Origin: Neoarius graeffei
Lineage: Eukaryota > Chordata > Actinopteri > Siluriformes > Ariidae
Length of the DNA: 64,000 nucleotides
Assembly (NCBI RefSeq): GCF_027579695.1
Contig: NC_083582.1
Coordinates: 1,563,378-1,627,377 of the forward strand
Direction: 5' to 3'
Below the pieces are notes generated by a model. The model made no database searches. It worked only from the letters and a program-made list of their open reading frames with translations, and was not told the DNA's origin. The first letter of the stretch is position 1, and every line of letters begins with the position of its first letter. Shown in pieces: positions 1 through 64,000 of this stretch. The translations under genes and the position numbers were made by a program.

Positions 1-3000
1 CATAACCCATTACCCACACACCCATAACCCACACACCCACACACCCATAAACCACACAGCCATAAACCACACAAGCACACACCCATCACCCACACACCCA
101 TAACCCACACACACACACACCCATAAACCTCACACCCATAACCCATAACCCTCACACCCATAACCCATCACCCACACACCCATAACCCACACACTCACAC
201 ATCCATCACCCACACAGCCATAACCCACACAAGCACACACCCATCACCCACACACCCATAACCCACACACCCATAACCCACACACACACACACCCATAAC
301 CCTCACACCCATAACCCTCACACCCATAACCCACACATCCATAACCCACACACCCATAACCCACACACCCATAACCCTCACACCCATAACCCACACACGC
401 ATAATCCACACACCCATATCCCACACCCATAACCCTCACACCCATAACCCACACACCCACACACCCATCACCCACACACCCATAACCCACACGCCCAAAA
501 CCCACACACTCATAACCCATCACCCACACACTCACACACCCATCACCCACACACCCATTACCCACACGCCCATACCCCACACACTCACACACCCATCACC
601 CACACACTCATAACCCACACACTCATAACCCACACACTCACACACCCATAACCCACACACTCACACACGCATAACCCTCACACCCATAACCCACACACTT
701 ATAACCCATATCCCACACACCCATAACCCACACACTCACACACCCATCACCCACACACCCATAACCCACACACTCACACATCCATCACCCACACAGCCAT
801 AACCCACACACTCACACACCCATCACCCACACACCCATAACCCACACACTCACACACCCATAACCCTCAGACCCGTCACCCACACACTCACACACTCATA
901 ACTCTCACACCCATAACCCACACACTCACACACCCATAACCCTCACACCCATAACCCACACACTCACACACCCATCACCCACACACCCATAACCCACACA
1001 CTCACACACCATAACCCTCACACCCATCACCCAAACACTCACACACCCATTACCCTCACACTCATAACAAACACCCATAAACCTCACACCCATAACCCTC
1101 ACACCCATAACCCACACACCCATAATCCACACACCCATATCCCACACCCATAACCCTCACACCCATAACCCACACACCCATAACCCACACACTCACACAC
1201 CCATCACCCACACACCCATAACCCACACACCCATAACCCTCAAACCCACACACCCATCACCCACACACCCTCACACCCATCACCCACACACCCATAACCC
1301 ACACAACCATAACCCTCACACCCACACACCCATCACCCACACACTCATAACCCACACACTCATAACCCACACACTCACACACCCATCACCCACACACCCA
1401 TAACCCACACACCCATAACCCTCACACCCACACACCCATCACCCACACACCCATAACCCACACACTCACACACCCATCACCCACACACCCATCACCCACA
1501 CAGCCATAACCCACACAAGCACACACCCATCACCCATAACCCACACACTCACACCCATGACCCACACACCCATAACCCACACACTCACACACCCATCACC
1601 CACACACCCATAACCCACACACTCACACACGCATAACCCTCACACCCATAACCCACACACTCACACACCCATAACCCTCACACCCATAACCCACACACCC
1701 ATAACCCACACACTCACACACCCATCACCCACACACCCATAACCCACACACTCACACACCATAACCCTCACACCCATAACCCACACACTCATAACCCACA
1801 CACTCACACACCCATAACCCACACACTCACACACCCATCACCCACACACCCATAACCCACACACTCACACATCCATCACCCACACAGCCATAACCCACAC
1901 AGACACACACCCATCACCCACACACCCATAACCCACACACTCACACACCCATAACCCTCAGACCCGTCACCCACACACTCACACACTCATAACTCTCACA
2001 CCCATAACCCACACACTCACACACGCATAACCCTCACACCCATAACCCACACACTCACTCACCCATAACCCTCACACCCATAACCCACATACTCACACAC
2101 CCATAACGCTCACAACCATAACCCACATACTCACACACCCATAACCCTCAGACAAATAACCCACACCCATAACCCTCACACCAATAACCCTCACACCCAT
2201 AACCCACACACCCATAACCCACACACTCACACACCCATCACCCACACACCCATAACCCACACACTCACACACGCATAACCCTCACACCCATAACCCACAC
2301 ACTCACACACCCATAACCCTCACACCCATAACCCACACAATCACACACCCATCACCCACACACCCATAACCCACACACTCACACACCATAACCCTCACAC
2401 CCATAACCCACACACTCATAACCCACACACTCACACACCCATAACCCACACACTCACACACCCATAACCCATAACCCTCACACCCATAACCCATAACCCA
2501 CACACCCATACCCCACACACCCATAAACCACACAGCCATAACCCACACAAGCACACACCCATCACCCACAGACCCATAACCCACACGCCCATAACCCACA
2601 CACACACACACCCATAAACCTCACACCCATAACCCATAACCCTCACACCCATAACCCATCACCCACACACCCATAACCCACACACTCACACATCCATCAC
2701 CCACACAGCCATAACCCACACAAGCACACACCCATCACCCACACACCCATAACCCATAACCCTCACACCCATAACCCTCACACCCATAACCCACACATCC
2801 ATAACCCTCACACCCATAACCCACACACCCATAACCCTCACAACCATAACCCACACACGCATAATCCACACACCCAAATCCCACACCCATAACCCTCACA
2901 CCCATAACCCACACACCCACACACCCATCACCCACACACCCATAACCCTCACACCCATAACCCACACACTCATAACCCATCACCCACACACCCATAACCC

Positions 3001-5882
3001 ACACACCCACACACCCATCACCCACACCCATAACCCACACACTCACACATCCATCACCCACACAGCCATAACCCACACAAGCACACACCCATCACCCACA
3101 CACCCATTACCCACATGCCCATAACCCACACACACACACACACACATAACCCTCACACCCATAACCCATAACCCTCACACCCATAACCCATAACCCACAC
3201 ACCCATAACCCACACACCCACACACCCATAAACCACACAGCCATAACCCACACAAGCACACACCCATCACCCACACACCCATAACCCACACGCCCATAAC
3301 CCACACACACACACACCCATAACCCATAACCCTCACACCCATAACCCATAACCCACACACCCATAACCCACACACCCACACACCCATAAACCACACAGCC
3401 ATAACCCACACAAGCACACACCCATCACCCACACACCCATAACCCACACGCCCATAACCCACACACACACACACCCATAAACCTCACACCCATAACCCAT
3501 AACCCTCACACCTATAACCCATCACCCACACACCCATAACCCACACACTCACACATCCATCACCCACACAGCCATAACCCACACACACACACACCCATTA
3601 CCCTCACACCCATAACCCATAACCCTCACACCCATAACCCTCACACCCATAACCCACACATCCATAACCCTCACACCCATAACCCACACACCCATAACCC
3701 TCACAACCATAACCCACACACGCATAATCCACACACCCAAATCCCACACCCATAACCCTCACACCCATAACCCACACACCCACACACCCATCACCCACAC
3801 ACCCATAACCCACACGCCCATAACCCACACACTCATAACCCATCACCCACACACTCACACACCCATCACCCACACACCCATTACCCACACGCCCATACCC
3901 CACACACTCACACACCCATCACCCACACACTCATAACCCACACACTCATAACCCACACACTCATAACCCACACACTCACACACCCATAACCCACACACTC
4001 ACACACGCATAACCCTCACACCCATAACCCACACACTTATAACCCATAACCCACACACCCATAACCCACACACTCACACACCCATCACCCACACACCCAT
4101 AACCCACACACTCACACATCCATCACCCACACAGCCATAACCCACACACTCACACACCCATCACCCACACACCCATAACCCACACACTCACACACCCATA
4201 ACCCTCAGACCCGTCACCCACACACTCACACACTCATAACTCTCACACCCATAACCCACACACTCACACACCCATAACCCTCACACCCATAACCCACACA
4301 CTCACACACCCATCACCCACACACCCATAACCCACACACTCACACACCATATCCCTCACACACATAACCCAAACACTCACACACCCATAACCCTCACACT
4401 CATAACAAACACCCATAACCCTCACACCCATAACCCTCACACCCATAACCCACACACCCATAATCCACACACCCATATCCCACAACCATAACCCTCACAC
4501 CCATAACCCACACACCCATCACCCACACACTCACACACCCATCACCCACACACCCATCACCCACACACCCACACACCCATCACCCACACACCCATAACGC
4601 ACACAACCATAACCCTCACACCCACACACCCATCACCCACACACTCATAACCCACACACTCATAACCCACACACTCACACACCCATCACCCACACACCCA
4701 TAACGCACACAACCATAATCCACACACCCACACACCCATCACCCACACACCCATAACCCACACACCCATAAGCCTCACACCCACACACCCATCACCCACA
4801 CACCCATAACCCACACACTCACACACCCATCACCCACACACCCATCACCCACACAGCCATAACCCACACAAGCACACACCCATCACCCATAACCGACACA
4901 CTCACACCCATGACCCACACACCCATAACCCACACACTCACACACCCATCACCCACACACCCATAACCCACACACTCACACACGCATAACCCTCACACCC
5001 ATAACCCACACACTCACACACCCATAACCCTCACACCCATAACCCACACACTCACACACCCATCACCCACACACCCATAACCCACACACTCACACACCAT
5101 AACCCTCACACCCATAACCCACACACTCATAACCCACACACTCACACACCCATAACCCACACACTCACACACCCATCACCCACACACCCATAACCCACAC
5201 ACTCACACATCCATCACCCACACAGCCATAACCCACACACTCACACACTCATAACTCTCACACCCATAACCCACACACTCACACATGCATAACCCTCACA
5301 CCCATAACCCACACACTCACACACCCATAACCCTCACACCCATAACCCACACACTCACACACCCATAACCCTCACACCCATAACCCACATACTCACACAC
5401 CCATAACCCTCAGACACATAACCCACACCCATAACCCTCACACCCATAACCCTCACACCCATAACCCACACACCCATAACCCACACACTCACACACCCAT
5501 CACCCACACACCCATAACCCACACACTCACACACGCATAACCCTCACACCCATAATCCACACACTCACACACCCATAACCCTCACACCCATAACCCACAC
5601 ACTCACACCCATAACCCACACACTCACACACCATAACCCTCACACCCATAACCCACACACTCATAACCCACACACTCACACACCCATGACCCACACACTC
5701 ACACACCCATAACCCTCACACCCATAACCCACACACTTATAACCCATAACCCACACACCCATAACCCACACACTCACACACCCATCACCCACACACCCAT
5801 AACCCACACACTCACACATCCATAACCCACACAGCCATAACCCACACACTCACACACCCATCACCCACACACCCATAACCCA
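1..5882. repeat. Irregular left part of the satellite, with ~863-bp local duplication
   Basis: This part uses the same words as the rest of the array but is less regular. Blocks around 2303-2886 recur about 863 bp later, around 3166-3749. Segments resembling parts of the later 4.4-kb units occur near 206-600 and 3604-3915. It looks like an older, more shuffled part of the array. No coding sequence is supported. Confidence 0.8.
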
Positions 5883-8800
5883 CACGCCCATAACCCATAA
5901 CCCTCACACCCATAACCCATAACCCTCACACCCATAACCCATAACCCACACACCCATAACCCACACACCCACACACCCATAAACCACACAGCCATAACCC
6001 ACACAAGCACACACCCATCACCCACACACCCATAACCCACACGCCCATAACCCACACACACACACACCCATAAACCTCACACCCATAACCCATAACCCTC
6101 ACACCCATAACCCATCACCCACACACCCATAACCCACACACTCACACATCCATCACCCACACAGCCATAACCCACACAATCACACACCCATCACCCACAC
6201 ACCCATAACCCACACACCCATAACCCACACACACACACACACCCATAATCCTCACACCCATAACCCATAACCCTCACACCCATAACCCTCACACCCATAA
6301 CCCACACATCCATAACCCTCACACCCATAACACACACACCCATAACCCTCACACCCATAACCCACACACGCATAATCCACACACCCATATCCCACACCCA
6401 TAACCCTCACACCCATAACCCACACACCCACACACCCATCACCCACACACCCATAACCCACACGCCCATAACCCACACACTCATAACCCATCACCCACAC
6501 ACTCACACACCCATCACCCACACATCCATTACCCACACGCCCATACCCCACACACTCACACACCCATCACCCACACACCCATAACCCACACACTCATAAC
6601 CCACACACTCATAACCCACACACTCACACACCCATAACCCACACACTCACACACCCATAACCCTCACACTCATAACCCACACACTTATAACCCATAACCC
6701 ACACACCCATAACCCACACACTCACACACCCATCACCCACACACCCATAACCCACACACTCACACATCCATCACCCACACAGCCATAACCCACACACTCA
6801 CACACCCATCACCCACACACCCAAAACCCACAGACTCACACACCCATAACCCTCAGTCCCGCAACCCACACACTCACACACTCATAACTCTCACACCCAT
6901 AACCCACACACTCACACACCCATAACCCTCACACCCATAACCCACACACTCACACACCCATAACCCTCACACTCATAACAAACACCCATAACCCTCACAC
7001 CCATAACCCTCACACCCATAACCCACACACCCATAATCCACACACCCATATCCCACACCCATAACCCTCACACCCATAACCCACACACCCATAACCCACA
7101 CACTCACACACCCATCACCCACACACCCATAACCCACACACCCATAACCCTCACACCCACACACCCATCACCCACACACCCATAACCCACACACCCATAA
7201 CCCACACACCCATCACCCACACCCCCACACACCCATCACCCACACACCCATAACCCACACAACCATAACCCTCACACCCACACACCCATCACCCACACAC
7301 TCATAACCCACACACTCATAACCCACACACTCACACACCCATCACCCACACACCCATAACCCACAAACCCATAACCCTCACACCCACACACCCATCACCC
7401 ACACACCCATTACCCACACACTCACACACCCATCACCCACAAACCCATCACCCACACAGCCATAACCCACACAAGGACACACCCATCACCCATAACCCAC
7501 ACACTCACACCCATGACCCACACACCCATAACCCACACACTCACACACCCATCACCCACACACCCATAACCCACACACTCACACACACATAACCCTCACA
7601 CCCATAACCCACACACTCACACACCCATAACCCTCACACCCATAACCCACACACTCACACACCCATCACCCACACACCCATAACCCACACACTCACACAC
7701 CATAACCCTCACACCCATAACCCACACACTCACACACCCATAACCCACACACTCACACATCCATCACCCACACAGCCATAACCCACACACTCACACACCC
7801 ATCACCCACACACCCATAACCCACACACTCACACACCCATAACCCTCAGACCCGTCACCCACACACTCACACACTCATAACTCTCACACCCATAACCCAC
7901 ACACTCACACACCCATCACCCACACACCCATAACCCACACACTCACACACCATAACCCTCACACCCATAACCCACACACTCACACACCCATAACCCTCAC
8001 ACCCATAACCCACACACTCACACACCCATAACCCACACACTCACACATCCATCACCCACACAGCCATAACCCACACACTCACACACCCATCACCCACACA
8101 CACATAACCCACACACTCACACACCCATAACCCTCAGACCCGTCACCCACACACTCACACACTCATAACTCTCACACCCATAACCCACACACTCACACAC
8201 CCATCAACCACACACCCATAACCCACACACTCACACACCATAACCCTCACACCCATAACCCACACACTCACACACCCATAACCCTCACACCCATAACCCA
8301 CACACTCACACACCCATAACCCTCACACCCATAACCCACATACTCACACACCCATAACCCTCAGACACATAACCCACACCCATAACCCTCACACCCATAA
8401 CCCTCACACCCATAACCCACACACCCATAACCCACACACTCACACACCCATCACCCACACACCCATAACCCACACACTCACACACGCATAACCCTCACAC
8501 CCATAACCCACACACTCACACACCCATAACCCTCACACCCATAACCCACACACTCACACACCCATCACCCACACACCCATAACCCACACACTCACACACC
8601 CATCACCCTCACACCCATGACCCACACACTCATAACCCACACACTCACACACCCATAACCCACACTCTCACACACCCATAAACCTCACACCCATAACCCA
8701 CACACTCACACACGCATAACCCTCACACCCATAACCCACACACTCACACACCCATAAGTCTCACACCCATAACCCACACACTCACACACCCATAACCCAC

Positions 8801-11010
8801 ACACCCATAACCCACACACTCACACACCCATCACCCACACACCCATAACCCACACACTCACACACGCATAACCCTCACACCCATAACCCACACACTCACA
8901 CACGCATAACCCTCACACCCATAACCCACACACTCACACACCCATAACCCTCACACCCATAACCCACACACTCACACACCCATCACCCACACACCCATAA
9001 CCCACACACTCACACACCCATCACCCTCACACCCATAACCCACACACTCATAACCTATAACCCACACACCCATAACCCACACACTCATACACCCATCACC
9101 CACACACCCATAACCCACACACTCACACATCCATAACCCACACAGCCATAACCCACACACTCACACACCCATCACCCACACACCCATAACCCACACACTC
9201 ACACACCCATAACACTCAGACCCGTCACCCACACACTCACACACTCATAACTCTCACACCCATAACCCACACACTCACACAACCATAACCCTCACACCCA
9301 TAACCCACACACTCACACACCCATCACCCACACACCCATAACCCACACACTCACACACCATAACCCTCACACCCATAACCCACACACTCACACACCCATA
9401 ACCCTCACACTCATAACAAACACCCATAATCCACACACCCATTTCCCACAACCATAACCCTCACACCCATAACCCACACACCCATAACCCACACACTCAC
9501 ACACCCATCACCCACACACCCATAACCCACACACCCATAACCCTCACACCCACACACCCATCACCCACACACCCACACACCCTTCACCCACACACCCATA
9601 ACCCACACAACCATAACCCTCACACCCACACACCCATCACCCACACACTCATAACCCACACACTCATAACCCACACACTCACACACCCATCACCCACACA
9701 CCCATAACCCACACACCCATAACCCTCACACACACACACCAATCACCCACACCCCCATGACCCACACACTCACACACCCATCACCCACACACCCATCACC
9801 CACACAGCCATAACCCACACAAGCACACACCCATCACCCATAACCCACACACTCACACCCATGACCCACACACCCATAACCCACACACTCACACACCCAT
9901 CACCCACACACCCATAACCCACACACTCACACACGCATAACCCTCACACCCATAACCCACACACTCACACACCCATAACCCTCACACCCATAACCCACAC
10001 ACTCACACACCCATAACCCTCACACCCATAACCCACATACTCACACACCCATAACCCTCAGACTCATAACCCACACCCATAACCCTCACACCCATAACCC
10101 TCACACCCATAACCCACACACCCATAACCCACACCCATAACCCTCACACCCATAACCCACACACCCATAACCCACACACTCACACACCCATCACCCACAC
10201 ACCCATAACCCACACACTCACACACCATAACCCTCACACCCATAACCCACACACTCATAACCCACACACTCACACACCCATAACCCACACACTCACACAC
10301 CCATCACCCACACACCCATAACCCACACACTCACACATCCATCACCCACACAGCCATAACCCACACACTCACACACTCATAACTCTCACACCCATAACCC
10401 ACACACTCACACATGCATAACCCTCACACCCATAACCCACACACTCACACACCCATAACCCTCACACCCATAACCCACACACTCACACACCCATAACCCT
10501 CACACCCATAACCCACATACTCACACACCCATAACCCTCAGACACATAACCCACACCCATAACCCTCACACCCATAACCCTCACACCCATAACCCACACA
10601 CCCATATCCCACACACTCACACACCCATCACCCACACACCCATAACCCACACACTCACACACGCATAACCCTCACACCCATAACCCACACACTCACACAC
10701 CCATAACCCTCACACCCATAACCCACACACTCACACCCATAACCCACACACTCACACACCACAACCCTCACACCCATAACCCACACACTCATAACCCACA
10801 CACTCACACACCCATGACCCACACACTCACACACCCATAACCCTCACACCCATAACCCACACACTTATAACCCATAACCCACACACCCATAACCCACACA
10901 CTCACACACCCATCACCCACACACCCATAACCCACACACTCACACATCCATAACCCACACAGCCATAACCCACACACTCACACACCCATCACCCACACAC
11001 CCATAACCCA
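5883..11010. repeat. Higher-order repeat unit 0 (5128 bp, diverged)
   Basis: This unit runs from the landmark CACGCCCATAACCCATAACC to its next occurrence. It shares block order with the three units that follow but is longer and carries more private differences, which suggests it is an older copy. Example: CATCAACCAC near 8213 is shared with unit C (near 22057) but not with units A or B. Confidence 0.75.
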
Positions 11011-14000
11011 CACGCCCATAACCCATAACCCTCACACCCATAACCCATAACCCTCACACCCATAACCCATAACCCACACACCCATAACCCACACACCCAC
11101 ACACCCATAAACCACACAGCCATAACCCACACAAGCACACACCCATCACCCACACACCCATAACCCACACGCCCATAACCCACACACACACACACCCATA
11201 AACCTCACACCCATAACCCATAACCCTCACACCCATAACCCATCACCCACACACCCATAACCCACACACTCACACATCCATCACCCACACAGCCATAACC
11301 CACACAATCACACACCCATCACCCACACACCCATAACCCACACACCCATAACCCACACACACACACACACCCATAATCCTCACACCCATAACCCATAACC
11401 CTCACACCCATAACCCTCACACCCATAACCCACACATCCATAACCCTCACACCCATAACCCACACACCCATAACCCTCACACCCATAACCCACACACGCA
11501 TAATCCACACACCCATATCCCACACCCATAACCCTCACACCCATAACCCACACACCCACACACCCATCACCCACACACCCATAACCCACACGCCCATAAC
11601 CCACACACTCATAACCCATCACCCACACACTCACACACCCATCACCCACACATCCATTACCCACACGCCCATACCCCACACACTCACACACCCATCACCC
11701 ACACACCCATAACCCACACACTCATAACCCACACACTCATAACCCACACACTCACACACCCATAACCCACACACTCACACACCCATAACCCTCACACTCA
11801 TAACCCACACACTTATAACCCATAACCCACACACCCATAACCCACACACTCACACACCCATCACCCACACACCCATAACCCACACACTCACACATCCATC
11901 ACCCACACAGCCATAACCCACACACTCACACATCCATCACCCACACAGCCATAACCCACACACTCACACACCCATCACCCACACACCCAAAACCCACAGA
12001 CTCACACACCCATAACCCTCAGTCCCGTCACCCACACACTCACACACTCATAACTCTCACACCCATAACCCACACACTCACACACCCATAACCCTCACAC
12101 CCATAACCCACACACTCACACACCCATAACCCTCACACTCATAACAAACACCCATAACCCTCACACCCATAACCCTCACACCCATAACCCACACACCCAT
12201 AATCCACACACCCATATCCCACACCCATAACCCTCACAGCCATAACCCACACACCCATAACCCACACACTCACACACCCATCACCCACACACCCATAACC
12301 CACACACCCATAACCCTCACACCCACACACCCATCACCCACACACCCATAACCCACACACCCATAACCCACACACCCATCACCCACACCCCCACACACCC
12401 ATCACCCACACACCCATAACCCACACAACCATAACCCTCACACCCACACACCCATCACCCACACACTCATAACCCACACACTCATAACCCACACACTCAC
12501 ACACCCATCACCCACACACCCATAACCCACAAACCCATAACCCTCACACCCACACACCCATCACCCACACACCCATTACCCACACACTCACACACCCATC
12601 ACCCACACACCCATCACCCACACAGCCATAACCCACACAAGGACACACCCATCACCCATAACCCACACACTCACACCCATGACCCACACACCCATAACCC
12701 ACACACTCACACACCCATCACCCACACACCCATAACCCACACACTCACACACCATAACCCTCACACCCATAACCCACACACTCACACACCCATAACCCAC
12801 ACACTCACACATCCATCACCCACACAGCCATAACCCACACACTCACACACCCATCACCCACACACCCATAACCCACACACTCACACACCCATAACCCTCA
12901 GACCCGTCACCCACACACTCACACACTCATAACTCTCACACCCATAACCCACACACTCACACACCCATCACCCACACACCCATAACCCACACACTCACAC
13001 ACCATAACCCTCACACCCATAACCCACACACTCACACACCCATAACCCTCACACCCATAACCCACACACTCACACACCCATAACCCACACACTCACACAT
13101 CCATCACCCACACAGCCATAACCCACACACTCACACACCCATCACCCACACACACATAACCCACACACTCACACACCCATAACCCTCAGACCCGTCACCC
13201 ACACACTCACACACTCATAACTCTCACACCCATAACCCACACACTCACACACCCATCACCCACACACCCATAACCCACACACTCACACACCATAACCCTC
13301 ACACCCATAACCCACACACTCACACACCCATAACCCTCACACCCATAACCCACACACTCACACACCCATAACCCTCACACCCATAACCCACATACTCACA
13401 CACCCATAACCCTCAGACACATAACCCACACCCATAACCCTCACACCCATAACCCTCACACCCATAACCCACACACCCATAACCCACACACTCACACACC
13501 CATCACCCACACACCCATAACCCACACACTCACACACGCATAACCCTCACACCCATAACCCACACACTCACACACCCATAACCCTCACACCCATAACCCA
13601 CACACTCACACACCCATCACCCACACACCCATAACCCACACACTCACACACCCATCACCCTCACACCCATGACCCACACACTCATAACCCACACACTCAC
13701 ACACCCATAACCCACACTCTCACACACCCATAACCCTCACACCCATAACCCACACACTCACACACGCATAACCCTCACACCCATAACCCACACACTCACA
13801 CACCCATAAGTCTCACACCCATAACCCACACACTCACACACCCATAACCCACACACCCATAACCCACACACTCACACACCCATCACCCACACACCCATAA
13901 CCCACACACTCACACACGCATAACCCTCACACCCATAACCCACACACTCACACACGCATAACCCTCACACCCATAACCCACACACTCACACACCCATAAC

Positions 14001-15460
14001 CCTCACAACCATAACCCACACACTCACACACCCATCACCCACACACCCATAACCCACACACTCACACACCCATCACCCTCACACCCATAACCCACACACT
14101 CATAACCCATAACCCACACACCCATAACCCACACACTCATACACCCATCACCCACACACCCATAACCCACACACTCACACATCCATAACCCACACAGCCA
14201 TAACCCACACACTCACACACCCATCACCCACACACCCATAACCCACACACTCACACACCCATAACACTCAGACCCGTCACCCACACACTCACACACTCAT
14301 AACTCTCACACCCATAACCCACACACTCACACACCCATAACCCTCACACCCATAACCCACACACTCACACACCCATCACCCACACACCCATAACCCACAC
14401 ACTCACACACCATAACCCTCACACCCATAACCCACACACTCACACACCCATAACCCTCACACTCATAACAAACACCCATAATCCACACACCCATTTCCCA
14501 CAACCATAACCCTCTCACCCATAACCCACACACCCATAACCCACACACTCACACACCCATCACCCACACACCCATAACCCACACACCCATAACCCTCACA
14601 CCCACACACCCATCACCCACACACCCACACACCCATCACCCACACACCCATAACCCACACAACCATAACCCTCACACCCACACACCCATCACCCACACAC
14701 TCATAACCCACACACTCATAACCCACACACTCACACACCCATCACCCACACACCCATAACCCACACACCCATAACCCTCACACCCACACACCAATCACCC
14801 ACACCCCCATGACCCACACACTCACACACCCATCACCCACACACCCATCACCCACACAGCCATAACCCACACAAGCACACACCCATCACCCATAACCCAC
14901 ACACTCACACCCATGACCCACACACCCATAACCCACACACTCACACACCCATCACCCACACACCCATAACCCACACACTCACACACGCATAACCCTCACA
15001 CCCATAACCCACACACTCACACACCCATAACCCTCACACCCATAACCCACACACTCACACACCCATAACCCTCACACCCATAACCCACATACTCACACAC
15101 CCATAACCCTCAGACTCATAACCCACACCCATAACCCTCACACCCATAACCCTCACACCCATAACCCACAAACCCATAACCCACACCCATAACCCTCACA
15201 CCCATAACCCACACACCCATAATCCACACACCCACACACCCATCACCCACACGCCCATAACCCACACGCCCATAACCCACACACTCATAACCCATCACCC
15301 ACACACTCACATACTCATCACCCACACTCCCATAACCCACACGCCCATAACCCACACACTCACACACCCATCACCCACACACCCATAACCCACACACTCA
15401 TAACCCACACAATCATAACCCACACACTCACACACCCATAACCCACACACCCATAACCCA
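11011..15460. repeat. Higher-order repeat unit A (4450 bp)
   Basis: This is the first of three near-identical tandem units. It is 61 bp longer than unit B. The difference is two whole sub-repeats: a duplicated 38-bp block near 11900-11960 and a 23-bp block containing CACACCCCCACAC near 12380. Confidence 0.85.
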
Positions 15461-18400
15461 CACGCCCATAACCCATAACCCTCACACCCATAACCCATAA
15501 CCCTCACACCCATAACCCATAACCCACACACCCATAACCCACACACCCACACACCCATAAACCACACAGCCATAACCCACACAAGCACACACCCATCACC
15601 CACACACCCATAACCCACACGCCCATAACCCACACACACACACACCCATAAACCTCACACCCATAACCCATAACCCTCACACCCATAACCCATCACCCAC
15701 ACACCCATAAACCACACACTCACACATCCATCACCCACACAGCCATAACCCACACAATCACACACCCATCACCCACACACCCATAACCCACACACCCATA
15801 ACCCACACACACACACACACCCATAATCCTCACACCCATAACCCATAACCCTCACACCCATAACCCTCACACCCATAACCCACACATCCATAACCCTCAC
15901 ACCCATAACCCACACACCCATAACCCTCACACCCATAACCCACACACGCATAATCCACACACCCATATCCCACACCCATAACCCTCACACCCATAACCCA
16001 CACACCCACACACCCATCACCCACACACCCATAACCCACACGCCCATAACCCACACACTCATAACCCATCACCCACACACTCACACACCCATCACCCACA
16101 CATCCATTACCCACACGCCCATACCCCACACACTCACACACCCATCACCCACTCACCCATAACCCACACACTCATAACCCACACACTCATAACCCACACA
16201 CTCACACACCCATAACCCACACACTCACACACCCATAACCCTCACACTCATAACCCACACACTTATAACCCATAACCCACACACCCATAACCCACACACT
16301 CACACACCCATCACCCACACACCCATAACCCACACACTCACACATCCATCACCCACACAGCCATAACCCACACACTCACACACCCATCACCCACACACCC
16401 AAAACCCACAGACTCACACACCCATAACCCTCAGTCCCGTCACCCACACACTCACACACTCATAACTCTCACACCCATAACCCACACACTCACACACCCA
16501 TAACCCTCACACCCATAACCCACACACTCACACACCCATAACCCTCACACTCATAACAAACACCCATAACCCTCACACCCATAACCCTCACACCCATAAC
16601 CCACACACCCATAATCCACACACCCATATCCCACACCCATAACCCTCACACCCATAACCCACACACCCATAACCCACACACTCACACACCCATCACCCAC
16701 ACACCCATAACCCACACACCCATAACCCTCACACCCACACACCCATCACCCACACACCCATAACCCACACACCCATAACCCACACACCCATCACCCACAC
16801 ACCCATAACCCACACAACCATAACCCTCACACCCACACACCCATCACCCACACACTCATAACCCACACACTCATAACCCACACACTCACACACCCATCAC
16901 CCACACACCCATAACCCACAAACCCATAACCCTCACACCCACACACCCATCACCCACACACCCATTACCCACACACTCACACACCCATCACCCACACACC
17001 CATCACCCACACAGCCATAACCCACACAAGGACACACCCATCACCCATAACCCACACACTCACACCCATGACCCACACACCCATAACCCACACACTCACA
17101 CACCCATCACCCACACACCCATAACCCACACACTCACACACCATAACCCTCACACCCATAACCCACACACTCACACACCCATAACCCACACACTCACACA
17201 TCCATCACCCACACAGCCATAACCCACACACTCACACACCCATCACCCACACACCCATAACCCACACACTCACACACCCATAACCCTCAGACCCGTCACC
17301 CACACACTCACACACTCATAACTCTCACACCCATAACCCACACACTCACACACCCATCACCCACACACCCATAACCCACACACTCACACACCATAACCCT
17401 CACACCCATAACCCACACACTCACACACCCATAACCCTCACACCCATAACCCACACACTCACACACCCATAACCCACACACTCACACATCCATCACCCAC
17501 ACAGCCATAACCCACACACTCACACACCCATCACCCACACACACATAACCCACACACTCACACACCCATAACCCTCAGACCCGTCACCCACACACTCACA
17601 CACTCATAACTCTCACACCCATAACCCACACACTCACACACCCATCACCCACACACCAATAACCCACACACTCACACACCATAACCCTCACACCCATAAC
17701 CCACACACTCACACACCCATAACCCTCACACCCATAACCCACACACTCACACACCCATAACCCTCACACCCATAACCCACATACTCACACACCCATAACC
17801 CTCAGACACATAACCCACACCCATAACCCTCACACCCATAACCCTCACACCCATAACCCACACACCCATAACCCACACACTCACACACCCATCACCCACA
17901 CACCCATAACCCACACACTCACACACGCATAACCCTCACACCCATAACCCACACACTCACACACCCATAACCCTCACACCCATAACCCACACACTCACAC
18001 ACCCATCACCCACACACCCATAACCCACACACTCACACACCCATCACCCTCACACCCATGACCCACACACTCATAACCCACACACTCACACACCCATAAC
18101 CCACACTCTCACACACCCATAACCCTCACACCCATAACCCACACACTCACACACGCATAACCCTCACACCCATAACCCACACACTCACACACCCATAAGT
18201 CTCACACCCATAACCCACACACTCACACACCCATAACCCACACACCCATAACCCACACACTCACACACCCATCACCCACACACCCATAACCCACACACTC
18301 ACACACGCATAACCCTCACACCCATAACCCACACACTCACACACGCATAACCCTCACACCCATAACCCACACACTCACACACCCATAACCCTCACACCCA

Positions 18401-19849
18401 TAACCCACACACTCACACACCCATCACCCACACACCCATAACCCACACACTCACACACCCATCACCCTCACACCCATAACCCACACACTCATAACCCATA
18501 ACCCACACACCCATAACCCACACACTCATACACCCATCACCCACACACCCATAACCCACACACTCACACATCCATAACCCACACAGCCATAACCCACACA
18601 CTCACACACCCATCACCCACACACCCATAACCCACACACTCACACACCCATAACACTCAGACCCGTCACCCACACACTCACACACTCATAACTCTCACAC
18701 CCATAACCCACACACTCACACACCCATAACCCTCACACCCATAACCCACACACTCACACACCCATCACCCACACACCCATAACCCACACACTCACACACC
18801 ATAACCCTCACACCCATAACCCACACACTCACACACCCATAACCCTCACACTCATAACAAACACCCATAATCCACACACCCATTTCCCACAACCATAACC
18901 CTCTCACCCATAACCCACACACCCATAACCCACACACTCACACACCCATCACCCACACACCCATAACCCACACACCCATAACCCTCACACCCACACACCC
19001 ATCACCCACACACCCACACACCCATCACCCACACACCCATAACCCACACAACCATAACCCTCACACCCACACACCCATCACCCACACACTCATAACCCAC
19101 ACACTCATAACCCACACACTCACACACCCATCACCCACACACCCATAACCCACACACCCATAACCCTCACACCCACACACCAATCACCCACACCCCCATG
19201 ACCCACACACTCACACACCCATCACCCACACACCCATCACCCACACAGCCATAACCCACACAAGCACACACCCATCACCCATAACCCACACACTCACACC
19301 CATGACCCACACACCCATAACCCACACACTCACACACCCATCACCCACACACCCATAACCCACACACTCACACACGCATAACCCTCACACCCATAACCCA
19401 CACACTCACACACCCATAACCCTCACACCCATAACCCACACACTCACACACCCATAACCCTCACACCCATAACCCACATACTCACACACCCATAACCCTC
19501 AGACTCATAACCCACACCCATAACCCTCACACCCATAACCCTCACACCCATAACCCACACACCCATAACCCACACCCATAACCCTCACACCCATAACCCA
19601 CACACCCATAATCCACACACCCACACACCCATCACCCACACGCCCATAACCCACACGCCCATAACCCACACACTCATAACCCATCACCCACACACTCACA
19701 TACTCATCACCCACACTCCCATAACCCACACGCCCATAACCCACACACTCACACACCCATCACCCACACACCCATAACCCACACACTCATAACCCACACA
19801 CTCATAACCCACACACTCACACACCCATAACCCACACACCCATAACCCA
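15461..19849. repeat. Higher-order repeat unit B (4389 bp)
   Basis: The unit is nearly identical to its neighbours and lacks both the 38-bp and the 23-bp extra blocks of unit A. It shares CCCACTCACCC (near 16150) and CATAAACCACACAC (near 15708) with unit C, and CCTCTCACCC (near 14511 in A, 18901 in B) with unit A. Confidence 0.85.
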
Positions 19850-22800
19850 CACGCCCATAACCCATAACCCTCACACCCATAACCCATAACCCTCACACCC
19901 ATAACCCATAACCCACACACCCATAACCCACACACCCACACACCCATAAACCACACAGCCATAACCCACACAAGCACACACCCATCACCCACACACCCAT
20001 AACCCACACGCCCATAACCCACACACACACACACCCATAAACCTCACACCCATAACCCATAACCCTCACACCCATAACCCATCACCCACACACCCATAAA
20101 CCACACACTCACACATCCATCACCCACACAGCCATAACCCACACAATCACACACCCATCACCCACACACCCATAACCCACACACCCATAACCCACACACA
20201 CACACACACCCATAATCCTCACACCCATAACCCATAACCCTCACACCCATAACCCTCACACCCATAACCCACACATCCATAACCCTCACACCCATAACCC
20301 ACACACCCATAACCCTCACACCCATAACCCACACACGCATAATCCACACACCCATATCCCACACCCATAACCCTCACACCCATAACCCACACACCCACAC
20401 ACCCATCACCCACACACCCATAACCCACACGCCCATAACCCACACACTCATAACCCATCACCCACACACTCACACACCCATCACCCACACATCCATTACC
20501 CACACGCCCATACCCCACACACTCACACACCCATCACCCACTCACCCATAACCCACACACTCATAACCCACACACTCATAACCCACACACTCACACACCC
20601 ATAACCCACACACTCACACACCCATAACCCTCACACTCATAACCCACACACTTATAACCCATAACCCACACACCCATAACCCACACACTCACACACCCAT
20701 CACCCACACACCCATAACCCACACACTCACACATCCATCACCCACACAGCCATAACCCACACACTCACACACCCATCACCCACACACCCAAAACCCACAG
20801 ACTCACACACCCATAACCCTCAGTCCCGTCACCCACACACTCACACACTCATAACTCTCACACCCATAACCCACACACTCACACACCCATAACCCTCACA
20901 CCCATAACCCACACACTCACACACCCATAACCCTCACACTCATAACAAACACCCATAACCCTCACACCCATAACCCTCACACCCATAACCCACACACCCA
21001 TAATCCACACACCCATATCCCACACCCATAACCCTCACACCCATAACCCACACACCCATAACCCACACACTCACACACCCATCACCCACACACCCATAAC
21101 CCACACACCCATAACCCTCACACCCACACACCCATCACCCACACACCCATAACCCACACACCCATAACCCACACACCCATCACCCACACCCCCACACACC
21201 CATCACCCACACACCCATAACCCACACAACCATAACCCTCACACCCACACACCCATCACCCACACACTCATAACCCACACACTCATAACCCACACACTCA
21301 CACACCCATCACCCACACACCCATAACCCACAAACCCATAACCCTCACACCCACACACCCATCACCCACACACCCATTACCCACACACTCACACACCCAT
21401 CACCCACACACCCATCACCCACACAGCCATAACCCACACAAGGACACACCCATCACCCATAACCCACACACTCACACCCATGACCCACACACCCATAACC
21501 CACACACTCACACACCCATCACCCACACACCCATAACCCACACACTCACACACCATAACCCTCACACCCATAACCCACACACTCACACACCCATAACCCA
21601 CACACTCACACATCCATCACCCACACAGCCATAACCCACACACTCACACACCCATCACCCACACACCCATAACCCACACACTCACACACCCATAACCCTC
21701 AGACCCGTCACCCACACACTCACACACTCATAACTCTCACACCCATAACCCACACACTCACACACCCATCACCCACACACCCATAACCCACACACTCACA
21801 CACCATAACCCTCACACCCATAACCCACACACTCACACACCCATAACCCTCACACCCATAACCCACACACTCACACACCCATAACCCACACACTCACACA
21901 TCCATCACCCACACAGCCATAACCCACACACTCACACACCCATCACCCACACACACATAACCCACACACTCACACACCCATAACCCTCAGACCCGTCACC
22001 CACACACTCACACACTCATAACTCTCACACCCATAACCCACACACTCACACACCCATCAACCACACACCCATAACCCACACACTCACACACCATAACCCT
22101 CACACCCATAACCCACACACTCACACACCCATAACCCTCACACCCATAACCCACACACTCACACACCCATAACCCTCACACCCATAACCCACATACTCAC
22201 ACACCCATAACCCTCAGACACATAACCCACACCCATAACCCTCACACCCATAACCCTCACACCCATAACCCACACACCCATAACCCACACACTCACACAC
22301 CCATCACCCACACACCCATAACCCACACACTCACACACGCATAACCCTCACACCCATAACCCACACACTCACACACCCATAACCCTCACACCCATAACCC
22401 ACACACTCACACACCCTTCACCCACACACCCATAACCCACACACTCACACACCCATCACCCTCACACCCATGACCCACACACTCATAACCCACACACTCA
22501 CACACCCATAACCCACACTCTCACACACCCATAACCCTCACACCCATAACCCACACACTCACACACGCATAACCCTCACACCCATAACCCACACACTCAC
22601 ACACCCATAAGTCTCACACCCATAACCCACACACTCACACACCCATAACCCACACACCCATAACCCACACACTCACACACCCATCACCCACACACCCATA
22701 ACCCACACACTCACACACGCATAACCCTCACACCCATAACCCACACACTCACACACGCATAACCCTCACACCCATAACCCACACACTCACACACCCATAA

Positions 22801-24261
22801 CCCTCACACCCATAACCCACACACTCACACACCCATCACCCACACACCCATAACCCACACACTCACACACCCATCACCCTCACACCCATAACCCACACAC
22901 TCATAACCCATAACCCACACACCCATAACCCACACACTCATACACCCATCACCCACACACCCATAACCCACACACTCACACATCCATAACCCACACAGCC
23001 ATAACCCACACACTCACACACCCATCACCCACACACCCATAACCCACACACTCACACACCCATAACACTCAGACCCGTCACCCACACACTCACACACTCA
23101 TAACTCTCACACCCATAACCCACACACTCACACACCCATAACCCTCACACCCATAACCCACACACTCACACACCCATCACCCACACACCCATAACCCACA
23201 CACTCACACACCATAACCCTCACACCCATAACCCACACACTCACACACCCATAACCCTCACACTCATAACAAACACCCATAATCCACACACCCATTTCCC
23301 ACAACCATAACCCTCACACCCATAACCCACACACCCATAACCCACACACTCACACACCCATCACCCACACACCCATAACCCACACACCCATAACCCTCAC
23401 ACCCACACACCCATCACCCACACACCCACACACCCATCACCCACACACCCATAACCCACACAACCATAACCCTCACACCCACACACCCATCACCCACACA
23501 CTCATAACCCACACACTCATAACCCACACACTCACACACCCATCACCCACACACCCATAACCCACACACCCATAACCCTCACACCCACACACCAATCACC
23601 CACACCCCCATGACCCACACACTCACACACCCATCACCCACACACCCATCACCCACACAGCCATAACCCACACAAGCACACACCCATCACCCATAACCCA
23701 CACACTCACACCCATGACCCACACACCCATAACCCACACACTCACACACCCATCACCCACACACCCATAACCCACACACTCACACACGCATAACCCTCAC
23801 ACCCATAACCCACACACTCACACACCCATAACCCTCACACCCATAACCCACACACTCACACACCCATAACCCTCACACCCATAACCCACATACTCACACA
23901 CCCATAACCCTCAGACTCATAACCCACACCCATAACCCTCACACCCATAACCCTCACACCCATAACCCACACACCCATAACCCACACCCATAACCCTCAC
24001 ACCCATAACCCACACACCCATAATCCACACACCCACACACCCATCACCCACACGCCCATAACCCACACGCCCATAACCCACACACTCATAACCCATCACC
24101 CACACACTCACATACTCATCACCCACACTCCCATAACCCACACGCCCATAACCCACACACTCACACACCCATCACCCACACACCCATAACCCACACACTC
24201 ATAACCCACACACTCATAACCCACACACTCACACACCCATAACCCACACACCCATAACCCA
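19850..24261. repeat. Higher-order repeat unit C (4412 bp), ends at the array edge
   Basis: This third near-identical unit has the 23-bp block that B lacks (near 21190) and lacks the 38-bp duplication of A. Where the next unit should start (24262), the sequence continues for only about 20 satellite-like bases before retrotransposon DNA. The array therefore stops almost exactly at a unit boundary. Confidence 0.85.
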
Positions 24262-24282
24262 CACACTCACACAGCCATAACC

Positions 24283-25420
24283 TGACACTCTTTCCAGACA
24301 GTTCTCTTCCACTAACAGGGAGAGCGAAGTTGGGCCTATTATCCCTGTGTCCCAGATTGTGGCCCTGGTCCGCTGGGGTGTTGAGAAGGCTGTCCGACAA
24401 GCTCAACGCCAGGACCCCGGTCCTGGGATGGGTCCACCTGGTCTCTTGTACATTCCACGTCAAACTCAGGCCAAGGTTCTCCAGTGGGGTCATTCGTCCC
24501 CTCTCACTGCTCACCCGGGGGCCCGGAGGACCCTGGATTTCTTGAAGAGACGCTTCTGGTGGCCAGACATGGAGAAAGAAGTGAGGTCATTCGTCCTGTC
24601 CTGTGAAGTGTGCACCAGAAGCAAGAACCCACAGCAGCGTCCCCAGGGTCTCCTGCACCCTCTGCCCATTCCTCGGCGTCCCTGGTCCCATGTGGCGGTC
24701 AACTTCATCACAGGCCTTCCAGCTTCACAAGGTAACACTGTCATTCTAGTTATAGTCGACAGGTTCTCAAAGGCCTGTTGTTTTATACCCTTATGCAAGC
24801 TCCCTTCTGCCCTTGAGACTGCCAAATTAATGTTCACTCATGTCTTCCGAGTCTTTGGACTCCCACAGGACATCGTCTCCGACCGGGGGCCCCAGTTCTC
24901 CTCCCGAGTGTGGCAGGGGTTCTGCAAGCTGATCGGGGCCACTGCCAGCCTCTCCTCTGGGTTCCATCCCCAGTCTAATGGCCAGACTGAGAGGCTCAAC
25001 CAGGACCTGGAAACCACCCTGCGAGGCCTGGCTATGGACAACCCGACATCATGGAGCACCTGGTTGCCATGGGCAGAGTACGCCCATAACATCCTTCAGT
25101 CATTGGCCATCAGGTTGTCTCCATTCCAATGCCAATTCGGGTTCCAGCCACCTTTGTTTCCTGAACAGGAGGAGGATGCTGGGGTGCCATCGGTCAATCA
25201 CTTCCTGAGACGGTGTCACAAGACCTGGAACAAAGTTCGGAGGACTCTCATCCATACTTCCAGGGCCAACCAGACTCAGGCCAACCGCCACAGACAGCCT
25301 GCCCACAGTTTTCGCCCTGGGCAGCGGGTTTGGTTGTCCGCCAAAGACCTTCCTCTATGGGTGGAGAACCGCAAACTTGCCCCTCATTTTGTTGGCCCCT
25401 TCAAGGTGAACCCAGGGTGA
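24283..25420 (+). pseudogene. Ty3/gypsy chromovirus pol fragment: RNase H end and integrase
   Basis: The frame opens directly out of the satellite with DTLSRQF, typical of the C-terminal end of Ty3/gypsy RNase H, and runs to a stop at 25418-25420. Counting from the GTG at 24347, the integrase zinc finger is H49-x6-H56-x29-C86-x2-C89. The catalytic core has VSDRGPQF (D179) and QTERLNQD (E215), giving the family's D-x35-E spacing. The first catalytic Asp, expected in a DFITGLP motif, is Asn here (codon AAC at 24701-24703). A GPF motif (HFVGPFKV) lies near the end. The copy lacks gag, protease and reverse transcriptase because the satellite replaces everything upstream. It is a dead, 5'-truncated element. 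Assignment to Ty3/gypsy is firm; the exact family is not determined. Confidence 0.93.
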
Positions 25421-25800
25421 ACCCTGTTGTCTACCGGCTCCAGTTGCCCTGGTCTCTGAGAATCAATCCCACAGTCCACGTGTCCCTGTTGCAGCCCGTA
25501 CTGTCGTCCCCTTATGCCCCTGCCCCTAGGAATCCCCTGCCTCCCCGCATCCTCCGTTTTCAGACTGTGTTCACTGTGCACCGCCTGCTGGACTCCTGCC
25601 TGGTCCGCAGCGGTCTCCAGTACCTAGTTGACTGGGAGGGCTATGGGCCTGAGGAGCACTGTTGGGTCCCCGCTCGGGACATTTTGGACAAAGGACTTTG
25701 TCGGGACTTCCATCTGGCCCACCCTGATCACCCTGGGAACGTCAGGAGATGCTCCTTGGGGGGGGGTCCTGTTAGGCTTTGTAACTATCCTGGCCTCTAG
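25412..25800 (+). pseudogene. Ty3/gypsy pol C-terminus with chromodomain, shifted frame
   Basis: This is the continuation of the integrase in another frame. The shift falls at a short duplicated stretch (GTGAACCC twice near 25405-25424). After RVNPVVYRLQLP and a proline-rich linker comes a chromodomain: YLVDWEGYGPEEHCWVPARD, then HPDHPG. Chromodomains on the integrase tail define chromoviruses and are thought to steer integration to particular chromatin. The frame stops at 25798-25800, about 10 codons inside the LTR, so the polyprotein end overlaps the LTR start. Confidence 0.88.
25758..25766 (+). promoter_or_regulatory. Polypurine tract of the Ty3/gypsy element
   Basis: A run of nine G precedes the LTR by three bases (TCC). 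This is the expected position and composition of the plus-strand primer for reverse transcription. Confidence 0.75.
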
Positions 25801-25987
25801 AGGCCGCTATGGTATCTTTGTCATGTCATGTTTGTTTTGACAGCTAGGGGATTTGTGTTTGTTTTGACAGCCATGTGCTTCTTTGTTTTGTTAGTCATGT
25901 GCCTCGTGCCCCACCTGTTCTTAGTTAACTGTCCCGCCTAGTCTTAATTGCCAATTCTGACCTGGTCATGTGTTCTATTACTTTGGG

Positions 25988-25995
25988 TATTTATA
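25988..25995 (+). promoter_or_regulatory. TATA-like box in the LTR
   Basis: TATTTATA sits about 220 bp into the LTR and 340 bp before the AATAAA, a plausible U3 promoter position. Function is inferred from position only. Confidence 0.5.
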
Positions 25996-26336
25996 CTACC
26001 CCATTTTGTGTTTTCTAGTCACTGAGTCTTTGTGCTGTTTGATGGTTAGTCACTTTTGTACTGCGTACCTTTGCCTGTTGACTTTTATTTTTGGAATACT
26101 GCTCTTTTGGGACATTTGGACTGTTTTTGTTTTCTTGGAACTTTGCCCTTTTTGTATCTTCTGAGCGTTTGGATTTTCTCTCCCTTGGTGTTGGATTTTT
26201 TGGACTGTTGGAACTTTTGGATTTTTTTTCTTGTATCTCCTGTGTGTTTGGATTTGCCTGACTGGAAGATATTTTACCTTTGTGGATTTTGCTTTATCAC
26301 AAGCTGTGGATTTATCTGGACTTCTGAACTTTGGCA

Positions 26337-26342
26337 AATAAA
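26337..26342 (+). terminator. Polyadenylation signal in the LTR
   Basis: AATAAA about 120 bp before the LTR end, in the expected order after the TATA-like box. Probable R-region poly(A) signal. Confidence 0.55.
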
Positions 26343-26395
26343 CTTTATTGAACTCTAGCTTTGATCTCACTCCTCTACACTTGAGTAATTCCTCT

Positions 26396-26461
26396 GCTTA
26401 GCCTAGTGGGTGTTTGCTGGGTTACTACACCAGTGACCCAGGTTCAATTCCCAGCCTAACA
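26396..26461 (+). other. tRNA-like segment at the LTR end
   Basis: The segment has an A-box-like TAGCCTAGTGGG and a B-box-like GGTTCAATTCC about 40 bases apart, the RNA polymerase III promoter layout of tRNAs and tRNA-derived SINEs. A short CTGG/CCAG stem could form an anticodon arm, but the T stem and acceptor stem do not pair well. It is therefore not called as a tRNA gene. Confidence 0.4.
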
Positions 26462-26462
26462 A

Positions 26463-26660
26463 TTATAGTACTCGAACTATAGCATTACTATAGTCTGGTG
26501 AACTATAGCATTACTATAGTCTAGAGAACTATAGTTTCTATAACTATAGTCTGTAATACTATAGTCTCCAGAACTATAGTATTACTATAGTATAGTCCTA
26601 TAGTGATGAAAATACCATCAAAATACTATAGTCACGATGACTATAGTATATAACTATAGG
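26463..26660. repeat. CTATAG palindrome cluster
   Basis: About 13 CTATAG hexamers occur in under 200 bp, mostly as ACTATAG, at irregular spacing of roughly 10-25 bp directly after the LTR. Many alternate as GAACTATAG... and TACTATAGTC..., which gives local inverted-repeat potential. No coding frame; origin unknown. Confidence 0.8.
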
Positions 26661-26685
26661 ATTTTTTCATAAGGGTCACATGAAG

Positions 26686-26755
26686 CCAGCTGGGATTGGC
26701 TCCAGCTTCCCTCACGACCCGTAATGGATAAGTGGCATAGACAATGGATGGATTT
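26686..26755. repeat. Teleost dispersed-repeat fragment
   Basis: CCAGCTGGGATTGGCTCCAG followed by a GACCCGTAATGGATAAG word and ATGGATGGAT matches, from memory, a very common 3'-end segment of fish interspersed repeats. The family is not assigned. Confidence 0.5.
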
Positions 26756-26929
26756 ATTCCTTTAAGCTTTTACAGTGACTCGAGAAAGTATTGACCCCCT
26801 GTGATTATTAATCTTTTTAATTTAAGTGTATTAGTATAGGATTTTTTTCTTGCTCCTTCAGAAATGATTCTCTACAGAAACAGGTTTAAATAAATTATTT
26901 TATCAAATCACTGGATTTTTTTTTCCATT

Positions 26930-27655
26930 TCCGGTTGAGAGTACGTCGTGCGCATTCTGGCTGCCGCTTCTCACCAGAGCTTTTTTAATTTTATTTTTCT
27001 TTTCTTTTTTTTTCAATTTTTCATTTTATTTATTTATTTTTTTTTTTCTGTGTGTTTGTCTAGTTTGATGTTTGTTTGAGTGTTTTGTCTGCCGGTTGTG
27101 GTGTAGTTCTGGATCCAGTTTTGGGCGTTGGTTCCCTCTACGCCTTGGTTCGCCGTGGGCGATGCCTGCACTCCCAGCTGTGGACTGCAGTGAGCTCGTT
27201 GCTCATTTAACATTCGTGGTTGTCCAGCGCTCTGTGCTTTAACGCTTGGCGTGATGTTCCGAGCGATGTTGCTCGGTGGCATCGCGGCAGCTGTGCAGGC
27301 GGTTTGGGACACACCAGCGCTCTGCGTGGCGGAGCTTCTGTGCTCGCTTTGTGGATCCACGGCATGGTGTTCGCACGATGTGGCTGACGACGTCACGGCG
27401 GCTGTGCTGGAGATGTGGGACTCGTTTTCATGCGCCTTTTGGTGGGACTGTGGCTGCTCCACCACTGGAATTACATCTTGACCCCTACTTGGTGGACTTT
27501 TTACTTTTATTTTTTATTATTTATTCATTTATTTATTTATTATTTTTTATTGTTATTTTTTTTTCTTTCTCTATAATTGTAAAGCGTCCTTGGGTTTTTT
27601 GAAAGGCGCTATATAAATTGAACTTATTATTATTATTATTATAATTATTATCTCC
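26930..27655 (+). repeat. Probable non-autonomous retroposon with microsatellite tail
   Basis: The segment ends with GTAAAGCGTCCTTGGG, then GGCGCTATATAAATTGAA and (TTA)n at about 27580-27650. This tail is typical of L2-type LINEs and their SINEs in fish. The upstream part (TTCCGGTTGAGAGTACG onward) has T-rich stretches and a GC-richer core at about 27100-27480. Open frames there resemble no protein I recognise. The 5' limit is approximate. Confidence 0.45.
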
Positions 27656-28352
27656 TCAGATTTATTTGAATATAAAACATAAAAATGGCTCAGTTGATTT
27701 TTCTTCACCCCGTCAGTGTGAACTGTGCTTTTGCACTGATTATTAATGAGATGTTTCAGATTTGTTTTATTTTTAAATATAGAAAAGTTGCAAATTGTGA
27801 TTTTGGTATTTTCTTCCATAACTCACTGCAAAATTCCAACTCTGAAAAGGAAATGGAGAATGTTGTTGAACAGAAGGTTTTCAGTTCATGCCGCAGAGTC
27901 TCTCCTGGATTGAAGTCCAAACCCTGGTGTCCTGTTCACTGCTGGACACTGATGATCCACTTTAACATGAATAAGGGCAGGTGATGATGATCACAGAGAT
28001 CCGCTTCTCATCATCAGGGAGGCAGAGACAGGGCAGGGTTCGGGCAGGTGCAGATGTTAGTTTAGGAGAATGTGATCTTGACTTTTGTAAGAATCTGTTA
28101 TCTTGTTGGATCTACAGAATAAAGAACATTTAGATGTTTAGATATTTTTTAGGATTTGCAGGATTGCCAAAGGTCTGAGATGCGCTGTTTTTTAAAGATG
28201 AAATGTGTTTCCTCAGTGAGGGAATGAAGCTAAAGATGTGTGGAGAAGAGCTCGACAGGAGCACTGACACTTCTGGGAGTCGCTTTTGGTTCTCGGTGAA
28301 GAGGAGCTGCCCACAGGAGGAGAACTGAGGAGAACTGCAGAGAGTTATAAAG
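27656..28352. other. Intergenic stretch, no gene seen
   Basis: About 700 bp of unique-looking, moderately AT-rich sequence between the retroposon tail and the hAT-like complex. Short open frames on both strands show no recognisable motifs. Confidence 0.6.
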
Positions 28353-28360
28353 GTGATGAG
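28353..28360. repeat. Target site duplication, left copy (outer element)
   Basis: GTGATGAG abuts the CAGTGGC end; an identical copy lies at 39372-39379. Confidence 0.8.
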
Positions 28361-28528
28361 CAGTGGCGGCTGCTGGTTTTTAAAACAGGGGAAGCCCATT
28401 TTACGCATTCATCGTAAAACCTGTAGGCCGGATATCAAAGCATAGAAAGGTGTGCCCCATTAGCATAGTGAACTAGACAACCCCACCTAGTGGCAGAAAG
28501 TATTTTTGCTTGTACATTTCATGTTATA

Positions 28529-29336
28529 GGCCCAATCCCAATTCTAATTTCTACCCCTACCCCTCCCCCTTCCCCTTCCCCTTGGCCTTTCCCCTTGAAA
28601 CTGAGCTACAAGGGATAGGGCTTGAAATTCAACCCTTACGTATTGGGATAGCCCTTCAACGATCGCATACGTCATCGCGTACCTCCGTCAGCGTTTATGT
28701 TAGCAAAACGCGACCAAATGCGTCATTGGCTGCGACCAGCCACTACAGTCAGAGCCAGAACCAGAAATCTCTGCTGGCAGGGTGTGATTTGTTAACTAAC
28801 ACCACTGAATGGGATATCTTTGGCGCTTCGTGCACCACATCCGACAGAATGAGGTGTCAGAACACTCATGTAAACAATAAAAGCGAGAATAACAGAACAA
28901 AACGTATGTAGTCAAGCAACCGAAAACAATACTCACTCCCAAAGCTTTTTAGCAGCAGCTTGGATTTCAGAAATCGCTGCTCATTCTCAGTTCGAAAGCG
29001 AATCAAGCGGCGTGTTTCCTCTGGATAACAACTTAAAACACGTAAATAATGGAGAAAATACATTTATGACAATCTTTCGCCGCGGGAACCGCCATCTTTC
29101 TGAAATCCGCATGAAATCTCGCTGAAATCCGCATGGCATTGTGGGAAATCACTCAAACCCCTTCGTTCTGAGTCAGCTCCAGGAAAATCTCCGTTTGGAG
29201 GGGTACAGAAGCCCTACCCCTTCCCCTACCCCTCCGCGTTAACTGGGATTGGGATACCCCTACCCCTTCATGTGAACGCGCAAAATGGAGGGGAAGGGCC
29301 AAGGGGTTGGTCCAAGGGGTGAAATGGGATTCGGCC
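28529..29336. mobile_element. 808-bp MITE-like element with CCCCTACCCCT-rich ends
   Basis: The left end GGCCCAATCCCAATTCT and the inverted right end GGCCGAATCCCATTTC match closely, and both are flanked by ATA (28526-28528 and 29337-29339). Just inside each end are runs of CCCCTACCCCT and CCCCTTCCCC, inverted on the right. The 3-bp duplication and G-rich ends resemble Harbinger-like MITEs, but the superfamily is uncertain. No transposase is encoded. It is inserted in the left arm of the outer hAT-like element. Confidence 0.7.
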
Positions 29337-29339
29337 ATA

Positions 29340-30382
29340 GTCTGGCTTGCCAGGCTAGTGCCTCATATCCTTAATCAAAAATATCAAACATCCAAAAATC
29401 ACTGGCTATTCAACGAAGAGCCTTGAACATCATACCCTGATATGCAACACAGAGTCTTTAACACAACACCCAGCTGTGCAACACATCCTTGACCATCTTC
29501 TGCAACACAGTCTGGAAATTCATAACCAGGTAGGCTATGCAACACACAGAACCTTGAATATTATACCCAGGTATAACCTATAACACAGAGCCCACCATTC
29601 TCTTAACATTACTGAACAATATACACACTTCACATTCATGAACATTATATGATGCACACTATTTATACACAAATTCTGCCCTCCGCTCCTTTTCCAGAAA
29701 ATGGTCTGTGACCCTGTCATACCAGCTGGTTGTGCTTTCCAGAGACTTCACCAATTTCTGTTAGCAGCTAGCACTGCAGATCCCAATAAGGCTCAAGCTA
29801 GCCTACAACCAGATTGAACTACAAATGAAATAAACAAGTGAATTCACGAATGATCAAACTGATAGAATGGATGAAAGTTAACAGAGCACAACGAGTAATA
29901 TTTACATTTATTTACAGAGTAATGTACAGAGACATCAATGAGAAGAAACGTTTATATGAAAAGAAATTCGGACAGCACTTTGGCACACGACTGCACTTTC
30001 TCGACATCCGCTAGGGACTGACTGATCATGCTTCCGTGTTCCTCGCCAACGCCGAAGTACAGAGGCTGCCCTCCTCACTACCTCCAATAATCCTTCATCA
30101 GCCCGGCTTCTTGCCCCTCCCACTGTCTCGTTTAGTCCCAGAGAAGCCTGGCTTCCCTGGAAGTGACGATTTTGTCGATTTTAACCAATAACAACTAGCT
30201 GAAATTGGCTGTTCAGAGCCATCTCATAGACTGCAACGGAAACCTGGCTGCCAGCACATAGAGCCCATTGAAATAAGAAAGGTTACAGCCAGTGTTGCCA
30301 GATTGGGCTGTTTTAAGTGCATTTTAGCGGGTTTTGAACATATTTTGGCTGGAAAACGTCAGCAGTATCTGGCAACGCTGGT
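29340..30382. other. Left arm of the outer element, no gene recognised
   Basis: This is non-coding sequence of the hAT-like element. A short minus-strand open frame at 29935-30123 shows no known motif. A GAAGCCTGGCTTCCC near-palindrome at about 30143 echoes the GGGAAGC...GGCTTCCC motif at the element's right end and may be a subterminal motif. Confidence 0.5.
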
Positions 30383-31019
30383 TACCCAGATAGTAAAAGG
30401 GCGTTGATTCGACGGGGAATCATCGGCATGTTCTTCGACCATACGCCGTCAAATCATCGTGGATCACCGGCGTTGATTCAACACCGCTTTGCTCATACGA
30501 GTTTGCATTGAAACGACGTTGAAAAGTGGATGGTGGCCGACAGAGAATAGACCCCCTTTCACCCTTTATTCAACTACGGATTTCAGTCGATTTATAGTTT
30601 AATTTTCGGCGATGATTCATCCAACTTTACTTCCTGTTTTATGTACAACAGGAAGGCTACAAATTAAGCAAAACAGGCTAAATTAAACTAGCTAACAATA
30701 AAGCATCGGGGCTCTTGCCTAGAATGAACACACACATGCATACTTCAACCATGAAAGTGAAACTTAATTTATATCAATGTGCGTAGGCTACGTCCTGTTT
30801 AATGTACAACAGGATATAAAAATGCATGCAACAATGCACCTCTCCTAATGTTTGTCAAGCTATCTAATGAGGCATAACTTTTAACATTTATAAGGAACAG
30901 AACACACTTGAACAAGTTCTTAGAAACATTTTATGATTTATTTATAATTTATAATTGTGGCCTATATTCCTCCTGCGGCACAGACACCCGTACATGGAAA
31001 CAGAAAAACATAACCAAAA

Positions 31020-33530
31020 TTAATTTGATGCAGCATTGATAAAGAAAGTCAGCAGTAGGCTATGGGTTTCTAAATGCCACCCTACCTCACGTCTCCTCAT
31101 CCCTCCCTCTCTCTCTGGCGCATACTTAAGCCACTTCTTGATTGCGTCACTAAAAGTAGCGTGTGTGCTCCCTGGCAGCTGCTTTTGTAGAGCATCTGAA
31201 AGAAAAAGAACAAAACAACATTGAGACTTTGCATGGTGATAATTGTTAAAGTTTGAGTTGTTAAGACTATGCACGTCACACTCTAGTGGTAGGTGGCAAG
31301 TAATGGTACTAGTACAGAAAATATATGTAAAAATCAGAAACCATAGATGTGAATCTTGTGACAATTTAAACGGGATTAAAAAAAAAAAACATTTTAATTT
31401 CCCCATTGACACAAAGCGGAAATAGAAATGCCACTACCTGACCGTTCGTCACTCAGTCAGCCTCCCTGGACTTGCCTGCACACCTGCTTTTTCTGAGTAA
31501 GGCACCTGGTGAGTTTCTTAATCCTTTTTAATCCTTTGCATCTTTCACAATATGTTTGTCATTGTCGTTATAATCGTAATGTTACAGTTAGTGAAGGAGT
31601 TATCAAAGAACGTTTAGAAGTAGTGTGCAAGTACTTGCGACAGCTTACTATTTTACCCTCTTTTACAGCTTTGTGCACATGCATAACCTACCAAACAGGA
31701 CATCATGGATCTTGGTGTCCTTAAACGCAGTTTTTTCCCCCTTTCCAGCCCAGTTAAATTGGCTGGCCAAGCTGTTGACCAGGAGGCTACGCAGCATCCG
31801 CCTCACTGTGACCCCTACGTCGGTTCCTCCACAAAGGGCTAAGGTAGACACCTGATAGAATAAAATGTAGCATGAAGACAATAATGAGAAAGTATTCAGT
31901 GTTTATCATAATATCATTGTGAATCAATGAAACAAAGTATTTGTGTTTCTTTTTGCAGGTGTTGCAGATGACTGGAAAGGAAAGGTAAGACTCAATAAGT
32001 ACCATTAGCTGCTTTTGTTTGGCATCTTCCTTCACCAGGGCCTCTGCTGCCAAAAACTCCTCCATGGTGGAGAGTGGGAGCTTGATTAGGGGTGATGTCT
32101 GGGGTGTGTCTTGTCTCCCCATCTCTCTCCTTAGGGCCCTGACCTCTTGCGCCAGCCTTCCTACTTCCCCCTTCAGCTCCCTGTTTTCCTCCCTCAGCTG
32201 GTCAAGGAGAGCGATGACTGTGCTGATGCCCATGTCTGTTAAGTAACACCAAACATTAGGACTTTTATTTCATATTGCTGGTCATTTTTGAACAGTGATT
32301 ACAGTTGATGACTCACCACGCAGCAACTGATTGTTCCCCTGTTGCGATGGCAGAGGTGTGGCTGAAATATCAGAGAGTACAATTTAGTTCACTTCAAGGT
32401 GCGCCTTAATTTAATTTCTGTTCTAAATTCACAATTTTCATGTTGATTGATTGATTTCCTCTTTGACTTACCATGGAAGCGGTGACGTGGCTGGGGTGAA
32501 TCTGAAAAATTGTATAGTCAGTTGATCAAAACGCATCTACATAGATATTTGTTTGTTGTTTTGTTTTGTTTTTTTAGTCGTTTATGGCATAAATCAAGGC
32601 AATGCATAGTTACCATGGGTTAGTGGCTGGCTGTGAAGGAAAGGGCCTGGCGGGGTTTCTGACGACGGTGAATCTGAAAAATAGTAAGCAGTCAGTTGAT
32701 CAAAACATATCTTCACTTACTCATTGGTATTTTAATTTCTGGCATAAATAAAGGAAATGCATAGTTACCATGAGTTAATGGCTGGCTGTGAAGAAACAGG
32801 CCTGGCTGGGTGTCTGAAGACGGAAATGAAAGCATTATTACTTCAGACAACTTCTAGGTCTTTAGTAGAACAACAACAACAAGTGGTACAGATAGTCACC
32901 TTCATTAAGGGAGGGGAATTGCCACTCGCTGTCCAGCTGAGTGGCGTCAATAGATGGTGGCCTCCTCCCCCTACGGCTTGGTCCTGCCTCCTCCTCGCTG
33001 TCCTCCTCCAAATACCTTTTGTTTGGTCTTAAAAACAAACCCAGGACCTTACTGACACAGCTCAAAACACAAACAAAACCGTAATTGAACTTATAACTGC
33101 AAGTTGTGATTTAAAAAAGAAAACATTTTTACCGTCTTTTCCTTGGCCCCATCTCACCATCATCCGATTGCAGGTCTGCTGTAAGGCAGCCTTCCTCAAG
33201 CGATTGGGTCAGGTAACGTCTTGCTTTGGCAAAGGTGCCTGAAAGGGAAGGCAGTCTTAATGAAATTGGCTTAATGCAGTATTGAAGTATTGTCACTGGT
33301 TTAATGAAGTAGCTATGCAGCTCACCACAGGTTGCCAGCACCCTTATTTTTTGATGGAATCACCATCCTTGTCCCGAGGGGGTGCAGTTCATGGCGGCCT
33401 TCACAGCTTTGTTTCCGCCAAAGGGTGGCCAGTAGCATCCCACTTCTCCGTCAACATCGACTACCCAGCTGGACGACACAACTGCTGCACTCCGGTCTTG
33501 GAATTCCACAACTTTCCAAATCTGTGCCAT
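31020..33530 (-). pseudogene. Ten-exon DUF4806-domain gene of the inner transposon
   Basis: Exons on the minus strand: 33530-33326, 33238-33133, 33027-32900, 32813-32769, 32673-32614, 32501-32472, 32361-32317, 32235-32003, 31851-31692 and 31195 to 31086 (donor) or 31020 (stop). All introns are GT-AG and all junction phases agree, giving about 396 codons. The start MAQIWKVVEFQD and the CYWPP motif match the usual N-terminus of this family. Exon 3 is acidic/basic and nuclear-like. Exon 8 has a coiled coil (DQLREENRELKGEVGRL) leading into LPLSTMEEF. Exons 9-10 complete the domain with FNWAGKGEKTAFKD and IKKWLKYAPER. One in-frame TGA (33360-33362) interrupts exon 1; the frame continues after it (KIRVLATC). 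It lies just downstream of the transposase and is probably an accessory transposon protein, by position only. Confidence 0.72.
32472..32820 (-). repeat. Tandem duplication of mini-exon plus intron units
   Basis: Exons 4, 5 and 6 of the DUF4806-like gene lie in repeated units about 155-170 bp apart. GCATAGTTACCATG occurs at about 32604 and 32759, and AGTCAGTTGATCAAAAC at about 32517 and 32688. Exons 4 and 5 both encode a PG-FLHSQPLTH segment. Confidence 0.75.
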
Positions 33531-33646
33531 CTATAATAAAAAAAAATAAAAAAGTACTCCATGGAAAGGATAGTTAGTGCCTGCCATCCAGCTGGAGTAC
33601 TCCAACTGTCCAGATTCCTTCTAATGCATAAGTAAAGATGTGTTTC

Positions 33647-33679
<33 letters not shown>

Positions 33680-33719
33680 TTTTTTTTGTGTTTTTTTTTT
33701 TTTTTCTTCCCATATAGGT

Positions 33720-35707
33720 TTACGAATGGTGATGAAGAGGGATTGCCACAAAGGTCTCTCCATCTGGGAACAACACACATTTGCCCTGGACAACCTCAAG
33801 CTGGTCAACGTTAAGGCAGCTGTCTATGCCAAATACTCTGTAGCAGCCAATGCTTGTGGAGGGGCAAGGATAGTGGAAATATGACTCCCTCCTCTTGAAT
33901 TTCATGTAAACCACAAAGACAGAGTCACCATGTTTAATTATGTTTTTCACCATTACGATTTCATTTTTAATCACTAGGCAATCATCGCCCTGCTTTGAAG
34001 AAAAACAGAAATCATTGAAATGCACTTTTTTAAATTGCTGGCCAGAACTTAAGTGTTGGGGTAATGGGCCCTCCTGGTGTGGGTGTAACAACTGTGGTTG
34101 TGTAGGTGGTGGTGGAAATAAACAAACTGGCTCCTCTGAAAGGCATTTGACAACCTGTTGTAAAGGTTGAGATGGCTTGCGTAGCATTTTTTTTTAGTTT
34201 ACCCAAATAATTCTCGTAAGAAAAGGATGAGATGTTGTCTAGGGAACCATACTGGCGGTACTCATGTGTCAGATGTATTGTTTGATGTACGCTAAACACA
34301 ATCTCGTCTTTACCATACACCTCTCCAAAATGCTTTACAAAAGCCATTAACAATTTTTCGGAAAAACAAACCATACTTTCAGAAATGTTTGGTGTGAGTA
34401 GCAAAAACATGGCCACAGAAAACATGAAGTTTTCATAGAGATCTTGTGGAAGAATGTCCCTCAGAACTAATGGCCCACTGTAAATCATAAATTGGCGCAG
34501 CTCTGCCGCTTTCCACCTATCAGTTTTGGCGAGTTCACGGGGTTTCCGTGCAAATTCAGCTGGAGTATAGGGACGAAGCTGTATTAACTTTTCGGAGATG
34601 GCTTTAATGGCTCTTGTAGGCTGCCTTGTAGAGTTTTTCCCTCTCATCCAAAAATGTATCAACTTTTTCATAACGCCAAGGCAACATAAATGCATATAAT
34701 CTATTGGGAAGGCAGACACCATTTTCACCAGACCCGTCAGAAGACTTCTGTTGATGTGGTGGTCCTCATCTACCATATTTTCAAACTCCTCGTCTGACCT
34801 TAGCCTAACATCAGTCTCAGGATACGTCATTTTTTTTCTGCCAAATACCAGTCTGATGGCATTTATCGCATCCAGAGTACCCATTATGGCATTTAATTTG
34901 TTTTACAAATGCTCGAGCAGGAGCATCACAAATGAAGGATGAAATGGCCACCCTCAGCTTTCTACCTCCAAATGTTAACCCATTGCAAAGCAGATCAGAG
35001 AGATCTTTAACAAACTGCGTCAGATAATCAAACACATTGGAGGGTTTTCCAGGGCCACAAAAGATGCCAACTAAAAACGGTGTTCTGGTGTAATCGCAAT
35101 CAATCAGTGCCAAAATAGGCCAAACCTGAAGCCTGGTGCTTTTGAAAATAGGGAGACCATCGATGTTAAATTGAACTCTTATTGTTTGAATAACATCTGG
35201 TAAATGGATGGTGCTTAATTTGGACAAAATTCCCTTTGCCAAGCCAAAATGGAAGTATTCCCCATTACCTACGGTCTGTAATGGTACTGCAGGCTTAGTG
35301 CCCAATAAGGTCCTAGCATCCTTGGGCAGTTCAGGGTGGCTTGTTCTCAAAATGGTCAACAGAGCAGTAATGGCAATCAAAGGCACAGAGAATGATGCAG
35401 CCCAGTGTTTTAATTTTTGGTGAAGCCCTGACTCTTCAAAAGAGTCACCATCAATATGACTGTCACTGTCACCCTCTGAAGACATGCTACTGCTGTCAGA
35501 CTCTGCATCACTGCACCCTCCCAACTCAACAGAATCCCCACCATCCTCATCTAAACCCATTGATGATGCAGGCCTGGGTGATGCAATTGAAGGAGAGACT
35601 TGAGCAGCAGGATTACCCAGAGCTGACTCAAAATCGGACAGAATCTGCCTTTCTGACATTTCAGTAGCTGTCACAACACGTCTTCTTTTTGACCAATAAG
35701 AAGCCAT
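33720..35707 (-). pseudogene. tnp2-like transposase with two frameshifts
   Basis: The chosen start is MASYWSKRRR at 35707; an upstream ATG at 35794 is in frame but less typical. An acidic, serine-rich linker follows. The tnp2 region has FLVGIFCGPGKPSNVFDYL, the CDAPARAF motif and a GYSGCDKC zinc cluster. After a frameshift come YPETDVRLRSDEEF and FPIDYMHLCCLGVMKKLIHF, then a C-terminal part with FSYENYLGKLKK. After a second shift the frame runs LRKPSQPLQQVVKCL and ends VAIPLHHHS at 33720. Both shifts are single extra bases in A runs on the coding strand: A8 at 34837-34830 and A9 at 34195-34187. The motif order is that of animal proteins related to plant TNP2 (EnSpm/CACTA) transposases. As assembled the gene is broken, but homopolymer errors could explain both breaks. 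Confidence 0.8.
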
Positions 35708-35839
35708 GTTCTCTCCCCTAAAGAAATAAATGTCTGCAGTACCTTTTGAGGGAATGACGGGGTAGTGGTCTTCAGGTTCCATTGAGGTAAACATGGGGGG
35801 AACAAAGACAACATTTACGTCATTACATTTGAAATAACC

Positions 35840-35842
<3 letters not shown>

Positions 35843-35883
<41 letters not shown>
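35843..35883. repeat. (AC)n microsatellite
   Basis: About 20 uninterrupted AC units just upstream of the transposase gene on its strand. Confidence 0.95.
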
Positions 35884-35888
<5 letters not shown>

Positions 35889-35977
35889 TCAAACAATTGT
35901 TTTATAGAAAGTTCTGTTTTAATACCAACAATGTTTTAACAATGTCTGGAGTCATGTTCTAATGGCTGCGACCCATA

Positions 35978-36212
35978 CTGCCCTACAAAGCCAAAAGACC
36001 TTAATATCACTCAAGGTCAACATGAGTTATTGCCATTTTTGGAACAGAGGACATCAGTTGTATCATGTGATGAATTATTTCGAGTCATTTCTGTTTTTTT
36101 CTGGTAACAATAAGATGTCGTTTTTACCGTAACTTCCAAAAGCAAAGGGAAAACCAAGGCAGAAGCCTGTAATGAGTCTGATGAGTTAAGGTCTTTTGGC
36201 TTTGTAGGGCAG
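35978..36212. mobile_element. TA-flanked MITE with long perfect inverted repeats
   Basis: A perfect 30-bp inverted repeat joins 35975-36004 and 36186-36215, reading CTGCCCTACAAAGCC... inward and flanked by TA on both sides. It is about 235 bp with no coding capacity. TA duplication and short length suggest a Tc1/mariner-type MITE inserted in the right arm of the inner transposon. Confidence 0.7.
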
Positions 36213-36283
36213 TATAGGCCTACAGCGTTACAAAGCCCAGCCCCCTCAAGCCGGGTATAGAGCTACCGGTTATAACCACGGCC

Positions 36284-36655
36284 TATATACTCGATTGAAA
36301 TGCTTTTTCTTCACTCCATCAAGACCACTACTTTGACTAGTTTTCGACTAAACAATGCATCTGCATGTTTATTGTATTAGTTGAGGGAATATAAGCAATT
36401 TCGTTCGTGGTACCTCAAACAAAGTGGTCACTACAGAAGCATTGGTAGCCTGGATAATCTTTAAAGTTCATGGCCGCGAGGCACGACCCATGGCTACACA
36501 AAAGAACAGGTCAGCTCGAAACGACATGCGACCTAGGCCTACATGCTCGATTTAACGCTAAGTTTTCACTCCAACAAGACAAGTACTTCGACTCGTTTTT
36601 CAATTGAATAATGCATCTGCATTGTTGTTGTTTCAAATGGATACTAGTTGAGGGA
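36284..36655. repeat. Diverged ~110-bp duplication in the inner transposon
   Basis: The segment at about 36284-36395 (TCGATT..., TTCACTCC, CAATGCATCTGCAT, AGTTGAGGGAA) recurs in the same order at about 36543-36655 with point changes. It is an internal direct repeat about 255 bp apart. Confidence 0.7.
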
Positions 36656-36903
36656 AATTTCTCCAACGCGTGATATTACTGAAGTTCATCATAACTTCTT
36701 AAACTGCTTGAAACTGTATTCAAAATTCCCTTTATTAATAGTGACTGAATAATGGTACGTACCAGATGTCCAGGGATGAATGGAAATGTAGCGTGGTCCA
36801 GTGTTTTTCTCAATGTTGTTTCAATGGTCCAAGTGTAACAGCAGGCCGATCCACAAGAGAGTCGCGATCCAACCGAGTGGTGTGGGAGTTTCACGTGCAC
36901 CCA

Positions 36904-36930
36904 GGTATATAACGAAAATGATGTCATCCA
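36904..36930 (-). promoter_or_regulatory. Possible promoter of the transposase gene
   Basis: On the minus strand a CRE-like TGACATCA lies about 10 bp upstream of a TATA-like GTTATATACC (36904-36913). This is about 1.2 kb upstream of the transposase start, which would leave room for a 5' UTR or intron. Motif-only call. Confidence 0.3.
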
Positions 36931-38934
36931 GTAAACAGCAGTGGTAATCGCACTGCATTATGGGACATTATGAATTAAATAATTATAATTATAAATTATA
37001 ATTATAAATTAGAATTAATTTATGATCATCTTGGAAATGTTAAGTTATTTGCAAAAAAACTTTAAAAGATAGGTCAAATCCATTGCTGAGTGTGGGTGCA
37101 ATCAGTTAATTATTGATATTAAGTGATCAATCTCGTTAAATCAGTCTCATTAAATTTTGAAGGTTAATAATTAAAATGAATCAATCCCATTGAATCGTTT
37201 AATTTGACTCGTTTGAATTGAATCATACCATAGAATCAGTCTCATTCAGTGAATCATTTAGTGAATCGTTCAATGATTCGTTTAGTGAATCATACCATTA
37301 ATCCTGGTGCTTAATAATAAATTACCAAACAGCTAAATTATGGTATATTTCCAAATTATTACGATCACTTACCATATTACATAACTTGTATATGCACCCT
37401 TTTGAATTCGAGGGAGACTGGGGACTCCATGTATATATTGTTGTTCACACAAATAAACACAGTTTGTTTAATAAATGAATTTATTATACAAAGATAAAAA
37501 GAAAAATAATAAATCAATATATACAAGCAGTGAGGGGTGTGTGTGTGTGTAGGACTTGACCATGTGTTTAGCCTCATGTAGCTAACATGGTGGAGGCCTA
37601 GCTTGTTGGTAGCTAAACAAAAGAATGTTATCTAAACAGAACAAAGGATTAGCTCTGTGTTTAGCCTTGTGTTGCTAGTGTGAGTTTGCTAAAGGCCCTT
37701 TGGCCTAGCTAAAGTGTGTTTGTTAGGCCTGGTGAGGCCTACTGAGCACGTGTTGCTAAAGACAAGGGTATTAGCCGTAGCTAACTAAAAGCTAGCTTGT
37801 AGATTTCTAGCTGAGGTGTGGTTTATCAGGCCTGATGGCCTGCTGAGCACATGGTAGGCCTTGATTAGCTTTGTGTTGCTAAGCAGACAAAAGGGAAGCT
37901 GTAGCTAACCCACTAGCTCATAACCATACTGAGTCCACTGAAATCTTGAGATCAAGATGTATAATAATGAAATTATAATGTTAGTAAGAATAAAAGAGAG
38001 AGAAGCATGCGCAGCCTATCTATTAAACAATTGAGAGAACATAGAACCAAAATAAATCAACACGCTGCGTGTCTAACAGTGTAACAGATAAACCTGGGTT
38101 TAAATTCACACTATTTCAAATAAAAGCAAATTCCTAAGACTATCCTAATTATGCCCAAATGCCAAAATCTTACTTAATCCTGCCTTTAGCAAGATATGAA
38201 GAACTATTCGCCGGTGTAGTTTCGGGCCTCGCCGTGGGAGCACGTGAGCCGCTCGTGATGGAGGCGCAGAAAACTTTCGGGTCCAGCGGAGCACTTGGGT
38301 GGTTCCCGTGGAAAGCAGAGGATTCTTGGTCCGAACCTCAGCGTTCGTGAGGAAAAGTCTCTGATCAGAATAAGATGCACAGCGCTTTTGAGTTAAAAAG
38401 GATTCAATCGCTTCTTAACTTTTGACTGCCTGGGCTGCGGTCGTGACGTCACTTCTAATGCAAGTAAACCGGTTGTAACTCAGGTTGAGTTTAAAGATCG
38501 CGCGACTCTAGAGTTTACCTTTGCCAAGGGTAAGAAAGAAAACCGCGCTGAGTGATGGATCTTACAAGAAAGAAGACGTCTTTCTGGGTGGAGAGCGCCT
38601 CTTTATACGTCCAGATTCATCGGAAGCCAAACGTGAGAGACAAAGATGGTGGCGCTTCCGCTTGGATTTATGCGTGCATGGCAGACTGACGTAGGTGGTG
38701 ACGTAGGTCACACGGAAGTTGCCTGGGAATTGTAGTTCTGACACAAGATGGTGGCATGATACCTACACTGAGTTAAGAAAGTAAACTAGTTTTTGTTCTT
38801 TTTTTTATCATTTACTTATCATTATCACTTATATCATTTACTCGTGTAAGCAGGATAAGACAAACAGTGGCAATTTATATTCTGAACAATTAGTTGCTCA
38901 TCCTACCAATGTTGAAAACTGGCCTGCAAAAGTG
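36930..38934. other. Right arm of the inner transposon, no gene recognised
   Basis: This stretch is AT-rich at first (an ATTATAATTATAA run near 36980, repeated GAATCATT words at 37180-37290). Next come many TAGCTAA/TTAGCC words at 37560-37920, then a more GC-rich part with a palindromic CRE, TGACGTCA, at 38444-38451. No convincing exon or transposon protein was found. A further nested insertion in 37380-38770 is possible but its ends were not identified. Confidence 0.5.
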
Positions 38935-39371
38935 ACGATGGTTCAACATCGTATATTCGACCTTCTCTGACGGTCGACAGATCAACCTTTACCCACGGTG
39001 ATTCAACAGTGATAAATCGACCTTCTCCGACGGCGGAGAAATCGACGTTTCACGGCGCCGTTTCAGCGTTGATTTTCTGACTTACGATGGAAACCGACCA
39101 TTCTGACCAAGAATCGGCACCGTTTCAACGTCCCTCTGCTATCTGGGTACAGCCTGGCAGCAAAGGTGATTCTCGTAGCGAACTGCAAGTTCGTCAGACA
39201 TCACTCAAATAAGTTACAGGATAGTTATGAACGTAAATATAATCTTGGGCATATATTATGTTATGCAAGTTATTGTTTTAATGAGAATTCAACGTCATAG
39301 ATGCCGCAGTTTGGGGAGAGAATTTTAGGGGAAGCTCGGCTTCCCTTGTTGTCTCTGAGAAATTGCCCCTG

Positions 39372-39379
39372 GTGATGAG
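39372..39379. repeat. Target site duplication, right copy (outer element)
   Basis: GTGATGAG directly follows the terminal CCCCTG; it is identical to the left copy. Confidence 0.8.
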
Positions 39380-39417
39380 ATGTTCCACTGATAGAGGTTG
39401 GGTGAGAGCGTGTGTTG

Positions 39418-39475
39418 TTAGATTAGATTAGATTAGATTAGATTAGATTAGATTGGGTCGGGTCGGGTCGGGTCA
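39418..39475. repeat. (ATTAG)n then (GGGTC)n microsatellites
   Basis: Six to seven copies of GATTA/ATTAG are followed without a break by four copies of GGGTC, between the hAT-like complex and the ttyh2 promoter region. Confidence 0.95.
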
Positions 39476-39501
39476 GTTCGTCTCTGGTTCACTCTCCGGA
39501 G

Positions 39502-39566
39502 CAGAAGGTGGCGGTAATGCACCAGGAAGCTGGAGACCAACCGCCCAGCAGAAGAAAAAGCAGAAC
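39502..39566. repeat. Fragment of a common vertebrate dispersed repeat
   Basis: AGAAGGTGGCGGTAATGCAC, then GCTGGAGACCAACCGCC and an AGAAG-rich tail, is a layout I recognise from widespread fish interspersed repeats. It may be part of the ttyh2 5' UTR or promoter region. Confidence 0.45.
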
Positions 39567-39801
39567 CCTGGTCCCCGTGTCTCGTGAACGCGCACTCGTG
39601 TCCTGTGCACGCGCCCGGCAGCGCTGTGGGTGGTTTTCCTGCTCCGGTTCCGGAATCTGGATTATTTTATGATCATAAATAACCGGAATGCGGATTTTCA
39701 CACCGAGGAGTTCACACCGCGGGAGCAGCGCGTGCGCTTAAAGTGCAGAGACACTCCAACTGAGAGCTTTTGTTCACCGGGACAGCGCGCGCTCACAGTC
39801 T

Positions 39802-39809
39802 CTATATAG
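39802..39809 (+). promoter_or_regulatory. Possible TATA box of ttyh2
   Basis: TCTATATAGC lies about 350 bp upstream of the ttyh2 ATG, after a GC-rich segment (39590-39790) and at the start of the long CT-rich tract. Weak, motif-only call. Confidence 0.3.
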
Positions 39810-40160
39810 CTCTCTCAATCTCTCTCTCTCTCTCTCTCACACTCACTCTCTCTCTCTCACACTCTCTCAATCTCTGTCTCTCTCTCTCTCACACTCTCTC
39901 AATCTCTGTCTCTCTCTCTAAATCCCTCTCTATATCTCACTCACACTCTCACTCTCACACACACACTCTCTCTCTCTCTCTAAATCCTTCTCTTTATCTC
40001 ACTCTCACACACCCTCACACTCTCACTCACACTGTCACACACACACTCTCACTCTGTCTCTCTCACACACTCACTCGCTCTCTATATATCTCTATATCTC
40101 TCTCTCACACACACTATATCTCACACTCTCTCCCACTTTCTCTCTCTCTCTCTCTCTCAT
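39808..40160 (+). repeat. (CT)n/(CA)n-rich tract forming the likely ttyh2 5' UTR
   Basis: About 350 bp of CTCTCT interrupted by CACACT and TATATC runs right up to the base before the ttyh2 start codon. If transcription starts near 39830, most of the 5' UTR is pyrimidine-rich. An open frame of Leu/Ser/His repeats through it is an artefact. Confidence 0.8.
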
Positions 40161-40161
40161 C

Positions 40162-40290
40162 ATGTCCTCCTCTGAACTGGATTATATCCCTCCGTGGTGG
40201 ATTTATTGGCTTCACCAGTTTCCTCACATCAATCTGAGACTCCAACAAATCAACAACAGCTTCAACCCTCAGGAGGAAAACTACCAGCAG
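40162..40290 (+). CDS. ttyh2: Tweety family member 2, exon 1 (N-terminal 43 residues)
   Basis: ATG at 40162 opens 43 codons ending ...EENYQQ at 40290, followed by the donor GTCAGT. The DYIPPWWIYWLHQFPH stretch matches the conserved extracellular N-terminus of vertebrate TTYH proteins (PWWV-WLH-PH), and the YQ(Q/E) end meets the SLLF start of exon 2 exactly as in TTYH2. TTYH proteins are five-helix plasma-membrane proteins reported in connection with chloride/volume-regulated currents; their channel role is debated. The junction phase is 0. Oddity: the end of this exon and its donor are the seed of the 9.4-kb minisatellite that follows. Using any later donor would shift the frame or meet the TAA at 40339-40341, so the first copy is the only one that keeps the protein open. 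Confidence 0.9.
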
Positions 40291-43200
40291 GTCAGTGTTT
40301 CACATCCTAAACTACCAGCAGGTCAGCGTTTCACATCCTAAACTACCAGCAGGTCAGCGTTTCACATCCTAACTACCAGCAGGTCAGCGTTTCACATCCT
40401 AAACTACCAGCAGGTCAGCGTTTCACATCCTAAACTACCAGCAGGTCAGCGTTTCACATCCTAAACTACCAGCAGGTCAGCGTTTCACATCCTAAACTAC
40501 CAGCAGGTCAGCGTTTCACATCCTAAACTACCAGCAGGTCAGCATTTCATATCCTAAACTACGAGCAGGTCAGTGTTTCATATCCTAAACTACCAGCAGG
40601 TCAGCATTTCACATCCTAAACTACCAGCAGGTCAGCATTTCACATCCTAAACTACCAGCAGGTCAGCGTTTCACATCCTAAACTACCGGCAGGTCAGCGT
40701 TTCACATCCTAAACTGCCGGCAGGTCAGCGTTTCACATCCTAAACTACCGACGGGTCAGCGTTTCACATCCTAAACTACCGGCAGGTCAGCGTTTCACAT
40801 CCTAAACTCCCGGCGGGTCAGCGTTTCACATCCTAAACTACCGGCGGGTCAGCGTTTCACATCCTAAACTACCGGCGGGTCAGCGTTTCACATCCTAAAC
40901 TACCGGCGGGTCAGCGTTTCACGTCCTAAACTACCGACGGGTCAGCGTTTCACATCCTAAACTCCCAGCGGGTCAGCGTTTCACATCCTAAACTACTGGC
41001 GGGTCAGCGTTTCACATCCTAAACTCCCGGCGGGTCAGCGTTTCACATCCTAAACTCCCGGCGGGTCAGCGTTTCACATCCTAAACTACCGGCAGGTCAA
41101 CGTTTCACATCCTAAACTCCCAGCGGGTCAGCATTTCACATCCTAAACTACCGACGGGTCAGCGTTTCACATCCTAAACTACCGACGGGTCAGCGTTTCA
41201 CATCCTAAACTACCGGCGGGTCAGGGTTTCACATCCTAAACTACTGGTGGGTCAGCGTTTCACATCCTAAACTACCGGCGGGTCAGCGTTTCACATCCTA
41301 AACTCCCAGCGGGTCAGCGTTTCACATCCTAAACTCCCAGCGGGTCAGCGTTTCACATCCTAAACTCCCGGCGGGTCAGCGTTTCACATCCTAAACTACC
41401 GGCGGGTCAGCGTTTCACATCCTAAACTACCGGCAGGTCAGCGTTTCACATCCTAAACTACCGGCAGGTCAGCGTTTCACATCCTAAACTCCCGGCGGGT
41501 CAGCGTTTCACATCCTAAACTCCCAGCGGGTCAGGGTTTCACATCCTAAACTACTGGTGGGTCAGCGTTTCACATCCTAAACTCCCGGCAGGGTCAGGGT
41601 TTCACATCCTAAACTACTGGTGGGTCAGCGTTTCACATCCTAAACTCCCGGCGGGTCAGCGTTTCACATCCTAAACTACCGGCAGGTCAACGTTTCACAT
41701 CCTAAACTCCCAGCGGGTCAGGGTTTCACATCCTAAACTCCCGGCGGGTCTGTGTTTCACGTCCTAAACTCCCAGCGGGTCAGGGTTTCACGTCCTAAAC
41801 TCCCGGCGGGTCAGCGTTTCACATCCTAAACTACCGGCAGGTCAACGTTTCACATCCTAAACTCCCAGCGGGTCAGCGTTTCACATCCTAACCTCCCGGC
41901 GGGTCAGTGTTTCACGTCCTAAATTACCAGCAGGTCAGCGTTTCACATCCTAAACTACCGGCAGGTCAGTGTTTCACATCCTAAATTACCGGCAGGTCAG
42001 TGTTTCACATCCTAAATTACCGGCGGGTCAGCGTTTCACATCCTAAACTACCGGCGGGTCAGTGTTTCACATCCTAAACTCCCAGTGGGTCAGTGTTTCA
42101 CATCCTAAACTCCCAGCGGGTCAGTGTTTCACATCCTAAACTACCGGCAGGTCAACGTTTCACATCCTAAACTCCCAGCGGGTCAGGGTTTCACATCCTA
42201 AACTACCGGTGGGTCAGCGTTTCACATCCTAAACTCCCGGCGGGTCAGCGTTTCACATCCTAAACTACCGGCAGGTCAACGTTTCACATACTAAACTCCC
42301 AGCGGGTCAGGGTTTCACATCCTAAACTACCGGCAGGTCAACGTTTCACATCCTAAACTCCCAGCGGGTCAGCGTTTCACATCCTAGACTACCGGCGGGT
42401 CAGCGTTTCACGTCCTAAACTACCGGCAGGTCAACGTTTCACATCCTAAACTCCCAGCGGGTCAGGGTTTCACATCCTAAACTACAGGCGGTTCAGCGTT
42501 TCACATGCTAAACTACCGGCAGGTCAAAGTTTCACATCCTAAACTCCCAGCGGGTCAGGGTTTCACATCCTAAACTACTGGTGGGTCAGCGTTTCACATC
42601 CTAAACTCCCGGCGGGTCAGCGTTTCACATCCTAAACTACCGGCTGGTCAACGTTTCACATCCTAAACTCCCAGCGGGTCAGGGTTTCACATCCTAAACT
42701 ACTGGCGGGTCAGGGTTTCACATCCTAAACTCCTGGCGGGTCAGCGTTTCACATCCTAAACTACCGGCAGGTCAGCGTTTCACATCCTAAACTACCGGCA
42801 GGTCAACGTTTCACATCCTAAACTCCCAGCGGGTCAGGGTTTCACATCCTAAACTACAGGCGGGTCAGCGTTTCACATCCTAAACTACCGGCGGGTCAGC
42901 GTTTCACATCCTAAACTCCCGGCGGGTCAGCGTTTCACATCCTAAACTACCGGCAGGTCAGCGTTTCACATCCTAAACTACCGGCGGGTCAGCGTTTCAC
43001 ATCCTAAACTACCGGCGGGTCAGCGTTTCACATCCTAAACTACCGGCGGGTCAGCGTTTCACATCCTAAACTACCGGCGGGTCAGCGTTTCACATCCTAA
43101 ACTACCGGCGGGTCAGCGTTTCACATCCTAAACTACCGGCGGGTCAGCGTTTCACATCCTAAACTACCGGCGGGTCAGCGTTTCACATCCTAAACTCCCA

Positions 43201-46200
43201 GCGGGTCAGCGTTTCACATCCTAAACTCCCAGCGGGTCAGCGTTTCACATCCTAAACTACCGGCGGGTCAGCGTTTCACATCCTAAACTACCGGCGGGTC
43301 AGCGTTTCACATCCTAAACTCCCAGCGGGTCAGCGTTTCACATCCTAAACTACCGGCAGGTCAGCGTTTCACATCCTAAACTACCGGCGGGTCAGCGTTT
43401 CACATCCTAAACTACCGGCGGGTCAGCGTTTCACATCCTAAATTACCGGCGGGTCAGCGTTTCACATCCTAAACTACCGGCGGGTCAGCGTTTCACATCC
43501 TAAACTCCCAGCGGGTCAGCGTTTCACATCCTAAACTACCGGCAGGTCAGCGTTTCACATCCTAAACTACCGGCAGGTCAGCGTTTCACATCCTAAACTA
43601 CCGGCAGGTCAGCGTTTCACATCCTAAACTCCCGGCAGGTCAGCGTTTCACGTCCTAAACTACCTACGGGTCAGCGTTTCACATCCTAAACACCCAGCGG
43701 GTCAGCGTTTCACATCCTAAACTCCCAGCGGGTCAGGGTTTCACATCCTAAACTCCCAGCGGGTCAGGGTTTCACATCCTAAACTCCCGGCGGGTCAACG
43801 TTTCACATCCTAAACTCCCAGCGGGTCAGCGTTTCACATCCTAGACTACCGGCGGGTCAGCGTTTCACGTCCTAAACTACCGGCAGGTCAACGTTTCACA
43901 TCCTAAACTCCCAGCGGGTCAGGGTTTCACATCCTAAACTACAGGCGGTTCAGCGTTTCACATGCTAAACTACCGGCAGGTCAACGTTTCACATCCTAAA
44001 CTCCCAGCGGGTCAGGGTTTCACATCCTAAACTCCCGGCGGGTCAACGTTTCACATCCTAAACTCCCAGCGGGTCAGCGTTTCACATCCTAGACTACCGG
44101 CGGGTCAGCGTTTCACGTCCTAAACTACCGGCAGGTCAACGTTTCACATCCTAAACTCCCAGCGGGTCAGGGTTTCACATCCTAAACTACAGGCGGTTCA
44201 GCGTTTCACATGCTAAACTACCGGCAGGTCAACGTTTCACATCCTAAACTCCCAGCGGGTCAGGGTTTCACATCCTAAACTACTGGTGGGTCAGCGTTTC
44301 ACATCCTAAACTCCCAGCGGGTCAGCGTTTCACATCCTAAACTACCGGCAGGTCAGCGTTTCACATCCTAAACTACCGGCAGGTCAGCGTTTCACATCCT
44401 AAACTACCGGCAGGTCAGCGTTTCACATCCTAAACTCCCGGCAGGTCAGCGTTTCACGTCCTAAACTACCTACGGGTCAGCGTTTCACATCCTAAACACC
44501 CAGCGGGTCAGCGTTTCACATCCTAAACTCCCAGCGGGTCAGGGTTTCACATCCTAAACTCCCGGCGGGTCAACGTTTCACATCCTAAACTCCCAGCGGG
44601 TCAGCGTTTCACATCCTAGACTACCGGCGGGTCAGCGTTTCACGTCCTAAACTACCGGCAGGTCAACGTTTCACATCCTAAACTCCCAGCGGGTCAGGGT
44701 TTCACATCCTAAACTACAGGCGGTTCAGCGTTTCACATGCTAAACTACCGGCAGGTCAACGTTTCACATCCTAAACTCCCAGCGGGTCAGGGTTTCACAT
44801 CCTAAACTACTGGTGGGTCAGCGTTTCACATCCTAAACTCCCGGCGGGTCAGCGTTTCACATCCTAAACTACCGGCTGGTCAACGTTTCACATCCTAAAC
44901 TCCCAGCGGGTCAGGGTTTCACATCCTAAACTCCTGGCGGGTCAGCGTTTCACATCCTAAACTACCGGCAGGTCAACGTTTCACATCCTAAACTCCCAGC
45001 GGGTCAGGGTTTCACATCCTAAACTCCTGGCGGGTCAGCGTTTCACATCCTAAACTACCGGCAGGTCAGCGTTTCACATCCTAAACTACCGGCAGGTCAA
45101 CGTTTCACATCCTAAACTCCCAGCGGGTCAGGGTTTCACATCCTAAACTACAGGCGGGTCAGCGTTTCACATCCTAAACTACCGGCGGGTCAGCGTTTCA
45201 CATCCTAAACTCCCGGCGGGTCAGCGTTTCACATCCTAAACTCCCGGCGGGTCAGCGTTTCACATCCTAAACTACCGGCAGGTCAGCGTTTCACATCCTA
45301 AACTACCGGCGGGTCAGCGTTTCACATCCTAAACTACCGGCGGGTCAGCGTTTCACATCCTAAACTACCGGCGGGTCAGCGTTTCACATCCTAAACTACC
45401 GGCGGGTCAGCGTTTCACATCCTAAACTCCCGGCGGGTCAGCGTTTCACATCCTAGACTACCGGCGGGTCAACGTTTCACATCCTAAACTACCGGCGGGT
45501 CAGCGTTTCACATCCTAAACTCCCAGCGGGTCAGGGTTTCACATCCTAAACTACCGGCAGGTCAACGTTTCACATCCTAAACTCCCAGCGGGTCAGCGTT
45601 TCACATCCTAGACTACCGGCGGGTCAGCGTTTCACGTCCTAAACTACCGGCAGGTCAACGTTTCACGTCCTAAACTCCCAGCGGGTCAGGGTTTCACATC
45701 CTAAACTACAGGCGGTTCAGCGTTTCACATCCTAAACTCCCGGCGGGTCAGCGTTTCACATGCTAAACTACCGGCAGGTCAACGTTTCACATCCTAAACT
45801 CGCAGCGGGTCAGGGTTTCACATCCTAAACTACTGGTGGGTCAGCGTTTCACATCCTAAACTCCCGGCGGGTCAGCGTTTCACATCCTAAACTACCGGCA
45901 GGTCAACGTTTCACATCCTAAACTTCCAGCGGGTCAGGGTTTCACATCCTAAACTACTGGCGGGTCAGCGTTTCACATCCTAATCTCCCAGCGGGTCAGG
46001 GTTTCACATCCTAAACTCCCGGCGGGTCAGCGTTTCACATCCTAAACTACCGGCAGGTCAGCGTTTCACATCCTAAACTACCGGCAGTTCAACGTTTCAC
46101 ATCCTAAACTCCCAGCGGGTCAGGGTTTCACATCCTAAACTACAGGCGGTTCAGCATTTCACATCCTAAACTCCCGGCGGGTCAGCGTTTCACGTCCTAA

Positions 46201-49200
46201 ACTACCGGCAGGTCAACGTTTCACATCCTAAACTCCCAGCGGGTCAGCGTTTCACATCCTAAACTCCCGGTGGGTCAGCGTTTCACATCCTAAACTACCG
46301 GCAGGTCAGCATTTCACATCCTAAACTACCGGCGGGTCAGCGTTTCACGTCCTAAACTACCGGCAGGTCAATGTTTCACATCCTAAACTCCCGGCGGGTC
46401 AGCGTTTCACATCCTAAACTCCCGGCGGGTCAGCGTTTCACATCCTAAACTCCCGGCGGGTCAGCGTTTCACATCCTAAATTCCCGGCGGGTCAGCGTTT
46501 CACGTCCTAAACTACCGGCGGGTCAGCGTTTCACATCCTAAACTCCCGGCGGGTCAGCGTTTCACATCCTAAACTCCCGGCGGGTCAGCGTTTCACATCC
46601 TAAACTCCCGGCGGGTCAGCGTTTCACATCCTAAACTACAGGCGGTTCAGCGTTTCACATCCTAAACTCCCAGCGGGTCAGCGTTTCACATCCTAAACTC
46701 CCAGCGGGTCAGGGTTTCACATCCTAAACTACAGGCGGTTCAGCGTTTCACATCCTAAACTCCCAGCGGGTCAGCGTTTCACGTCCTAAACTACCGGCAG
46801 GTCAATGTTTCACATCCTAATCTCCCAGCGGGTCAGGGTTTCACATCCTAAACTCCCGGCGGGTCAGCGTTTCACATCCTAAACTACCGGCAGGTCAGCG
46901 TTTCACATCCTAAACTACCGGCAGGTCAGCGTTTCACATCCTAAACTACAGGCGGTTCAGGGTTTCACATCCTAAACTACAGGCGGTTCAGCGTTTCACA
47001 TCCTAAACTCCCAGCGGGTCAGGGTTTCACATCCTAAACTACAGGCGGTTCAGGGTTTCACATCCTAAACTACAGGCGGTTCAGCGTTTCACATCCTAAA
47101 CTCCCGGCGGGTCAGCGTTTCACATCCTAAACTACCGGCAGGTCAACGTTTCACATCTTAAACTCCCAGCGGGTCAGCGTTTCACATCCTAAACTACCGG
47201 CGGGTCAGCGTTTCACGTCCTAAACTACCGGCAGGTCAACGTTTCACATCCTAATCTCCCAGCGGGTCAGGGTTTCACATCCTAAACTACAGGCGGTTCA
47301 GCGTTTCACATCCTAAACTCCTGGTGGGTCAGCGTTTCACATCCTAAACTACCAGCAGGTCAACGTTTCACATCCTAAACTCCCAGCGGGTCAGGGTTTC
47401 ACATCCTAAACTCCCGGCGGGTCAGCGTTTCACGTCCTAAACTCCCGGCGGGTCAGCGTTTTACGTCCTAAACTCCCGGCGGGTCAGCGTTTCACATCCT
47501 AAACTACCGGCAGGTCAGCGTTTCACATCCTAAACTACCGGCAGTTCAACGTTTCACATCCTAAACTCCCAGCGGGTCAGGGTTTCACATCCTAAACTAC
47601 AGGCGGTTCAGCATTTCACATCCTAAACTCCCGGCGGGTCAGCGTTTCACGTCCTAAACTACCGGCAGGTCAACGTTTCACATCCTAAACTCCCAGCGGG
47701 TCAGCGTTTCACATCCTAAACTCCCGGTGGGTCAGCGTTTCACGTCCTAAATTACCAGCAGGTCAGCGTTTCACATCCTAAACTACCGGCAGGTCAGCGT
47801 TTCACATCCTAAACTACCGGCGGGTCAGCGTTTCACGTCCTAAACTACCGGCAGGTCAATGTTTCACATCCTAAACTCCCGGCGGGTCAGCGTTTCACAT
47901 CCTAAACTACAGGCGGTTCAGCGTTTCACATCCTAAACTCCCGGCTGGTCAGCGTTTCACATCCTAAACTCCCGGCGGGTCAGCGTTTCACATCCTAAAC
48001 TCCCGGCTGGTCAGCGTTTCACATCCTAAACTCCCGGCGGGTCAGCGTTTCACATCCTAAACTACCGGCGGGTCAGCGTTTCACGTCCTAAACTACCGGC
48101 AGGTCAATGTTTCACATCCTAAACTCCCGGCGGGTCAGGGTTTCACATCCTAAACTACAGGCGGGTCAGGGTTTCACATCCTAAACTACAGGCGGTTCAG
48201 CGTTTCACATCCTAAACTCCCGGCTGGTCAGCGTTTCACATCCTAAACTCCCGGCGGGTCAGCGTTTCACATCCTAAACTCCCGGCTGGTCAGCGTTTCA
48301 CATCCTAAACTCCCGGCGGGTCAGCGTTTCACATCCTAAACTCCCAGCGGGTCAGCGTTCCACATCCTAAACTCCCGGCGGGTCAGCGTTTCACATCCTA
48401 AACTCCCGGCGGGTCAGCGTTTCACATCCTAAACTACCGGCAGGTCAGCGTTTCACATCCTAAACTACCGGCGGGTCAGCGTTTCACGTCCTAAATTACC
48501 GGCAGGTCAACGTTTCACATCCTAAACTACCGGCAGGTCAGCGTTTCACATCCTAAACTCCCAGCGGGTCAGGGTTTCACATCCTAAACTACCGGCGGGT
48601 CAGAGTTTCACATCCTAAACTACCGTCGGGTCAGCGTTTCACATCCTAAACTACCGTCGGGTCAGCGTTTCACATCCTAAACTACCGTCGGGTCAGCGTT
48701 TCACATCCTAAACTCCCGGCGGTTCAGCGTTCCACATCCTAAACTCCCGGCGGGTCAGCGTTTCACATCCTAAACTCCGGGCGGGTCAGGGTTTCACATC
48801 CTAAACTCCTGGCGGGTCAGCGTTTCACGTCCTAAACTCCCGGCGGGTCAGGGTTTCACATCCTAAACTCCCGGCGGGTCAGCGTTTCACGTCCTAAACT
48901 CCCGGCGGGTCAGGGTTTCACATCCTAAACTACCGGCGGGTCAGCGTTTCACATCCTAAACTACTGGCAGGTCAGCGTTTCACATCCTAAACTACTGGCA
49001 GGTCAGCGTTTCACATCCTAAACTACTGGCAGGTCAGGGTTTCACATCCTAAACTCCCAGCGGGTCAGGGTTTCACATCCTAAACTCCCAGCGGGTCAGG
49101 GTTTCACATCCTAAACTACCGGCTGGTCAGGGTTTCACGTCCTAAACTCCCGGCGGGTCAGCGTTTCACGTCCTAAACTCCCGGCGGGCGGGTCAGCGTT

Positions 49201-49670
49201 TCGCGCCCTAAACTCCCGGCGGGTCAGCGTTTCACGTCCTAAACTCCCGGCGCGTCAGCGTTTCACGTCCTAAACTCCCGGCTCGTCAGTGTTTCGCGTC
49301 CTAAACTCCCGGCGGGCGGGTCAGCGTTTCGCGTCCTAAACTCCCGGCGGGCGGGTCAGCGTTTCGCGCCCTAAACTCCCGGCGGGCGGGTCAGCGTTTC
49401 GCGCCCTAAACTCCCGGCGGGCGGGTCAGCGTTTCGCGCCCTAAACTCCCGGCGGGCGGGTCAGCGTTCCGCGCCCTAAACTACCGGCGGGCGGGTCAGC
49501 GTTCCGCGCCCTAAACTACCGGCGGGCGGGTCAGCGTTCCGCGCCCTAAACTCCCGGCGGGCGGGTCAGCGTTCCGCGCCCTAAACTCCCGGCGGGCGGG
49601 TCAGCGTTTCGCGTCCTAAACTACCGGCGTTTCGCGTCCTAAACTCCCGGCGGGTCGGCGTTTCACGTCC
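40278..49670 (+). repeat. ~9.4-kb, 31-bp minisatellite derived from the ttyh2 exon 1 splice donor
   Basis: The unit is AAACTACCAGCAG (the exon 1 end) followed by GTCAGTGTTTCACATCCT (the intron start), 31 bp, repeated about 300 times. The first copy is the real exon/intron junction at 40290/40291. Early copies keep ACTACCAGCAG. Middle copies alternate ACTACCGGCAG, ACTCCCAGCGG, ACTCCCGGCGG and ACTACAGGCGG. Distal copies (about 49180-49620) are GC-rich, with an added CGGG giving 35-bp units and TTTCGCGCC. Almost every copy keeps the GT of the donor. Longer shared variant strings (for example near 43640-44220 and 44440-44780) show block duplication inside the array. Confidence 0.97.
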
Positions 49671-50157
49671 GCAGAATGTGTTTATTCTCTAAAATAAACC
49701 ATCAGCACTTCAGCTGTGAAAAACGGTTCGTGTTCCATCATTAAGACGTGTCTGATGCTGTAATGCAGGTGATAAACGTTTCTCTGAGTGCGGAGTGTGT
49801 TGGTCGTCTGACTTCCTGTCGGTCTGAAGGGTGAGAACGAGCTCATCCATGTGATTCCCCCGATTCATGAGGGAGTGGAGCTGTTTCCTGTGGAAGACAG
49901 GAAGAGGAAATGACTGGTATTTAACCCACGGAGCTCCTGGGATCCGTTTGGACTGAAATGTGTCCGTTAGTGTTCATTAGCATCCCGGTGTGTTTTTGTT
50001 TACTTTTTCCTGTTCATTTGACCGCCTTTTTAAAATTAAACACGTAAACTATTCAAATATTTCTAAAAATATTTTCAGATATCTTTTTTCATCACTCCAT
50101 CACCTTCAGACTCTTCAGTGTTCAGTATTTCTTTGCAAAATTCAGGAGTATTCCTGA

Positions 50158-50189
<32 letters not shown>

Positions 50190-50256
50190 AATCCCTCCTT
50201 TCACTCATCCCAGGACAACAAGGGCACCAAGAAACCTGGAGGTTGCCATAGTAATC

Positions 50257-50298
<42 letters not shown>

Positions 50299-50410
50299 AC
50301 ACTTCCTTTGTCTTGTCTCTCAACAAAAGCATTGAATCCTCATCACCATGCCAACCATTCCTCTCCTTATTCTTACACACACACACCGGTCCTGTACTTC
50401 CTCTCCTTAT

Positions 50411-50455
<45 letters not shown>

Positions 50456-50770
50456 GGTCCTGTACTTCCTCTTGTCTGAGGATGAACTGAAGGAAGGTGA
50501 ACAGGAACAGAACTCTGATCAGAGATTTGGGATTTTACTTCCTGTGTGTGTCTCTGTGTGTGTGTGTCTCTGTGTGTGTCTCTGTGTGTCTGTGTGTGTG
50601 TCTGTGTGTGTGTGTGTGTGTGTCTGTCTCTGTGTCTCTGTGTCTGTCTTTGTGTCTCTGTGTGTGTCTGTCTCTGTGTCTCTGTGTGTGTCTGTCTCTG
50701 TGTGTCTCTCTGTGTGTGTGTGTCTCTCTCTGTGTGTGTGTGTGTCTCTGTGTGTGTGTGGTTCTCGTCC
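50158..50770. repeat. Microsatellite cluster in ttyh2 intron 1
   Basis: The order is (CT)n at 50158-50184, (GT)n then (GA)n at 50257-50299, a short (AC)n near 50375 and a longer (AC)n at 50413-50455. A TG/CT-rich tract follows at 50545-50765. The segment CTTATTCTTACACAC... with ACCGGTCCTGTACTTCCTCT occurs twice around the two AC tracts, so it is a local duplication. Confidence 0.92.
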
Positions 50771-51089
50771 TCCTTCTCCACGCTGAGGTCTGTGAGGACG
50801 GAGTGTGAGACGGTTTCTGATGATTCTTTCACACCTTCAAATTATTTAAAGCTCATATCCACATTCTTTAGATTTTTTTAAAATTTGAAATTACAGACGA
50901 GATAAACGTCGACTTTTTTTCCCTGAACATCACGTGGATTAGAAATAAACAGATTGTCGATGTTTAGAAACATCAGGAGTTTAAAAAAAAGGATCTAATG
51001 TTATACCTGAAATAAAAAAATACCTATTTTAAAGTCTGTTATGTGTTTTTATTTATTTTATATTATTCCTGAGATGCTTTTTTATGAAC

Positions 51090-51120
51090 TTTATTTATTT
51101 ATTTATTTATTTATTTATTT
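51090..51120. repeat. (ATTT)n microsatellite
   Basis: About seven ATTT units in an AT-rich part of intron 1. Confidence 0.9.
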
Positions 51121-52319
51121 TAATGGAAAGCAGTTAATGTTTTTTCTCATGCCCTTTGATGATGGTATGAAACCCCTCCAGGAGAAAGTGGGCTGTTTCT
51201 TACAGCTGTGCTTTTAAATATTAAATATGTAAATAGCATTGCTCTGATTGGTAAACATCTTTAAACCAGACCCGTCAGCCACGCCCTCTCCACCAACGCA
51301 TATGGAATTGGGGCTAAACTCCGAGGTAAGGAATGGATTCTGCACCAGGATGACAGTCGTACACGTACGAACCCGAGTCGGAGGAGGAAAATGAAGGCGT
51401 GGACACCGAACCAATGCCACAACCAAGACGACAGAGGCTCCCCATGGAGACCTGCTGCAGATCCGGTTAGGGCCCGGTGCCAGAGTTACACCTGAGGTAC
51501 AGCGAGAGCTCACCGGACGCTTTGGAAGAATCTGCAGACTCGGGTTTTCTTTTGTGACTCCTGGAACAGGACGCTTGTTTTCTTCCTGACGTCTCCGCTT
51601 GTTCCTGACGGGTTTCGCTGCTGAGGAACTCGGTAGCTGGCTCCGTGTTCTTGGTAAAGATTGTTATGGGCGGTCATATGTTAATGAGGGGGTGGTACCA
51701 TAAAAAATGAGGAGATTCTATGTAAGATGAAAAGCTGTTAACATTCGGCTCAGATGTTTAATATTTAATACTGATGACCACAGCGTGCGAATCGTAGGAG
51801 TGAATGCAGTCTGGCACAGATGTGGACTTTTCCATATGTTTTTGGTAATTTGTGTCTAAAGCGGGTAAAAATCTGTGAGTGACGTGCTGCAGTGAGAATA
51901 GACTCCGTGGAGAGAGTAACAGGAATCAGGAGAATGGTTTCTATTAAATTACTGTAATGATGTTGAGGGATTCGAAGCTGACTTGATCTTAGATGTTCCT
52001 AAATTGTGTGAACTCTGCATTTAAAGGGTTAAAGTAACACGAGTTCCAGTCGATTCTTTAACGTAAACTCTTCTCCAGTTCTGTGAAGAGGTTGATTGTG
52101 TCTGTTTGAGGGCGTGTTCCAGCCATTTCCTCTCGTGTCCTGTCACGTCTCATGATCGAGGCTTGTCGGCTGTATGGCTTTGACAATTGCAGATTTTTTT
52201 AATTTTTTTTAGATAAAATCAATAAACGTTTTTTTTTAATCCAGAAAACTAGAGGGATGCTACTAGCACTGAATGAAGTGTCCTAATCTATAATATAATA
52301 TCCTGTGTGTGTGTTGCAG

Positions 52320-52501
52320 TCTCTGCTCTTCCTGGTGTGTGTATCCTCGGCTGCGTTGGGTGTGAATCTCCTCGCGCTCGCTCTCTATCTGAGTTTCCTG
52401 TGCTGCTGTCGGAGGAACAGCGAGGCTGATGAGGAGGAGACGAAGAAGCCGAGCTCACACTGTGTCACCTGGACAGCCGTCACTGCTGGACTTCTCAGCT
52501 G
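52320..52501 (+). CDS. ttyh2: Tweety family member 2, exon 2
   Basis: Acceptor TTGCAG at 52314-52319; 182 nt ending in a split codon TG|T. It starts SLLFLVCVSSAALGVNLLAL, the first transmembrane helix of TTYH proteins. A cysteine-rich cytosolic boundary (LCCCRRN) follows, then an acidic/lysine linker and HCVTWTAVTAGLLS, the start of the second membrane segment (HSCCITWTAVVAGL in mammalian TTYH2). With exon 1 it totals 311 nt, so the intron is in phase 2, and exon 3 supplies the T of a Cys codon. The donor is the first GT of a (TG)n microsatellite. Confidence 0.93.
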
Positions 52502-52527
52502 GTGTGTGTGTGTGTGTGTGTGTGTGA
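52502..52527 (+). repeat. (GT)n microsatellite overlapping the intron 2 donor
   Basis: About 13 GT units start at the exon 2 boundary. Every unit is a GT dinucleotide, so the true donor is defined only by its position next to CAGCTG. Confidence 0.9.
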
Positions 52528-52799
52528 TGATCCCATGATGCTCATTAGTGTGTGTGATTGAATTAGCTGCTCTGGTATTCCTGCTGCTCCTGAACGTGGT
52601 TCATTGTTGATGTCATGTGGAATCTGACCATCCTGAAATCCTGGGTTTATTTTAAAGAAAGATCCCACAAGCGCAGTTTTCCAGCAGAACATTCCCCAAA
52701 GAAAGGGTTTGTTTAAAAATATAAAAATAATAGACATCCTGGTGATAATTACACAAGACGTATTAAGACACTCCGTATTGATTTCATTAAAGATCAGCC

Positions 52800-53660
52800 T
52801 TTGTTTCTCAGAACCTCGGAGTGTCTGGGTCTGAAATCATCCAGGTTCTGGAGCAGTGGTGATGGAAAGGTCCTCCAAGTTTCAACCAACAAACCTTTCC
52901 ATTCATCCTCACAAGTGCATCAACAATCTGCTCATTTAGTCTTCATTAAAGCCCACAGATGCTCTACAGGGTTCAGGGCGGGGCTGTAGGGTATAGGGTG
53001 GGACTGTGGGGGGGGTTATGCTACGAAGTTGTGGGGTTTAGGGGTTTAGGGCGGGTCTGTAGGGGTTTAGGGCGGGTCTGTAGGGGTTGAGGGCGGGTCT
53101 GTAGGGGTTTAGGGCGGGTCTGTAGGGGTTTAGGGCGGGTCTCTGGGAAGTGTTCTTACAAAAGACAGCTGAAGGATCATCATCCTGATGAAAAATCCAC
53201 TTCTGTCTTTTGAATAATTTCTTTGCTGATTTCTGCAGAGTTTCTTCCAGAACGTTTCTGTAAACTTCGACATTTATGATGCCATCAGTGAACACGAGCT
53301 CCTCAAACCCCTGTAGGAAAACCAGCCCCCGACTCCTCTGTGATCTGTAGAACCCTTACTACCCTTCCTGCAGGTTGTTTGAAATTCTTCTCCTGGCTTT
53401 CAGATCTTATCAGATCCGTCCAAGCTGTGTTTGACTTTATCTGAAAATTAGACGGTTCTCCAGAAGCTGCTGTCTGCCTGTGCATGTTCTGCATGTTCTT
53501 TTGCAGAGCCTTTGTGATTCTGGAGGCTGATGAATGGTTTGTGCTGCGTTACTCTCCCTGCGTACTCGAGCTCGTTGAGCCTGTTTTGAATCGTTTGTGC
53601 TCTCGCTGTGTCTCGTAAATCTCATTGATGCTGTTTTTCTTGATTTGTCTCGCGGTGATT
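52800..53660 (-). pseudogene. Tc1-like transposase remnant
   Basis: On the minus strand, ELVFTDGIINVEVYRNVLEE and KWIFHQDDDPSAV (53300-53160) match the second catalytic region of Tc1-like transposases (FxDGxxNxxxYxxIL..., QQDNDP). PALNPVEHLWALMKTK (about 52990-52940) matches the third (P-LNPIEHLW). Between them the sequence is interrupted by a 21-bp tandem repeat. Upstream fragments (53303-53625) in different frames probably belong to the N-terminal part. Multiple stops and frameshifts: a dead copy inside ttyh2 intron 2. The ends were not identified. Confidence 0.75.
53035..53145 (-). repeat. 21-bp coding-derived minisatellite in the Tc1 remnant
   Basis: Five copies of a GGGTTTAGGGCGGGTCTGTAG-like 21-bp unit (last copy variant). 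Read on the minus strand each unit is PALNPYR, seven codons, in frame with the transposase LNP motif region. Confidence 0.9.
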
Positions 53661-53707
53661 CCTGTCTGTTACATTACAGGTCTTTAACAGACACTTTAAT
53701 CCAGAGC

Positions 53708-53708
<1 letters not shown>

Positions 53709-53762
<54 letters not shown>
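53709..53762. repeat. (AC)n microsatellite
   Basis: About 26 uninterrupted AC units next to the 3' end of LINE copy A. Confidence 0.97.
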
Positions 53763-53764
<2 letters not shown>

Positions 53765-53765
<1 letters not shown>

Positions 53766-54510
53766 AGTACTTTTATTTGGATCACAGCACAAGAAAAATC
53801 CACAGATCCAAACATTACTGGAAACCACTGCAGATTTGTAAAAGTGATCATTCAATTAGTCAATCCAACAATATCTATGGAAAAATATGACATCTCCGTC
53901 TCCAAATGGACAAGCGACCTATTATGGCAGATATGGAACAGTACTTCGCCAGTCTCTTTGCGGTTGTTTTTCGTAGCCCACATAGTTGCATTCCTGATAG
54001 AACAAGTTTGTGTACATGTCCAAGACTCCCAAATACTAGAACAACTAGTTTACATTGAAATCCAAGGCCCATGATAGTATTGACAAGTGTCTGGTATTTC
54101 AACATTTTATAATTAAAGCATGTGTCCATATACAGATCAAAAGAGCAACCTACTTCCACAAGTATTGCTATTCTATTGTTTTTGTCTATGATGGTTATAT
54201 CTGGAGTGTTTTGGAAATTATCTAATAGTACATTAGTAATGTCAGAGTTAAACCACGCAATTTGCACAGCACTATGTTTATACATACTGGTGGGCGCTTC
54301 AGATGTTCCTTTAATGCTATCTGCAATTATGTCAACCAATCGGTCATGCCTAGCTGTATAAAGGCCCTTGTAAAAATGACAGCCATTAAGGATGTGCTAT
54401 TGTTTCGTTTTCACGAGTGGAGGTATGGAGAATGCAGTATGGGTCTTGATTGGACGGATACCAGGTAGCTAGATTATATTTTTTTGGGAGGACTTGAAGG
54501 CGAGCACACA
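53765..54510 (-). pseudogene. LINE copy A, 5'-truncated, RLE-type endonuclease end
   Basis: The minus-strand frame 54339-53875 has NTPDITIIDKNNRIAILVEVG, the PD...E core of a restriction-like endonuclease. The tail GSLGHVHKLVLSG, LAKYCSISAIIG and IWRRR follows, as in LINE copy B. Upstream (about 54510-54440) LQVLPKKYNLATWYP is the matching pre-zinc-finger segment in a shifted frame. RLE-type C-termini are found in the R2, R4, NeSL and HERO groups; fish carry Rex6 and HERO elements of this kind. The copy is truncated at its 5' end, exactly where LINE B is inserted. Confidence 0.8.
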
Positions 54511-57500
54511 TTATTTTTATTTGGACCCAAGAGAAAAACAAAGAATACAAGATCCAAATAACTTGGAAGAGGTTATTGACCGGCTGACAGATCTTAATGG
54601 CTTACACACTTATACTAATATTGTTGTTAATAAATCAATCGACTTTCAAGGATAAACAAAACATCTTCGTTTCCATATTTGCATGCTACCAATGATAGCT
54701 GAAACAGAACAATATTTTGCCAATACTTTTGCGCTCCCCTTTTGCAGTCCCCCTATCTGCAATCCTCTAACAACATTCTTATGTATATGACCTAAGCTCC
54801 CAAAAACCAATACTATTAACTTGCATTCATATCCCAGCTGGAGGATGCGTTCCTGTAATGGTTGGTATTTTAGTAGCTTGGAATAATAGCAAGTGTCCAT
54901 GTAGGAATCAAAGCAGCACCCCACTTCTGTAATAAGCACAGAGTTCTCTAATTTATTTACAATCACAATATCTGGGGTATTTGGAATGTTTTTGAAATAA
55001 TCATTATCTGTGTTTTGATTAAACCAGTTTGTTTTTACAGTACTGTGTAGAAAAACATTACAATCATTTCCTTGATTTATATTTTTTAAATCCTTTGCAA
55101 CCAAACTGACTAGACAGTCATGCCTGGCTACATACTGTCCCTTGTAGTAATTACATCCGGTTAATATGTGGGCTACTGTTTCATTTTCTTGATCATTTAT
55201 GTGCAGTATACAATTGGGGTATATTTGGAAGGATACCATGTTGCCAGGTTATATCTTGTTGGGAGGCATTGAAGTCTTGCCTTAATTGTAAAGGTAAGGA
55301 TTTCTTCTGAGATGAAGTTGTTTTTTAAAACAGAATGTGAAGTTAAATGATCAGCAAATGGTAAATGTGCTAGCTTTCCCTGTAATTTAAGGCTTTTCCA
55401 ATGTTGTGCGCTTTGTGTTTGTCTGTGATGTAGAAGTGAATGTCTAATGTTTTTAAGATGTAAATGACAGGGTGGGGCGTTATTTGTATTCAGGACCACC
55501 AGCGTGGAGATTTGATGGTTAGATAAGATGTCCTCAAGCGCTGCTGCTGCTCCATCGGGTCCTAGCCAGGAGAGTTCTACTCCTGTACGTTGGCAAAGGT
55601 CATTGAGATCGATCCAGTCCGAGCGCACACCGAATCCAGCCGCCTTCATGTCTAGCTTTCCGTTTGCTTTTAGTTTGAACCCAAGAAACTGGGGCTCATT
55701 TAGGGAGGCGACAGGAATTTTACGTCGCTGTAGATGTAAGAGAAGCGATTCGTGCGCCAGCTCTCTGACAGCTGGGTCGTCATTGTTCAGCATATTAATC
55801 AGATGGGCAATTCTAACCGAGGTGTAAAGCCATTCAATATTTGGGACACCTAGGCCCCCGCTTCTGCGCGGTTGGTAAATAATGTCTCTTGTCGTATGAC
55901 TATTTAGTCCAAGCCATTTTCGCGTCAATCTCACGGTTTCATTATTCAACATTGCCAGCGTCTGTTGTGCAATATGGACATTAGAGAAGAGATGCTGGAT
56001 TTTAGCCAGGGCTATGACACTAATGGCCTCGATTTTCATCAGGATGGAAAGGGGAGAAGAATCTATCATTGCGAGCCTTTTAGTGTACTCCTGGCACAGC
56101 TCTATCACTTGTTCCTCCCAATCGCCAGCAACATATCCTTATTTGGGACACAAATTCAATGTTTCGTGGCGTTCGTACACACGAATGGGATTATTCAATA
56201 TCGAAAAGGCAGGGGGTTTATCAGACTTTGATTTATACCATCTATTTCCTCCACTTCGCCTCTCATAGAATGCAGCGCATTTTGTGTGTTTGATGTCCAG
56301 GCCTGACCACTGTATGAACTGCTCAGTGCGTATGAGCATGTTGTGAATCGTGTGCTCATCCCTAGATGATATTTCCACGTCATCTGTGTAACCTTGCACG
56401 GGGTTCGGGGAGCGCGCACCTGCTGGCGCGCACTGGCACATCCACTTAAGCCAGGAGTTTATTGCCAGTACAAAGTTAATGGCGCTCCATGGGCACCCAG
56501 TCTTTATGCCAATTTTGAGTGGAACTGGACTGGTCAATGCATTTCCACATATCACTTGAATGAAGGAGTTTTCGTATATATCTTTGATAATGTTCATATA
56601 CAGTCGAGGCAGTCTTATTTCTTCTAATGCATGATACATTACATTGTGGGGAAGTGTACCAAATGCATCACGGAAATCAAGAAAAACAGTAAAAAGTTTA
56701 GCAGAAGAGTGTTTAAAGTCATCTATTCCAGTTTTAAGAGAAAAGACGTGCTCGTTCATTCCTTGTCTGTTAATGTATGCTTTTTGTTTTGGTGAAAGTA
56801 TCTCAGTCTCTACTAACCATGGCAGGATTCAAGACAGAAGGCATTTCATAAACAATTTATATACTGTTGGCAGTAGGGAAATGTCTCTCCAGGTTGAGGG
56901 ATCATTTGGTATATTGTCTTTTTTGGGGATGCGATAAATCAAAGCCCCTTTCCATGATTCCGGAACTTTACCATTCCTCAGACAGATGTTAAATATGTTG
57001 GTTAGAACTGGACACAATACCCCTTTGTTTGTTTGTTTTTAATGTTTCATATGTGACTCCATCAAGTCCACAAGCTTTGATATTGGGCAAGTTGTTAATT
57101 ACTTTCTCTACCTCGGGGACAGTGAACAGTGAGGTGTTCAATTGGTGGCACTCTATCGGGGTTACAATCTCTGGCCATGGAGGCATGTCTAATGCAGATT
57201 CGAGCCCTTCGGGCGCGCATTTGGAGATATAGTAATCGTGCACAATTTGTACATCGTTCACGCAGGCAGGTGTGTTTGGATAAACGCTGTTGTTCAGAAT
57301 AATCTGAATGGCCTTAGATTTTCTATTTTGCCAAAGATATACCAGTTTTTCTTTGCCCACCTGCTTTTGTTGGTGTCCTCCATTCCACTCTGCTCCAAGC
57401 GCTGGCTGAACCACCTCTCGCAAAAAGCGCAGCTCCGCCTCAATCCAGCCAGCCAGGGAGTCTGTGGTTTGGGCCTCGGGCAACTTTGTTTTGGTTGTTG

Positions 57501-58086
57501 GCATTTTCTTCAATATACGGATTGTGAATTTCAAAAATTGCACTCCCAGTGGCTTTCCGTTCCTCTTGGTGATAGTAAAGATTCCATTTTTGAAGTAAAC
57601 TCCGTTCAAAATACGGAAGAGTTTTATCCACTTAGTAGGCGTTTCTCCTGAGAAGAGGAAGTTGTGTTTATCCTCGAAATGTTTAGTATCCAGGGACTTT
57701 CGAAACCCTCTCTCTTGGTTTTGGAATATAATCCACTCATCCTTGTCCAGTGTTCTGACCATCGTGGAGAAAGGGTCCGGGTGAGTAGAATTCCCCTCTC
57801 CTGTGCTTTTAGGCACGGGGTCATGAATGGCCCATTTTCGTTTGTAGATTCTGCCAGTCTGCAGAGCGTCTTTGAACGCGCTCTTCACAATTGCTAATAG
57901 GCACATTGTTAAGAGTAAAAGCCTTATGTCAGCCATGTCAAAAGTTTGACCTTTTCCCTACATTAACGCTGGCAGTTACAACGGGTGTGGTGGCTGGATA
58001 ATCACAGGTGCGTGCAGGTAACCCTGACGCGCTCCACCGTGGCCATGTTGTGTGCGGCCATCTTGCCAATACTTTTATTTTATTAC
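54511..58086 (-). mobile_element. LINE copy B, near full-length RLE-type retrotransposon, inactivated
   Basis: The minus-strand coding starts MADIRLL at 57936, after a short 5' UTR. The reverse transcriptase begins near KACGLDGVTYETLK, followed by WRDISLLPTVYK, FLDFRDAFGTLPH and the catalytic YTDDVEIS. A zinc-finger-like segment AHILTGCNYYKG...RHD and an RLE endonuclease (TPDIVIVNKLENSVLITEVG) follow, with the end at 54646. The reading frame is broken: a frameshift near 57010 at an (AAAC)n run, in-frame stops at about 56828 and 56139, and a frameshift near 55215. The 3' UTR runs to 54511. Near-identical segments of about 36 bp (54474-54510 and 58087-58122) look like a target site duplication. 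The family is R4/Rex6- or HERO-like; the clade was not settled by eye. Confidence 0.82.
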
Positions 58087-59422
58087 TTATATTTTGTTGG
58101 GAGGACTTGAAGGCGAGCGCGCACACACACACACACACACAGCACCTGGGGAGCAGATGGGGGTTCGGTGCCTTTTAAGGGCACTTCAGCCAGGGATTTC
58201 CATCGAACCAGCGACCCTTTGGGCCCAACACTGCTTCTCTCCCCTTTGGGCCGTAACTGTTGGCTGCTTGCAAGTTCTTCATCCTCGAGCTATTTTTTTG
58301 TACAGTATATCCAGCTGTGGATGGATGTCGTCTTTGTGCAAACAGATGATGCGAGAAATTTTCTCTAATCTTCCATCCCTCCACTTAATTATTTATATTT
58401 CAGTGATTTTTAACCAGCTGCTCCTGAGGTCATTTATCGCGGATGTTTGTAGTCGACTATCTTCACTTTCACTTTCCTCCAGGAGCCCGAGCACAAAACC
58501 ACGTGGTGCGTTTCACCACACGAACTGTGGATTATCTGCGACAACCAGAACAGACTTCAGTGTCTGAATACTTTTTAATTTCTCAATAGTAATCTGCTGT
58601 TATTTTTATATTTTTAAACAGAATCAGTTTTTGGAAGTGGTTGTGCTTGTGGTATCTTTCTTTAAAATAATTACCCCTTGGTTTAACGCGTTGTTTACTA
58701 AAGCAGTGAAAAGTCAGCGGCTCGGTCTCAGATCTTTACATTTATATCCCGTTAGTGTTCTTATTAAAACCTGGCTGTTTCAGGGCTTTGTTTTAAAGGA
58801 CGAGGAAACGGTCATGACGGGGAAGTGGAGGAAGTGACTTGAACACTAAAGCAGTGCGTTAAAGCCCTTTGGCTGAGTTTGGATGGCTGGAGCAGAACAT
58901 GTTGTGGTGAAAGTGCTGAGTGCGGTGATGGATTACGGTGTCGTGTCGTTACTTTGCGCTGTAAACAGCCGTGTTAATGGATTTGAGACACGAGCAGGAC
59001 GTTGGAGACTCTTTTGTTCTGCCTGGATTTTTTCCCAGTGACAGACAATACAGCACTGTGGGTCGTGTCCCAAATGATTATTCTCCGCCTCCTCCCCCAC
59101 CCTGTCCCGAGGCCTGTCCTCAAGTGTCCCTGGTGGTGTTTGGTGAAGAAGAATTCCTCTGGAATGATGAAGGAGCGCCACAAAGTGATCAGTGTTGAAT
59201 ATTTCATTTATTCCACAGCGCTGCTGAGTTCTGGACTCTGATTGGTCAGAAGAGAAGGTGTTGATTAATTCTCTCTAACAGCAGCTCTGACAGTAGCGCA
59301 GGTTTATATTAATGTTATCGTTTCTATAGTAACCGATCATTCACAGGGCTGTGTCCAGCAGACGCTCTACTGATGGTAAACAGATTAAAAATGGTTGATA
59401 TGGTGAAGTTTTCTAAGAGGAG

Positions 59423-59426
<4 letters not shown>

Positions 59427-59476
<50 letters not shown>
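59427..59476. repeat. (GT)n microsatellite
   Basis: About 24 GT units inside ttyh2 intron 2. Confidence 0.97.
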
Positions 59477-59479
<3 letters not shown>

Positions 59480-60002
59480 GTCTCTGGAAGGAGTCTCCAG
59501 TCAGAAATAAAGCTGGAACTTGAGGTTTCTGACGTCTTCAGGACCGAGGAGGAGTTTACTCTTCTTTACGGTTTCTCAGGAACACGGTGGAACAGGCTGT
59601 GATTATAATAATAATTCCACGTCGTGGGAAAACGGTGCCGCTTTCGCTGGCAGATTTACGGCGTTGTGTCTATTACACTGTCCGAGAAAGAAAACACCAG
59701 CTTATCTCCTGCTCCTCTCTGGTCAGAAGAACCTTTTTATGCTCCTGCAGAACCAGCTATGATGATGTGTTTATAAAACCCAGCGGATCAGGAAACCCTG
59801 ACACGAACCCGGTAAAGTGGCTGCGGCTGGCCGGGTCGCTTCAGGGTTCTGTTTCACACCTCGCTTTACTCACGGTTTATTCAGCAGGATTCACACGGAG
59901 AGGGAAAATCTGGACTCTGTCAGGAGATGATTTGTGCATGTTCTGTTCAATTAATTAAAGTGATTTTATACTAACAATCAATAGTATCACCAAAAGTATG
60001 TA

Positions 60003-60021
60003 CCCCCCCCCCCCCCCCCCC
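60003..60021. repeat. Poly-C run
   Basis: About 18-19 consecutive C at a point where the sequence resembles the end of a fish DNA transposon (CAAAAGTATGTA before it). Confidence 0.9.
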
Positions 60022-60733
60022 GACGATCATACCCATGGCCTTGTTGAACGTATCGTTCCAGATTTATTCCCCTTTTCCTGTTATAATGAGCTCCACTCTT
60101 CTGCGAAGTCTTTCCACTAGACTTTGGGGCGTGGCTGTGGGGATTTACGTTCAGGAGTGAAATCAGACCCTGATCAGAGCTTTCCCTAAGGCGCGGATAC
60201 GTGGCGCTTTGCCGCACTGTGCATCGTCAGGACCGCGCTGTCACTTGCACACCAAAAAAAAAAAATCCATACCATAAATTGAAGAATGCAGAGTACTTTC
60301 TGCACCTAAATGTCTCCTATTCCCCTCTGAAACCTATCGAAATAGGAAGATATTGTAATGTATAGGTCTAGACGATCCTGGTACTCAACCCAGAAGTGAA
60401 AATAAAGGGTTTCGCTGCGTGCACTGACTGCCGTTCACAGCCAGACATAAAACCACATTCTCTGGTCACTAGATGGCGCTGTTGCATGATTTGACCTCGA
60501 TTCTGTTCCTGGCCTCCTGGAATTGGAAAATGAAGAGGCGTGCTATATTGTTCAGTATTATGTTTTTTTTTGTGCGATGAAATTAAATATTTCTGTGAAT
60601 TGACTGTTTCCAGTGTTTTTCATTTCAAATCTAATTTTGCCCCTTGCAGATTTGACAAGGTAAAAAACAATGGTGAATTGTGCCTCAATCAGCCCTAAAT
60701 GCCACCAGAGTGCACCATTTGAAGTCTTTAATT

Positions 60734-62404
60734 TCAGCATTTTCCGGGGGAGTTTGCCCGGAAGGCGCCTACAACATGGCCGGCCTTCCTGATGATCTTA
60801 CTGAGTCTGTTCATGTCCTTCACCCTCAAGCTGCTGCCCCAGCAGACGACAGCGTACAGGATGGCGCTGGCCACCACAGACTCATAGAACATCCACAGCA
60901 TCGTTCGGCAGATGTTGAAGGACCTCAGCCGTCTCAGAAAATAGAGACGACTCTGGCTCTTTTTATATACAGTGTCCACGTTTTTGGACCAGTCCAGTTT
61001 ATTATCCAAGTACACCCCCAGGTACTTATATTCCTCCACCATGTCCACACTGACCCCATGGATGTTAACAGGGTTCACCGGAGCCCCGATTCTCTTCAGA
61101 TCGACCACCAGTTCTTTTGTCTTCGTCACGTTGAGCTGTAGGTGGTTCTTCCTGCTCCAAGTGACAAAGTTGTCCACCACCGTCCTGTACTCGCTCTCAT
61201 CACCACCAGTAATACGTCCAACCACTGCAGAGTCATCAGAAAATTTCTGGAGGTGGCAGGTCTCTGTGCAGCAGTTGAAATCAGTGGTGTAGAGAGTGAA
61301 AAGGAAAGGAGAAAGGACAGTCCCTTGTGGAGCCCCGGTGTTGCTGATCACTCTGTCCGACACGCAGTACTGCAAGCGCACGTACTGTGGTCTACCAGTC
61401 AAATAATCCACCATCCAGGACACCAGTGGGGCATCCACCTGCATCGCTGTCAACTTCTCACCCAGCAGAGCCAGCCAGATGGTGTCAAAAGCACTGGAGA
61501 AATCAAAAAACATGATCCTCACAGTGCTGGCTGGCTTGTCCAGGTGGCCGTAGACTTTGTTGAGTGGGTAGATGATTGCGTCCTCTACTCCAAGACGGGG
61601 CTGGTAAGCGAATTGAAGGGGGTCAAGAAGTGGTTGGACCATAGGTTGGATCTGCTCCAGGATGAGTCTCTCAAGGGTCTTCATGATGTGTGACGTCAAT
61701 GCCACGGGCCTGTAGTCTTTGAGGTCACTGGGACGCGGCTTCTTTGGTACAAGGACGAGGCATGACGTCTTCCACAGTACGGGGACCCTCTGAAGGCCCA
61801 GGCTCATGTTGAAGACCTGCTGAAGTACTCCACTTAGCTGGAGGGCACAGGTCTTCAGGGCCCTGGGGCTAACATCATCCGGGCCTGCTGATTTTCCTGC
61901 ATGGAGTCTCTTTAGCTGTCTTCTCACTTGCTCCTCGCTGATGATCAGTGTGGAGGTGATGGGTGGGGGGGGGATGAAGGTGTTTCTTGGGGGGGGTGCT
62001 CAGCCAGGGGGTCTGTTGAGGAGGTGCGAGCAAGGTCCTGAAATGGGGATGAGGTTGGACAAGAAGAAGCGGGGGAGGGGAGAGAATGTGAAGTGTGTGG
62101 TTGTAGCCATCCCGCAGAAGAGTGGTGGTGGTGGGTTGGAATCACGCCATCAAATCTGTTGAAGTAGAGATTCAGCTCATTCGCCCTTTCCGCATTGCCA
62201 TCCACTCCTTCACTGTTGGTTGGCTTGTAATCAGTGATGGTCTTCATTCCACTCCACACCTCTCTCATGTTGTTCTGTTGGAGTTTCCACTCCAGCTTTC
62301 TCCGGTACTTTTCCTTGGCCTCCCTGATCGTTGCTCTCAGTTCACGTTGTACTCCTCGCACCTCCTCCTTGTTGCCGGCTCTGAAATATTTCTTTCTTGT
62401 TCAG
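60734..62404 (-). pseudogene. L2-like LINE reverse transcriptase fragment
   Basis: The long minus-strand frame 61927-60734 (397 aa) holds a nearly complete reverse transcriptase. It begins LHAGKSAGPDDVSPRALK, then LVPKKPRPSDLKDYRPVALT, FFDFSSAFDTI, NTGAPQGTVLSPFLFTLYT and the catalytic FSDDSAVVG, then the thumb (EYKYLGVYLDNKLDW). The upstream frame 62361-61945 matches the linker before the reverse transcriptase (REAKEKYRRKLEWKLQQNN, VWSGMKTITDYKP). G-rich runs on the + strand around 61960-62000 break the join. The 5' endonuclease is absent (truncation at about 62404), and the 3' end is cut within the C-terminal region (ends FRANSPGKC). The motifs fit the L2 branch of the CR1 group in fish. 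It lies antisense to ttyh2 in intron 2. Confidence 0.88.
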
Positions 62405-62414
62405 GGCAGGCATA

Positions 62415-62700
62415 TTCCTCTCTGATTTTAAATAATAATACAAAAAAGTTTAGGCTAAACACATAGCCTACGTGTTCAATTAATTAAAGAAAATGACCCA
62501 AAAATGTTGGCTACAACTGTGCACTACTAAAAGACATAGGCATATAGAAAACGATAGCCTGATTTTAATAATACAAAAAAACTTAGGCTAAACACACAGC
62601 CTACATGTTCAATAAATTCAGAAAATTACCCCAAAATGTACAACTGCACTGCACTAGCCTACTTAAACACAGGCATAGTATAGAAAACGATAGCCTGAAC
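62415..62700. repeat. ~134-bp tandem duplication
   Basis: Two diverged copies share the order AATAATACAAAAAA, TTAGGCTAAACACA, AGCCTAC-TGTTCAAT, GCACTA and ATAGAAAACGATAGCCTGA. The first runs about 62428-62561 and the second about 62563-62700. They probably form the 3' side of the adjacent hAT copy. Confidence 0.8.
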
Positions 62701-62701
62701 T

Positions 62702-63352
62702 GAAATAATAAATTTCGCTTTGCAATGAACTCGTGGCTCAATATTTCTTTAAGTTTACAATTAATTTCTCACCCTGACCCTGTCCTTCTTTCTTTTTCTT
62801 CTGGAAGTGTGCTTTCAAGAAACAGAGAGCGTCGATAGACTCTGCGCTAAGGCAGTTTCGGATTTTCGTGACAAATTGGCCGCAGATAGAAAATGCTCTC
62901 TCCGCCTCCACGGAAGTAGACATCTAGCGTTCATGAACGTTTCGAACCTTTCGATGGGCTTTCTTTGGGACATTTCTCATGCTGAGTTTCTAAATGTCTG
63001 CGCAATCCACTTGTTGATCCCCCAGAACACTTGATAACCCGGTCACACAACATACACTTAGCGCTGTCATTCTCTACTTTTTGAAAATGCCCCCATACAA
63101 AACTGGTCGAAGACCCAGACATCATTGGCAGAGTATAGGCCTAGCCTACTGCTGGTGGTTCTGTATTACCGTCACTACTGCGGCACCGTCGCCTCCATCA
63201 ACGTTACTGTATGTCAACAAATAGACGCGCACCATTGATTATTTTTTTTTATATTAGGCTATTTTCCCGGTTTCCCGTCATAACCTTTCCCGGGAATCTA
63301 GAAATAGTTTTGATCAGATTTCCCGGGAACCCCGGGTCCCGGGATTGAACCC
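62702..63352 (-). pseudogene. Internally deleted hAT (Ac-like) transposon copy
   Basis: On the minus strand, 63125-62931 encodes a BED zinc finger (VWGHFQKVENDSAKCMLCD...GLRRHLETQHE). Directly after it, 62923-62738 encodes the hAT C-terminal dimerisation motif (STSVEAERAFSICGQFV, SIDALCFLKAHF) in another frame. The several hundred residues that normally separate them are missing, so this is an internal-deletion derivative. Upstream sequence TAGGGTTCAATCCCGGGACC (inverse of about 63352-63333) resembles hAT terminal repeats with CCCGGG palindromes. The left end and an 8-bp duplication were not securely found. Confidence 0.75.
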
Positions 63353-63564
63353 TAGTGTGGAGTTGTTGCGTGGCTGCGCTGAAAAAAAAGTTTTGCAACT
63401 GCAAGCAAAAACACCAAAACTCTTGTAACCCTCATAGTGGCTTGATTACAGTGTTATGGTAACGGGGGAAAAACCCCCGAAGATAAGACAAGTAGGAAAA
63501 ATAGAGAAAAAGGATCAGGAGCATTCGTTGCAGGCTGCATGCGAGCTGGCGCATGCGCACTTAG

Positions 63565-63606
63565 CAAGGCAAATTTGAATTTCCCTCCAGGGATTAATAA
63601 AGTGAT
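63565..63606 (+). repeat. LINE 3' tail fragment
   Basis: TTTGAATTTCCCTCCAGGGA followed by TTAATAAAGTGATTCTGATTC matches the very common 3'-end tail of fish and vertebrate LINEs, here about 90 bp before the exon 3 acceptor. Confidence 0.55.
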
Positions 63607-63696
63607 TCTGATTCATTCTATAAAGACATCAAAAACGTTTCTCAGCAGTGTGTGTGATGAAAAACTACGTTTCTGCTTCTTTCTTTTTTTTCACAG

Positions 63697-63790
63697 TATC
63701 GCAGTTGGCGTGGGTTTCTATGGTAACAGTGAGACCAATGATGGAGTGTATCAGCTGACCTACTCCCTGTACAACACCAATCACACACTG
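63697..63790 (+). CDS. ttyh2: Tweety family member 2, exon 3 (3' end uncertain)
   Basis: The acceptor TTTTTTCACAG ends at 63696. The first base completes the split Cys codon from exon 2. The exon reads IAVGVGFYGNSETNDGVYQL then TYSLYNTNHTL, very close to the mammalian TTYH2 segment (AVGVGFYGNSETNDGAYQL) that follows the second membrane helix. The FYGNSETNDG form distinguishes TTYH2 from TTYH1 (SETSDG) and TTYH3 (GETCDG), which supports the paralogue call. I place the donor at CTG|GTGGGC (63790/63791), which leaves phase 0, because sequence beyond (VGRAFF, stop) no longer resembles the family. The rest of the gene, encoding most of the protein, is outside the window. Confidence 0.85.
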
Positions 63791-64000
63791 GTGGGCAGAG
63801 CATTTTTTTAAGGATTTTCCACTAGGAGACCAACTGGTCTGGGCAATACAATCACAGGCCCCAGAGTCCATGCGGCTGCACCGCTGCGGCATATTCTGTG
63901 ATGCAAAGTGGTTCACCAATCACCATCCAGACAAACACACTACAGTGACTACACAGCTATCAAGAGCAATTACCAAGCACAAATGTTATGTCAAAGACAC

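What the first reader, a model, noticed from the sequence alone, without database searches (positions are those of the whole stretch)
40278..49670. A host gene's 5' splice site has been amplified into about 300 tandem copies
The 31-bp unit of this 9.4-kb minisatellite is the ttyh2 exon 1/intron 1 junction: the last 12-13 exon bases (codons for N-Y-Q-Q), the GT donor and 18 intron bases. The first copy is the functional junction at 40290/40291. I know of no described minisatellite seeded by a coding exon end plus its donor at this scale. It presents the spliceosome with hundreds of near-identical donors in a row. Only the first keeps the frame: 31 is not a multiple of 3, and a TAA follows at 40339-40341.
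Basis: partly seen in the sequence, partly recalled or inferred. Interest (0 to 1): 0.9.

Follow-up and report, generated by a model that had tools for sequence, protein, structure and literature searches.

The report
Splice-site repeat in broken catfish gene
In a sea catfish, the end of the first exon of the gene ttyh2 together with its splice signal was copied about 300 times in a row, in a duplicate of the gene that is itself broken; it is a large example of a known kind of repeat and a good place to test how cells choose between many copies of one splice signal.

Summary
A 9.4-kb array (window 40278-49670, 302 units by my parse) repeats the ttyh2 exon 1/intron 1 junction: 13 exon bases, the GT donor, 18 intron bases. 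The exon came first: its last residues, YQQ, are in 120 of 120 listed homologues, and a ttyh2-like paralogue on C21 has the identical 18 bases AACTACCAGCAG|GTCAGT without this array.

Three things change the reading. (1) The window copy is a broken duplicate: a 424-bp hAT-like insert splits exon 3. A more complete copy lies 1.01 Mb downstream; there two letter-identical 31-mers open a far more degenerate 31/23-bp array. (2) The family is local but not single-locus: related arrays at 19 further places, all listed hits on contig C14 within 1.02 Mb on one strand. (3) The donors are not near-identical: 282 of 302 units keep GT, only 4 keep the functional nine bases, and the consensus is the weaker CGG|GTCAGC.

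Precedents exist, notably the human CBS 31-bp VNTR (24 exon + 7 intron bases). This is an extreme variant of a known kind. Splicing consequences are untested.

The parts
40162..40290 (+). ttyh2 exon 1 (copy A), ATG to ...E-N-Y-Q-Q, ends in phase 0
   Evidence: tblastn and translation; solved TTYH2 match with exon 2; identical over 150 bp to C14:2614174-2614323
40288..40296 (+). native donor CAG|GTCAGT (cut after 40290)
   Evidence: 8.6 bits by a recalled weight matrix, U1 pairing -7.5 kcal/mol
40278..49670 (+). minisatellite of the exon 1/intron 1 junction, 302 units by wrap-around parse, consensus AAACTACCGGCGGGTCAGCGTTTCACATCCT
40339..40341 (+). TAA in frame with exon 1, read if a donor beyond unit 2 is used
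49671..49690 (+). 3' boundary of the array, GCAGAATGTGTTTATTC..., shared with copy B
52320..52501 (+). ttyh2 exon 2 (end placed by P0001)
63697..63795 (+). 5' part of ttyh2 exon 3, broken off here
63796..64000 (.). window part of a 424-bp hAT-like insert in exon 3 (goes on for 219 bases past the window; 13-bp perfect TIR, TSD CTGGTGGG); in-frame stop at 63809-63811

Best explanation
The array is a minisatellite born by tandem duplication of a 31-bp segment (13 exon + 18 intron bases) at the exon 1/intron 1 junction of ttyh2 in the sea catfish Neoarius graeffei. SHOWN: the first unit is the junction, both in the window copy and in a more complete copy 1.01 Mb downstream; the exon end and donor sequence exist without the array in a paralogue; all listed relatives of the array lie on C14 at 1.60-2.63 Mb on one strand; the window copy of the gene is broken in exon 3. 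INFERRED: growth by slippage and unequal exchange, with A/T-to-G/C variants rising in the ttyh2 arrays; dispersal with segmental duplications; probably no function of its own. In a transcribed copy only the first donor gives the full reading frame in the cases translated, so the later and mostly weaker donors are at most a splicing load.
For: First unit = junction in copies A and C. YQQ at the exon end in 120 of 120 listed homologues, of 634 hits. Paralogue on C21 with the same 18 bases and no 31-bp array in 3.1 kb. Four searches hit C14 only. Shared 3' boundary in A and B. Recurrent blocks of 8-10 identical units, and 14% identical neighbours against at most 12% at any lag in 200 order shuffles. 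Broken exon 3 with TSD and TIR. Later donors give stops.
Against: Type-2 arrays, in whose six fetched stretches I saw no ttyh2 exon, keep the junction letters at consensus positions 1-24 better than the ttyh2 array bodies do, which a satellite-first history would also give. The solved TTYH2 structures listed end the exon in YQE, not YQQ. No relative of the species could be searched at DNA level, so the array-free ancestor is inferred from one paralogue. That paralogue has a different GC-rich minisatellite 25 bases into its own intron 1, so it is not free of repeats.
Confidence: 0.85

Rival explanations
1. Satellite first: a pre-existing 31/32-bp satellite (the type-2 arrays) invaded ttyh2 intron 1 and the exon end was overwritten by conversion, so the match to the exon is secondary.
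For: Type-2 arrays keep junction letters at consensus positions 1-24 in all five arrays parsed and show no ttyh2 exon in the six stretches read.
Against: Exon end conserved as YQQ in 120 of 120 listed homologues; identical 18 bases in the paralogue on C21; no listed hit outside C14.
Confidence: 0.05
2. Assembly effect: copies A, B and C are haplotypes or misplaced pieces of one locus, so the broken gene and the long array are one allele of a hypervariable ttyh2 intron 1, or partly artefact.
For: Copy C has a 5000-base N run right after its array; B has exon 2 but no exon 1 in the 10 kb fetched; divergence between copies is only 1.0-3.2%.
Against: HiFi, Bionano and Hi-C assembly (PMC11579386 passage). 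A and C differ by an 11-kb and a 424-bp insert with target duplications and by very different arrays. Type-2 blocks recur at spacings of about 117-182 kb (hit places), which speaks for true duplication.
Confidence: 0.1
3. The array is used: competing donors 31 nt apart make a ladder of transcripts with early stops, and so array state tunes ttyh2 output.
For: Copy C opens with two letter-identical 31-mers, so two donors identical over 13 bases upstream and 18 downstream; donor 2 would give a stop after 89 codons (exon 2 of copy A used). CBS: more repeats were linked to lower activity (PMC5188458 passage).
Against: No transcript data seen. P0001, a deposited protein, joins ENYQQ directly to SLLF. 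Most array donors are weaker than the first. The window copy is broken.
Confidence: 0.12

Closest known systems
Human CBS 31-bp VNTR at the exon 13/intron 13 boundary, c.1444_1467+7(16_21)
   Same: Unit of 31 bp made of an exon end, its donor and the first intron bases (24 + 7), tandem, in a coding gene (PMC2630376 passages; PMC5188458 passage).
   Different: 16-21 copies, in a working gene, length polymorphism known. Here 302 units, 13 + 18 bases, in a broken duplicate, with strong drift of the donor and a local satellite family; polymorphism unknown.
Internal tandem repeats at exon-intron boundaries of human genes in segmental duplications (De Grassi and Ciccarelli 2009)
   Same: Minisatellites at exon-intron boundaries of recently duplicated genes: 27 intron modifications; units of about 30 bp (PMC2812944, outline and passages).
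   Different: About 4 copies and 160 bp on average over all variable repeats; some had transcript support. Here 9.4 kb and no transcript data.
Intronic VNTR of human ABCA7
   Same: A VNTR said to affect splicing (PMC5954066, title and start of abstract in a listing).
   Different: Intronic by its title; not known to me to contain the gene's own exon end and donor.
Intron gain by tandem genomic duplication of AGGT-bearing exon sequence
   Same: Tandem duplication multiplies potential splice signals (PMC4974935, listing only).
   Different: Here an existing donor was duplicated and no new intron is proposed.

Membership tests
Exon-intron-boundary minisatellite (CBS type) | Repeat unit holds the end of a coding exon and its GT donor | tested here: met
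   13 exon + 18 intron bases; first unit is the junction in copies A and C
Exon-intron-boundary minisatellite (CBS type) | Tandem array of minisatellite period | tested here: met
   Period 31, 300.4 copies by TRF
Exon-intron-boundary minisatellite (CBS type) | Length polymorphism between alleles | not testable with these tools
   One assembly only; copies A, B and C differ in array length and make-up, but they are placed as separate loci
Exon-intron-boundary minisatellite (CBS type) | Effect on splicing or gene activity | not testable with these tools
   No RNA reads available; translations only
ttyh2 (Tweety family) | Tweety exons in order with TTYH2-like sequence | tested here: met
   Pfam PF04906 and tblastn hits in order; best solved match TTYH2
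Intact ttyh2 gene (window copy) | Open reading frame through the exons to the C-terminus | tested here: not met
   424-bp insert and in-frame stop in exon 3; last Tweety exons not found for this copy
Genome-wide satellite DNA | Presence on several chromosomes | tested here: not met
   All listed hits of four searches on C14; the tool scores only its best candidates, so this is not proof of absence elsewhere

The most novel reading that the evidence does not exclude
The ttyh2 junction array makes splice-site choice a heritable, array-dependent trait. In the more complete copy, two letter-identical donors 31 nt apart, followed by further copies, feed a ladder of early-stop transcripts that sets ttyh2 output; in that gene selection has eroded the downstream donors, while the broken copy was free to regrow hundreds of them.
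Probability: 0.12. Interest if true: 0.7.

Novelty: new variant of a known kind. Interest (0 to 1): 0.42.

Why it matters
It is a natural series for splice-site choice. One genome holds a junction with two identical donors, a broken copy with 302 units graded in donor strength, and a paralogue with the same 18 junction bases and no such array. A long-read transcriptome of the species and short-read genomes of 66 species (N. graeffei and one outgroup among them) exist (PMC11579386 passages), so donor use and the age of the expansion can be checked. It also shows a minisatellite born at a coding exon end and then found in many places of one duplicated megabase.

Tried and rejected
Satellite-first origin: rejected at 0.05 on YQQ conservation and the paralogue.

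Coding or exonised array: rejected; 31 is not a multiple of 3 and every case translated with a donor beyond the first ends in a stop (donors 2, 3, 4 and 7 of A; 2 to 5 of C).

Selection against downstream donors in the more complete gene: not adopted as the main reading. In copy C, donors of 7 bits or more are 7 of 10 scored in the 5' piece but 0 of 8 and 1 of 50 in the 3' pieces; yet copy B, with no exon 1 seen, has 0 of 29, so drift and shared ancestry suffice.

Recombination-driven GC bias: a possibility only. The A/T-to-G/C excess is 4.7- to 27-fold by unit counts in A, B and the C pieces, but rests in A on 6 against 4 variant types at 5% or more, and is absent in type-2 arrays (0.66-1.11). 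A link to promoter-directed recombination is background from PMC5519329 (passages: PRDM9-alpha of Ictalurus punctatus lacks KRAB and SSXRD); nothing was tested in this species.

Donor scores use a weight matrix recalled from memory and U1 pairing by ViennaRNA, not MaxEnt. The hAT label is recalled from TSD length and ends; no family search was run on the insert.

Paper searches whose listings showed nothing on this array. One search served background.

Full report
What is there. Window 40278-49670 holds a head-to-tail array of a 31-bp unit (TRF 300.4 copies, 40278-49629, and a short tail). My wrap-around parse gives 302 units, 288 of them 31 bp and ten of 35 bp; the latter stand near the 3' end by eye. 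The first unit, AAACTACCAGCAGGTCAGTGTTTCACATCCT, is the last 13 bases of ttyh2 exon 1 (40162-40290) and the first 18 of intron 1. Exon 2 begins at 52320 after TTGCAG and continues in phase. The joined product matches solved TTYH2 at E=7.4e-31 and the N-terminus of the deposited protein P0001. The exact 31-mer of the junction occurs once in the array; the form that differs from it only by T19C occurs seven times.

Where it is. The window is G000:C14:1563378-1627377. P0001 is named 'protein tweety homolog 2-like isoform X3 [Neoarius graeffei]' on a contig of 81,271,077 bases, the length of C14. The N. graeffei assembly is 2.34 Gbp in 38 scaffolds (PMC11579386 passages), which fits G000.

The gene copy in the window is broken. 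Against the downstream copy (L067), exon 3 of the window copy is split at 63795/63796 by 424 bp with perfect 13-bp terminal inverted repeats and an 8-bp target duplication CTGGTGGG; this points to a hAT element (class recalled). The frame stops at 63809-63811. Further exons of this copy follow downstream, but the last Tweety exons on C14 were found only at 2650456-2650825, and tblastn found nothing past human residue 341 in the 90 kb after the window. P0001 carries the variants of the downstream copy (NTNRTLVG, TATIEYYR). I call the copies A (window), B (exon 2 at 2431264; no exon 1 in L009, the 10 kb fetched) and C (exon 1 at 2614175, last Tweety exon to 2650825). C's exon 2 was not seen; L011 3378-8377 is N. 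Substitution divergence A-C is 1.0-1.4% in four longer segments and 2.6-3.2% in two short ones; A-B is 1.2 and 1.9% in two segments.

The array in the other copies. In C it also starts at the junction, with two identical 31-mers and then two CAG|GTCAGC units, then a mixture of 31- and 23-bp units, cut by a foreign stretch of about 4.7 kb. The 23-bp units are the 31-mer short of eight bases, in at least two forms by eye; one form loses the GT. In the longest C piece 50 of 129 parsed units keep GT in register. B has 56 parsed units, starts mid-unit after other sequence, and shares with A the 3' boundary TCC|GCAGAATGTGTTTATTC.

The family beyond the window array. Searches with the A body, the junction end, a type-2 array and a C-type piece (166, 80, 58 and 18 matches, not listing all) list hits on C14 only, between 1603655 and 2623377 and all on +. 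Outside array A I count 19 places: 1656407, 1877253, 1882823, 1978436, 1979551, 2059306, 2063440, 2121387, 2176661, 2180585, 2255054, 2310797, 2314733, 2378118, 2427379 (B), 2462909, 2486195, 2614291 and 2619570 (both C). Apart from B and C, those I read are 'type-2' arrays, mostly of 32-bp units: six stretches, L014 and L062-L066, none with a ttyh2 exon that I could see. 1877253 and 1882823 look like one array split by an insertion with TCCACAAA on both sides. The five type-2 arrays parsed have consensus units equal to the junction unit at positions 1-24. Counts are lower bounds because the tool scores only its best candidates.

Which came first. At the exon end, YQQ is found in 120 of 120 listed homologues of 634 hits: 112 by pattern and 8 by eye. 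N. graeffei and four other catfishes read ENYQQ. Against this, the listed solved TTYH2 structures read YQE. The ttyh2-like paralogue on C21 has GTC AAC TAC CAG CAG | GTCAGT, 18 bases identical to the junction, and no 31-bp array in its 3.1 kb. So the exon end and donor are old and the array is derived. The same paralogue has another GC-rich minisatellite, of 28/21-bp units, from 25 bases into its intron 1 (C21:40204617-40206124). The two further paralogue exon-1 loci that I looked at (L039, L047) show no minisatellite-like array there, only short-period repeats.

Donors. Of 302 units in A, 282 have GT in register without gaps: CGG|GTCAGC 130, CGG|GTCAGG 43, CAG|GTCAGC 41, CAG|GTCAAC 26, TGG|GTCAGC 11, CAG|GTCAGT 4, others fewer. 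With a recalled weight matrix the first donor scores 8.6 bits and U1 pairing -7.5 kcal/mol; the commonest body donor scores 5.2 bits and -6.2. Four units reach 8 bits, 43 lie at 7-8, 181 at 5-7, 54 below 5. No GTAAG or GTGAG occurs in the array. Use of donor 2 leads to a stop after 89 codons; donors 3, 4 and 7 of A, and 3 to 5 of C, give 59 (for C with exon 2 of A).

How the array changed. Mean identity to the junction unit is 0.926 in the first 25 units, 0.828 in units 276-300 and 0.857 in the last two. Runs of 8-10 identical units recur at lags 8, 17, 25, 26 and 47. Neighbouring units are identical in 14% of cases; in 200 order shuffles the largest value at any of 119 lags was 12%. This fits block duplication. 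Changes from A/T to G/C outnumber the reverse per site 5.7-fold in A and 4.7- to 27-fold in B and the C pieces, but not in type-2 arrays (0.66-1.11). These are unit counts, not independent events; by variant type at 5% or more the score in A is 6 against 4.

Known kinds. The human CBS VNTR is written c.1444_1467+7(16_21): 24 exon and 7 intron bases, 31 bp, 16-21 copies (PMC2630376 passages). More repeats were linked to lower CBS activity (PMC5188458 passage; the primary paper, Lievers 2001, was seen only as a reference). In human segmental duplications 27 intron modifications by tandem repeats at exon-intron boundaries are described; the variable repeats have on average 30-bp units, 4 copies and 160 bp (PMC2812944, outline and passages). 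The ttyh2 array is this kind of thing at far higher copy number, in a broken duplicate, with a local satellite family around it.

Verdict. Observation right, seeding right, setting and consequences revised. Functional effects remain a question for transcript data.

Noticed in passing
window 1-24282: A 24-kb array of ACCCATAACCCACAC-like units; a 400-base piece of it hits many other places, all listed ones on C14 between 1.525 and 2.602 Mb and mostly on + (10 of 307 candidates scored).
   Followed up: partly
window 28361-39371: An 11-kb stretch absent from copy C, flanked by GTGATGAG on both sides and starting CAGTGGCGGC: looks like a large DNA transposon inserted 5' of exon 1.
   Followed up: partly
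L037 1649-3141 (C21:40204617-40206124): A different GC-rich 28/21-bp minisatellite begins 25 bases inside intron 1 of the ttyh2-like paralogue, so two ttyh2-type genes of this genome carry minisatellites at the start of intron 1.
   Followed up: partly
C14:1877253-2378255: Type-2 array places recur at spacings of about 117-182 kb, as if blocks of that size were tandemly duplicated (hit places).
   Followed up: no
window 53039-53142; L009 8985-9109: A 21-bp repeat TAGGGGTTTAGGGCGGGTCTG downstream of exon 2, 5 copies in A and 6 in B.
   Followed up: no
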